Of a stretch of 64,000 nt of DNA, positions 1 to 64,000 are shown piece by piece; the first letter of the stretch is position 1, and every line of letters begins with the position of its first letter. Origin of the DNA: Oidiodendron maius Zn (lineage: Eukaryota > Ascomycota > Leotiomycetes > Myxotrichaceae); contig KN832875.1 of NCBI GenBank assembly GCA_000827325.1, positions 2,129,816-2,193,815 on the forward strand, given 5' to 3'. The translations under genes were made by a program, and so were the position numbers. Below the pieces are notes generated by a model, which saw nothing but the letters and a program-made list of their open reading frames with translations, was not told the origin of the DNA and ran no database searches.

Positions 1-2
1 CT

Positions 3-1640
3 GGTGCTTTCTCGGCTTACCGTTACCGTGCAATTACTGGACGACCTCTTGAGCAGTACTTCCACGGAGATCATACCCTCTCAAAGAAACTTGGAAGAAA
101 GGGCATTGACGGAATGAACATATTTAAGAAGAATATGTTCTTAGCAGAAGACAGAATTCTCTGCTTTGAGTTAGTGGCTAAGGCAGGATTCAAGTGGCAC
201 TTAGCATATGTTAAAGCTGCAAAGGCAGAGACAGATGTTCCCGAAAGAGCGCCGGAATTTATCGGTCAACGACGACGTTGGCTCAATGGCTCCTTCGCCG
301 CGGGTCTCTACGGTATGATGCACTTTGGACGAATTTATAAAAGCGGACATGGCATCATCCGTATACTCTTCCTGCATATTCAAGCCCTCTACACCTTCTG
401 CACCGTTGTAATGAGTTGGTTCTCACTTTGTCAGTCGATTCTACAGTCCTGTCAATTTCCTGTCAAATTAAATTGGACTGATGTACGATCTCTCTAGCTT
501 CTTATTGGCTAACCACCTCGGTCATTATGGACTTAGTGGGAACGCCCAGCGACTCAAATAAAAATAAAGGATGGCCATTCGGGAATACGGCTACCCCAAT
601 AATCAATACGCTTCTACAGTATGGTTATCTGGGTTTTCTGGGCCTTCAATTCATTTTGGCGTTAGGAAACAGGCCAAAGGGGTAAGTAACATGACACAAA
701 ATTTCGATAGATTGGATATCTGACTCGCTTTGTGGCAGAACGAAATATATCTATTACGCTTCATTTCTTTACTTCGCTGTGGTTCAACTATATGTCCTCA
801 TTCTCTCATTTTATCTAGTTGCTCATGCTTTTACAGGTGGCACCCTGGATTTTAACCTACATGATGGAGTAGGGGCATTCTTAAAGTCATTTTTTAGTTC
901 AGCTTCCGCGGGTATTGTGGTCGTTGCTCTGGTATCAACGTACGGTATATACTTTATCTCAAGTCTTCTGTATATGGATCCGTGGCACATGGTCACATCA
1001 CTGTGGGCTTACGCTGTTGGTCTAACTTCTTCCATCAATATCTTGATGGTTTATGCATTCTGCAACTGGCATGATGTCTCGTGGGGAACCAAAGGATCCG
1101 ATAAGGCTGATACGCTCCCATCAGCACAAACCAAGAAACAGGGTAATTATAGCGGTGCATTTATTGAAGAAGTTCACAAATCACAGGCCGACATCGACAG
1201 TCAGTTTGAAAAGACCGTTAAGCTGGCACTGACTCCATTTGTTGAAGAAAGTTCGAATGATGCCAAGAGTTTGGATGATTCTTACAAAGCTTTCCGGACC
1301 AAATTAATATTGTTTTGGACATTCTCCAACGCTATTCTCTCAATCTGTATTACAAGTGACAGTCTGAACAGAATTGCCTTCACGGTATGCAAATTTTCTT
1401 TTAAATATATTCTAGGCAGGGCCGGCACTCCAAATCTCTACCACGACGAACACTATGGGTACATAAATGAATTTCGAATGAACTAATATAATCATGCTGT
1501 AGAATTCTGCGACAACACGTACGACAAACTATTTCAGGGCCATTTTATGGGCAACCGCCGGTTTATCATTTTTTCGATTTCTCGGATCTCTCTTCTTCTT
1601 GATGAAGACTGTTACCTTGCGCTGCGTGTCTCGCAGATAA
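3..1640 (+). CDS. Chitin synthase, class III-like, C-terminal part (5' end outside window)
   Basis: Membrane glycosyltransferase that polymerises UDP-GlcNAc into chitin. Exons read as 3-429, 498-681, 739-1384 and 1503-1640 (464 residues); introns are 68, 57 and 118 bp with GT..AG ends, and the joins restore conserved sequence. The first exon holds the catalytic LAEDRIL and the QRRRWLNG product-binding motif. Later exons hold several membrane segments, including the YLV..AFTGG and [10 protein letters not shown] stretches, and a short basic tail ending VSRR before the stop. The string [20 protein letters not shown] is typical of class III rather than class I or II enzymes (family knowledge). 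Nothing is broken in the visible part. The start, N-terminal domain and promoter lie left of the window. The class call is less certain than the family call. Confidence 0.9.
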
Positions 1641-2984
1641 TTAATGACGAATGGTTTGGTCGTATCAGATGGCCTTGGATGGCATAATATCGGGAGTACG
1701 TGTAACTTTTGGAGATCTAATGTACTTCTATCATTCTTCATTACTTCTAGAGCTACTGTCAATCATGCTGCGATATTTGGTCCTGCCGACTGAGGTGTCT
1801 ATTGCTCTTTGCCCTTCTGATGCAAACCAGATCTAATGTATGATCAAATTATGTCGATTTAGCTGGTCAATATAATTGTATAGCATAATTCTATACCTTT
1901 CAGTAAACTCTATTTATTTCTTTATTCTTTCCGCATTAAGCGTGTGGGCCACGGTAACTAGACCTTGGACGATGGCTGATTCCGTCAACTTAGGGACGGA
2001 TGGCCAAATGTTAGTATTCTCCTATTCCTCCGTGAAATTAAATAGGGCATTCTGGCAGTACCGAATTATTTCCATTGACAATTTGGGCCGTAAGCCACTC
2101 CCTACTGCAATTAAAATAGAACATTTTCAGCACGAGTATGAACTACGTGATCATATATCGAGAAATAGAGGCGTGTCATTTTAATATTCCATTCAACATT
2201 TAGGACATATATACTGAACCTTATCTCGTGGGTTACATAACATTAGGGTACCCATCTACTTCTTGGCAGGATACGTTCCTACAACGATGGCTCGTTCTTG
2301 ACAATTGTTGCAGCCTGTTGGTATCGGTATAGTAGTACGCTTCCCGTCCAACAAGCCAACCTGGATGGTTCTAGGTCATGAATAACTTAGATTGAACGTC
2401 TACAGCTTGCTGGAAAAGAGATGATACTTTTCTCCGACATCTGCGCGCATCCCAATTAGCTATTTCAAGTTAGCTGCAAAACACTTCTACTGAAGACCCC
2501 GCACCCGGTCCAGATGGTAAAGACCGATAACTCCGACTTAAAGCTCAAATTAACGCCGATATGTCCAGACAAGTAAGGCTGCTTTGAAGACGAAATTGTA
2601 CGTACAGAAGCTATATTTCACGCTCTTTCGACAAAATCAAAAGCAAAAGTAATCACAAGTAGCCAAATGGGCTAGCAGAGAAGTTGTGACGAATACTTAA
2701 ACCGTTTAGTCGAAGCGTTGGCATTGAAAGGATATATGAAACTATGATAAAATTTCAGGGCAGGAAAAATCGCTTTGCTTTATGGTAAGATTGCGTTCGG
2801 AATTTTATCCTGGGGCCTTGGTTTATTATTGACACGAATACGTATTGGACCAGGCGCTAGTGAAATTCTACATCTGCTCCTTGCATATAAATATCTGTTC
2901 ATTTACACGCTGATCGCCCATCGAGACGACTATTCAGTACCCCGAGCAGCGTCTCTCAATCTGGCCATCCCCTGAAAGGCGACT
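1641..2984. other. Intergenic stretch, no gene recognised
   Basis: Several short open frames occur (for example 1876-2184 and 2775-2975) but none shows a recognisable domain, splice-consistent extension or codon pattern. Composition is moderately AT-rich. A string around 2,495-2,515 reads APGPDG in one frame, reminiscent of a retroelement RT motif, but nothing around it supports that. Confidence 0.5.
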
Positions 2985-4063
2985 ATGGCCAAGGCACATG
3001 CCAACGATCAGCCTCAGGGCTTCTCCAACCGCATCGAAAAAGTCGCCATTATTGGAGTATGTCAAGGTTTTGGGCATCCTGTCTGTGAGTTAAGACTGCC
3101 ATTTCTAACTCTTCACAATAGGCTGGCGGGCAAGTGGGAAAGCATATAGCAGAGCAGCTGCTCAAGACTGGCAAGCATACCGTGACGGCCATCACGCGCC
3201 CCAGCAGCACCAGCATTATGCCTGACGGACTCCACGTTATCCGCGTCGACTACAGCAGCGATGAATTGATAGCGGCGCTCAGGGGGCAGCAAGTCTTAAT
3301 CATCACCATGGCGGTGAATGCTCCGCGCGACACCATTAGCAAGCTCGTGCGTGCAGCAGCCAAGGCTAGTGTGCCGTATGTCCTACCCAACTGGTTCGGC
3401 CATGATGCCGCCAACAATAGGCTGTGCGAGGATAGCTTGCTCAGCCATTACCGTGACAGCATCTGCGCCGAGATCAAGAATCTCGGCGTCAGCTCGTACC
3501 TCTTACTAGCGTGTGGCTTCTGGTATGAGTTTAGCCTTGGCGGTGGAGCAGACCGCTACGGCTTTGATTTCAAGAAGCGCTCATTCACCTTATTTGATGA
3601 CGGTAACGTGGCCATCAACACCAGCACTTGGCCACTGTGCGGACAAGCCATCGCCAATCTACTCAGTCTGAAGGAACTCCCGGACGACGATATGGATGAA
3701 TTGCCCACCCTATCACAATTTAGAAATAGCTCCATCTATATATCGAGCTTCCGACTTAGCCAGCGCGACATGTTTGAGAGTGTCAAGCGCGTTACCGGCA
3801 CCACTGATGCCGATTGGATTATCTCTCACGAGTCTGCCGAACAGCGCTGGAAGGACGGGCAGGCCGCCTTGCAGCAGGGCAACACGAAAGCATTTACGAA
3901 GATGCTGTACAGCCGCATGTTCTTCCCCACTAGTGACGGCGACTACCAGTCCAGCCGGGGCCTCCACAACGACCTTCTCGACTTGGCAGTCGAAGATTTG
4001 GATGAGTTCACGGCAATCGGCATCCGTATGGGAGAGAATGACGAGATACCACTATCACACTGA
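2985..4063 (+). CDS. NmrA-like / isoflavone-reductase-type NAD(P)-binding protein
   Basis: Two exons, 2985-3056 and 3122-4063, with a 65-bp intron (GTATGT..ATAG) that falls inside the nucleotide-binding loop; the join gives VAIIGAGGQVGKHIAEQLL, a GxxGxxG Rossmann motif at about residues 20-30 of 337. Start chosen as the only ATG in frame ahead of the motif. The middle holds the family pattern VLITMA..APRDTISKLVRAAAKASVPYVLPNWFG and a FWYEFSLGG stretch. Members are atypical short-chain dehydrogenases; some are redox sensors or reductases in secondary metabolism, others are uncharacterised. No catalytic YxxxK is obvious, so a regulatory or reductase role cannot be decided. The GC-rich codon use differs from the AT-rich flanks. 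Likely cytosolic: no signal peptide or membrane segment seen. Confidence 0.85.
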
Positions 4064-4697
4064 TAGAGGAGTGGTATTGGTTTCAGGAAATATTGCGATA
4101 CGGTTCAACTGAGTCTTTCAGGGAAGGGTGGCATGAGATCGAGGCATCTTAAAGATGTTGCTTTTGTCTAGGACCCCAACAGGCCATGTCCTATTGTTAT
4201 CTTCCATAGGCTGTAAGCCTATTGATGTATCCGTCTCTAAAGTTTCTTGCTTTTCTGCGAGATTTTTTATTTTGTGCATGATGCCTGTTTAAAACTTTAT
4301 AAAAGTTGTTTTTATACCTCAATTACCAACCAACTCCCTACAGTGGGTATACTTAGAAAAGTAAGGTTTTAGATAGGTAACTAATAGGCTTTAAACATTG
4401 GTTTTATAATTATGCTCTACTTAAATCTAATTAATACAAAAGCACATTAATTATGAAGATAGCTTATACCCCTTATTTATTAGACCATTATCTTACTATT
4501 TACTTAAGTATTGGTGTAAATACTCTTTAGGCTTTACTGTATAATTTTAACTTAACATAAAGAGGCTATTAGTTAAGTAAAATATTACCAGTAGGATAAG
4601 TATAAAAGAGTTTATATTCCTATAGGAAAATATTTCGTATATCAATCTTTAATTATAGAGTAATGTTATTCTGTAGCTACAATCTTACCTATTAAAA
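4064..4697. other. Intergenic; AT-rich from about 4,250
   Basis: The first part after the NmrA-like gene is ordinary 3' flank. From roughly 4,250 to 4,690 the sequence is strongly AT-rich and rich in TA steps, like an old RIP-mutated repeat relic, but no element can be named. Confidence 0.45.
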
Positions 4698-5715
4698 TTA
4701 TTCAGGAACTACATACAGTGGCTCAAAATCATTCCCATTGTGCTTATAAGTCTCAATATCATCCCATTCTACTCCCTCAAAACATCTCAAGTTCACCGCC
4801 TTCATATTCTCAACCGTATCATCAACGCCCACAGCGACTCCGCAAAAAGGACAGAATTTATGTTCGAATTGCTTCATTGCGAAAGAGTAGCTGCTGATAT
4901 CGCTGCCAGGAGTGAGGTAGATAGAGATCTGGGTAGGAGGACGATAAGTAAGGATTCTGCCCATCTATTTCAAAGGCTTCTGATTAGCAAGACTGTGAAC
5001 CGCGGAAATGTAAATGCTACAATCAGATCAGTTCATGTCAACATACACGAGCACAGATGCTACAGTCGCATTCTCCAATCACTTCAACTTCCTTATTAAG
5101 TGGACCTCTAGTTTTCAAAGCCAGGGTCACAGCACCGCAGTGGCAAGATCCGGTGTACAATTTGCCGCCTTTTATCTCGGCTGGAGGTTCTGGTCCCGTG
5201 AAAGTGGGTGACTTGTAGAAGGGTTCATGGGCGGCACCGTCGTATTTATTTACTCTTAGTGACCAGAGATCAACGTCTTGGAGCGCTCTTGCCTGTCAAA
5301 TATCAGTTTAGTCTAGGGAGTTGAAATATGTGGCAGAGATTTACGTTAACCGCGAGGCCTATACCTGGAGCCATGCCATGTTTCTGTCCTATTATTCCCG
5401 TACCACATGTAGGACAGAACTATAAGTAATTCTCTCATTAGCTCTTTGCAGCCCTCCATTATGATATGGAATATGTACCTCATGAAGCATAGAATGCTTT
5501 CCAAATTCATATTTTTTCAAGCTTCCATCTCCTTTCTCGATAGTGAAGCATCCATCGCCAGGAAAGACCCACTTATATCCTTTCTTGAAACAGATGCTGC
5601 AGTTGCATTCTGTGACCGAAGTGAGTTCTGGGATATTGATACTGAATTTGAAGGTACCACAGTGGCAGTTGCCTTTGTATGTCCTGAGCTCTACAGTCGT
5701 GTTTGGTTCTGCCAT
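4698..5715 (-). CDS. GFA/CENP-V family protein with two tandem zinc-binding domains
   Basis: Four exons on the minus strand: 5715-5479, 5419-5345, 5292-5047 and 4964-4698, giving 274 residues. Introns are 59, 52 and 82 bp; each join keeps frame and restores conserved sequence. Domain 1 (about residues 14-120) has CHCG, then CNCSIC, then FCPTCGTG and a GLAVN segment. Domain 2 (about 150-265) repeats the order: CHCG, CDCSIC, FCPFCGVAVG. These are the zinc ligands of the glutathione-dependent formaldehyde-activating enzyme / CENP-V fold. The family contains few proven enzymes, so activity on S-hydroxymethyl-glutathione is not implied. The tandem arrangement suggests internal duplication. No signal peptide is visible. 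Start is the first ATG ahead of domain 1. Confidence 0.85.
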
Positions 5716-6826
5716 TGGGGAAAAAAGTATGACCTACGCAGCTGAAAATGGAATCAAATTCTTCAGAATAATTCGAGGAATGGTTTGTCTCTTCACCCAC
5801 TTTGAACATAAACAATGCGCGTTGGTTTTTGTTGATATGTTGTTGTTTGTGGCTTTTAGGCAACCATTGCCCTTGTCCCGCCCTTAGCGGGTCATCAAGC
5901 ATTCTGATTTGACACATGATATTTATCATCAGGCGGGGAAGATACCGAAACCCCATCAACATTATAACGTGACATAGTTTATCTTATTTGCTTTCACCTA
6001 AGCTAGATTCTTATCAGATATCTCGACTCATCCGCATGGGTTATGAACCAAAGGAATAAGGTCTGAACCTCGTTCTCTTTCTTTAATATACTGCAGTATG
6101 TTGCTTTGTGCTCTCAATGAGCGTCTGACGCCTTTCCCTGGAGTGCTTGTGTGCCCCCTCTGCAATAGTAGTTGATCACGGCAGAGGACTATTTCGCGAC
6201 TTGGTACCTCCTCACACAATTAGAGGCATTGGTTAAGACATGCGTCCCCGATCTTGGTAATGGTGAGTGGCTGGCGCCAGAGCTATAAGGCCAAGCATTT
6301 TGAGAGCAGAACAACTCGAGTTCTCTGAGACTTAATGCTAGAAGGAGCAATAGGGAAGAGGAAATCTGAGAAAATAGATATATAAGTGGTCCCTATATAT
6401 AAGTTAGGATTTCTATGACGGTAGAAGAAATCGGTCTCGAGTACGAATGACGCAAATCATCTAAACTAATCATCATATAAGCGTACATCTCACGTTAGAC
6501 ATCATAGAAACATTGCTATAGATAGTTTGATAGTTGAATATAGTTATTCCATTATTCAACAGCTCTAAGAAGGAAGGGGCGCATGAACTGTGTGTTGAAT
6601 TGGCTGACCAGCTAACCTGGACGGCAGTAATTTTATTCCTCGCCCTAGTCCGTAGTCTTGTATCAAGCGCGATAATCCCCATATATCCAATTTGCCATCC
6701 ATCTTGCTGCTTTCAGCTAGCTAAACCATTGAAGGCAATATTTGATGGTAAGCAGCCCGTGAGTTAAGCGCTGATAATTATCGGATTGTTGAAGAGAAGG
6801 AGAGCGTTTTAGGAAAGGGTTTATAA
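5716..6826. other. Intergenic, nothing recognised
   Basis: Upstream of the GFA-type gene and downstream of the phosphatase gene. Short open frames on both strands show no domain. No RNA gene or repeat seen. Confidence 0.5.
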
Positions 6827-9595
6827 TCACGCCTTCCTGGTTTCCGTTGTAGTGGAAGTAATAGTAGCAGTCTTGAACTTTGTAGTAGTAGAAGTTGATA
6901 CAATTGTTGAGCGGATAATATCAGTTATAGTAGAAGTTGACAGGATTGTTGAACGGATAATGTCAGTGACTGTGTCTATAATTACGGTTGTCGTGCGGGA
7001 AATTGACGTTTCGGTCAATGTCTGTGTAACCGTTGCAGTGATGTGCTTTCTTATCGTTTTTGCAGTGAGCGTAACAGTTGAAGCTGGTGGGGTGAACGTC
7101 ACCGTTGCTGGGGAGTTCGTCTCAGTTACGGTAGTGCTTTCAGTACTGAAGAGAACATTAGATTAGAATTCGCGAAGAAACAATTTTCAGCCTTGAGGAT
7201 GTGGAATAACGTACATAGCAACTGAATCAGTTTCGGTGATGGTAGTAGAATCGGTCACTGTAGATGTCAAGGTAATTGTGGCTGAATCTGTCTCCGTGGA
7301 AGTGACTGTTATGAATGTCGTCGTAGCCACAACCGGAGATCCCGTGGCTACAACGGTTCCACAGCTGCCCGTAGCCACGGATGAGCTGGTTGACGAAGAT
7401 GTTACCGAAGCAGCAGAAGTTGTAGTGTTTGATGTTGTAGAACTACTGGAAGTTGAGCTACTTACAGGCGTGCTAGTGGTTGATGCAGGAAGAGGAGGGC
7501 CATTAACTCCCCAGACAATGTTTATCGATACAGGCAAAGGGGTCGCATATATACTGGGTTTCGCGCCTGAACTAGCCGACGATGAGGCGTAGAACGCAGG
7601 CGACCCGTTGTAGGTCAGGTTGCCATCCAGTGTCTGGCCAAAAATAGTCGCGTCACTGGATTCGACTCCGCAACCAAAGGAACTATCGGTGCCAATTGCA
7701 CAGTAGTCGTCACTGTGCTGCAGAGTAAAGGCGGTGCCGTTGCTGTATAATGGTACGGCAGTGTACGTGGCAGTGTTTTGACCAGGCGTGTTGTACCATG
7801 TGTCTGCGCTGCCAACATCGCCCTCATTTAGGCCACCGGTATAGACATATAAATGGCCTTGGCCGTTGAAGTTGGTGTAGGTAGGATAGACGACGGTAGT
7901 GGTCGGCGTGGTAGGGTTTGTGGTTGTGGAGGGGGTTGTGCTCGTCGAAGAGGTGCTTGACGTGGTCGAAGAGGACGAATTCGTCGAGTACACATGGGCC
8001 TTGTGGAGGGTTGCAGAGTCAAAGACCGTGTTGTTCGCAGACCACAATGAAGAAACGGTCATATGAGTAGCGTTCGTGAAGGAGATGGTCGTCCATGAGT
8101 AGTCCGAGTCCTGACGATAGACGCTGTAAGGTTGGATCGCCGTGAAAGAATCCAGGCCGTCATAGTGGCCTGCCGCTCCGTTGGTAATGTACAGAGTGGA
8201 GCTGGGATTGCTGAGACCATTCGGATCGATGACATTATTGTAAATGGGGGCAGTTCTCTCATAGAGATGCGCATGCCCATTGATGTACAGATCAACGTCG
8301 TATTCATGGAGGAGGCCTTCAAACGCAGTCCGGCAATTGGGGCAGACCGAGCTCGAGGCGGAAAGATACCAACCCCGGTGGCCGAAGACGACAATCCACG
8401 GCGTCACGGTCCGGTTGACGGATGCCAGATCGTGGGCGAGCCAGTCGATCTGCTGGTTGTCGCTGCCGAATGGCCCAGCGTACTCGGGGCTGCCTTCGTC
8501 CGGGCCGATGAGGCCATTTCCAAGGTCAGTCTCCGTATCAATATGCACGAAATGAACCATCCCATAGTCGTACGAGTACCAGAAGTTGCCTAGCCCACCG
8601 GAAGGGCCGCTCGGCATGCGCCAGTGGTTGATGTAGCCGGTAAAGTTGGTCTGGCCGGGCAGGCAGATCGACTCGGTGTATACCACGCCGCTCGTCTTGT
8701 TCGTGGTGCCGCCGTTGTCGCAATTCGCTTCGTGATTCCCGGCATTTACCATGTACGCCTTGGCCGAGGTAATGTTGATCAATTCGTCATAGAAGGCATT
8801 CAGGATGCTCTCGTAGACTTGTGCTCCCTGGGCCGTTGTCGTGGTCGGGAGATAGCCTTGGATCTCCTCCTTCAGCCAGTAGTCAGCATACGCCATATCT
8901 CCGGCATGGACCATAAACTCATAGCCATCAATCATCTGCTCTAGAGCGGAAATGGTGGTTTGCTCATTCACACGGAGAGGATTTGATGCCCCATTTCCGG
9001 TCACATCGCTCAACCCGAGAGCACCAAAAGTACCCTGAGAAGCGGTTAGGCATGTACCTTTCATTCAACAGAGGAAGTTCATAGGAAATACCATGTCGAC
9101 AACAACTCCCACTGTGTAAGGGGTAGAATCGCCAGCCGCGCGCGCGGTGGTGAAGGCATAGGGCGTGCTGGCATTGCTGTATTGGGGAAGGTAATAATAC
9201 GTCGTGTATGGCAGCAGACCAGTCAGATTCACGTGGTTATTGTACGTCAAAGAGGTAGGGTAGGTGATGGAGACGGAGGATGAAGCGGTTTGGATGAGGG
9301 CGTCAGGGCTGAGGCCGTAGACGACGGTGGGGTTGGTCAGTGGCGCGAAGGTATTCCAAGAGACTGTGAGTCGACGCGTTATTAGTATTTACATCTATTT
9401 TCCTGGTTTATCGTGCCACAAGCAAGTGTCGTGTGCCTGCTTACCCATCATGGCCGTCGGCCCCTGGTATGCTAGGCGGATCTGCACCGGATCGGTCGCG
9501 GAATTGACGGTTTCGTAGCCATCATTGTACTGTGCCACAACACGGGCAAGAATGATCGTAACCACCACAGCAAGTAGCTGGGCAGAGGAAGGCAT
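6827..9595 (-). CDS. Secreted purple acid phosphatase with Ser/Thr-rich C-terminal tail
   Basis: Exons 9595-9445, 9363-9092, 9034-7215 and, by a proposed last splice, 7145-6827: 853 residues. Introns are 81, 57 and 69 bp. Residues 1-21 form a hydrophobic signal peptide. A fibronectin-like N-terminal region is followed by the metallophosphoesterase core with all five blocks: VVDMG (about 138-142, split by intron 2), GDMAY (186), GNHE (240), VVFGHR (356) and GHAHLYER (394). The product should hydrolyse phosphomonoesters outside the cell with a two-metal centre. A Ser/Thr linker (about 490-510) leads to a Cys-containing domain resembling the C-terminal domain of fungal RNase T2-like proteins (tentative), then a tail of TVTxT-type repeats. 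If the last intron is retained, translation stops at 7187 after about 756 residues. The tail is likely O-glycosylated. Confidence 0.85.
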
Positions 9596-10241
9596 GGCCG
9601 CGGGAGTCGTTCGAATCTAGTTGCGTACTGTACCGTCAAGGCGATCTCTCTCGCACGAAGGACACGGGGCAACGCGCATCTTTATGAATCTATGCAGATA
9701 TTCAGGCCGCCTGGAAATATCCCACCCCACGCACCGCCAGACGCGGGGAGCCCTTTCGGAGGGAGAACGAAAGGATGGGAGAGCTCCATCAATGGAAGTC
9801 GAAATTGACGAAACGTGCAAGCCCAGGCCGACCGGATCTCGCCCAGATGGTATGAGGGCTACGTGCACCCTGGCCCCCGAATCAGGGGTTTTGTGCGCGC
9901 TGATGCTACCTGCCCTGCATAGAAGGTCAAGAAGAAGGAAGAAGCTTTGCTGCCGCTATCTGCTATTGGCATAGTGCTACTGTAGAATCGACGGGAACCC
10001 TGCGACAGATACGATTGCTCCATCCATGTTTTGTGGTGCCAAGCCTTTGTGCACGTGGCCCATCATCTTGCGCAGTCTTCGCGGGTAAAGGCAAACTTGG
10101 GGGTGGCTTCCTCAAGAGGGGCGAAAGGCGATTGTGGGAATGGGAATGCGGCTACAATAAGTTCTTAGTATTTCGAGACCTCGAAACCCGAATCCGCGAG
10201 CCACTTCTTTTGCACAACTCTGCAGTCGGTCTGCTAGGAGG
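9596..10241. other. Upstream region of the phosphatase gene
   Basis: GC-richer than the surrounding intergenic DNA. An open frame at 9621-9974 on the plus strand has no domain and overlaps the expected promoter, so it is not called. No further feature seen. Confidence 0.4.
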
Positions 10242-10384
10242 CCTTCCGACAACAAAGGCCTTCCGACAACAAAGGCCTTCCGACAACAAAGGCCTTCCGA
10301 CAACAAAGGCCTTCCGACAACAAAGGCCTTCCGACAACAAAAGCCTTCCGACAACAAAGGCCTTCCAACAACAAAGGCCTTCCT
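10242..10384 (+). repeat. 17-bp tandem repeat, eight units plus a partial
   Basis: Unit ccttccgacaacaaagg repeats head to tail from 10242; units start at 10242, 10259, 10276, 10293, 10310, 10327, 10344 and 10361, then a 7-base partial unit. Units 1 to 5 are identical, unit 6 has one g-to-a change (aaaag), and unit 8 has cca for ccg. Since 17 is not a multiple of 3, an overlapping open frame (10015-10389) is a by-product. Each junction holds an AGGCCT palindrome. Confidence 0.95.
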
Positions 10385-11057
10385 CTTAATATGATGGCCA
10401 GCCTTTCAGTCTCCTATGTAATCGCCCTCCCGCCCCTATGGCAAACGGATGATTCGTATATCCGTAAACGTAGCAGTAGCGGCGCACCATATATATTGTG
10501 TGGTTATATGCAGCTTAGAACTCTAGTTAACTGAATAACAACGATTCCACACACATGCTGATGAATCGTTTGATCCTGTAACCTCTGACAGTAACAGATC
10601 ATTTTTTAAATATAGAGAGCTACTGAGCCGCAAACCCTAGAAGCCAGTAGTGTGTATTAATTTTTGAGCTTCTATTTATTCTTTGTTTCTCATATCGCGA
10701 GACTCCAGAGTCCAGTTATATGCAGAAAAGTCATTTAGGATTATACTACTTTAGAAACACCTTTCTTCTTATATTAGCAAATGAGGATGTTTTGTAGTGA
10801 ATCTCCATAACCAAATAACCCTATCTCATGTATGCAAAGCGGTCATCAATCGACTTTCTCCATAAAAAAATGTAGATATATGTAGTTATGAGGAGTTGAG
10901 TTACTAATTAACTTATAATAATTATTATAATAATAGTCTCGACATAGAACATACTCTCACGATGCTACTAATACCTCCAACCTCGATTGTCCTGTCTACT
11001 CAGTAATATTTTTTAGAAGTTATTATTATTATTATTTAGTCATGGAAATTCCTTACT
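10385..11057. other. AT-rich intergenic stretch
   Basis: No gene recognised. A short (att)n run lies at about 11,020-11,038, just downstream of the stop of the F-box-type gene. Confidence 0.5.
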
Positions 11058-12244
11058 CTACTCGACAAGCCTTTTGACCGATTCCACAATTCGAAGAATC
11101 CTTTGCCGATTAAGAAAACTAGGCGAGGTGTCTAGAAGCTCTTCTGCTTTCAGACAGAGAAATGGCCAATCAATATCTGCAATCGCATTTAGTTCTTCCA
11201 GATCTATATCAAGATCGGAAAGAACGTCTTGGGGGATACGCCTCCGCCAGTATGAGTCCGGAACCTGCCATTCTAACATCTCTAGTGCTAATAGAGTGTC
11301 TGTACCGTGTATATAATCCAGGATGTTATAGACGATCTCAAGAGGCAGATGACTGCTAATTGCCACAGAATTGTTATAGAATCTCCAGCTTCTTAAAGTG
11401 CGTAGCCTTTTCTTTCTAGCAAATTCCTTAATACGGGGGGTAAAGTGCTCGAACATCTCTCTATTGGTCGGATTTGTTAGTGTAGCCACCGGGTCTGAAT
11501 CACAGACGCTATAGCCTTGATAACCATCCTCATAGAAACTTTGCAACACAGCATCCCAGACTTTGCGGTTATTTTTGATTTTAATACTATTACCAAGGCC
11601 GAAGAAGTATGCCCCCGTCCATCGCTTATGTAGAACATGCACAAGTCGCTCTAGGTCGTGGCTCCCTCTGCAAGGACCAATATGGCGTTCGAGTATATCC
11701 CAACAACAAGAGTGGATTGGTATACCAATAGGATTCTCACCAAACTCTGGCTGATACGGGTTATAAGTCCAGAGATTGGGCACATCAAACCGAATTTTCT
11801 GGGTATATTTGGAACATTTCCGAGGCTTGTTTAACCAACAAAAGGGCGTCGAAATAGTCGAAGATTTCATTGGTACTAGTAAAGTACTGAGCAGGTTACC
11901 GTTGAGGGCACTTGAAATTTGAGGTCTTTTTGTGTGACCTATACCCGATATATGATATTTAAAGAGGCCGCAATTATTCTTCCTTTTCCTTTTCATCTTT
12001 AGGATAAGGACTTTTGGGTATTAGTAAACTTATATATTTAAGTTGGCCGTAAAAAGTATAAATATTTAAACTAACCCGCACGATAAAGAGACATCCAATA
12101 CTTTGGATCCTCGGGTGTTCCCCAGCGTCGGGCAGCTGGAATTGGAGGCCCGATGGAGTCGATGAAATAATTGTAATCCACAATGGGTGCGCTACAGACG
12201 CTGCACAAAGGCAATTGCAGGTGGAATTCGTCTCTATACACCAT
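11058..12244 (-). CDS. F-box-type fungal protein, function unknown
   Basis: Two exons, 12244-12076 and 12010-11058, with a 65-bp intron (GTTAGT..AAAAG); 373 residues. The first exon starts at the ATG before HLQLPLCSVCSAPIVDYNYF, a CxxC-bearing start common in a lineage-expanded fungal family, followed by a WG..P..YWMSLYRA stretch. Around residue 155 the IHSCCWDILE string is the family landmark (a His-Cys-Trp motif). At about residues 275-290 SHLPLEIVYNILDYI matches an F-box helix, and the rest is Leu-rich. F-box proteins usually bind Skp1 and recruit substrates for ubiquitination; many of these fungal ones are untested. No stop or frameshift seen. AT-rich flanks suggest it sits at the edge of a repeat-rich compartment. 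Confidence 0.75.
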
Positions 12245-13959
12245 TTGTATTTTTTGGATATAATTATTTTAAACCAGAATTATGCAAAATAGACCCAGAA
12301 AGAAAGTATTCGTTGTCAAAGACAGGAAATATTACCGAGAGGAGTTTGTTTAAGTTCTAGGAAACGAAAACAAAATGAGTTACCAGACCACCCCATCATA
12401 TAATAAATTTCTCCCCTAATAAATTAGCCTATAACTTCATATACTTGTAATCTTATAACTATACACAACGTAATTGCGGATCTACTTTAGAGTGGGCTAA
12501 GAGCCAATTTGTAGCTTAGTTTAGTAATGCTCATTAATCATACACAAATTTTATGAGGTCACTATTCTTGTTAATACACGCCCGCCTTTTGAGAGCCGCT
12601 AACTAGCTTTGCGTAATGCCTTAAATATAGAGGATTGTACTCTAAGCATTGTTCTTCCTATTCTAACACAAATGAGTACGAGCTAGCCTTAGCCTTAGTA
12701 GGAGAAGGCAGAAGGATTTGTAACGAGCCTAATTTACAATTCCATTAACTTAATGTTACGGAATATAGGACGGAAATTATTATCGCATGGTAAGCACCTA
12801 AATCACCTGGATAAAAATAGAGTAGCGGTTACACATTGACGTACGCGTGAAGTATTAAATATGCTGCGTATATTTTTATTACGGCATTTTCCTAACACCG
12901 ACCCCACATCCCTGAAAATAGGAAAAAACTGACTTCACAACTTAATTAATTACCACAGCCGACTTTTCAGGGCATTTGAGCATCTAAGTGTGGTAACCTG
13001 TAATGGTAAGGTACCTTCTAATTGGTCTACCTACTAGTATAAACTTGAGTAACCCAACAGAAACAACGCGTCGCGTTATTTGCTTACGAGGTTCCATCCG
13101 TTATACTGATAATAGAGCATTTTTAGTGATTTCAAGTAATATTCGGCTGTGCTATCAATTCTGATACCCACTGGTGATTGCTAATGTCTGCTTATACTTA
13201 CCCCTGTAAATGAGCACTCAAACGAGCCAATTATATAACTACCTATCATTTTACTGGGGTCCAATAAAATCACTACAGTACCTATTTTTACTCTGTAGGG
13301 AGCTTCCAGCCTCTTACAACCCCGCGCTAGTGAAAGGTACGCCCTGCTTGAGGCGGAAGGGCCGAGCAACCGCCTAAAGATAATATATAGATAGCGAAGG
13401 CATCTGGGTCCAGACTTACCGAGACCTACCTACCAGAAAGCATAACAGCGAAAACTCCACCCGCCTCAATTACACATACGCGTATGCAATATTTTATTAT
13501 TTAGTGTCTCCTCAAAATTCTATCTTATGAGCAAGGCCAGCGAGTAGTAGGGGAATCCCCCACGCCGCGGCCCAATATATACTACGGCATACTATACATG
13601 ATATGTGGAAAAAGGTGTTGAAGAGCCGTCATACTAAGGCATCGGCACAGTCGGTCCTGACGACATCGGCAGCCACGCTGGTGGACTCGGGGATCCAAGG
13701 CCTCGACAACTCGCGCGGCTTGTCGACGGCTGTAGCCGAGCTAGCGTCTGGGTGACTTTGCGATCGACCAGTTTGATTTATAAAGGGATATAGTAGTCTA
13801 ATTAAGAATAAAGGTCTATATAAGCTTGAGAGTCTTACCAAGATCGTACGAGGACTGGCAGATAAACCAGCTACGGCCAGAAGGCAGCCCTCTACGTGAC
13901 CATCCTTTGCTCACTCGGGGAAGGAGCGCAGAACGCAGCAAGCAGACAGCAAGCAGACG
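12245..13959. other. Long AT-rich non-coding stretch
   Basis: No domain or splice-consistent gene found on either strand. The last 300 bases (about 13,630-13,950) become GC-richer and may be the decayed 3' continuation of the DUF3723-like pseudogene next to it. Confidence 0.45.
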
Positions 13960-14207
13960 ATCAACGGCTCACCATGCATTCCTGTGAGACAGGACCTCCC
14001 GGCCAGCCTGGATTCGGTGTTGTCCGTGGAGGCAGGCGAGTCAATAGCCAGACGGGAACTTGAGCTCGAGATAAGTTAAGTTAACCACACTGCAATTGGA
14101 GTTTAAAAATTAGTCAAATAGCTTCAGCTGTAGAGTGTTAATTTTCTTAGATTGGTGAACCTTCGGATTGATTAGTCAGCAATTCATCGGAAGAACCACA
14201 GATGCAC

Positions 14208-14545
14208 GGCTCGTGTTACAAACCACCAGTGGTGGTCAGTGCTCTTGCAACACTCGAATTTTCAGACCGTATTTCTCAAGTCAACCACAGCGTTAAAACT
14301 TAGATAAACCACATAGCAATTGAAAGCCATCCACATACAGTACTAATCTTTAATCAAATTTCAAATTTTATGTTGTGCTGTAAAGTGATATGTGGATGAT
14401 AAAATTCGGTGTTGCAAGAGCACTGACCACCACTGGTGAACACACCACAGATGCTGACATAACCGACACACCACGCATATCATCTACCCTTTTCGGCCAA
14501 CTGTGGTGTGTCTACTAGTTATCCAGTTAATTTCAGCGTATATTA
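14208..14545 (+). repeat. Left terminal inverted repeat, interrupted by a MITE
   Basis: Two pieces, 14208-14223 and 14439-14545, together match the right TIR. The MITE at 14224-14438 separates them. Confidence 0.8.
14224..14438. mobile_element. 215-bp MITE inside the left TIR
   Basis: Perfect 30-bp terminal inverted repeats start CACCAGTGGTGGTCAG at 14224 and at 14438 on the other strand. A 3-bp duplication AAC lies at 14221-14223 and 14439-14441; removing the MITE and one AAC exactly restores the outer element's TIR as seen on the right side. There is no coding capacity; an inner pair of inverted segments (catccacata / tatgtggatg) suggests a hairpin. CAC-starting TIRs with 3-bp duplications resemble CACTA-type non-autonomous elements, but the superfamily is not certain. 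Confidence 0.85.
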
Positions 14546-16976
14546 GTGACAATACACTAAATTTATAGTAAGTGTACACTATAGCGTTAATGATAGCATA
14601 CTATAAACTTAGTAATAATATACTATTAGCTTTATAATCTTATATTATAATCTTAATAATAATCTATATTAATCTTAGCTATATTTTACTCTAATCTTAG
14701 TCTTAATATATACTAATCTTTATTATAATATATTATAATAATAACTAATATTTCTAGTTTATAATTAGATAGATAAGTAGATATAATTAAGTATAGATAT
14801 AGAGTATATAGTAAGTATACCCTATAAATTTAGTAACTATCCTCTATAAATTTAGTAAATATAGCCTAATATACTTTATAAATAAGCTATATATATATAT
14901 AAACTATATACTCTACTATTAATACTACTAATTCAAACTAATATAACTCTATTTAATAGTCTTTAATTAGCTTAAAAAGAGAGCTAAATTACTTTAGTAA
15001 TATAAGCCTATAAAGAGAGCTATATATTAAGCCTATATATTACTGTTTAGTTATATAATATCTCTAAATTAATACTTTAAGGATATATTAAAGGTATTAT
15101 TATATAATATAATTTAGTATCTATAAACTAAAAACTTATAACTTTAGAGGAATTATCTCTTATCTAGTAGATATTATCTATAGATAAATATAGTCTACTA
15201 TCTAGATATAATACTATATAACAAATAGTAAATCTATTTCTTAAAAAACAATCTACTCTAAATTAGAGTAATCCTCTTATAGTTAATAAACTTTAAGTAT
15301 ATAACTTTATATAGTAGTATATAACTTTAAAGTTAAAATATAATCAGAAATATAATTACTAATAGATAAAATATAAAGATCTAGCTCTTATTTAACTATA
15401 GTTTAAACTTATATAGAATATAATTATAAAGTATAGTATTATAAAAGAGGATATTTATAATTTTAATAAGATAGGATTTTAAATAGAAGTTATTTTAATA
15501 GCTAAAGTTATAACTAGAGTAAAGAAGTCTAATAGACCTAAGTTAAAGTAGTCTAGGAATCAAGAATAGGTTATAGTTATTGATTATATTAGATTAAGTA
15601 GATAGACTTTACTACTAGTAATTATTTTCAAGTATAAACTCTATTTAAATATCTAGTATTTTAAGTTAGAGCTATCTTAAAACTAGACAATTAGTCTAAA
15701 TAAGAATAGCTAGATAGATAATCAATTAGGCTTTATATAGCTTAAGTATATATTTAAAAGGTATACTATATTATATATAAAGAGTATATACTAACTCTTA
15801 ATCCTTAATAGCTATAGTAGCTATATAATACCAGAATTTAACCTATTTTATAAGGAGTATTTAATTATTTCACTCTATATACTACTATATTTATTATACT
15901 TGTTATAGCTACTTGATATTAGCTGCTTTACTATCTTAAAGCAATTATATAGATAGCAGATTAAAGAGTATATATATACTAGAATTAATTATATTAATAA
16001 ACAGGACTTCTTAATAGTATATTATACTATCTATATAGAGTCTATAAGTCTAGCTAATATTTAGAGTAGTTTTATAGCTATAGAACTACTTCTATATAAC
16101 CCTAAAAGGGTATTCTTAAAGCTAACTTAATTTAAGATACCTATATTTCTGTCAGGTGTATGTCTGTCGGATAGCTGTGTGGTCGCTGTTTGCTACGTGG
16201 CACGAATCACCTAGGCGATTGTCTTATAAAATGTATATATATACTAGAGGAGGCCCTTGATTTAGGGAGCAGCGATCAGTCTTTCTATCTATTCCCGTCA
16301 TTGAATACATCATTGTTACCACGCTATACCGGTGATCCTCCAGCGAGGTCACGGCTATCAACCCAAAGCCCCTGTGATAACCATTGACTGGCCGACTCTT
16401 TCACTCTGTACGATAGACACCTGACAATTTCCCTTATTAAGTTATATAGCTACTCCTTAATCAAGGCCCTGGATATTTAAGATACCTTATAACACTACTT
16501 AACTTAACCTTTAAGCTAAAGTAATTAAGACAGCCTATCTCCTAACTCTAACTAATTAAGCATTAAATCAATTAGTTAAGGGCTATCAATTAGCTATAAA
16601 TAGTACTATCCTTCTAGTAGAAGAGAATAGACAACTATAACATGAAAATAAGAGATAAAAGAAGAAGAGAGCAGTAAAGAAGAGTTATATAGCTACTAGA
16701 GGGGTTTTGACTATTCAAGAGGGGATTGATTTAGATCAAGTAGCTAGAAAAAGGTCAGAAAGTAAGATAGTAGACTAGAAGGCAACTGTATAACTATATA
16801 TACCATGTATATATAGTCTATATAGATCTTTATTGCATATAGCCTGTATATATCCAGTAAAGCAGGCTTCTAATTAGGGTAGTTTATTAGGGTTTAATTA
16901 ATTAATTGGTTGTTGTATTGACCCTGAAAGCCCTGAAATCGAGGAGGGGTGCGCAGCTCGCATATATGCGCAGCTC
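14546..16976 (+). mobile_element. RIP-degraded pogo/Fot1-like transposase relic
   Basis: Strongly AT-rich with stops in all frames. One plus-strand path between about 15,800 and 16,130 still reads like the end of a pogo-type DDE transposase: a GHGSH..PEF-like block, then LLDISCFTILKQLYR and NPKRVFLKL. After the solo LTR at 16150-16426 the C-terminal Lys/Glu-rich part (about 16,620-16,760) continues, with a KK..YS..RGF..SRG stretch. The likely left end AGTGACAATACAC near 14,550 and right end near 16,920 are partly complementary, but element borders are not proven. Confidence 0.6.
16150..16426. mobile_element. Solo LTR (277 bp) with 5-bp target duplication
   Basis: Begins TGTCAGGTGT and ends ACACCTGACA, perfect 10-bp inverted ends in TG..CA form. 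The duplication ATTTC lies at 16145-16149 and 16427-16431. It is normal in base composition while its host sequence is heavily RIP-mutated, so it arrived after the main RIP of the pogo-like relic. No internal retroelement sequence is adjacent. Confidence 0.9.
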
Positions 16977-17101
16977 GCTTATGAAGTACGTTAAAGCTAA
17001 CTGGATGACTAATAGACACAACACAGTTGGCCGAAAAGGGTAAATGATATGCGTGGTGTGTCGGTTATGTCAGCATTTGTGGTGTGTTTGTAACACGAGC
17101 C
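16977..17101 (-). repeat. Right terminal inverted repeat
   Basis: Intact partner of the left TIR. Just inside it, at about 16,950-16,980, the 11-mer gcgcagctcgc occurs twice in direct orientation. Confidence 0.8.
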
Positions 17102-17321
17102 CAGATGCACCCGACGCCGCGAGTGCTTCTTGGAGGCGGGACTCGTCAATAGTCGCAGGAATGTGATTCTCCAGCTCCAGTCGGCGGCACCCCTCGGTGC
17201 GAAAGCACTTCTTCAGTCTCTCAACGTTCTTGCGGTTGAGCTCCCGTGCTGCATCGCACGGAAAATGTAGAGACTCGAGCCTGAGACTTCTCGATAACGC
17301 CCATGCCACTCGACCCTCCTC

Positions 17322-17735
17322 ATGGCATATCGTAGAGGCGCACGCCCGGAGACGATAATCGATATAGATACTGAACACCCCGAGGAGTTACCCAAATCCA
17401 GACCTCGATCTCCAAACACTGGCGTACTCGGCAGTCTCTCTGCGAATAGAAAACGGAAGCTTGGGGTTCACGACGGAGCCAAGTTTCCTAAGAGTGAGAA
17501 TGCCTATGCAAAGGAGATTTCTAGGGCTACAGCAGAGCTGGCGAGATTGGTTGGCAGTCCGTCATTTAGAGGGAGAGCGGGGGACTAATCGACTTGGACT
17601 TGGGGAAGGAGTTGAACAGCGTGCCCAGTGGAGCTAGTTATCAGGCTGTAACCCTGCGGCTCATGGCGATCGAAGTTCTGCAGGGCAAGGGACACTTATC
17701 TGCACACGATATTGTGTCATTTGTCTAGGTTTCCA
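17322..17735 (+). other. Unrecognised open frames, possible gene relic
   Basis: The frame at 17322-17588 and a following frame (about 17,590-17,730, reading ELNSVPSGASYQAVTLRLMA) look protein-like but are in different phases and overlap the start of the DUF3723-like relic on the other strand. No domain recognised. It may be a broken gene or chance. Confidence 0.25.
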
Positions 17736-17811
17736 TATAAAGGTGTATTCGATATGGCAGCAAGAAGAACCTGAGCGATCTCGAAAGCAGCTGGACCAAC
17801 ATGAGAGAAAT

Positions 17812-18375
17812 CTATTCAGCTCGCTGCTGGATTATAGTCCAGCGCGTGCGTATTGCCGGTTCAGTTCTCCCCGTGAACTTCTTGAAGATCCACTTCCAAG
17901 CCTTTCCCTCTTCCTGGTATACCCGCAGGCGCTGCTCGTCTATCTTGCCCCACGGGACAATCTTCCTCGGGCTTGCACTGTCCTGCTCATCCTCACTGCG
18001 ACATCCGTTATTGTCACTGCTGGCATCGGAACCGCTGTCGCTCGGACTGTCATCGTCGCTGATTCCAGCCGTACTGCGTCTCTCCGCAACGGCTCGGACA
18101 GGTCTGTCATACACAAGCCGGGTTCGCGCTACATGGTTGTTATGGGTGTATGCACTCGCGTGCCGTGGCAGAGTCGGCGGGCAACCAGGCAAGAGCTGGG
18201 ATACGGGATGATGGCATACGCCGGTCAAGAGGAGTGACTCTTGTTGTAGCAGCTTGATTGTGAAGTCGTCCAGCTCTCCAACATAGCCTATACCCTTGAT
18301 AAGTTGAGTAAACTGGGTGAAAGACACGCCATTCCCGTCGCAGCCGTCTTCTCTCCCCTTCACCCACCACCTCAC
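17812..18375 (-). CDS. Myb/SANT-like fungal protein, short
   Basis: A 187-residue open frame with no intron proposed. The C-terminus (about residues 140-187) reads WGKIDEQRLRVYQEEGKAW, then WIFKKFTGRTEPAIRTRW: spaced tryptophans and a GRT..IRTRW helix of a Myb/SANT-like fold used in DNA or chromatin binding. An acidic Ser/Asp-rich stretch (about 105-130) precedes it. The N-terminal part (FTQFTQLIKGIGYVGELDDF) resembles the usual start of a lineage-specific fungal family that I recognise by pattern only. The upstream end abuts a LINE fragment, so the true start is uncertain and the gene may be an orphan copy carried by repeats. Confidence 0.5.
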   Translation of the reverse strand: MRWWVKGREDGCDGNGVSFTQFTQLIKGIGYVGELDDFTIKLLQQESLLLTGVCHHPVSQLLPGCPPTLPRHASAYTHNNHVARTRLVYDRPVRAVAERRSTAGISDDDSPSDSGSDASSDNNGCRSEDEQDSASPRKIVPWGKIDEQRLRVYQEEGKAWKWIFKKFTGRTEPAIRTRWTIIQQRAE

Positions 18376-18399
18376 AGTCTGTTTTCACTTCCTTCATAC

Positions 18400-18560
18400 A
18401 AAGCAAGAAAGGCATGGAGAAGAGAACACATCTCATCAGCTGGAGACATATATATTCGCTGGGTACCAGGGCATGCAGACGTGCCCGGAAATGAGCTGGC
18501 AGGCGTAGAGGCCCGTAAGGGTTCCGTTGCTAATATAAGGCAGCAGAGGGCAGCCTAGTA
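18400..18560 (+). mobile_element. 3' fragment of a LINE: end of RNase H domain
   Basis: One frame reads IYIRWVPGHADVPGNELAG, the WxPGHxxxxGNExA block of the RNase H domain at the end of Tad1-type non-LTR retrotransposons, followed by a stop. Upstream parts of the LINE are absent. Sequence to about 18,700 may be its 3' untranslated end. Confidence 0.7.
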
Positions 18561-18817
18561 TGAGAGGGCTTTACTGCCTGGAGTATGACTCTAGGGCTGC
18601 CTAGAGGGGCTTTAAGTCTATATATTAGGGATTACGCACCTCTGTAACCCTTAGTTATTTTGTTGATTCAGTACTCTTGATACATCATATATTGCGGCCT
18701 GACCTCTGCAACAGGTTCCTCTCAGCTCCCTAGTGCCCCTCTCCCTCTCTCATTTGCTTCCCTCAAGAGATGCCAAACCCAGCAAGCTACACAAGCATAT
18801 ATTATTACAAACACTAA

Positions 18818-20305
18818 TTAGGTGTTTTCAATAGCTATAAGCTCTTCACTATTAGAAGACATTTCAAACTTTACGCTTACTCTCTGAACCTCTAACTCAT
18901 AAACCACTATTATACGACAAATGATAACTGAAAGAATATATCTTGCCAAAACTCCAAATGCATCTTTAGGTCCGACAAAAGTTGTGGAGGACAGGATATT
19001 AGTTCCAAGAATAATACTAAATATAATGAGGACGGAGAGAAACCAGGCCAGGAAGGTGAACCACCGACTTTCGGGAATGGTTACATATTGTAAACTTTCT
19101 TCCCCTTCCTCGGGTTGCAAATTAAACTCACGACGGGCAATTCTCTTAACGGTAAGGTACATCTCAGAGATAGTAGGCCACTGACTCGGACTCATCATTG
19201 CTTTGAGAGATGAAGCGACGGTTGAAGACCGTATGAACTGGCCGACTTCATCTAGCCGACGCACCCTCATGTGGAACACCACCGCTCCCATCACGTGCGT
19301 AATAATTCCAATAACAGACCAAATCATCGGCATATATATGGTGTTGGGATTCATTGTGTTGACCGATTGCACGCCGAGCACCCAGCTGAGAGTTGCTACA
19401 TTCGCGATGGCTGCGAGGACGAGGACGTACTCCAACAAGACTAACAGCCAACGTCGGTTGCTACCCCTGGTGGATTTGATATACTGAGCACCGATTCGTT
19501 CTTGGAGTATCACATCGGGATTTTGATATTTGAATGCTCTCTCTGTGTAGATGGATGGCGACGCAGCGGCAAGCAGAAATCCCAGGACCCGTCTTCTCCC
19601 AATCACTGCCACGAAACACACTTCCTCCGAGCTGGTACCAAGCACCGCAATGATTGTTGGAGTTATACCAAGCATGACTTAGGAACTACTCAGTTGATAT
19701 TGAATGTAGTTGCTCACATTGTCGAGTAGACAGTCGATCATGGGTTGGACGAAGAGGGTGAACTCGCCCGCACCAGTTAGTGTTTGATCGCTTGTGTTTT
19801 AATGGGTTCCGTAGAGATAGACCGAGTATGCATCGGTGCAGTTGTCTTTCGAGATAATGTTAAACTAGTATGAGTATTGGTTGAACCAAGATCTGAATTG
19901 CTTCCTCGATCGAAGGATATCATTGGGGTTTAAGAGAGCAACCAGAACAATGGTAACAGCTATAATAAGACTTGCTACAAACTTCACCACTGGCAAAGTC
20001 TCCTCGGAATTTAATACCCGGCTTGTGAATGATCGTCTTGAGCAGGCATTCGACCCACGGCTGAGACCGTTTGGGTGGGAGGCTTGGCAACTGAAGCCAT
20101 GTTGAGCGAATGGATTGACGAATTTGTAAAAGGAAAATTGCCAAATTTCTTGCCTATTAGAAAGGGGGCTGCCTAAGATATTCACCAACGTCTGCTGGTC
20201 TTGGTCTTGTGTTGCGGTCGCGAGAAGGGGAAGGAGCCGCTGAGGCAGTCGGATTTGCATGACTTTCGAATAGCGAATCCATCCATATAACCAAAACCTC
20301 TTCAA
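18818..20305 (-). pseudogene. Multi-pass membrane protein gene with three premature stops
   Basis: One frame runs 1,488 bases and encodes about 492 residues apart from three internal stop codons: TAG at 19867-19865, TAA at 19801-19799 and TAA at 19681-19679. Each would be CAG or CAA after a single C-to-T change in a CpA step, the RIP signature. Around the stops the sequence is well formed, for example GEFTLFVQPMIDCLLDNVSN between stops 2 and 3. At least five hydrophobic segments follow, including ITPTIIAVLG..VCFVAVIGRR, WLLVLLEYVLVLAAIANVA and WFTFLAWFLSVLIIFSIILG. This resembles a fungal family of unnamed membrane proteins. The start is unclear. Confidence 0.65.
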
Positions 20306-20850
20306 TCATTTGTCAAGTCCGAAGAGACGCGGCTGAATAAAATCCTGCCCAGCACAAGATCTTCCTTCCAGCATTGTGGTCCTTCTGCATCGGGCTAAAG
20401 AGCGCAGCCAGCTGACAAATGTAGCAGGCGGCACGGGCCGATTTCTTGCCAATCCCCTGGGGACTTGCCGTGTCTGTTTCTTTTGTTTGTGTAACAATTT
20501 TTTACCAGGTAATTAGCGTCCTTACGAATAGGGGGGGCGAGAAATTGTGCCTCTCCTTTGCGTCAAGCTGAGAAGCTCCTGCCTCATGTACATGTAGGAC
20601 TGTGTTACACAGATTTTCGCCCTGAAATGCTCGAATGCGTTTGACTTTAAATTAGCGCCCGATTTAGTACTCTCTTTTGCTTTTGCTGGGCCATATGGCG
20701 CCGCTTTTCTTTGGACTGGCGGAGAGGCTCTGTCGTTGTTTCATTTCTTGTGGTTCAAAGCCACCACGGGGCTGTTTCCCCCACTCGGAATTTATCAGAT
20801 GCTAAGAATACCAAAATGATCCAGAGTCTGCTCTCTAACCAGCAAAAGAA
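20306..20850. other. Divergent upstream region
   Basis: Lies between the membrane-protein pseudogene (minus) and the P4-ATPase gene (plus). No element recognised; the part nearest the ATPase ATG is presumably its promoter. Confidence 0.4.
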
Positions 20851-23800
20851 ATGGCATCGTTTGTGCCGGAACGCAGTCATGGTGCACGTGGAGGTCAAAG
20901 ACTTGAACTGCCAACCTCACCTTCATCCCTAAATAATTTGCCAGCCTTTCCCCTGTCGCCAGCTCTCGAACAATCTTCGCCAGATTTGATGTCGCCGACT
21001 TCTCGAGATTCAATGACGAGGAGTAACAGTAGTCGAGTAAGTGATCCAGAATTAAGCCTCTACGCATACCCTTCGTACAGAACAGCCATTGAGCAGGGTC
21101 AAACAGCTCTCATCAAGCTCCGATCAAAGCTCAAACTCGGCATCATCATTAAACCTTCAAATGCCCCTATTGCCAAGTGTATCGGGGCGGCATGGCCTAC
21201 CATCCTCTTCACTGTTCGACTATAAAACCTACATCAAAAGTCAAAACGTTTGGATACACGCCAGAGAGCTGTTTCACCGAAGAAAGAAACACAGAAGCAA
21301 AGGTGGTAGACACGTTGACGTCGACGCAAGTCGAACCAGGCCGCTGGTCGACGAACGAACAGACATGCCCTATGTGGGAAATGGGATCCGATCAAACAAA
21401 TATACTCTATGGACGTTCATTCCCCGACAGCTTCTCGCCCAGTTTTCAAAGCTTGCCAACTTCTACTTATTGTGTTTTGCCATCATGCAGCTTATTCCTG
21501 GCCTCAGTACAATTGGAAATTCTACAAATATCATCCCGTTGATTGTTGTTTTTGTTAGCATTTCAATGGCAAAGGAAGGATTCGACGATTACAGGAGACA
21601 CCGATTGGACAAAAAAGAGAACAGGCAAGAGACTTTAATCATTGATCCGAGCGCGCCGTTGGTAGCCGGGGCATTGAACTGGCAAACAGCACAATGGTAT
21701 TCCCTGAGGGTTGGGGATATCATCAAACTCAAGCGTGATGAGCCAGTACCTGCAGACGTTGTGCTCCTTAGCTCATCGAGCCTGGGAGAGAGCAAGATCG
21801 TTTATGTGGAGACCATAGCTTTGGACGGAGAAACGAATTTGAAGGCGAAAAACACAGTCAAAGTTGTAGCTGAAACATGCGCTACAGCCGAGAAGCTTGT
21901 TGCCGGCTCAATTGAGTTCATTACCGAGGACCCAAACTCGGATTTAACTACCTTTACAGGAAAAGTTATAGTCGACGACAAGACATCGCCTTTGACTAAT
22001 GACAACGTCATCTATCGCGGCAGTGTTCTTCGAAATATCTCTCAAGTTACTGCAATGGTTATCTACACGGGTGAAGAGTGTAAGATTCGCATGAACGCAA
22101 GCGGCAACGGATATGCTCGCATAAAAGCTCCCCATTTGCAATACGTGCTCAACAGGATTGTCTTACTGGTGATATTTATTGTGGTTGGCTTATCGTTCTA
22201 CAATACACTCGCATATCAGGTCTGGAAGTCTAACGTCGAAATTAAGCTCTTCTATCTGTCTTCCGCGGCTGTCCCATTCCACCAGGAGATTTTTGGTTTC
22301 ATCATTATGTTCGCTACAATGGTCCCTCTTTCGCTATATGTCAGCATGGAAATGATCAAACTGGCACAGATCTTCTTCCTCAATTCCGATGTTGATATGT
22401 ATGAGCAAAGGTCGAATACCCCGTTTGAAGCAAGAACTTCAACGATCAATGAGGATTTGGGACAGGTGACACATATATTTCCAGATAAAACTGGCACCCT
22501 GACGGATAATGAGATGAAGTTCAAGAGACAGTTTGTGGCCGGATCCGAATGGACCCACCACGATGTCAGATGCACCAGTCATGATGTTTTCCGAGCGGCA
22601 AGCCTGTCACATCGAAGCCCTTTCGCCAGGTGTTCGAGTACGCAACCCGTGGCCGACAGAGATACAAGCGAGCTGGTGAATTATCTGTCACAAAGGCCGA
22701 ACTCTGCATTTGCGCAGCAAGCGAAGCTAATGCTGCGATGCATGGCACTTTGCCACAGTTGTATTCCGGAAATGACGCAAAACGGTACAGCTATTGACTT
22801 CCAAGCCTCATCCCCGGACGAGCTAGCTTTGGTAAGGGCCGCTCGAGATATGGGATTTCTGATTCGCAGCCGCGACGACGAAACAATTGGTCTTGCGGTC
22901 TCCTCGACACCGGATACATCCATCAGCACTGAGACATACGAGATGCTAAACGTGATTGACTTTTCCAGCGATAGGAGGCGCATGTCTGTCATTGTGAGAT
23001 TCCCTGATGGTAGAATCTGTCTTATTTGCAAAGGCGCCGATTCTGTCATTATGGAACGACTGAGGCTAAAATTGCCAGCAGTTGATACGCAGAACGGTGC
23101 TCCGTATAGTCGACATACTGGCATTGCTCCCAGAACTGAAGACAGCGTTCCCCAGCCAGATACGCGCCAGGTAATTGACTATCTAGACCCGAGGCCTTCC
23201 ATGGCCGACGGTGACGAGAGAGTCTCGCTTCTCGATGAAATGTTGGTCGAGGATAGTGGATCTGTAATTGAGAATTGCATTCGAAGCGTCAACAAGTATG
23301 CAAGCGAAAGCTTGCGTACTTTGCTTTATGTATATCGCTTCCTCGATGAGAAGGAATATGCAGAGTGGAGACAGATCTGGGATGCAGCTGCTACAAGCCT
23401 ATCTAACCGCGAGAAGAGGATTGAAAGAGCAGCAGAGCTCATAGAAGTCAACTTTGAGCTTGCTGGGGCAACTGCCATCGAAGATAAGCTCCAAGAGGGT
23501 GTAGTGAAGTCAATCGACAAGCTCAGTCGTGCCAACATCAAAATCTGGATGCTTACTGGAGATAAGCGAGAAACGGCGATCAATATTGGCCATTCGTGTG
23601 GTCTAATAAAAGCCCATTCCACAATATTCAACATCAACGATGAAGATGGGTTAAGCAAAATGGGGGAAAGGGTTCGCTCTAGGATATCAACTCTTGAAAT
23701 GGCGGCTCACAGCGTAGTTGTCATTGACGGCCATACTTTAGCAACCATCTACAATGAGCCTTCTGGGTCCCTCGAAGCGATCTTCTTTGACTTGGTTCTC

Positions 23801-24898
23801 CTAGCAGATTCCGTGATCTGCTGCCGTGCTCAACCAAGCCAAAAGGCCCAGGTTGTGAGCAGTATAAGAAAGCGGGTACCAAACTCGGTTACGTTGGCAG
23901 TAGGAGACGGTGCAAACGACATTGCTATGATCCAAGAAGCCCATATAGGCATCGGTATCACTGGTAAAGGTTACCAGGCAGTCCGCAGTTCGGATTATTC
24001 CATTGTACGGTTCCGGTTCCTGCCAAAGCTTATTTTGGTTCACGGAAGATGGAACTACATACGAACGTCCAAATATGCCCTGGGTACACTCTGGAAAGAA
24101 ACGGTCTTCTTCTTGACTCAAGCTCTCTACCAATGCTGGAATGGATTTACGGGGACGAGTTTGTATGAGCCGTGGAGTCTATCAACATTTAACACCCTTT
24201 TTACTTCGCTTCCCGTTATGGTTATTGGCATCTTCGAAAAGGATCTTGAAGCATCAACGCTTTTGGCTGTACCAGAGCTATACAGAACAATGGGCCAAAA
24301 CAACAGCGGTTTTAACATTTGGATATACTTTGGATGGACGGCTATGACTGTGGCCGAATCTCTTACTGTATACTTCTGCATGCTTACTTTATTCGCAAAC
24401 GCGGCACTCACGAAAGATAACACCTTGGTTTTGATGGGTGATCTCAACTTTGTCGCGGTGATCATCATCATCAGCGTGAAGCTGCAAATCATCGAGGTGC
24501 ACAACAAGTCGATCGTCGCGGGAATCTCAATCTTCCTCTCCACCGGCGCAGCTTTTCTTTGGAATATCCTGCTTGCTGCAGTTTATCCGCCGACATCAAT
24601 TTACAAAGCACATGGAGGCTTTTTCACCGGGTTCGGACAAAACCCAACATGGTGGATGACGCTAATTTTCATCGTTGTCTGTGTATACGTACTCGAATTC
24701 AGCGTCGAGGCATTCAGAAAGTCATTTTCCCCAACAGATACAGATGTCTTTCAAGAGCTCGAACGGGACCAGGCTTATAAGGAGCGATTCGAAGAAGCTG
24801 CTTTGCTCGAATCGCGACAAAGCTGGGAAAGACACAGCGATAGGCCAGCGGATGCGAGAAAGGGGTCAGATATCCAGTTGCAGGTTTTACGGCGCTAG
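20851..24898 (+). CDS. P4-type ATPase (phospholipid flippase), Dnf3-like
   Basis: Moves phospholipids from the outer to the cytosolic leaflet in late secretory membranes. Exons 20851-21036 and 21086-24898, with a 49-bp intron (GTAAGT..AACAG); 1,332 residues. The start is the ATG of MASFVPERS; the long open frame itself has stops just upstream, so a first exon is required. Visible blocks: DGETNL of the actuator, PLSLYVSMEM in membrane segment 4, DKTGTLTDNEMKF with phosphorylated Asp at about residue 529, KGADSVIMERL (nucleotide binding), MLTGDKRETAINIG and GDGANDIAMIQ, then six C-terminal membrane segments. Length and the TDNEMKF context suggest a Dnf3-type rather than Drs2-type member (inference). 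The residue before DKTG is Pro where Ser is usual. The frame is intact; this gene escaped the decay of its left neighbours. Confidence 0.92.
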
Positions 24899-25633
24899 TC
24901 TAGGGATCACTTGACATGTCTTCCAATTCAAAATTGGAAAAAAGTATTTATAGCAGATATGTACTATATTTGAAGCACCTAATAAAGTAGGATAATAATA
25001 TATGCTACTATCCCATGTCGAAGTATCTGCTTCTGCGGAGGTTGTATGCGAGGCCGCTTGATTAAGTTGCGACTTGCATATTGAGGAAAGGAATCAGCCA
25101 ACAATTCATAACTCGGCAAATGGCTTGTGGCAATTATGGCTATTAGCTATTGAGTAAATATAACTTGGTTGGCCTTGTCTGCTAGTTTAGAGGTGAAACA
25201 AGAAGTCTTCTTCACGAAGGAAGCTGTGGTGGTGCGCAGCATCAGGAGAACGAGGAGGAGCGATTTGGAAGGAGGGGATGGTTTAGACTCTGTAAAATTG
25301 AGGCCTCGGAAATCAGGCATAAACAGAGCCGCTGAATCGCCACCATTCTTCACCGTTCTCTTCAACGTACACGACTGTCATTTTCATTTCATGCCCATTT
25401 TCATCCAACCACACTATGGTCGCTTCATGCTCACTTTCATCCAACATACGATGGCCACTTCCACCCTCTCAATCACCTATTCTGAACCTTATTCCTCGCT
25501 AGCAGGATTACCTCACCATCCCAAGTCTTCGATGTGGCCAGCAGAACGCTAACGCATCCATCCACATTTGCAACCGTCACCGACATCCCTGAGGCAAAAA
25601 TCCCGTAGTAAGATTACAATTGAATATTCGACC
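24899..25633. other. Intergenic, nothing recognised
   Basis: 3' flank of the ATPase gene. Small open frames around 25,150-25,550 on both strands lack domains. A near-duplicate phrase about catccaaca..c occurs near 25,405 and 25,440. Confidence 0.4.
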
Positions 25634-25852
25634 TGTCACGGTTCAGCCTTACACTGCACCTAATATACCTGTACGCCCCTACGCGACCAGCTATTAACTA
25701 CTAACCCCCGTTACATATATCCTATCCTGTTCTATATAAGCAGCGTAACCTCCTCCTTACTTCGCTCTTTTAGTCTTGAACTCTTATTATAATAATTAAC
25801 GCCAAATGTCCCTCCCCTCGCTACTAATCAAGCCCGGCTCGTGTTCGTGACA
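25634..25852. mobile_element. Probable LTR of a retrotransposon
   Basis: 219 bp beginning TGTCACG and ending CGTGACA, so 7-bp inverted TG..CA ends, with a promoter-like tatataag segment at about 25,734 and a run of t/c-rich DNA after it, as in fungal LTRs. No 5-bp duplication is seen at the ends, and no internal retroelement coding follows, so it may be a truncated insertion. Confidence 0.5.
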
Positions 25853-26258
25853 TGGCAATGGGCTGGTCCCTGTGGCTGCCACGCGACGGGATTATTGGCG
25901 GCCTTGAATAGCGGCCCGGGAGCCTTCATTTGTGGTAAGATTACTGTCGCCGCTACGGGAATCTTACCTCACCGAGACTTCAGCATGGACCAGGGGAGTG
26001 GTGATTTGGGTCGATCCTGTGTTAGCTTTCCCCAGGGGGAAATTAACTGCAGTACTACCACGTGGTACAGAACATGGTTCTGGTTTTCTCTTCAGCCGCT
26101 CCTTTTTCGTTCTTCTCCTGTTTTTGTTTTGGTTAGGTCGTCATTCGTGAAAGATGCAATATATATAGAGTAAGTTATTATTACACCGCTTGTCCCACCT
26201 CCCTTTCGACCATCTTTATGCAAGGCCATCTATCATAGCAGTCTCAGAGAGAGAAAGT
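25853..26258. other. Upstream region of the peptidase-like gene
   Basis: Open frame 25841-26173 has no domain. A tatatata stretch at about 26,159-26,168 lies some 90 bases before the ATG and may be a TATA box. Confidence 0.35.
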
Positions 26259-27922
26259 ATGTTTCCAAACCTGCCCAGACAGTTGCTCCTCGGCTACATC
26301 CTCGTCCTCAGCCTCATCCCCACCGTGTCGTGCTCGGCCTGCCCACCTCCCATCTTTCTTCCACTCTCGAACTGTACAATTGCAGGCACTGCCATCGATT
26401 CTTGGGGCTTGAGGCTCGACCTTGCAGACCCATCGCAGTATCTGTGCGTAGTGCCGTCGACCGTGGTCAATAGCACGCTCGTCATCAGCTCCACCTTCTG
26501 CCAGACCGAGCCCAACGTCACCACCGCGCAGTGTGAATCGTTGTGCGGAAACACGTTCAACACCAGCATCGCGGGCACATCTTACACGTCGTCGTCGCCG
26601 GGCGCGGTATTGGCTCCCAACCCTGTGTGGGCTGAGCTTTCTCCACAAGCACTGCTCGCTGGTACCACCGTGCTGCAACTACCTCCTGAAAACGACGTAT
26701 CCAAGTTCCCCATTGGCATCATAACCAGTGGGAATCATCAAAACGCGGGCCATTTTGGCCTTGCAAATGATTCCGATGCTCTCCACTCTCTCCTCTCCGA
26801 TGGACTCATTCCAGACAACGGGTTCGGTTTCAATGCTGGGAGCCAGTCGGTTACAAACCCGCGGGACGGAGGTCTAGTCTTGGGCGGGTATGATCTTGCC
26901 AGCATCGATGGAGCGTTCTCAACCTTCCCAGTGGCGACTACCGCAGACGCCGGTCAAAGGGAGTGCCCATTTCAGATCACCATCACCATGCTAGTCCTCC
27001 GCTTTCCTCTAGCAGAAGGCTTCACGGATGTTAACCTTACCTCGCCTGGGATCCTGATCCCAGCTTGTATAGAACCGTAAGTAAACACTCAATCATTCCG
27101 AGGCAGCAGCTGCATGGCATTAACGCCAATGTAAAGGTATGACAATCTCTTCAGATTTCCCCAGACTATCCTCCAGGCGTTCCAAACGGTGACGGGCTGG
27201 AGCAGCAATACGACACCTGATCCGAATCTTTACATCGCGGAGCCAGGGCTCAACTACCCGCAGATGACGGGCTTCAATGGCAGTCTCATATTCACACTCA
27301 ATGATGGATACGAGGTAGAGATACCCAACGACGAGCTATCGAACCCACTTCGCGGCATCGACACCAACGGCGCGAGAGTTCTGCAACCAAATATCACAGA
27401 GGTCGGCATTTTCTACCAGGAGGCTCCGCTCAACACCGCAGTCCTAGGCAAGGTGTTTCTCTCACAGGTAAGCTATCATATGCTCTTGCCTCCTCGGTAC
27501 GTGCAATAACAATCACCAAGGTGTACTTGGCCGCCCACTATACCACCAATCAATTCATGCTTGCTCCCATCGTTCCGAGCCCTATATACGCAGACCTGGT
27601 CCCTTTCAATTCCACGTCTGCTGCTTGCTCTGCGAGTACAGGGAAGTCGTCTCTGTCCAACGGGGCCATTGCTGGAATCATAGTTGGATCTATATTGGGT
27701 GCTGTTATTGTTGCTGCCGTAATTGCATTGCGTTTTTCGAAACCTCGTGAGTGGGCAACTCGATGGTGGGCAGCTCGACCGTGGGCGTCAAAGCGACGAG
27801 ACAGCGTGGACGATCTGATGACCAATCTGGCGAATTTACACAAAAGCCATGGTGCGTCGTCCGTGGGCGCCACTGACGCAGTCGGCGAAATAGGCGGCCC
27901 GCTAGTTCATCACTCCTCGTAA
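26259..27922 (+). CDS. Aspartic-peptidase-like (A1 fold) membrane protein lacking the first catalytic Asp
   Basis: Exons 26259-27076, 27137-27467 and 27521-27922; introns of 60 and 53 bp; 516 residues. Start is the ATG opening MFPNLPRQLLLGYILVLSL, a signal peptide. The body follows the pattern of fungal pepsin-like proteins: WGLRLDLADPSQYLCVVPST where active enzymes have DTGSS, a Cys-rich segment, DGGLVLGGYD, and AVLGKVFLSQVYLAAHY near the second lobe end. The first DTG is replaced by VPST, and no second DTG/DSG is evident, so catalysis is unlikely. After a Ser-rich spacer a single membrane helix (AIAGIIVGSILGAVIVAAVI) is followed by a basic cytosolic tail. Probably a cell-surface protein with a non-enzymatic role. 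Confidence 0.75.
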
Positions 27923-28233
27923 CCGTTGGGGAAGAATCTGCATGAAAGATCCTTAGTACTACGCAGATATCAATTGCACTGTTGTAAGATTATATGTACA
28001 TGAATAGTGATCATTCTGGGAGTCGTTGGAAATGCTCGGAAGTTATAGGAGAATAAAAGCCTGGGTTTAATAATGTATATGCTGGAATGGTAATTACCCT
28101 AGAGTTCACCGGAAACGTTGGTCGATTATGTGAGAACCAAAATTCAATTGTCTCGTCGCGTTTACCTTAACCTGGAATATAACTTATAGCGGAGTATATA
28201 AGGTATATCAGAAGACAGACACCCTATCCGACA
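27923..28233. other. Convergent 3' region
   Basis: 311 bp between the stop codons of two convergent genes. No feature seen beyond presumed 3' untranslated sequence. Confidence 0.5.
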
Positions 28234-30217
28234 TCAATGAAGCTCCTTCTCAAATTTCTTCACGCGCTTGAGAGCATCACACGTGCAGTTCTTCGAATTT
28301 TTATGGTTCTGTCCCTCGCACGCGGTACGGGCATATCCCTTCGCTATGTCGAGATGTCTTATTTTCTCATCTCTCGATAATTGCCTATCCTCTTGCTTGA
28401 GGATGGCAAGTTTGCACATTGCTAGACCGTTATAAGTTTCGTAATGTTGTTCTCGGATTGCTTCCCTCTTGCTCGTGTTGTCGGATTCGAATTTACCTCT
28501 GGTAGTGTAAAAAGCGTAGGATGCGTCCATGAAATACTTGTGTGCAGTCTCAGGATCGTTTCCGCCAAGACTATTATCTGCTCGCGAGAAGAGGGATAAA
28601 AGCTTGGCAAGGTTAGCACTGGCCCACCGTAGAGCCAGGACCCACTTACTTCCTTGACCTTGCCAATCCTAGCTTCACATTCCTTAATTGTTGCAACCTG
28701 CTCTTCGAGATATTTATAAGTGGCTGGATAGCGACGGGCCATTTTCTGGTCCGGGTTAGTACTCTCCGCGGGACTGATCCGATGTGCGGCAGCTGCAGAA
28801 GGAGCATTAGGTTCGGTACGGGCTTCCGAAGAATTGTGTGGCGTGAGGTCCATTGATTGTGGAGATAAAGGATCTTCCCGGGTGCCAAGAGATGTGAGCT
28901 GGTTTTGATTATCCAGTGACGATTCGCTTGCATTGCTGCCCGTACCCACAGTAGCACCAGCTTGAAGCTCTTGGGCCCTTAAATGTCCTGATGGAGGGGA
29001 TTAGACTGATACGATAAGTAATTTTTTGATCACCTATCTCACTAACCTTTGTTATTGAGAACCTCCCGCGCGTCCTTCGCACAAGTTTGTAGATAAAAAG
29101 AAACTCGTTTAAATGCATCGTTTTTCCGATCTGGATATTTGTTCAACATGGCGTGTCTAACCTCCAACGCGCTCCGTGCAAAGCCTTGGAGACAAGCCGA
29201 ATGTTCACTGACAAGCTACTAGAGTCAGCGATGAGATATATGGCAAAGGAACGGGTCGCTTACTATTCCCCTGTTACTGTCTAGCCATTTTTTATATTCA
29301 GGCGACAGTTTTTTTATGGCCTTGGTAAAATCCGTCCTCTTTGTTTCGTAAAAGCAAGTAATGGGAAATTTAAAGTTTTTATGCTGGACCATTTCGCAGA
29401 ACTGCAGGACAACCTCATTTAGCTCTTCAGTGTTCAGATACTTGGCTAATTCGTCAGATGCTTGATCGTCCATAGATAGTGCAACGGCGATCCTCAACTG
29501 CACGGCGCTGATAAAGCCATCGTTGGTACCTTGAAAGGGCGTTCCGAGAAATGCAATGCCGACGGTCGACTTGAGAATGTCCTGATACTTGCTGTGACTC
29601 TCTGCTGCCTGGACTAGAGCCTTGAAGGCGTCAGTTCTGATCCTATAAGCTCAATGAAGGCACAATAACCTTGACAAGTAATAGGCCACCAAAACAAGAT
29701 GCAACGAAGATGATGGGAGAGCTGTCCTTGTTCTATTTCAAAAATAAGTCATTTGACTGTGTATAGGAATTGGGAGACAACACGTTCTGTCTTTCAATAT
29801 GTAGCCTTTCCAATAAAGTTGAAGAATGTCCATACAGCTTTGTGGTTGATGGATCTTGATCAAAGTTCGCGTTCCAGTCGTACGTGAAGATGCGAGCTTG
29901 TTTGATGATGGAAGGCAACATATTGTCGTCCTTCAACCAATGGACTTCTCCAGATCCTGGATCACCCTCCTTTTTCCACGCTACCCATGTTTTTGGAGAG
30001 TGAGTATCCAGACCATGTATGGCAACAATACTAATGGCCGTTAGTTGTTATTAGCTTCGTCTGCTTGTGAATAGTCTAACTCGATCTCCATACTCATAGC
30101 CTCCTCACTTCGGTCAGGTAGAGGGAAGACACGGTTCAGTCCGATACTCCGCTCTTCCGCCTGTTCCGTGGACCCAACGGACGTCCGATTTGTTTCATTC
30201 TGAAGTGCTTGCTCCAT
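28234..30217 (-). CDS. SesB-like alpha/beta hydrolase with C-terminal helical region, no NB domain
   Basis: Seven exons: 30217-30081, 30030-29784, 29732-29670, 29620-29264, 29215-29047, 28987-28650, 28602-28234; introns 47-59 bp; 559 residues. Each join keeps frame and restores family sequence. Oxyanion-loop motif IVAIHGLDTH at residue 47; FVASCFGGLLL around 137-147, where the nucleophile-elbow position is Cys (about 141) instead of Ser; GIAFLGTPFQG at 170. This is the PGAP1/SesB-type hydrolase domain that fronts many fungal NLR proteins. Here it is followed not by a nucleotide-binding domain but by a Ser/Asn-rich linker (about 330-400) and a charged helical region (to 559) with no domain I recognise. 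One donor (exon 2) is the unusual GTGTTG. Possibly a stand-alone relative or a former NLR half. Confidence 0.75.
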
Positions 30218-30661
30218 TTTGGTTAGCTAGCGTATATTATCTTAAGTTGGGCCCCCAATATGGGAAGGCCGCACCCGCAGCGCTCAAAGGCAGTAAGAAT
30301 GTTTGAATTAGCTTCCGCAGTCTTATTCGGTGTAATGAGCAAGCAATCTGTATATCCAACCTCTATATCTCTCTCTGATACTATGTGTCTAAAGAGCGGT
30401 GTGTGGCGCAGTGACAGGCGGCTCAAATGTTGAGTCCGCGGGGAGAGAGGCGGAGTTGGGCCTAAAAGTCATGTGCCCCTTACAGGTTGGGCGTGTGTAA
30501 CCCAGAGCCTCGCATGGCAAGGTAGAATGCGGTGCAAGGAAGCCCAACGAGGCCCCCAATTCAGATTTGCTATCGTTTGGGTTTATATAGGGCTATGGCG
30601 CGCGTCGGGCAGAGAGTAGCGACCCCGATCCGAAGTTAATTCAAGATTTTACTGTGTTATC
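30218..30661. promoter_or_regulatory. Shared divergent promoter region
   Basis: 444 bp between the ATG codons of the hydrolase (minus) and the membrane-protein gene (plus). A TATA-like gtttatatag at 30581-30590 lies about 75 bases before the plus-strand ATG. No specific factor site is claimed. Confidence 0.45.
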
Positions 30662-31710
30662 ATGGGGCTCTCGACCATTAATATAACGGATCTTTGCAGC
30701 AACTTGCTAGAAACTGCTCAGGATGGCGGGCTTCGCCGGCGCGATGGCAAGAATACGCTCCCCGGCCAGCCTCGAGCCGACCTGGGAAGTCCAAGTCTCT
30801 TGACTTACCTTCGAGAGGCCCATATGGCTAGTCATCTAGACAAATTATCACCCCACCTGTGGTTAGTTAGTGCAATGCTTACCCAAAGAGAAGGTTCATT
30901 TATTGATGCATTTTACAGGTGTCCAAGCCACACTATACCCATATCTCACCACTTCACCACCAAGCTGCTCGCGGTAGGTCCGTGATCGTGGTAGAAAACC
31001 CGCATCTACATCTCGTTTGGTACTACAACCGCATATTTATTAAGCCGATCCCGTCTTATATGCTATCACGCGCCTTCTGGGAATACATTGAGCATGAGGA
31101 CAAGGAGGTATTCAGAGCTGCTGCAGGGTTTATGCGGACGTACTCGTTCCTCATCCGATTCGAGATTGACTTCCGCAAAGCTACCAGCACTGATCTGGGA
31201 TTGATACCCGTTAGCAATTGCGATGAGCTTATAACGTTCGAAAAGTTCGCGACATTTATCACGCCTTTTGCGGACCTGCCGGATAGTTTCGTGTCTCCGC
31301 GGTATCACTGTGGGGAGCTGCGATTGACGCGGCTCAACTGGCTGGCGAGAATCTTTCTCGGAAAGCTGACATTCCACCATATCCATGCGCAGTGGGGTTC
31401 TTGCCTGAACCGGGTTCTTGCACCCTTCATCACGGTATTCGTTATACTGTCCACTATACTGAATGCTATGCAAGTTGAGCTTGCGGCACAGGGTGTGCCA
31501 TATGAGTTGAGCTCTTGGACTGAATTTTCAGCAACTTCGCGTTGGTTTTCGGTTGTTGTACTCTTCCTGTCTGCACTGATCCTGCTTACCTTCATTGGGC
31601 TCATGCTCTTCATGTTCGTCCATGATCAGTGGTTTGCGAGAGCGGTGTTGCGAGCAAAAAATAATTCGCATGTTCGTGCAGCTTCGGAGATGAAGTCGGG
31701 AGTTGTATGA
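30662..31710 (+). CDS. Fungal two-helix membrane protein (possibly DUF6601), function unknown
   Basis: Exons 30662-30865 and 30919-31710, a 53-bp intron (GTTAGT..TACAG), 331 residues. The join gives SPHLWLVSKPHYTHISPLHH and then RSVIVVENPHLHLVWYYNRI, with FIKPIPSYMLSRAFWEYI after it: a strongly conserved fungal block. Two membrane helices lie near the C-terminus (about residues 235-255 and 278-305), separated by an extracytosolic-type loop with ELSSWTEFS. The family has no known activity; DUF6601 is my best recollection of its name, not verified. The frame is intact. Confidence 0.7.
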
Positions 31711-32329
31711 GGTCGAATACTAAAATCAAAGTTAAGGCAAGCTAAGTACTCGCTCATTGCAGTACTCTCTTTAGCACGACAAATGCTGGTTACTATTCTG
31801 GTCTGAGTGTATCCTTCCCGAAAGCTGGCAATATTTAACGGCTTTATGACTTTTAATGGGCGTAACAAGGGACGAGTACCGCCTTCCAGCTGACCCGGCT
31901 ACGCTCGAACCACCGTCTCCGTCACTAAGGGTCAAGCGGTAATTCCCACAGCCTCCACCAACCAAAGACTTTTCAGAATCTCGCGTTTCTTATCCGTTTG
32001 CTTTGCCAGCCACGCTGATCTCGGGTTGCGGCAGCAAAGTAGCACTCGACGTTTCCGTATTATCTCAACGTAGAATGCCAGTGTGTGAGCCTCTATTATT
32101 GTTCATAGCTGTTATAATCGATGAATTAATTTTCTGCGAAGGTAGTCTCCGTGAATCTAACCTAGACATTGGTTCGCTGTGCCTTATGCTACGATGTAGC
32201 CGTTGATACGTAGCCTCACTTTTACTTTCGGGGCCGGCCTCGCCGTTTCTCCTTCTGCTGGCCACCTGCTACGTCGGCTCCCGCCACCGCTTGCCCGTCG
32301 CCCTTGTCTGTCACTGCTTAGTGCTTCTT
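31711..32329. other. Intergenic, nothing recognised
   Basis: Short open frames only. No repeat or RNA gene seen. Confidence 0.45.
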
Positions 32330-32482
32330 AGGGTTAGGTTATTAGAAGCGTCGTTTGAAGGAATTCCTCCCTATGCAATACTGTCGCATACGTGGGGCTC
32401 GGATACTGACGAGGCCACCTTCAGAGCGAGCCAATGCAAGTTTCTAAGGCGAGACATTCTTTCAAGTAGAATATTAACGTAA
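32330..32482 (+). pseudogene. Fragment of a HET (heterokaryon incompatibility) domain
   Basis: One frame reads RLLEASFEGIPPYAILSHTWG followed shortly by EATF, the first conserved block of HET domains, which trigger cell death upon non-self recognition when intact. The frame closes at 32482 and the next HET blocks are not found downstream, so only about 50 codons remain. Confidence 0.65.
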
Positions 32483-33001
32483 AGAAGTATATTAAATTGC
32501 TTTCTAATACGCTGGTATCATAGCCCGAGACTTCAAATTGGTTTGGTACTATCCAAAGGTTTGTTATCAGAAAAAGGAACCATTGTACGATAGTACTGCG
32601 TGGGAGTCGACGGCAGGTTACTGTACCGACCAGGATCGCGGGAACAGAACACCGCCCACGACCCTATTCAAGAAGGTGGCACAGAAACCGCAAGGCTGAG
32701 ACGTGGGAATTTTGGGCCCATAACAGACAGCTGAGCGTATAGCGCCCAAAGAGGAGTTCTTGAGATAGGTTCTTCCGCAAGCCCCTTTTGGCTGCAGCCA
32801 CAGCCTCGTGTGGGCCAACACAAAGAAATCCCTGTGTTGCGGGGAATACGGTCCGGCCGAGTCTAGCTGTTTCAGATGCCTTGCAACTGACGTGCGCCAC
32901 CCAGCCCCGTACCACCACACGAGATTTGTCAGGCCGATATGCTTTTAGTTACTATATACACACAATTTATTAACGCCCGGCAGCTAAGCCGAAAGGGTAA
33001 C
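32483..33001. other. Intergenic up to the copia element
   Basis: Overlapping frames around 32,618-32,973 have no recognised domain. Sequence ends with GTAAC, the copia target duplication (32997-33001). Confidence 0.4.
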
Positions 33002-33179
33002 TGTTTGTATCACTCCGGTGATACTGCATATGCAATATAGGGTCAAAAAGGTTGGTTGAATTAGTTGTTCTTGTTCTAAAGGTAAGGCTACTGCCTTGCT
33101 ATTAATATACTCGCTTTTCCGGTGTATTGTTCACCCATTCCATATAAGTTGACCTGATCCGATTCGCCTTGGTTATACA
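33002..33179 (-). repeat. 3' LTR of the copia element (178 bp)
   Basis: Plus-strand ends TGTTTGTATC and GGTTATACA. Base 33155 is t where the other LTR has c. Confidence 0.95.
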
Positions 33180-33202
33180 CTGGCAACTCTTTGTGAATAG
33201 CT

Positions 33203-36200
33203 TCATTCTTTGACTCTTTCCACCCATTCAGTAGCCTGTATGTTGATCGTATTGGTGTCGATTAGGTCCTTTAATGCGGAGCAGGGCTTTGACTTCGTCA
33301 TAGCGTCAGCCGGATTGTTATTGCCCTCAATCCACCTAATCTCAGTGATCTCCCTTCTCTCATATGATTGTCGAAGACACATCAAATCCACTATTAGCCT
33401 CTTCTCTTGTGTGGTTCCTAGCTTGACTAGGCAGTCGTATAAGGACTTCGAATCGGTACAAAGGATAAGGGGAAGTCGGATCTGCAATATGGCTTCAATA
33501 GTCGATTTGATCGTTGCCCCTGCATCGAATCCGTGGGCCATTGCATATAACTCAGAAGCTAGGACGCTGCGTGTGACTCTCTTGCACTTGATTGACGACC
33601 AATGAAGTATATTAGCTTTGTTGTCTTTGTCGGAGAGGACTATGACGAAGCCGATCTGTGATGAGAGGTCCTGGTTGTTGGCAAACGAAGCGTCTGTAAA
33701 GACTATCAGCTTCATGGACTGAATATCGAGTCGTACAAAGCGTAGTCCCCTTGTAGGGTTATCGAGCTGCCACTGGAGTCTCTTGTTTAGTTGCTTTGCA
33801 TGCTCCTCCTTCGGGTTGATCACTTGCGCGGCGAAGGAGAGGTCAAATGCAGCTTCTGGTTGTGATACAGTTGCAATATAAGCTCCTCTTGCACGCTGTG
33901 CAACATATTGATCCTTTGGAGTAACTGCCTTGCGTATTGCACCTCTTGTGTTGGCTAGGTCAGTGGTGTATGTAGCAACCAGTCGTAAGTTCTTGCATTG
34001 ACGCTCTTGTGTAAGGGCTATTGAGCCTTCCTTCTCAAGTGTTATATTGCCGCCATTGAACTTGAGTGGATGTGATTGAGTAAGAAGCTACCTCTCTTTG
34101 GATAGGAACTGAGCCTTCTTGAGTTCATTGATCTCATTGATTGCAAAGGTATCGTTGCAGAGAATAAGGGTGTCATCTGTCTGGATTCCTATAATCCCGA
34201 AGTCTAAGTTGTTGTTGCCAGTCGTATATAAGAGACAAGGGTCGTATGTTGACTGATTCATGTATAGCTTCTCAATGTGGTGAGAGTGGTATATATTGAA
34301 CCAGTGGTTACCAGCCTCTGGCACTCCGTATAAAGGCTTAACCACCCGCAATATTGATCCATCCTTAAGCCTGAGCTCTGCTGGTGGTCGTACAAAGAAG
34401 TCTCGATTGAGTTGAGTCTTGGACTGAGTGTAGGCTTGTGTGATGTCTCGTAAGTAAAGGGAATTGTCTAGCAGGGCTGCTGCAAGTGCTAGTATCAGTC
34501 TCTGGCTAACACGTTGAATAGTTGGTGATTGAGTCAAGACCATGCCCTTCTCAGTGTCCTGGTAAGCCTGGACGACCAGTCTAGACTTCTCAAAGGCCTT
34601 GCTTGTTCCAGGGTTCTTGATCTCGTCAACAAATCGAGAGTTGAAGATCCTAATACCGTGTGGCACGTCCTCAATATCGACTACTTCGAATACACCGCTC
34701 TCAAGTAAACCATTCAGCTCCTTGCGGCGGGAGGCTGTGAAAGGTAGTAGGGCTAAGGCGTTGTCTTGGATGAATATCGATATATCAGCAACGTTCTGCC
34801 TGAACCGGGCTGGCAGTCGTCTTGTACGCTGCGGTCGAACCTGTTGCTCAGTTTGAGGGCTTGCATTAGCCTGTTCTGGATCCGGATCTGGTTCTGACTC
34901 TGATTCTGACTGCTCTTGTAAGAAGGGTTTGACTACTGTAGTCCTGAACTCGACAGGACCACGTGGTAGCTGCACTCTGCATGTCTCCCTCTCAACACCT
35001 AGCAGTTTGAAAGGTCCAGTCCACTTGCCGCTCTGCCCTGTATTGCCTTCTCGCCAGACTAGGACGTCTGAATTGAGTGGTGTATCATGAATAGCGCTGG
35101 TGTCTGGTCCGTTGTGTTGCCCTAGAGCCTCCTTGACCTGTATTTGAGTCCTGATCTTCACAACCTCCTCTATTGCCTTATGTATAGCCGCTGCACGTTG
35201 TATGATCGAGGGTGTCGGTGGATCGAGGTCAGTCATTCGTGGATAGGCTCCAAAGACTAAGAGGGTTGGAACTAGTCCACTAGGACCAGCTGTATCGTTG
35301 ATAGCCTTGACTGCCATCTGTAAGGCGATATCCTTTATGATATCAGGACACTCCTTGGTAATGATTTGATACGCACGGCATAGGATCGGATGAGCGCGTT
35401 CAACTAGTCCAACAGACCAATGTGCCTCCACCGGGACGCTCTTAGTTGATATGGCCATAGACTGAGCGTATTGTCGAAACTCCCTGCTAATGAAGTTCTT
35501 TCCAGCGTCATGAGTGATGAATTCAGGTGGTCCAATATATATGTCAATCCAGCAAAGCCTTAATATATCCCATGTGTATTTGGCTGATATATCCTTTAGC
35601 CATCTGGCTGCCTGGAAGCGTATGGCTTCATCGATAATATACAGGACTGGCTGCCCATCAATATACATGATGTTGACATATATAGAGCAGTTGAAATCGA
35701 GGTCCTGGTCATCACGTAGTGTAAATTTGAATCTGCCAGGTGATTTGCCATGCTTCTGGCAGTGGGAGCAGAACTTATTCAGTCGATGCAGCGCCTTCTT
35801 ATCGATATCATCATGCCCAGAGCGTTCCAACACCTTGTATAATCTGTCTGCTGAAGGGTGGCCGAATCGCCGGTGCAGCCGTCGAAGTTCAGTCATAGTC
35901 AGGTAACATGGGTTGTGCTCAAAGGATTCGCATATATATGAGTATAGAGCCTGAGCCCATAATATAAAGGGGTGGCCAAATCGTCTGATCACTGGAACAG
36001 TCTTCGTCGGTGCAACTAAGAGGTCTTTGAGGTTGTTGTAATAGACTCCAAGTGTATCCATGTCCTTGAGACATAATAGGAAGGGTGTATCAGCCTTAAC
36101 AATATGGAATTCAGCCTGTCCAACTGGCATGTCGACTATAATTGATCCGATTGATGGTGTTGATCCAATACCGAACTGCACATTGACTGCCCCTGCCTTT

Positions 36201-37963
36201 GTGGTATTGATTAAGACGCTGGTATTTGATCTCTGGTATACTAGGTATTAACTGTAACCTGCTGTTGACCTCTTTGAGGCTCCAGTATCGATCATGATAC
36301 CGTAGAATGTGTCAGATGTATATCGGCTGGTCGTGATATATGTGAATGGATCCGAATCAGTATGTGTAGCGTCTCTACCCTTTTGAATAAGAGCATGTGT
36401 GAGTGATCGATTTGCCAGATTAGTCGTGATATCGAAGGCTCTCTGTAGTTGCAGCGCTCCGAAGGAGGTAATGAAGTGCTCTGCTGGCTCTAGGTTAGCC
36501 TGGTCATTTGACAACATATCGGTGACTATAAGGGCCTCAATAGCCTCATCAATAGAGTCAAGATCATCCTCATCATCTACACCCTCATAGTCTGCAATAT
36601 ATTGCTTGGTGTACTTGTCAAAGCGTTGGTTGAATCTGGCTTTGAACTTCCTTCTAGACTCTTCTCGCTCTTCCTTTGAGTGGTTCGATGACCAGCAGCC
36701 TTCCTTATCATATACAAAGCAGCGCTTCTTCTTCTGATCCTTGTTGCCAAATCGAGACTGTCCTTTGTTATAGGATGATTGAAAGGGACGTCGTGAATGA
36801 TACCGTCGATCCGTAAAGAACTGATTAATCTCACTGCTGCTGCTGTTTGACTTCTCCCAGGTTGTGATTGAGGATCGTAAATCATTAATAAGGCCTGCTA
36901 GAGTATCTGAGGGTCTGAAACATGCATATTGACAGGCTGGCAGATCTTGACATGCGTTGATAAGCTTGTTATGAAGGAACTTATCCGTATATAGGTCAGT
37001 ATCCAGGCCATGTTGTAGATGCCGAAGCTCCTTGATCAACAGGTACAGGCAGTCCTCAGTTGATTTGCCTGTATTCTTCTGTATCACAGTCTTCAATATA
37101 GTCGAGTTCCACTGCCCTAACACTCCACGCTTATATTCAGGACCTTCGAAGTAATTGTATATAGAGTCGCAGATCTGGTCAAAAGAGAGGTTATATGTCT
37201 GAATAGCCCCTTTGATGCTTATGTAGTAGTGATCAAGTGCTAGACTTCGCAGCATTGTTGGATAGGCCTTGGCCTTGATATTATCCGGTATATCGACTCT
37301 GCTACAAAGGTCATAGAAGATGACTAGCTTGTAGTCAAAGTTGTCGTTCTCACCACTGTATCTGCTCTCATCCGTATACATCTTTGCCAGGTTTGCGAGT
37401 TCCTTGCCAAACGACTGTTCCCTACCAGTTGACCGCTCTGGTTCCTTGCTAACTGACCGTATATGTTGGTAAGGATCTGGAAAATCGGAGGGGTCTAAAG
37501 GATCTAGTGGATCTGGTACTGCAGTCCTAGCATGTATAGAGCTAGCTATATCATTCTGTCCAAGTATATGGTTGATTTAGGCCGAGTTGAATTGTCCTGT
37601 AGTCCTGATATACTCCTCAATATCTTGTATTGTCCACTCAGCTGGCTCCTCTTCCTGCAACGTGTTGTATAGAGACTCAGCAACTGTCTTGCGCCTATCC
37701 TTTCTCACCTATACACCATTTGTCTGTAGTAATGCACGGAGTTTTCGAATACCTGGTTGGTTGCAGTCCTTGAAAGTGGCTATAGAGAAGCCTTTGAAGT
37801 CCTCCTGGTATAGCTCCCATAGCTCATCATCCTGGAAGTTGTAATGGATATATTCGGTAATCTTAAAGGTGATATAGTCATCGATATCCTTGCTAGTAGC
37901 CTCTGCGCCAATACCCTTTGGCCATCTCTCCCTCCCTGCCTTTATCTCCTTCATCTCACTCAT
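33203..37963 (-). pseudogene. Copia gag-pol polyprotein frame with four nonsense codons
   Basis: A single frame of 1,587 codons from the ATG at 37963. Internal stops: TAG 37711-37709, TAA 37579-37577, TAA 36250-36248, TAG 34090-34088; all are one C-to-T step from Gln codons. Gag: a zinc-knuckle-like CFVYDKEGCWSSNH in which the second Cys has become Tyr. Protease: IMIDTGAS. Integrase: a GAG-pre-integrase His/Cys block with CSHCQKHGKS, then ITHDAGKNF and AHWSVGLVERAH. RT: LYLRDITQAYTQS, PLYGVPEAGNHW and a TDD catalytic box (IGIQTDDTLI). RNase H: IVFTDASFA, then ASELYAMAHG and TDSKSLYD. Mobility now would need another copy's enzymes. Confidence 0.9.
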
Positions 37964-38187
37964 TCTGTCTTTTGCATGATGGACGCGAATCAAGGGCCTT
38001 CATGTGTTGAAAGGGGTTGATCCTTTGGATAACTAGTCGAATCAAGGGCCTTCGTGATGAAAGGGGTTGATGTTGACTGATATCCTTTAGCAAGTAACGT
38101 CTGGCAGAAGCCTCCTAGGATAGGACTGTTAGATATCACTTCTCTTCAAAGTAACACGAGCTCCTGATCTGTGATATCACTGATCAG

Positions 38188-38365
38188 TGTTTGTATCACT
38201 CCGGTGATACTGCATATGCAATATAGGGTCAAAAAGGTTGGTTGAATTAGTTGTTCTTGTTCTAAAGGTAAGGCTACTGCCTTGCTATTAATATACTCGC
38301 TTTTCCGGTGTATTGTTCACCCATTCCATATAAGTTGACCCGATCCGATTCGCCTTGGTTATACA
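38188..38365 (-). repeat. 5' LTR of the copia element (178 bp)
   Basis: Matches the LTR at 33002-33179 except one transition at 38341. Promoter LTR for the minus-strand transcript. Confidence 0.95.
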
Positions 38366-38554
38366 GTAACTATTACTAAGTGTCAAAGGTTACAGGATCG
38401 AAGGATTCATCAGTATATATATGGAATCGTTGTTATTGAGTTGACTAAGGTTCTAAGCTGTATATAACTACACAATATATATAGTGCACCGCCACTTACT
38501 ACATTACGGATATTCAGATCATCTGTTCAGATCTAAATGCCCGAATATCCTTTA

Positions 38555-38853
38555 TGTGACAGCCTGGCTACTATAAGCTTCACGAAGGGAGGCAGTGGCC
38601 AGTTAAGGTGCTGTATTGACGAAGACAATTAAACTAAGGAGAGAAAAGCTCTCTGGGCAAACGCTCAACTGTATAAATACTGCTCAGCCTGGATTAAGCC
38701 TAGTGCCGAGGGGATATAGCGAATCGCTAGCGGCCGCTCTGGCCTGCTAGTCCTAATCCGTCACCAATCCTCCTCAACTACCACGTCCGGATACTGGCTA
38801 CAACCAGTCTGGCAGAATCTATACCGCCTTGGCCTGGCTAGGCTGTTATACTA
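38555..38853 (-). mobile_element. Gypsy-type LTR, minus orientation
   Basis: About 300 bp starting TGTGACAGCC on the plus strand. Its reverse complement aligns base for base, allowing C-to-T changes, with the RIP-degraded LTR at 58288-58561. On the minus strand a G-run (ctacccccccc at 38851-38860 read in reverse) lies right before it, like a polypurine tract, so this is probably the 3' LTR of an element extending to the right. It is little mutated although the sequence beyond 38,870 is very AT-rich. The exact ends are approximate. Confidence 0.65.
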
Positions 38854-39529
38854 CCCCCCCCTTCAAGTAGCAGGTACCCTTAACTATAGTAGTTAAGTAG
38901 ATATATCTAGTCTATTGTCTATTAGATCCTTATAACTATTATATCCCTGCTCCTAAGCTTTAATCCAATTAACTAGTCTATATAGTAATCCTAGCTATTA
39001 AAGATATTTAATATAGAAATTATATAGTTTATATAGAGAGTATTTAAAATCTAAGATTAAATAGAAGTTAAAGTCTTTATTATAGTTTATCTAACTAATC
39101 TAATATAATAGCTTACTTTATAAAAGCTTAATAGCTAATATTTTATTTACTTTATATTTAATATTATCTATAATATATATAAACTTTAGTTTTAGATTAT
39201 ATTATCTTAATAAAGAATTATCTATTATTTTATATAATTAGTCTATATAGAAAATATTATATACTTTAATAAAGTCTAATAACTTTAATTAATAAAAGTA
39301 ATCTATTTTTCTTAAAATCTTAAAAGAATCTTTATTCTAGTTATTTAATATAATAGTCTAATTAGATTAAAGTAATATAGTTTTACTAGACTAATTATAA
39401 CTAGAATCTAGATATACTAGTTAAAGAAGATTAGTAATAGATTAAAATTAATTATAAAGGATATAATAAAGTTATCTAATTACTAAAGCTAAATACTTTA
39501 ATTTAGAAGTTAATTAATTGTTTATTATT
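38854..39529. mobile_element. RIP-degraded retroelement sequence with an LTR fragment
   Basis: AT-rich throughout. About 39,343-39,450 is a heavily mutated plus-strand copy of the first part of the same gypsy LTR (for example actagaatctagatatac against ccagtatccggacgtgg). The remainder, presumably gypsy interior, is not readable. Confidence 0.5.
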
Positions 39530-42500
39530 ATTATTATTAATATTTTATTTAGTTATCTAGTTATAGAATCTCTACTAGAAATATTATAAAGTAAACTATA
39601 TCTCTTAAAGCTAGATAAAACCCTTATATATTAGTCTCTATATATATAAAGTATCTTTATCTAGTCTTTACTACTACTTAGCTAGTCTTACTATTAATTA
39701 TATAATACTATCTAGAGCCTCTATAGCCCTCTTTCTTTCTCTTTCTTCTCTTAGTCCTAGATTACTATATACTTATAGGTTTACTAGAACTTAAAGAGAT
39801 AGCTAGTAGCTAGTAGTTACTTTACTACTATCCCTATATAGACTAGGTCTACTATTACTATTATAAAGTTATAGATAGTTTAAAGAGGATATAGTAAAAG
39901 AGTCCTTTAGAGCTCCTCTCTCTCTTACTATAGTTCTAGATAATAGAAGACTATATAGACTAGTATTTCCTCTATAATACTATAGTAATAGAGTAATATA
40001 TTTACTTCTAGAACCCTTTACTAGAACAGGAATACTTAAAGCTTTATCTTATTTATATAGATTTATATAAAAAGAGAGCTTTTATATTTCTTAAGACTCT
40101 AGTATTTCTAGAGTATCTTTTTCCCTTTAAATTTAGGGTCTATATCTACTAGTTCTATACTAGATCCTCTCTAGAACCTTATCTATATCTTGACTTTATT
40201 TTCCTATTATAGTCTCTAGTCTCTCTTTATTACTTTATCTATTATTAGCTCCCCTTTAATATATTATCTACTTACTTACTTTACTTTCTATTCTCCTCTT
40301 TTAGATAGAAGTTATAGTTCTATTAACCTGATTCTTATCCTCTACTATTAAAGATAAGTTACTATTATAGTATAGATATTATATACTTTCTTAGCTATAT
40401 CTATATATTTAAGCTTTAACTTAAATTTTATAACTCTTTTATTAAGGTATATATAGATTAATAGAGTAACTACTTTAGTCTTAAAGTATTAAATCTAGAT
40501 TATATAATATCCTCTAGTTACTATATAGAGATAGTTAGACTATACTATACTAAAGTAATTAGTAATATCTCTAGAGTTTATCTCTACTTTACTAGGTTTA
40601 TATTATATAGATACTTTATATACTATTATTACTTTTATTACTTTAGTATAGATTTCTCTTATATAGACTAGACTATATCTCTAGATTAATACTATAAGCT
40701 TTATAAATATAAGCTTCTAGATAGCTAGCTTCTTCTTAACTTCTTTTAGATAGTAATTCTATTAGAGCTTTTTATCTAACTAGACTTTAAGGAATTAGAC
40801 TAACTCTATTAGATTAATTATATATTCTATTAGATAAACTATCTTTAAGAACTCTATATACTTCTAGATAAAGTATATAAGTTTATTCTTTTAAGGAATA
40901 AACTCTATATCTCTTGTTTTAGTCTAGTATTTATAGACCTTAAATATACTCTTAAGTTATTAGTAGTTCTTCTAGATATTATAGCTAGCTATTAGGAGGT
41001 TTATATTATCTATAAATCCTATAATTATTAGATTTCTATACTTCTCTAAAGCTTTATAGAATAAGGCTATATAAAGTAGGAATAGAATTAGTAATAAAGG
41101 GGATCCCTATAGAACCCTTACTTTAATCTATATTAGCTTTAATACTTTATTATTAAATATAAGTCTTATAAAGTATACTTTAAAATAGCTATTAGTCTAT
41201 CTTATTATTTATATTAGAAAGCTCTATTTATATAAAGTATCTAGAAGCCTAGTATAATTGATTATATTAAAGGCTCCTTTAATATTAAGCTAGAGTAGTA
41301 AGACTATTACTCTATAGCTCTAGACTATCTATACTACTTTAGTAACTAAATATATAATAAGTTCTATAGACTACTCTTTTCTATTTTTTATTTGACTCTC
41401 TAGTAGAAGTTATTATAACTCTATTATATCTATAATTTAACTTCTTATTACTTCTTTAATAAGTTTTCTAACTATATTTAATAGAGAGATTAGCCTTTAA
41501 CTTCTAGCTATTTATTACTATATTAGTATTTTATCTAGTTTCTTAAAGACTACTACTTTTATACTATAGAACTACTTTAGAAAGTATTTAAGGTTAAAGT
41601 TAGCTTAGATTATAGCTATAAGAATTATTAAAAGAGGTCTACTATATATCTTTAGAAACCCTACTAGAAGATTATTACTTAGTTCTAGTACTTTCTAGAC
41701 TTTTTACTTAAGTCTTTCCTTGATTTCCTCTATAGTAATAGTCTTTTTAATAAGGAATTACTACTAGATTAAAGCCTTCTTCTAGATAGTATCCTTAATA
41801 TCTTAAAGGTCTACTTTACTACTAGAGAAGAACCTCTTTATTAAGGTTTTACTCTTTTCTTTATAGATAAATACTAACTAAAGGGTATCCTTACTTTAAT
41901 ATAGTAGTAGTATTATTAATAGCTTTTAAAGAGTATAACTTCTTAGTTATACTTACTATTAGAGTTTCTAAAGTATCTTTAGTTGCTTTAAGGCTCTAAT
42001 AAAGGCTAGTCTCTAATACTTTATTTATACTTTTTAGATTACTTGTCTTTATTTCTAGATAGCTTCTTAAAGCTTTATCTATATATATTATAATATTATA
42101 GTATAGTAGCTATATTATACTACTAATACCTTTACTACTACTTTATCTACTTCCTTATTCTACTATAGTTTACCTTAACTATAGCTAGTCTTTTATTATA
42201 GAGTTGAAATATTAGTAATTCTCTAAAGCTATTATATAAGCTAATTAGTTATATAATTAAGGGTTTCTAGAGAGCTAATAAAAAGAGGTATTTTTAGGGT
42301 TTTTACTTCTATAGTTATTAGATCTTTATCTATCTTAGTTTATAACTACTCTAGTAGTATATTAGAGAGTTACTAGTATTATATACTTTTGATTTATATA
42401 AGTTAGGCTATATAGTCTAATCTAGTATAGTCTAGATCTCCTTTATAGTATATTTATAGTATCTCTATATACTATATAAAGTCTAATATTCTATCTTTAT

Positions 42501-43565
42501 TCTCTCTATACTTTATATTTCTTTATCTAGTAAGTTTTCTCTATAGTATAGCTAGTATAAGATTCTAGTATTATATTAGTAAAAGAAGTACTTCTATATA
42601 TTATAATATTCTCCTTTCTTTATTCTATTATAAGTAATAGAGGTTTATATTACTTACTATTAGATAGTAACTCTTTAGTAGTCTTTTAGAGAGTATCTAG
42701 AGAAGGCTCTACTAGTCTAGTCCTTTATATAGTAAGTATATTAACTATATTATTAGTAGTTTAAGCTTAGCTTTAAAAGTAACCTTATATTAGTTTATCT
42801 CTATAGCCTATAACTACTCTATAATCCTATAGTATTTATAGATATATAGTATTATCTAGCTATTACTTTTATAGACTAGATAGTATTTACTATTAGCTAG
42901 ATAGTAGAACTATCTAGTTCTTAAGCTTCTAGCTAGTTCCTATATAGCTATTATATTATATTTACTATAATCCTCTAATATAATTAATACTGCCTTCTAG
43001 TTCTTTTCTATATTTTAGTATACTATTAATAGTATTATTAAAAGAGATTAAAGCTACTTACTATAATATCTTAAGTACTTTATATTCTCTAGATTCTTAC
43101 TATACTTATACTATAGCTTTACTAGATAAATATTATAATATCTTAATATATCTTTACTATCTAGATAGTTTCTAGAGGTCTTTCTCTTTTAGCTATTAGC
43201 TAGCTAGAGGTATACTAGAAGCTCTCTAGCTATAGTAGTCTTTTATATATAACTAAATAGAAGCTATCTATATCTTCTTCTAGTTATAGAGCTAGTATAT
43301 TACCTATATTACTACTACTATTTCTCTAGATAACTTTAAACTAGAGTAGCTAATATAGATATATCTAGTAGGCTCTACTACTCTCTTATTTAATAATAGA
43401 ATAGTTCTAGTTCTATATAATATAAGCTTCTCTATAGTTAATATACCTTTTCTTGTTATTATCTTCCTTCTTTAGGTAGTTAGTTTCTTCTTCTTTATAT
43501 ACTATATAGATATAGTAGTTATATCTAGTCTATTTAATATAGTACTATCTAATATACTTAAAGAT
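39530..43565 (-). mobile_element. LINE copy A, 3' part, heavily RIP-mutated
   Basis: Tad1-like non-LTR retrotransposon reading on the minus strand; its 3' end is the (TTA)n run at 39,530-39,542 (TAA tail on the coding strand). It aligns along its length with copies B and C but with almost every mutable C or G changed. An RT block is still visible at about 41,010-41,140. It stops at 43565, where copy B is inserted, and resumes at 48694. Confidence 0.85.
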
Positions 43566-46500
43566 TATTATTATTATTATTAATATTCTGTTTAGTTATC
43601 TAGCTATAGAACCTCTACTAGAAATATCATAAGGTAAACCATGCCCCTTAGAGCTAGACAAAACCCTTATACATTAGTCTCTATATACACAAAGCGTCTT
43701 TACCTGGTCCTTGCTACTACTTAGCTGGTCTTACTGCTGACTATATAATATTACCTGGGGCCTCTATAGCCCCCTTTCTTCCTCCTCCTCCTCCTGGTCC
43801 TGGATTGCTGTATACCTGCAGGCTCGCCGGAACTCAGGGAGGCGGCCGGTAGCTAGCAGCTACCTTACTACCGTCCCTGCACAGGCTGGGTCTACCGTTA
43901 CTGCTATAAAGTCGCAGGTGGTTCGAAGGGGGTGCAGCAGGAGGGCCCTCTGGAGCTCCTCTCTCTCTTATTATAGTTCTAGACAATAGAGGACTATATA
44001 GGCTAGCGTTTCCCCTATAATACTATAGCGATAGAGCGGCATGTTCACTTCTAGGACCCTTTACTAGAACAGGAATACTTAGAGCCCTATCTTGCCTATA
44101 TAGATCTATATAAAAAGGGAGCTTTTATACTTCTTAAGGCCCTAGTGTTTCTAGAGTACCTTCTTCCCTTTAAATTCAGGGTCTATATCCGCTAGTTCTA
44201 TACTAGATCCTCCCTAGGACCTTGCCTGTATCTTGACCTTACCTTCCTACTATAGTCTCTAGTCCCTCTCTACTGCTTTATCTGTTATTAGCTCCCCTTT
44301 AATATACTACCTGCTTACCTACTTCGCCTTCTGTTCTCCTCTCTTAGGCAGGAGTTATAGTCCTACTAGCCTGATTCTTGTCCTCTACTATCAGAGGCAG
44401 GTTACCACTACAGTACAGGCACTATATACCTTCTTAGCTATACCTATATATTCAAGCCTTGACTTAAATTCTACAACTCTCTTATTAAGGTATATATAGA
44501 TTAATAGAGTAGCTGCTTCAACCTTAAGGTATTGAATCTAGATTATATAATATCCTCCAGTTACTATATAGAGGCAGTTAGACTATACTATACTAAGGTA
44601 GTTAATAATACCTCTAGGGTTCACCCCTGCCTTGCTAGGTTTATACTATACAGATACTCTATATACTATTATTACCCTTATTATCTTAGTATAGATTTCT
44701 CTTATATAGGCTAGGCTATATCTCTAGACTAATACTATAAGCTTTATAAATACAAGCTTCTGGATAGCTAGCTTCTTCTTGACTTCTTTCAGGTAGCAAC
44801 TCTACTAGAGCTTCCTATCCAGCTAGACTCTAAGGAATTAGGCTGACTCTACTAGGTTGATTATATATCCTACTAGGCAAACCACCTTCAAGAACCCTAT
44901 ATACTTCCAGGTAAAGTATATAAGTTTACTCTTTTAAGGGGCAAACTCTATACCTCTTGTTTTGGCCTAGCGTTTATAGACCTTAAATATACTCTCGAGT
45001 CGCTAGCAGTTCTCCTGGATATCACGGCTAGCTACTAGGAGGTTTGTATTGTCTATAAATCCTATAATTATCAGGTTTCTATACTTCTCTAGAGCTTTAT
45101 AGAGCAAGGCTATATAGAGCAGGAACAGGATCAGTAATAAGGGGGATCCCTATAGGACCCCTGCCCTGATCTGTATCGGCTCTGATGCTTCACTATTGAA
45201 TATAAGCCTTATAGAGTATACTTTAAGGTAGCTATTAGTCTACCTCACTACCTATATCAGGAAGCCCTGTTTATATAGGGTATCTAGAAGCCTAGTATAG
45301 TTGACTATATTAAAGGCTCCTTTAATATTAAGCTAGAGTAGTAAGGCTACTACTCTATAGCTCTAGGCTGTCTATACTGCTTCAGTAACCAGGTATATAA
45401 TAAGTTCTATAGACTACCCTTTTCTGTTCCCTGTTTGACCCTCTAGTAGTAGTCGCTACAACTCTACTATATCTATAATTCAACTCCCTATCACCCTTTC
45501 AATAAGTTTTCTAACTATATTTAGTAGAGAGATTAGTCTCTAGTCTCTAGCTATTTGTTACTATATTAGTATCTTACCTGGTTTCTTAAGGACTACTACT
45601 CCTATACTATAGAACTGCTTTAGGAAGTATTTAAGGTTAAAGCTAGCTTAGGTTATAGCTACAAGAATTGTTAAGAGGGGTCTGCTATATACCTTCAGGA
45701 ATCCTGCTAGGAGGTTATTACTCAGTCCTAGTACTTTCTAGGCTCCCTACTTAAGTCTTTCCTCTATTTCCTCTATAGTAACTGCCTTTTCGATAGGGAA
45801 TCGCTACTAGATCAAAGCCTCTTCCTAGGTAGTATCCTCGATATCCTAGAGGTCTGCTTTACTGCTAGGGAAGAACCTCTCTATTAAAGTTTCACTCTTT
45901 TCTTTATAGGTAAATGCTGACTGAAGGGTATCCTCGCTTTAATATAGTAGCAGTATTGTTAGTAGCTCTTAAAAGGTATAACTTCTTAGTTGTGTCTATT
46001 ATTAGAGTTTCCAAAGGGTCTTTAGCTGCTTCAAGGCCCTAGCAAGGGCTAGTCTCTAATACTTTATTTATGTTTCTTGGATTACCTGCCTTTATTTCTA
46101 GATAGCTTCTTGAAGCTTTATCTATATATATTATAATACTACTATATAGTAGCTATATTACACTACTAATACCTCTACTACTACCTTGTCTACTTCCTTG
46201 TTCCACTATAGTTCGCCTTAACTATAGCTAGTCTTATATTATAGGGTTAAAACATTAGCGATTCTCTAGAGCTACTATATAAGCTGATTAGTTATATAAT
46301 TAAGGGTTTCTAGAGAGCTGATAAGGAAGGGTATTTTTAGAGTTTTTGCTTCTATTACTACTAGGTCTTTATCTATCTTTATCTATAACTATCCTAGTAG
46401 TATACTAGAGGGTTGCTAATACTATATACTTTTAACTTATACAAGTTAGGCTATATAGTCTAATCTAGTATAATCTAGACCCCCCTTATAGTATACCTAT

Positions 46501-48693
46501 AGTATCTCTATATACTATATAAGGTCTAATATTCTGTCTCTATCCTCTTTATACTCTATATTTCTCTATCTAGTAGGTTCTCTCTATAGTATAGCTAGTA
46601 TAAGGTTCTAATATTATATTATTAAGAGAAGTATTTCTGTATATTATAAGGTTCTCTCTTCTCTATTCTATTATAAGTAGTAGAGGTTTATATTACTAAC
46701 TACTAGATAGTAACTCTCTAGCAGTCTCTTAGGGAGTATCTAGAAAGGGCTCTGCTAGTCTAGTCCCTTATATAGTAAGTATATTAACTATATTATTAGT
46801 AGTTCAAGCCTATCCTTAAAGGTAACCCTATACTAGTTTGTCTCTATAGCCTATAACTACCTTATAATTCTGTAGTGTTTATAGATATATAGCGCTACCT
46901 AGTTATTGCCTCTATAGACTAGATAGTATTTACTATTAGCTAGATAGTAGAGTTATCTGGTTCCTAAGCTCTTAGCTGGTTCCTATATAGCTATTATATT
47001 ATACTTGCTGTAATCCCCTAGTACAATTAGTACTGCCTTCTAGTTCTTTCCTGTATTCTAGTATACTACTGATAGTATTATTAGAAGAGGTCGGAGCTGC
47101 TTACTATAGTATCTTGGGTACTTTATATTCCCTAGGTCCTTGCTATACTTATACTACAGCCTTACTAGGCAAATATTACAATATCTTGATATATCTTTAC
47201 TATCTAGATAGTTCCTAGGGGTCTTCCTTTCTTAGCTACTAGCTAGCTAGGGGTATACTAGGAGCTCCCTAGCTATAGTAGTCTTTTGTATATAACTAGA
47301 TAGAAGCTATCTGTATCTTCTTCTAGTTATAGGGCTAGTATATTGCCTGTATTGCTATTACTGTTTCTCTAGATAACCTTAAACTAGAGTAGCTAGTATA
47401 GATATATCTAGTAGGCTCTACTACTCTCCTACTTGGTAGTAAAGTAGTCCTGGTTCTATATAGTATAAGCTTCTCTATAGTTGATATACCTCTTCTTACT
47501 ACTATCTTCCTTCTCTAGGCAGTTGGCTTCTCCCTCTTTATATACTATACAGGTATAGTGGCTATACCTAGTCTGTTTAGTATAGTACTATCCGATATAC
47601 CTAAAGGTATAGTACCTAAAGTATTGCCTTATCTGCACTTCTATATAATAGGGTTTAACGTTAAAAATTTGGGTCTTGAATATAATACCTCTTTAGTAAG
47701 CCTCCTAAATAGCGACTATACTGCTTATATATAGGACTATATTAGCGAATAGCCTATAAGGGGTCTTAGAGAGCTGTATTTTATACTAGATAATACCAGG
47801 TATATATTTCTTTAGTTTAATAAAAAGCTCTACTAGATTATAGATATTATATAGTCTAGAGGCTACTATTCCCTTTACTATAACTATAAACTCCCTGTAT
47901 TTTATCTGTACCTATACTCCAAATATAGTTACTACCTATACTGTCTCTTTAGTAAAGCCTTCTATATTTCCTATAAATATTAGGACTATATTGCTGCTCT
48001 ATATTCTCCTTACTACTACTATACTATCCCCTTCTAGTGCCTTATTGACTACCTTAACCACTTGGGCAGGCGTTCTTTTAGCCAGGTCCTTACTCTACCC
48101 TAGAGCTTATACTATAATTTCCCAGGTTCGTCACTCTAGGATAACTACCTTTAGTGTATATACTGCTCCCTTGCTGGTACTATATACCCCCTTTACTACT
48201 ACTGCCTATATCTTCTTGGATATATTCTCAGGCCCTAGTAGGGCCTCCTTAACCGTTTTTGCTAGTATCTTGATAGTGGTTTGCAGGTTGTTTAACTCTG
48301 TTACAGTACTGGCTTCTAGTGTGTTTTAACGCGTCACGAGGACCTCCCTTAGCATCACAATAAAGCCCTCCTCTTTACCTGGTATTATATAGTCTTTGAA
48401 TAGTCACAAGAGATCCTTATAATTACCCTCCAGCCCCCCTTCTCCCTTATCGCTGCTGCTTCGCTAGGTCTACACATATATACTTATACCTGCTAGTAGA
48501 TAGTGTATACTTTGCTCAAGACTAGTGTATCTGTCGTTAACCACTATTGGAGCCGCTATAATGCCGGAGGGATACAGGTGACTTAAAGGGTAGTAGAACC
48601 AGGGTCACTAGTTCCAGATTTCATAGTTATTTAATTTTATATTAAGGTTTAAGGTTGAATATAGGGTATAAATTAAAATCGCGAAAATTTTTT
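43566..48693 (-). mobile_element. LINE copy B, full length, lightly RIP-mutated
   Basis: 5,128 bp from a (TTA)n tail at 43,566 to a 5' end at 48,693. Inserted in copy A: the 14-mer atatacttaaagat occurs at 43552-43565 and 48694-48707. Minus-strand remnants: ORF1 (gag-like) near 47,600-48,480, an RT block at about 45,050-45,180 (..GSPL..LFLLYIALLYKALEKYRN..), and a GC-richer 3' end at 43,700-43,960. Several stops make it non-coding now. Length agrees with copy C, which supports both borders. Confidence 0.9.
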
Positions 48694-49650
48694 ATATACT
48701 TAAAGATATAGTATCTAAAGTATTACCTTATCTATACTTTTATATAATAGAGTTTAATATTAAAAATTTAGGCCTTAAATATAATATCTCTTTAATAAGC
48801 CTTCTAAATAGTAACTATACTACTTATATATAGGACTATATTAGTAAATAGTCTATAAGGGGTTTTAGAAAACTATATTTTATATTAGATAATATTAGAT
48901 ATATATTTCTTTAGTTTAATAAGAAGCTCTATTAGATTATAGATATTATATAGTCTAAAGGCTACTATTCCCTTTACTATAATTATAAACTTCTTATATT
49001 TCACTTATATCTATACTCTAAATATAGTTATTATCTATACTATCTCTTTAATAAAACCCTTTATATTTCCTATAAATATTAGAATTATATTATTACTCTA
49101 TATTCTCCTTACTACTACTATACTATCTCTTTCTAGTACTTTATTAACTACCTTAATTATTTAGATAGATATTCTTTTAGCTAGATCCTTACTCTATTCT
49201 AGAGTTTATACTATAATTTCCTAGGTTTATTACTTTAGGATAACTATCTTTAGTATATATACTACTCCTTTACTAGTACTATATACTCTCTTTACTACTA
49301 CTATCTATATCTTCTTAAATATATTCTTAGGCTTTAGTAAAGTCTTTTTAACTATTTTTACTAGTATCTTAATAGTAGTTTATAGGTTATTTAACTCTAT
49401 TATAGTACTAGCTTCTAGTATATTTTAATATATTATAAAGACCTCTCTTAATATTATAATAAAGCTCTTCTCTTTATCTAGTATTATATAGTTTTTAAAT
49501 AGTTATAAAAGATCCTTATAATTACTCTCTAGTCTCTCTTCTCTCTTATTATTACTACTTTACTAGGTCTATATATATATACTTATATCTACTAGTAGAT
49601 AGTATATACTTTGCTTAAGACTAGTATATCTATTATTAACTACTATTAGA
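48694..49650 (-). mobile_element. LINE copy A, 5' part, heavily RIP-mutated
   Basis: Continues copy A beyond the copy-B insertion and aligns with the ORF1 end of B (47,600-48,550) and C, with C-to-T and G-to-A differences throughout. Runs into the assembly gap. Confidence 0.85.
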
Positions 49651-49864
49651 NNNNNNNNNNNNNNNNNNNNNNNNNNNNNNNNNNNNNNNNNNNNNNNNNN
49701 NNNNNNNNNNNNNNNNNNNNNNNNNNNNNNNNNNNNNNNNNNNNNNNNNNNNNNNNNNNNNNNNNNNNNNNNNNNNNNNNNNNNNNNNNNNNNNNNNNNN
49801 NNNNNNNNNNNNNNNNNNNNNNNNNNNNNNNNNNNNNNNNNNNNNNNNNNNNNNNNNNNNNNNN
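49651..49864. other. Assembly gap (214 N)
   Basis: A run of N from 49651 to 49864. Its true length is unknown if a placeholder was used. Confidence 1.
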
Positions 49865-50442
49865 TTTAAATATATTACTAATATCTAAATATTTATATAG
49901 ACTATTTTAAGCTTTATCTATAATTAAGAAAAGGTATTTATTAACTTTAGATTTTAGAGTATTCTTTATATTAGTAATTAATCTATTAAAAGTATCTTAC
50001 TTTAACTATAATAAAATAGAGTATTTTATTAGCTTTTACTTTAACTCTTATATTATACTAAAGATTAATAAGATTAAATAAGATATTAAGACTCTAGATA
50101 ATAAAGTAAATAATAAGACTAATTTTAAATTTAAATTAGAAAACTAGAAGTCTTAAACTAAAGCTTCTCTTTTAAAGTCTATATATTTAATCTCTAATAG
50201 ATTAATTTAAGTTTATTAATAATAGATAATTCTTTTACTTTTATATATATACTTTATAAAGATAGAATTATAATCTAAACTAAAGCTTTTAGTAATACTA
50301 GAATAAATAACTATATCTTCTTTAATTTGAAATTTATATTAGATTTATATTATACTTTTAATTTAAAGTCTAGATAGTTTCTCTAGACTATCTATTCTAA
50401 AGGATTTAATAGTAAGAAAGAGTTTTTAATATCTTAATACTT
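49865..50442. mobile_element. RIP-degraded repeat, type not recognised
   Basis: Very AT-rich with stops in all frames. It does not align by eye with the LINE or gypsy copies in the window. Confidence 0.4.
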
Positions 50443-53400
50443 CTTATTATTATTATTAATACTCTGTTTAGCTATCTAGCTACAGAACCTCTACTAGAAA
50501 TATCATAAGGTAAACCGTGCCTCTTAGGGCTGGACGAAACCCTTATACATTGGTCCTTATACACACGAAGCGTCTTCGCCTGGTCCTCGCTGCTACTTAG
50601 CCGGTCTTACCGCCGACTATGTGATACCACCTGGAGCCTCTATAGCCCCCTTTCTTCCTCCTCCTCCTCCTGGTCCTGGATTGCTGCATACCTGCAGGCT
50701 TGCCGGAACTCAGGGAGGCGGCCGGTAGCTAGCAGCTACCTTACCACCGTCCCTGTACAGGCTGGGTCTGCCGTTACTGCTATAAAATCACAGGTAGTTC
50801 AAAGGAGGTATAGTAGGAGGGCCCTCTAAAGCTTCTCTCTCTCTTATTATAGTTCTAGGCAATAGAGGACTATATAGGCTAGCGTTTCCCCTGTAATGCT
50901 ATAGTGATAGAGCAGTATGTTCACTTCTGGGACCCTTTGCTAGAACAGGAATGCTTAGAGCCCTATCTTGCCTATACGGATCTATATAAGAAGGGAGCTT
51001 TTATGCTTCTTGAGACCCTAGTATTTCTGGAGTGCCTTCTTCCCTTTAAATTCAGGGTCTATATCTGCTGGTTCTATACTAGGTCCTCCCTAGGACCTTG
51101 CCTATATCTCGACCTTACCTTCCTACTATAGTCTCCAGTCCCTCTCTACTGCTTTATCTATTATTAGCTCCCCTTTAGCGTACTACCTGCTTACCCACTT
51201 CGCTTTCTGTTCTCCTTTCTTAGGTAGGAGTTGCAGTCCTACTAGCCTGATTCTTATCCTCTGCTATTAGAGGCAGGACACTACTGTAGTATAGGCACTA
51301 TACACCTTCTTGGCTATACCTGTATATTCAAGCCTTGACTCAAATTCTATAACTCTCTTATTAAAGTATATATAGATTAGTAGGGTGGCTGCTTTAACCT
51401 CGAGATATCGAATCTAGGTTGTATAATATCCTCTAGTTACTATATAGAGGCAGTTAGACTATACTATACTAAGGTGGTTAGTGATACCCCTAGGGTTCGT
51501 CCCTGCCTCGCTGGGTTTATACTATATAGATACTCTATATACTATTATTGCTCTTATTACTTTAGTATAGATTTCTCTTATATAGACTAGGCTATATCCC
51601 TAGACTGATACTACAAGCTTTATAAGTGCAAGCTTCTGGGTAGCTAGCTTCTTCTTGACTTCTTTCAGGTAGCGACTCTATTGGAGCTTCCTATCTAGCT
51701 AGACTCCAAGGAATCAGGCTGACTCTACTGGGTTAATTATATATCCTACTAGACGAACTACCTTCAAGAACCCTATATACTTCCAGGTAAAGTATATAAG
51801 TTCGCTCTTTTGAGGGGCAAACTCTATGCCTCTTGTTTTGGCCTAGCGTTTGCAGACCTTAAATACACCCTCGAGTTACCGGTAGTTCTCCTGGATATTA
51901 TAGCTAGCTACTAGAAGGTTCATATCGTCTGTAAATCCTATAATTGTTAGGTTTCTATACTTCTCTAGGGCTTTATAGAGCAAGGCTATATAGAGCAGGA
52001 ACAGGATCAGTGATAAGGGGGATCCCTGTAGGACCCCTACCCTAATCTGTATCAGCTCTAACACTTCACCATTAAATATAAGCCTTGTAGAGTATGCTTC
52101 GAGGTAGCTGTTAGTCTACCTCACCACCTATATCAGGAAGCCCTGTTTATGCAGGGTGTCTAGAAGCCTAGTATAGTTGACTGTATTAAAGGCTCCTTTA
52201 ATATCAAGCTAGAGTAGCGAGGCTACTGCTCTATAGCTCCAGGCTGTCTATACTGCTTTAGTAACCAGGTATATAGCAAGTTCTATAGACTGCCCTTTTC
52301 TGTTCCCTGTTTAACCCTCTAGCAGTAGTCGCTGCAACTCTGCTATATCTATAATTCGACTCCCTATCACCTCTTCAATAAGTTTTCCAACTATACTTAG
52401 TAGAGAGATTGGTCTCTAGCCTCTAGCTGTTTGTTGCTATATTAGTGTCTTGTCTGGTTTCTTAAGGACTACTACTCCTATACTATAGAACCGCTTCAGG
52501 AAGTATTCGAGATCGAAGCTAGCTTGGGTTATAGCTGTAAGAATTGTTAAGAGGGGTCTGCTATATACTTTCAGGAACCCTGCTAGGAGGTCGTCACTTA
52601 GTCCTGGTGCTTTCCAGGCTTTCTATTTAAGTCTTTCCTTGATTTCCTCTATAGTAACTGCCTTTTCGATAGGGAATTGCTGCTAGGTTAAAGCCTCCTT
52701 CTAGGTAGTATCCTCGATATCTTAGAGGTCTGCTTTGCTACTAGGGAAGAACCTCCCTGCTAAGGTTTCGCTCTTTTCTTTATAGGTAAATACTGACTAA
52801 AGGGCATCCTCGCTTCGATATAGTGGCAGCATTGTTAGTAGCTCTTGAGGGGCATGACTTCTTAGTTATACCTACTGTTAGAGTTTCCAAAGGGTCTTTA
52901 GCTGCTTCAAGGCCCTAGCAAGGGCCAGTCTCCAACACCTTGTTTATGCTTCTTGGATCACCTGCCTTTGTTTCTAGATAGCTTCTTGAAGCTTTGTCTA
53001 TATATATTATAATACTATAGTATAGTAGCTATATTATACTGCTAATATCTCTACTACTATCTTATCTACTTCCTTGTTCCACTATAGTTTGCCTTAACTA
53101 TAGCTAGTCTTATACTATAAGGTCGAAACGTTAGTAATTCTCTAGAGCTACTGTATAAACTGATTGGTTGTATAATCAAGGGCTTCTAGGGAGCTAATAG
53201 AGAGGGGTATTTTTAGGGTTTTTGCTTCTATAGCCACTAGATCTTTGTCTATCTTGGTCTATAACTACCCTAGTGATATACTAGGGGGTCGCTAGTGCTA
53301 TATACTTTTGACTTGTACAAGTTGGGCTATATAGTCTGATCTAGTATAGTCTAGGCCCCCCTTATAGTATACCTGTAGCGTCTCTGTATACTATATAAGG

Positions 53401-55565
53401 TCTAATGTTCCGTCCCTATCCTCTCTATACTCTATATTTCTCCGCTTAGTAGGTTCTCCCTATAGTATAGCTAGTACAAGGTTCTAGTGTTATATCAGTA
53501 AGAGGAGCACTTCTGTATATTATGATATTCTTTCTTCTCTATCCTATTGTAGGTGATAGAGGTTTATATCACCTACTACTAGGTAGCAATCCTCTAGTAG
53601 TCTTTTAGGGAGTGTCTAGAGAGGGCTCTGCTAGTCTGTTTCCTTATATAGTAAGTATATTAACTATATTGTTAGTGGTTTAGGCTTAGCCTTGAAGGTA
53701 ACCCTATACCAGTTTGTCTCTATAGCCTGCAACTACCCTGTAATCCTGTAGTGTTTATGGATATATAGCACTACCTGGCTGTTGCCTCTATAGACTAGGT
53801 GGTATTTGCTATTGGCTGGATAGTAGAGCTGTCCAGTTCCTAAGCTTCTAGCTGGTTCCTATATAGCTATTATATTGTACTTGCTATAATCCCCTAGTAT
53901 AATTGGTACTGCCTCCTGGTTCTTTCCTGTATTCCAGTATACTACTGATAGTATTATTAGAAGGGGTTAGAGCTGCTTGCTGTAGTGTCTTGGGTGCTTT
54001 ATATTCCCTGGGTCCTTGCTGTACTTACGCTATAGTCTTGCCAGGCGAACATTGCAATATCTTGATATGTCTTTGCTACCTGGACGGTTCCTGGGGGTCT
54101 TCCTCTCTTAGCTGCTAGCTGGCTAGGGGTATACTGGGAGCTCCCTGGCTGTAGTGGTCTTTTGTATATAACTAGACGGAAGCTATCTGTATCTTCTTCT
54201 AGTTATAGGGCTGGTATATTGCCTATATTACTACTACTGTTTCCCTAGGTAACCTTAAACTAGAGTGGCTGGTATAGGTATACCTAGTAGGCTCTACTGC
54301 TCTCCTGCTTGGTAGTAGGGTAGTCCTGGTCCCATATAGTATAAGCTCCTCTATAGTTGATATACCTCTTCTTGCTACTATCTTCCTTCTCTAGGCAGTT
54401 GGTTTCTCCCCCTTTATATACTATACAGGCACAATGGCTGCACCTAGCCTGTTTGGTGTAGTACTGTCCAATATACCTGAAGGCATAGCACCTAAAGTAT
54501 TACCTTACCTGTACTTCTGTATAGTAGGGTTCAACGTTGAAAATTTGGGCCTTGAATATAATACCTTTTTAGTAAGCCTCCTGAACGGTGACTATACTGC
54601 TTATATATAGGACTATATTAGCGAATAGCCTATAAGGGGTCTTAGGGAGCTGTATTTTGTACCAGGCAATACTAGATATATATTTCTTTAGTTCAATAAG
54701 GAGCTCTGCTGGATTATAGATATTATATAGTCTAGAGGCTGCCATTCCCTTCACTATAACTGTAAACTCCCTATGTTTCACCTGTGCCTGTACTCTAAAT
54801 GCAGTTGCTACCTATACTGTCTCCTTGGTAAAGCCTTCTATATTTCCTATAAACGTTAGGACTGTATTGCTGCTCTGTATTCTCCTCGCTGCTACTGCAC
54901 TGTCCCCTCCTAGTGCCTTATTGACTGCCTCGACTATTTGGGCAGGCGTTCTTTTAGCCAGGTCCTTACTCTGCCCTGGAGCTTGTACTACAATTTCCCA
55001 GGTTTGTCGCTCTAGGATAACTACCTTCGGCGTATATACTGCTCCCTTGCTGGTACTGCATACCCCCTTTACTACTGCTGCCTACATCTTCTTGGATATA
55101 TTCTCAGGCCCCGGTAGGGCCTCCTTAACTGTTTTTGCTAGTGTCTCGATAGTGGTTTGTAGGTTGTTTAACTCTATCGCGGTGCTGGCTCCTAGCGTGT
55201 TTTGATGTATCGCAAGGACCTCCCTCAGCATCACAATAAAGCCCTCCTCTTTACCTGGTATTATATAGTCTTTGAATGGTCGCAAGAGATCCTCGTGATT
55301 ACCCTCCAGCCCCCCCTTCTCCCTCATCGCCGCTACTTCGCTGGGTCTGCGCATGCATACTTGCGCCTGCCAGTAGGTGGTGCACGCTTTGCTCAAGACT
55401 AGCATATCCGTCGTCGACCACCATTGGAGCCGCCATAACGCCGGAGGGACGCAGGTGACTTGAAGGGTAGTAGAACCAGGGTCGCTAGTTCCAGATTTCG
55501 TAGTTATTTAATTTTATATTGAGGTTTAAGGTTGAATGTAGGGTATAAATTAAAATCGCGAAAAA
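50443..55565 (-). mobile_element. LINE copy C, full length, lightly RIP-mutated
   Basis: About 5,120 bp, reading on the minus strand from about 55,565 to the TAA tail at 50,443-50,460. ORF1 is still partly open: 55405-55082 (gag-like, with a coiled-coil-prone ELNNLQTTIETLAKTVKEA stretch) and 54781-54569. The RT domain is readable at 52064-51876: GVLQGSPLSLILFLLYIALL and GFTDDMNLLV, where the catalytic box is TDD. Tad1-like LINEs carry an APE-type endonuclease, RT and often RNase H; those domains are too damaged here to delimit. No target duplication could be recognised for this copy. Confidence 0.9.
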
Positions 55566-58287
55566 TTATAAAGTATCTTTTGAGAATATTATAATATATA
55601 AAAGTACTCTTTTTACTAATATAAAGCTAGAACTTTATACTAGTTATACTATAAAGAGAACCTACTAGATAGAGAAATATAGAGTATAAAGAGAATAAAG
55701 ATAGAATATTAGACTTTATATAGTATATAAAGATACTATAAGTATACTATAAAAGAAATCTAGACTATACTAGATTAGACTATATAGCCTAACTTATATA
55801 AGTTAAAAGTATATAGTACTAGTAACCCTTTAATATACTATTAAAGTAGTTATAGACTAAGATAAATAAAGACTTAATAGCTATAGAAGTAAAAACTCTA
55901 AAAATACCTTTCTTTATTAACTCTTTAAAAACCCTTAATTATATAACTAATTAGTTTATATAGTAGCTTTAGAGAATTATTAATATTTTAACTCTATAGT
56001 ATAAAACTAGCTATAGTTAAGATAAACTATAGTAGAATAAGGAAATAGATAAAGTAGTAGTAAAGGTATTAGTAGTATAATATAGCTACTATATAATAGT
56101 ATTCTAATATATATAGATAAAGCTTTAAGAAACTATCTAGAAATAAAGGCAGATAATCTAAGAAATATAAATAAAGTATTAAAGACTAGCCTTTATTAGA
56201 GTCTTAAAGTAGCTAAAGACTCTTTAGAAACTCTAATAATAGATATAACTAAAAAGTTATACTCTTTAAAAGCTACTAATAATACTACTATTATATTAAA
56301 GTAAAGATACTCTTTAGTTAATATTTATCTATAAAGAAAAGAGTAAAACCTTAATAAAGAGGTTCTTCTCTAGTAATAAAGTAGACCTTTAAGATATTAA
56401 GAATATTATCTAGAAGAAAGCTTTAATCTAGTAATAATTCTCTATTAAAAAGATAGTTATTATAGAGGAAATTAAGGAAAGACTTAAATAGAGAGTCTAG
56501 AAAATATTAAGATTAAATAATAATCTTTTAATAAAGGTTTTTAAAGTATATAATAGACCTCTTTTAATAATTCTTATAACTATAATCTAAACTAGCTTTA
56601 ACTTTAAATACTTTCTAAAGTAGTTTTATAATATAGAAGTAATAGTCTTTAAGAAACTAGATAAGATACTAATATAATAATAAATAACTAGAGACTAAAG
56701 ACTAATCTTTTTATTAAATATAGTTAGAAAACTTATTAAAGAGATAATAGAAAGTTAAATAATAGATATAATAGAGTTATAGTAACTATTACTAAAGAAT
56801 TAAATAAAGAATAAAAAAGAGTAGTTTATAGAACTTACTATATATCTAGTTATTAAAGTATTATAGATAGTCTAAAGCTATAAAGTAATAGCTTTACTAC
56901 TTTAGTTTAATATTAAAAAAGCCTTTAATATAGTTAATTATACTAGACTTCTAAATATTCTATATAAATAAAGCTTCCTAATATAGATAGTAAAGTAGAC
57001 TAATAGTTACTTTAAAGTATATTTTATAAAGTTTATATTTAATAATAAAGTATTAAAGCTAATATAGATTAAAATAAAGGTCTTATAGGGATCCCTTTTA
57101 TTATTAATTCTATTTCTATTCTATATAGCCTTACTCTATAAAGCTTTAGAGAAGTATAGAAACCTAATAATTATAGGATTTATAGATAATATAAACCTTC
57201 TAGTAGCTAGCTATAATATCTAGAAGAATTACTAGTAATTTAAGAATATATTTAAGGTCTATAAATATTAGACTAAAACAAGAAGTATAGAGTTTACTCT
57301 TTAAAAGAATAAACTTATATACTTTATCTAGAAATATATAGAGTTTTTAAAAGTAGTTTATTTAATAGGATATATAATTAATCTAATAGAATTAGTCTAA
57401 TTCCTTAAAGTCTAGCTAGATAGAAAGCTCTAATAAAGTTATTATCTAAAAGAAGTTAAAAAGAAGCTAGCTATCTAGAAGCTTATATTTATAAAGCTTA
57501 TAGTATTAGTCTAGAGATATAGTCTAGTCTATATAAAAGAAATCTATATTAAAGTTATATAAGTAATAATAGTATATAAAGTATTTATATAGTATAAACC
57601 TAGTAAACTAGAGATAAGCTTTAGAGGTATTACTAGTTACTTTAATATAGTATAGTCTAACTATCTCTATATAGTAACTAGAGAATACTATATAACTTAG
57701 ATTTAATACTTTAAGATTAAAGTAACTATTCTATTAATCTATATATACTTTAATAAAAGAGTTATAGAATTTAAGTTAAAGCTTAAATATATAGATATAA
57801 CTAAAAAGATATATAATATCTATACTATAATAGTAATCTATTTCTAATAGTAGAGAATAAAAATCAGGCTAATAGAACTATAACTTCTATTTAAAAAAGA
57901 AGAATAGAAGATAAAATAAATAAATAGATAATATACTAAAAGAGAGCTAATAATAGATAAAACAATAAAGAGAGACTAGAGACTATAGTAAGAAAGTAAG
58001 ATTAAGATATAGATAAGGTTCTAAAGAGAATCTAGTATAAAACTAGTAGATATATACTCTAAATTTAAAGAGAAAAAAGTATTCTAGAAATACTAGAGCC
58101 TTAAGAAGTATAAAAGCTCTCTTCTTATATAGATCTATATAGACAAGATAGAGCTTTAAGTATTTCTGTTCTAGTAAAGGGTTCTAGAGGAAACACTAGC
58201 CTATATAGTCCTCTATTATCTAGAACTATAATAAAAGAGAAAGGAACTCTAAAGAGCCCTTCTATTATATTCCCTTTAAACTACCTA
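55566..58287 (+). mobile_element. LINE copy D, opposite orientation, heavily RIP-mutated and truncated
   Basis: Aligns in reverse complement with copy C from about 53,530 down to 50,780. The RT block is seen at about 57,050-57,200 (ILFLFYIALLYKALEKYRN). Its 5' part is missing, and its 3' last ~300 bases are cut off where the gypsy LTR begins. Confidence 0.85.
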
Positions 58288-58561
58288 TAGTAGTATAGTT
58301 CTATTAGACTATTTATAACTAGAATCTAGATATAATAGTTAAGAAGGATTAATAATAGATTAGAACTAGTAGGCTAGAGTAGCTACTAGTAATTTACTAT
58401 ATCCCTTTAATACTAGACTTAATCTAGACTAAGTAGTATTTATATAATTAAATATTTGTTTAGAGAGCTTTTCTCTTTTTAATTTAATTATCTTTATTAA
58501 TATAGTATCTTAATTAGTTACTATCTTTCTTTATAAAGCTTATAGTAACTAGACTATTATA
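58288..58561 (+). repeat. 5' LTR of the RIP-mutated gypsy element
   Basis: Aligns with the reverse complement of 38555-38853, for example ttagagagcttttctcttt against cagagagcttttctctcct. Ends are approximate to a few bases. Confidence 0.7.
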
Positions 58562-61500
58562 TTATAATTAAACTTACTCTTTTTCTTCTTTACTCTTATA
58601 AGTAATTAAGGTTAAATACTACTATTACTACTTACTAAAAGCTACTAGATTAGTTAATCTATAGCTTTTCTATACCTTTAATATTATTAGCTTTAACTAT
58701 ATAGTTATAAAATAAGCTATTAAAGCAAAGATAGTTAGAGAAGCTTTAAAAGCTAGTATTTAATTAGAACTAGTATTTATTAAGTCTATTTATACTTACT
58801 ACTTTTATCTATCTATTAAACCTCTTATACTCTTTAACCTTTAAATATATATCTATATAATTAGTAAATATATTCTAGTAAGAATATTATCTTTAATAGT
58901 CTATAGTAATAGAAATTAGGATATATCTATAATATAACTATATAACTAATTTAATACTCTAAGCTTAACCTTTAAATTTAAGACTACTAATATAGCTCCT
59001 TTAGCTAAAGATAAAGGTAAAGTAAAGGATACCTCTTATAGACCCTTTAAACTCTAAAGGTCTATTTAATATCTAGCCTCTTTTAAAAGTAACTCCTTTA
59101 ATTAGGAACCCTTTAAGAGTCTAGACTAGTATACTAACCTTTTAGCTCTTTAGTATATCTAAGTTAAGAGTTAAATAAAGGTTAAGACTATCTAGAAATA
59201 GATTAAAAAGCTAGAGACTATAGTTATTTAGTTACTCTAAAACCTAACTTCTCTTTAAGCTTCTTTAGAACTAATAACTAGATCTAAATCCTAGTATATA
59301 GTTTAATATAAGCTAAAGTATAAGGACTCTCTTTAGTTCTCTAGAAAGAAGGATAGAACTATTAAGTATTAAGTTTAGAAAGAGTAAGTTATAGATAAAA
59401 TTTAAATTAATAGCTTTTAATTTAATAGCAATTAGAAGATCTAGTTCTTTATCTTTAATTATATTAAAGAAAAGGTTTAATAATACTTATACTCTTAATA
59501 TATTAATAATATTAAGAATAATAACCCTTACCTTAACTATATTAAGATACTAATAGCCTTTAATAATATCTATTATAACTAATACTATAAGGAAGACTCC
59601 TATACTAAATATAAAGAACTAAAAATAAAAAACAAGGAGTTTTTCTAAGATTTTAAGATATAATTCCTCTAGCTAGTTAATAAAGGCTAGATTCTAGAGA
59701 TAGACTACTTTAATAACTTATATAAGAAGGTTATAACTCTTCTTTAGTTATATATCCTAGCTACTAAATATAATCTAAATAGTAACTTCTAGAAGCTTTA
59801 TAACTATCTAAGCTATATAGATACTAACCTATAATACTTTAATAGCTAGATTATAAAGGATTAAGAGACTAAAGCTACTATATAGCTACCTTCTATTTAT
59901 CTAGCTACTAGATATCTACTACTTCTAAAGCTATTTAATTAAGTAAATAGTATACTACTACTAGCTTTAGACTAACTACTTTAGTTTAAGCTAATTAATC
60001 TCTAGCTTATTTTATTATCTATTTAGCTATACTAGTAGACTAGATACTTTAATTATAGAGGGATTAACTATCTATATATAGACTATAAGCTACTAGACTA
60101 AATAACTAATATTAAAGATATTAAGATTAAGGAAATAGAAGACCTAGAAGTCTATAAGACTACTATTTATAGAGATAGAGTTATTAATATAGATCTAGAA
60201 AAAGAGAAGATCTAGATAAAGACTCTAGTCTAGACTTTCTAAAGGTTAATTTATAGAGAATTAACTTAAGAAGTCTTATAAGAGAATAATACTTTATTAT
60301 AGTCTATATACTATTAACTAATAGAACTAATATTACTTTATATACCTTTATTAACTCTAGAGTAAATAGATTTATATTTATTAATATACTCTTTATAATT
60401 AATCTAGTTAGATCCTTTAATATTATAATTACTTAACTATTTAGCCTTATCTAGATTAAAGGATATAATAGTAAGCTAAAGAGACTAGTTATCTATTATA
60501 TATAGCTATACTTAACTATTAACTAGTATTACTAGTATAATATATCTCTTTTAATATTAGATCTAGAAAACTATAATATAATAATTGAATAGAAGTAGCT
60601 AGTCTATTTTAATGTTTTATTAGATTACTAGTAATACTGCTTAGTCTAGCTAGCTAAGTTACTATCTAGCTACTTAGTAACTAAAGAAATCTAATAGAAC
60701 TACTAGAATCTAATCTTAGCTTTAAAGACTTTTAGCTACTAAAAGAATATAGATTATAAGGACTAGACCTTTACTAATATAGATTAGGGAAGCAACTTAA
60801 GCTATAAGAGTATAGAGATTACTTTAATTTCTTCTAGTAGCTAGATTAAATCAATCCTTTAACTAAAGCTAAAGTAGAAGCTTTAATCTAAAGTCTTCTT
60901 TAAACTAGAGCTCTAGAACTATCTTTAAAAGATAAATAATAACCTTCTAGACTAATAGTAAATCTCTAATCTCTCTTATTAAAAGAAGCCTTACTAGTCT
61001 ACTAAGATTAAGAGACTCTACTAAATAGATATTAATACTATCTTAATAAATAGTTTCTGTTTATATCTATATTAAAAGGATAGTAAGCTCTTTTTAACTA
61101 GTCTATATAAGATTAACTAGTTAATCTAAGACTAGAAGGACTAAAGCCTTATAGATAATAGTAGCTAGACTACTAATCTCTATTAAATTAGCTAGTTAAA
61201 GTCTAGTATTCTATAAGAACTACTACTACTAGTAGCTTATAAGAAGTTCTAGAATATCTTTTTAAAAGAAGTATTAGATATATTATCTTTTAACTAGCTT
61301 TATAATTATAAGATTAATCTAATAGAGTCTAATAATCTAGATTTTAGACTACTATACTATATAATTATAAAGAAACTAGAGGAGATTAAGCACTACTTTA
61401 TTAAGAACCTTTATAAGGGTTTTATAGAGTCTAGTTAGGCCCCCTTTATTATACTAATCCTTTTTGTTTATAAAGCTAATAGATATCTATATCTCTATAT

Positions 61501-63529
61501 TGATTTCTAGAACTTAAACTAGATAACCTATAAGGATTAGTATTCCCTTCTATTAATTAATAAGTTATTAAACTAGATTAGTTATACTAGGCTTTATACT
61601 AAGCTAGATATCTAATAGACTTTTAATTAGATTTAGATAGACTTTAAGTCTAAAGAGTTAACTATTTTCTAGACTTATTATAACTTATATAAATATAAAG
61701 TCCTCTCTTTTAGCCTTACTAATAGACTAGTAATATATTAGTAGTATATAAATAATATTCTATTAGATTATCTAGATAATTTCTATACTACTTATCTAAA
61801 TAATATCCTTATTTACTTTAAGAATAAATTAGACTATAAAGAGTATATTAAAAAGGTCTTATAGTAGCTAAGAGATATAGGCCTATAGACTAACTTAAAG
61901 AAATATAAATTTAGGATTAAGTATACTAAATATCTAGACTTTATTATTACTATAGATAGTATTAAAGTTAATCTAGAGAAAGTCTCTATAGTAGTTAACT
62001 AGACTACTTCTATTACTATAAAGGGAATCTAGTTGTTTCTAGGCTTCTATAACTTTTATAGATACTTTATCTAGAACTATAAAAGGATTACTAAACCTTT
62101 AATCTAACTTATAAAGACTAATATTCTATTTATATTTAATAAGTAATACTAGAAGGCTTTTAAGAAGCTAAAGCTATAGCTTATAGCTATACTAATACTA
62201 TACTATTATAGTCCTAAATATAAGTCTATAATTAAAATAGATATATTAGATAGAATAATTATAGATATTCTATTATAGCTCTACTTTAATAAGGAATAGT
62301 ATCTAGTTACTTACTTCTTTAAGACTATAGTATCTACTAAATATAACTATAAGATATATAATAAAGAAATACTAGCTATAGTTAGATTACTAGTTAAGTA
62401 GTATCTAGAGTTTTAAAAGACTATAAAATAGATTAAAATCTATACTAACTATAAGACTCTAGAATACTTTATATTAATAAAGTAGCTAACTAGCTATTAA
62501 GCTTATTAGATTAAAGTACTAGCTAAATACTACTTTATTATATCCTATAGATCTAGTAAACAGAACCAGAAAGCAGATATATTTATCTAAAGAGATATTA
62601 AAGTTACTATTTAAGATAGAATTAAGATCTAGTATTAAATCTAGATCTTTCTATTCTAGGATTAGATAGATTCTAGAGTTCTATAGAACTTAGATATTAA
62701 GATATTAGCAATTAATCTACTATCTATTAAAGAAGAAGACTCTTTTAATAAGTCTAATAATCTAGTTAATTAAATACTTTAGACTAATAAGGATATAAAG
62801 TCTCTAGAAGCTCTTTATATATAGGCTAAGTTAGCTACTTTAAACAAATATACTATTAAGGATAGACTATTATTATATATAGATTAATTAGTTATACCTA
62901 CTACTCTAGATAACCTTTATATAGAACTAATCTAAGAAGCTTATAATCAGATATTAATTGTTTACTCTAGTAAGGATAAGACTTACTAGCTCTTATAGTT
63001 ATACTATTACTAGCTAGATATATAGTTAGATATTAAGTAGTATATATATAACTACTATATCTATTATAGATCCTATATATCTAGAGATAAGACCTCTAGC
63101 TTACTATACCCTTTACTAATACTAGATAAGCTTTAGAGAGATATATTAGTAGACTTTAAGAGCTTTCTATTAGATAAGAAAGGGTTTAATACTATACTAG
63201 TTATAGTTAATTAGCTTATTAAGTAGATAATATCTATCTCTTATTTTAAGACTATAAATACTAAGGACTTAGCTTAACTATTTATCTAATATATCTATTA
63301 ATATTATAAAGCCTTTAATTTAATAGTCTTAGACTAAGATCTCTAGTTTATATTAGAGTTTTAGGCTACCTTTTACTATATATTAAGGATTAAATATAAG
63401 CTATTAACTACTAATTACTTATAGATAGATAGCTAAACTAAGATTATTAACTAATATAATAATTTATATCTATACTCTTTTATAAACTATTACTAGAATA
63501 ACTAGTTAGACTATCTACTAATAATTAAC
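58288..63529 (+). mobile_element. Gypsy LTR retrotransposon, heavily RIP-mutated
   Basis: The 5' LTR is at 58288-58561. Though full of stops, the plus strand still shows pol in order. RT: FIKNLYKGFIES, then ILFVYKANRYLYLYIDF (61,390-61,510) matching the LDKGFIEPS..PFVKK..R.CVDYR pattern, followed by an FGLTN-type segment (about 61,710-61,730). RNase H: YFFKTIVSTKYNYKIYNKE and LAIVRLLVK (about 62,310-62,400). Integrase: YISRDKTSSLLYPL and DFKSFLLDKKGFN (63,070-63,200). Enzyme order RT, RNase H, integrase identifies gypsy rather than copia. The 3' end and 3' LTR are missing: LINE copy E starts at 63,530. Confidence 0.85.
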
Positions 63530-64000
63530 TATTATTATTAATACTCTGTTTAGCTATCTAGCTACAGAACCTCTACTAGAAATATCATAAGGTAAACCGT
63601 GCCCCTTAGGGCTGGACGAAACCCTTATGCATTGGTCCCTATACGCACGAAGCGTCTTCGCCTGGTCCTCGCTGCTACTTAGCCGGTCTCACCGCCGACT
63701 ATGTGATACCACCTGGAGCCTCTATAGCCCCCTTTCTTCCTCCTCCTCCTCCTGGTCCTGGATTGCTGCATACCTGCAGGCTCGCCGGAACTCAGGGAGG
63801 CGGCCGGTAGCTAGCAGCCACCTTACCACCGTCCCTGCACAGGCTGGGTCTGCCGTTGCTGCTGTGAAGTCGCGGGTGGTTCGAAGGGGGTGCGGTAGGA
63901 GGGCCCTCTGGAGCTCCTCTCTCTCTTGTTGTAGTTCTGGGCAATAGAGGACTATATGGGCTGGCGTTTCCCCTGTAATGCTGCAGCGACAGAGCGGCGT
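63530..64000 (-). mobile_element. LINE copy E, 3' end only, little RIP-mutated
   Basis: Begins with the same (TTA)n tail at 63,530 and matches copies B and C through the GC-rich 3' end. It is the least mutated copy of this segment in the window (for example tgaagtcgcgggtggttcg at 63,866). It runs off the right edge. Confidence 0.9.

Follow-up and report, generated by a model that had tools for sequence, protein, structure and literature searches.

Four nested insertions of different kinds in a DUF3723 gene remnant of Oidiodendron maius and the order of events that they record

Introduction

In the ascomycete Oidiodendron maius Zn, a remnant of a DUF3723 gene is interrupted by several repeated sequences that lie inside one another. 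The locus raises the questions of whether these sequences arrived separately or as one element, in which order they came, and how the RIP-type mutations seen in part of them fit into that order. The window, i.e., the whole stretch of 64,000 bases analyzed here, forms the terminal 64 kb of contig C6 (2,193,815 bases) in a genome of 45.9 Mb and 58 contigs.

Results

Architecture of the nest

The nest at 14199–17110 is genuine and consists of four insertions of four different kinds in a DUF3723 gene remnant (Table 1). Each insertion carries its own target duplication, and the borders and duplications were verified base by base. For each of the three inner insertions, versions lacking it are present elsewhere in the same genome, and thus the nest is more than a chance arrangement. 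A sequence-only reading of the window had described the nesting, which was borne out, with correct coordinates for the outer 9-bp duplication, the MITE, and the LTR. It had named three of the four duplications (9 bp, AAC, and ATTTC) and missed the TA of the pogo-type element. The idea that MITE, TIR, and interior might always occur together as a unit did not hold, as each layer was found alone elsewhere in the genome. The nest is slightly richer than that reading had described, and one of its statements on RIP was wrong. For the gene site, the search covered one genome, in which no listed match spans the junction, either as an empty allele or as a DUF3723 paralogue with the junction intact.

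Table 1. Positions of the nested features in the window
Feature	Position	Strand	Evidence
DUF3723 remnant, left piece (profile 42–78 at ~14070–13960)	13960–14198	-	PF12520, E 2.2e-7
Target duplication CAGATGCAC, 9 bp, left copy	14199–14207	.	sequence
MULE-type long-TIR element, outermost insertion	14208–17101	.	inverted repeats, genome copies, 9-bp duplications, MULE domain in relatives
AAC duplication of MITE	left 14221–14223, right 14439–14441	.	sequence; MITE-free TIR ends
MITE, 215 bp, perfect 30-bp TIRs, in MULE left TIR	14224–14438	.	sequence and genome copies
MULE left interior, RIP-mutated	14541–14868	.	directional changes relative to other copies
TA duplication of pogo-type element	left 14867–14868, right 16992–16993	.	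sequence; single TA in pogo-free MULE copies
pogo-type element	14869–16991	+	DDE_1, TIRs, genome copies, directional changes
ATTTC duplication of LTR	left 16145–16149, right 16427–16431	.	sequence
Solo LTR, 277 bp, inside pogo-type element, not RIP-mutated	16150–16426	.	genome copies, index
Target duplication CAGATGCAC, 9 bp, right copy	17102–17110	.	sequence
DUF3723 remnant, right piece (profile 1–28)	17106–17189	-	PF12520, E 0.0022, below cut-off

The DUF3723 remnant and its neighborhood

The left and right DUF3723 pieces share one reading frame across the joined site, with several stops. This agrees with the dead DUF3723-like gene proposed earlier as far as the two in-frame pieces go; the part of the profile that was recovered amounts to just 65 of 508 positions, all within positions 1–78 (ten frames scanned). 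No DUF3723 match was found in the other scanned flank frames (the rest of all six frames of 17102–18900 and of four of the six frames of 12800–14207), so the remnant looks like a fragment. DUF3723 figures among the genes that have been described as frequent or noteworthy in Starship elements (PMC12134995).

Within the remnant, 67 bp (14087–14153) are 96% identical to positions 1501–1567 of another locus, L091 (C5:1340173–1340239), where the counterpart lies in a seemingly unrelated long ORF in the same reading frame. This stretch, which may be intron-like or a fragment, contains TTGCAG close to one of its ends, resembling a 3' splice site. Beside the nest, Pkinase_fungal (17570–17737, E 5.4e-8) and RNase_H (18418–18522, below the cut-off) fragments were observed. 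Elsewhere in the window, there are an RVT_2 reading frame (34088–36181) and blocks with a GC content of 0.17–0.24 (39001–43000, 49001–50000, and 56001–63000), which are possibly further RIP-mutated repeats.

The outer MULE-type element

The two copies of the target duplication of the outermost insertion are identical at 9 of 9 bp. When the MITE was removed in silico, the outer 104 bp of the two TIRs matched with 5 mismatches (counted on the alignment), as the earlier reading had implied. At least 40 scored genome matches were obtained with the right TIR. Its terminal 13 bases occurred in exact form 38 times, compared with once for the reversed control. Seven long end pairs were found among the listed TIR matches. 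Perfect 9-bp duplications flanked all five long pairs examined (C11, C17, C18, C19, and C33; the C10 and C15 pairs were left out of this check). In three of the seven long pairs (C10, C11, and C15), the MULE domain (PF10551) was detected between the TIRs, and the loci searched for the other four contain long N runs; it was also found ~1.2 kb inside a single MULE end at C4. A target duplication of 8–11 bp, as described for MULEs (PMC6446971), long TIRs, and a transposase in long relatives were thus all found.

No MULE transposase was seen in the window copy, which spans ~0.55 kb (551 bases, with 104 TA sites) after removal of its inserts. It is a short non-autonomous relative of the long copies, and its insert-free size resembles the 0.52-kb spacing of the pairs at C13 and C17:672517. 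A plasmid collection searched with the right TIR gave no match, and a Pfam search with an N-terminal ORF beside a MULE end returned no family. At the right ends of two copies (L011 and L023), GTGTAAGGGCCGCC directly abuts the MULE end; it resembles the end of a different MULE-type family, i.e., elements placed end to end.

The MITE in the left TIR

The claim of a MITE splitting the left TIR with an AAC duplication proved correct in every coordinate. MITE copies or pieces were found at seven other places in the genome (73–90% identity), and no MULE match was found in the loci around them. Fifteen MULE ends that were inspected have no MITE, and a sixteenth (L016) aligns unbroken. CACTA-like MITEs are defined by a 3-bp duplication and CACTA-type ends. 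The MITE ends in CACCAG, one copy ends in CACTAG, and the duplication is AAC here and ATA (3 bp) at L032; at L033, the duplication has no clean match. No autonomous partner was found in the C3 stretch inspected, the frames of which were read by eye. That stretch, in which two MITE-type matches lie 2.7 kb apart and the left match has no outer end, was dropped as a candidate.

The pogo-type element

A pogo-like transposase remnant had been proposed, and it was recovered as a DDE_1 match (PF03184, E 2.1e-6, 27.8 bits against a cut-off of 22, with stops as X). It had been taken for the interior of the long-TIR element; it belongs instead to an insertion in its own right, which is flanked by TA, has TIRs of its own, and is 1841 bp long without the LTR and one ATTTC copy. 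MULE copies without this insertion run from the base equivalent to 14868 directly into 16994. At the junction, six of them (L010, L011, L024, L026, L027, and L028) have a single TA, two (L018 and L020) have TG, and L004 shows a slight local deviation. One of these MULE copies, L024, carries another insertion. The right TIR of the pogo-type element is intact, and the left TIR resembles its C-to-T/G-to-A version; sister copies and short relatives have the same TIR at both ends. The exact pogo-end pattern occurred 50 times in the genome and never for the reversed control. pogo copies exist away from MULEs, likewise MULEs without pogo, and the nearest relative of the window copy (C44, 93%) had no MULE match in the flanks examined. 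Judged by its TA duplication, TIRs, and DDE_1 transposase, the element can be assigned to the pogo/Fot1 type (Tc1/mariner). At L078 (C22:124126–126392), a pogo-type end abuts another pogo copy, with one TA common to both.

The solo LTR

A solo LTR splitting the pogo layer, with an ATTTC duplication, was found exactly where it had been placed. It has TG..CA ends and a 5-bp duplication, and eight other near-full copies in the genome (91–99% identity), of which several have common sequence beyond the repeat; this sharing of internal sequence supports its identity as an LTR. All seven aligned pogo copies lack the LTR and have a single target copy; the alignment left out L077 (which contains N) and partial pogo copies, and its cut was one base off, which did not change the result. 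The solo LTR probably arose by recombination between two LTRs.

Five of the eight other copies (L048–L052) lie within ~1 kb of a contig end, and in four of these, the adjoining sequence is common to other copies, i.e., it is the internal side of the element. On C2, the contig terminates in large-subunit rRNA, and an LTR copy lies next to this rRNA or inside it. Telomere association of the family was considered and rejected, as each locus contains TTAGGG/CCCTAA in small numbers; the copies near contig ends are more readily explained by assembly breaks.

Extent and cause of the RIP-type mutations

The statement that only the pogo layer is RIP-mutated was wrong in both directions: the mutated tract enters the MULE by ~330 bp, and it spares the last 151 bp of the pogo-type element, which is mutated from its left end to ~16840 and spared at 16841–16991. 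The composite RIP index was 1.32 in the left part of pogo (border used one base off), 0.93 at 16433–16840 and 0.06 at 16841–16991 (pogo borders one base off), and 1.15 in the MULE left interior. It was −0.07 in the LTR (border one base off), although the pogo pieces that flank it reach 0.93 to 1.36 (borders one base off), −0.52 in the MITE, and 0.02 and −0.45 in the two gene flanks.

Comparison of the window pogo with the copy at L074 gave 314 C>T/G>A changes, 39 transversions, and 19 reverse transitions over 14869–16149 and 16433–16640, compared with 3, 3, and 9, respectively, over 16841–16991. With L074 as the reference, 35 of 37 CpA sites were mutated at 15469–15768, compared with 26 of 90 other C sites; the changes in this repeat are thus directional and biased to CpA. 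In the spared end, C>T/G>A changes of the window numbered 2 against 4 reverse changes relative to L072 and 7 against 8 relative to L073. L071, the closest pogo relative in this comparison, is mutated to the end of this region (19 versus 3 relative to L072). The spared pogo end and the mutated MULE interior together indicate that the mutated tract ignores element borders.

These directional changes would be explained by RIP, and the MULE interior was most likely mutated by leakage from the pogo-type element rather than as a target. An alternative is that the interior is natively AT-rich in this family or was hit by RIP as a repeat in its own right. The interiors of other copies are indeed AT-rich (GC of 0.24–0.35, compared with 0.18 in the window), and RIP-direction changes in the right TIRs of L020 (11, of which 10 are in CpA/TpG context), L024 (10), and L004 (7) indicate that the MULE family can itself be hit, which speaks against leakage as the sole cause. 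The window interior nevertheless differs from the majority of other copies by 17 C>T/G>A changes against 3 reverse changes (278 columns), with 11 of the 17 in CpA/TpG context, whereas the same interior in eight other copies has 1–6 RIP-direction against 2–13 reverse changes (L010, which aligned just near the right end, is excluded from these counts). CpA and TpG together amount to 2.1 per 100 bases in the window interior and 5.8–8.5 in the others. The TIRs of the window copy itself are hardly touched (3 RIP-direction against 5 reverse changes in the left one and 0 in the right one), and the mutated MULE tract passes without interruption into that of pogo, CpA and TpG being entirely absent from 14600–14899. 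We therefore consider a native or MULE-targeted origin unlikely and retain leakage from the pogo-type element.

Leakage of this kind has been described in Cladosporium fulvum, in which RIP-type mutations were reported beyond the repeat (PMC9453070); the likeness lies in RIP-type mutations running past a repeat, and the present case differs in concerning a single junction with one repeat end spared, where leakage is the reading of the pattern. A Rid1 pathway that targets repeats has been described, together with a Dim2 pathway that targets single-copy regions with repeats on their flanks (PMC12543289). The genome has five PF00145 (C5-methyltransferase) matches, none of which was assigned to Rid1 or Dim2.

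Order of events

The earlier claim that the RIP decay predates the solo LTR was upheld. Both ATTTC copies have the same two C-to-T changes, and these changes are thus older than the insertion of the LTR, which is unmutated though flanked on both sides by mutated DNA. At the equivalent site, the LTR-free copies read ACCTC (L071), CCCTC (L072, L073, and L074), ACCAC (L075 and L078), or ACTAC (L076); neither change is present in six of the seven aligned copies, and one is present in L076. The two changes lie outside CpA context.

As a whole, the locus is very probably best explained by four separate transposition events. A non-autonomous MULE of ~0.55 kb would have entered the DUF3723 gene with a 9-bp duplication, and a pogo-type element would then have entered a TA at the inner edge of the MULE right TIR. 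RIP would subsequently have mutated most of the pogo-type element and ~330 bp of the adjoining MULE interior, most likely by leakage, and an LTR retrotransposon would have entered the dead pogo and later been reduced to a solo LTR. The 215-bp MITE would have entered the MULE left TIR either before or after each of the pogo insertion, RIP, and the LTR insertion.

Nesting makes the MULE older than its inserts and is silent on whether it was in the gene first. A composite MULE that moved in whole would leave the same 9-bp duplication, and this weighs against the four-step history. Under such a composite history, the pogo-type element, the MITE, or both would have joined the MULE elsewhere, and the loaded MULE would have been cut and pasted into the gene. 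The intact 9-bp duplication and the low RIP index of the gene flanks fit this course of events, and cut-and-paste movement leaves no second copy. Nonetheless, no second loaded copy is present among the MULE and pogo matches listed, the C44 relative lacks a MULE match in the flanks examined, and the MITE interrupts the left TIR at 16 bp from the tip, so that movement would be expected to be impeded. Arrival as a composite is accordingly improbable, and the MULE was presumably at its present gene site before pogo and the MITE came.

A single chimeric DNA transposon that has long TIRs, makes 9-bp duplications, and itself encodes a pogo-type DDE transposase would account for the transposase remnant between the TIRs, where the scanned frames contained no other transposase. 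The pogo-type element, however, has TIRs and a TA duplication of its own, three long relatives have the MULE domain between their TIRs, and MULE copies without pogo and pogo copies without the MULE exist. The pogo-free MULEs with a single TA and the MULE-free pogos refute the chimeric reading, to which we attach next to no probability, and the four-event history is preferred to both alternatives.

pogo insertions at MULE ends

The exact pogo ends in the genome belong to 37 distinct insertions. Flanks were inspected for 35 of these (47 ends), with C24:41763 and the C33:168079/168503 pair left out. Four of the 35 lie in, or at most 30 bp from, MULE-family ends (the window, C14:275167–277019, C19:101044, and C4:439540). 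One further pogo flank (L097) has a weak 21-base MULE match 101 bases out. For 15 pogo loci and for the window, the flanks examined (each 178–1400 bases long) contained one other MULE match, in L029, which lies 564–631 bases out within the C19 MULE; L029 was itself derived from the MULE search. At the density of a control of 28 loci found via the LTR or the MITE (673 MULE-like of 83,845 bases), the binomial chance is 2e-4 for 4 of 35 and 0.003 for 3 of 34 (without the window), and at a MULE density of 2%, it is 0.03 for 3 of 34, for a test devised after the pattern was noticed and with AT-rich targets favoring TA insertion anyway.

The C14 locus (L074, C14:273674–277239) is a second case of pogo inside a MULE-family element. 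The window and C14 pogo insertions share their orientation and occupy the homologous TA at the inner edge of the TIR, on opposite sides of the MULE interior. Transversions between the two loci number 18 in 105 bases of the MULE TIRs, 23 in 1541 bases of the pogo bodies (15169–16991), and 27 in 285 for the first 300 bases of pogo. Given this divergence of TIRs and pogo copies, the two insertions most likely occurred independently. That MULE ends form a pogo hotspot, which would include one inner-edge TIR TA with the same pogo end toward the TIR in both cases, is a tentative idea that we regard as doubtful; regarding published precedent for such a hotspot, we claim no absence beyond the literature searched on nesting, RIP, MULEs, pogo, and DUF3723.

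Discussion

Neither the components of the nest (MULEs, pogo elements, and TEs nested in one another) nor the processes behind it (RIP leakage included) are new, and the nest is a well-documented instance of them. An ascomycete sub-group of group 35, which includes Hop, has TIRs of 85–99 bp (PMC6446971). The outer element resembles the Hop-group MULEs of Ascomycota in its long TIRs, 9-bp duplications, and MULE domain in long relatives, and differs in that the window copy is short and non-autonomous; the likeness is one of features. Integration at TA has been described for pogo/Fot1-type elements in Paracoccidioides (PMC2836289). The inner element shares the TA duplication, TIRs, and DDE_1 transposase with fungal pogo/Fot1 members of Tc1/mariner, and differs in being RIP-mutated and in having short relatives of ~430 bp with the same TIR in the genome.

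TEs inside MULEs are familiar from plants. In maize and rice, more than one third of candidate coding MULEs contain TEs, and in 107 highly similar rice copies, one MITE is present at an identical position, either complete or in part (PMC3903597). The window nest is alike in having TEs inside a MULE, and differs in being fungal, in being dated by RIP, and in that the two pogo insertions are at a homologous site but most likely independent.

The nest is genome debris of an ordinary kind, the history of which is unusually easy to reconstruct. Four duplications and copies in the same genome without each inner layer make it a clear example of how nesting can be used for dating, and the target duplication ATTTC itself records mutation before the last insertion. 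The RIP-type tract crosses from a transposon ~330 bp into its neighbor and spares one end of that transposon. If the hotspot were true, MULE TIRs would be landing pads that seed nests, and the formation of nests in this genome would be in part directed instead of random.
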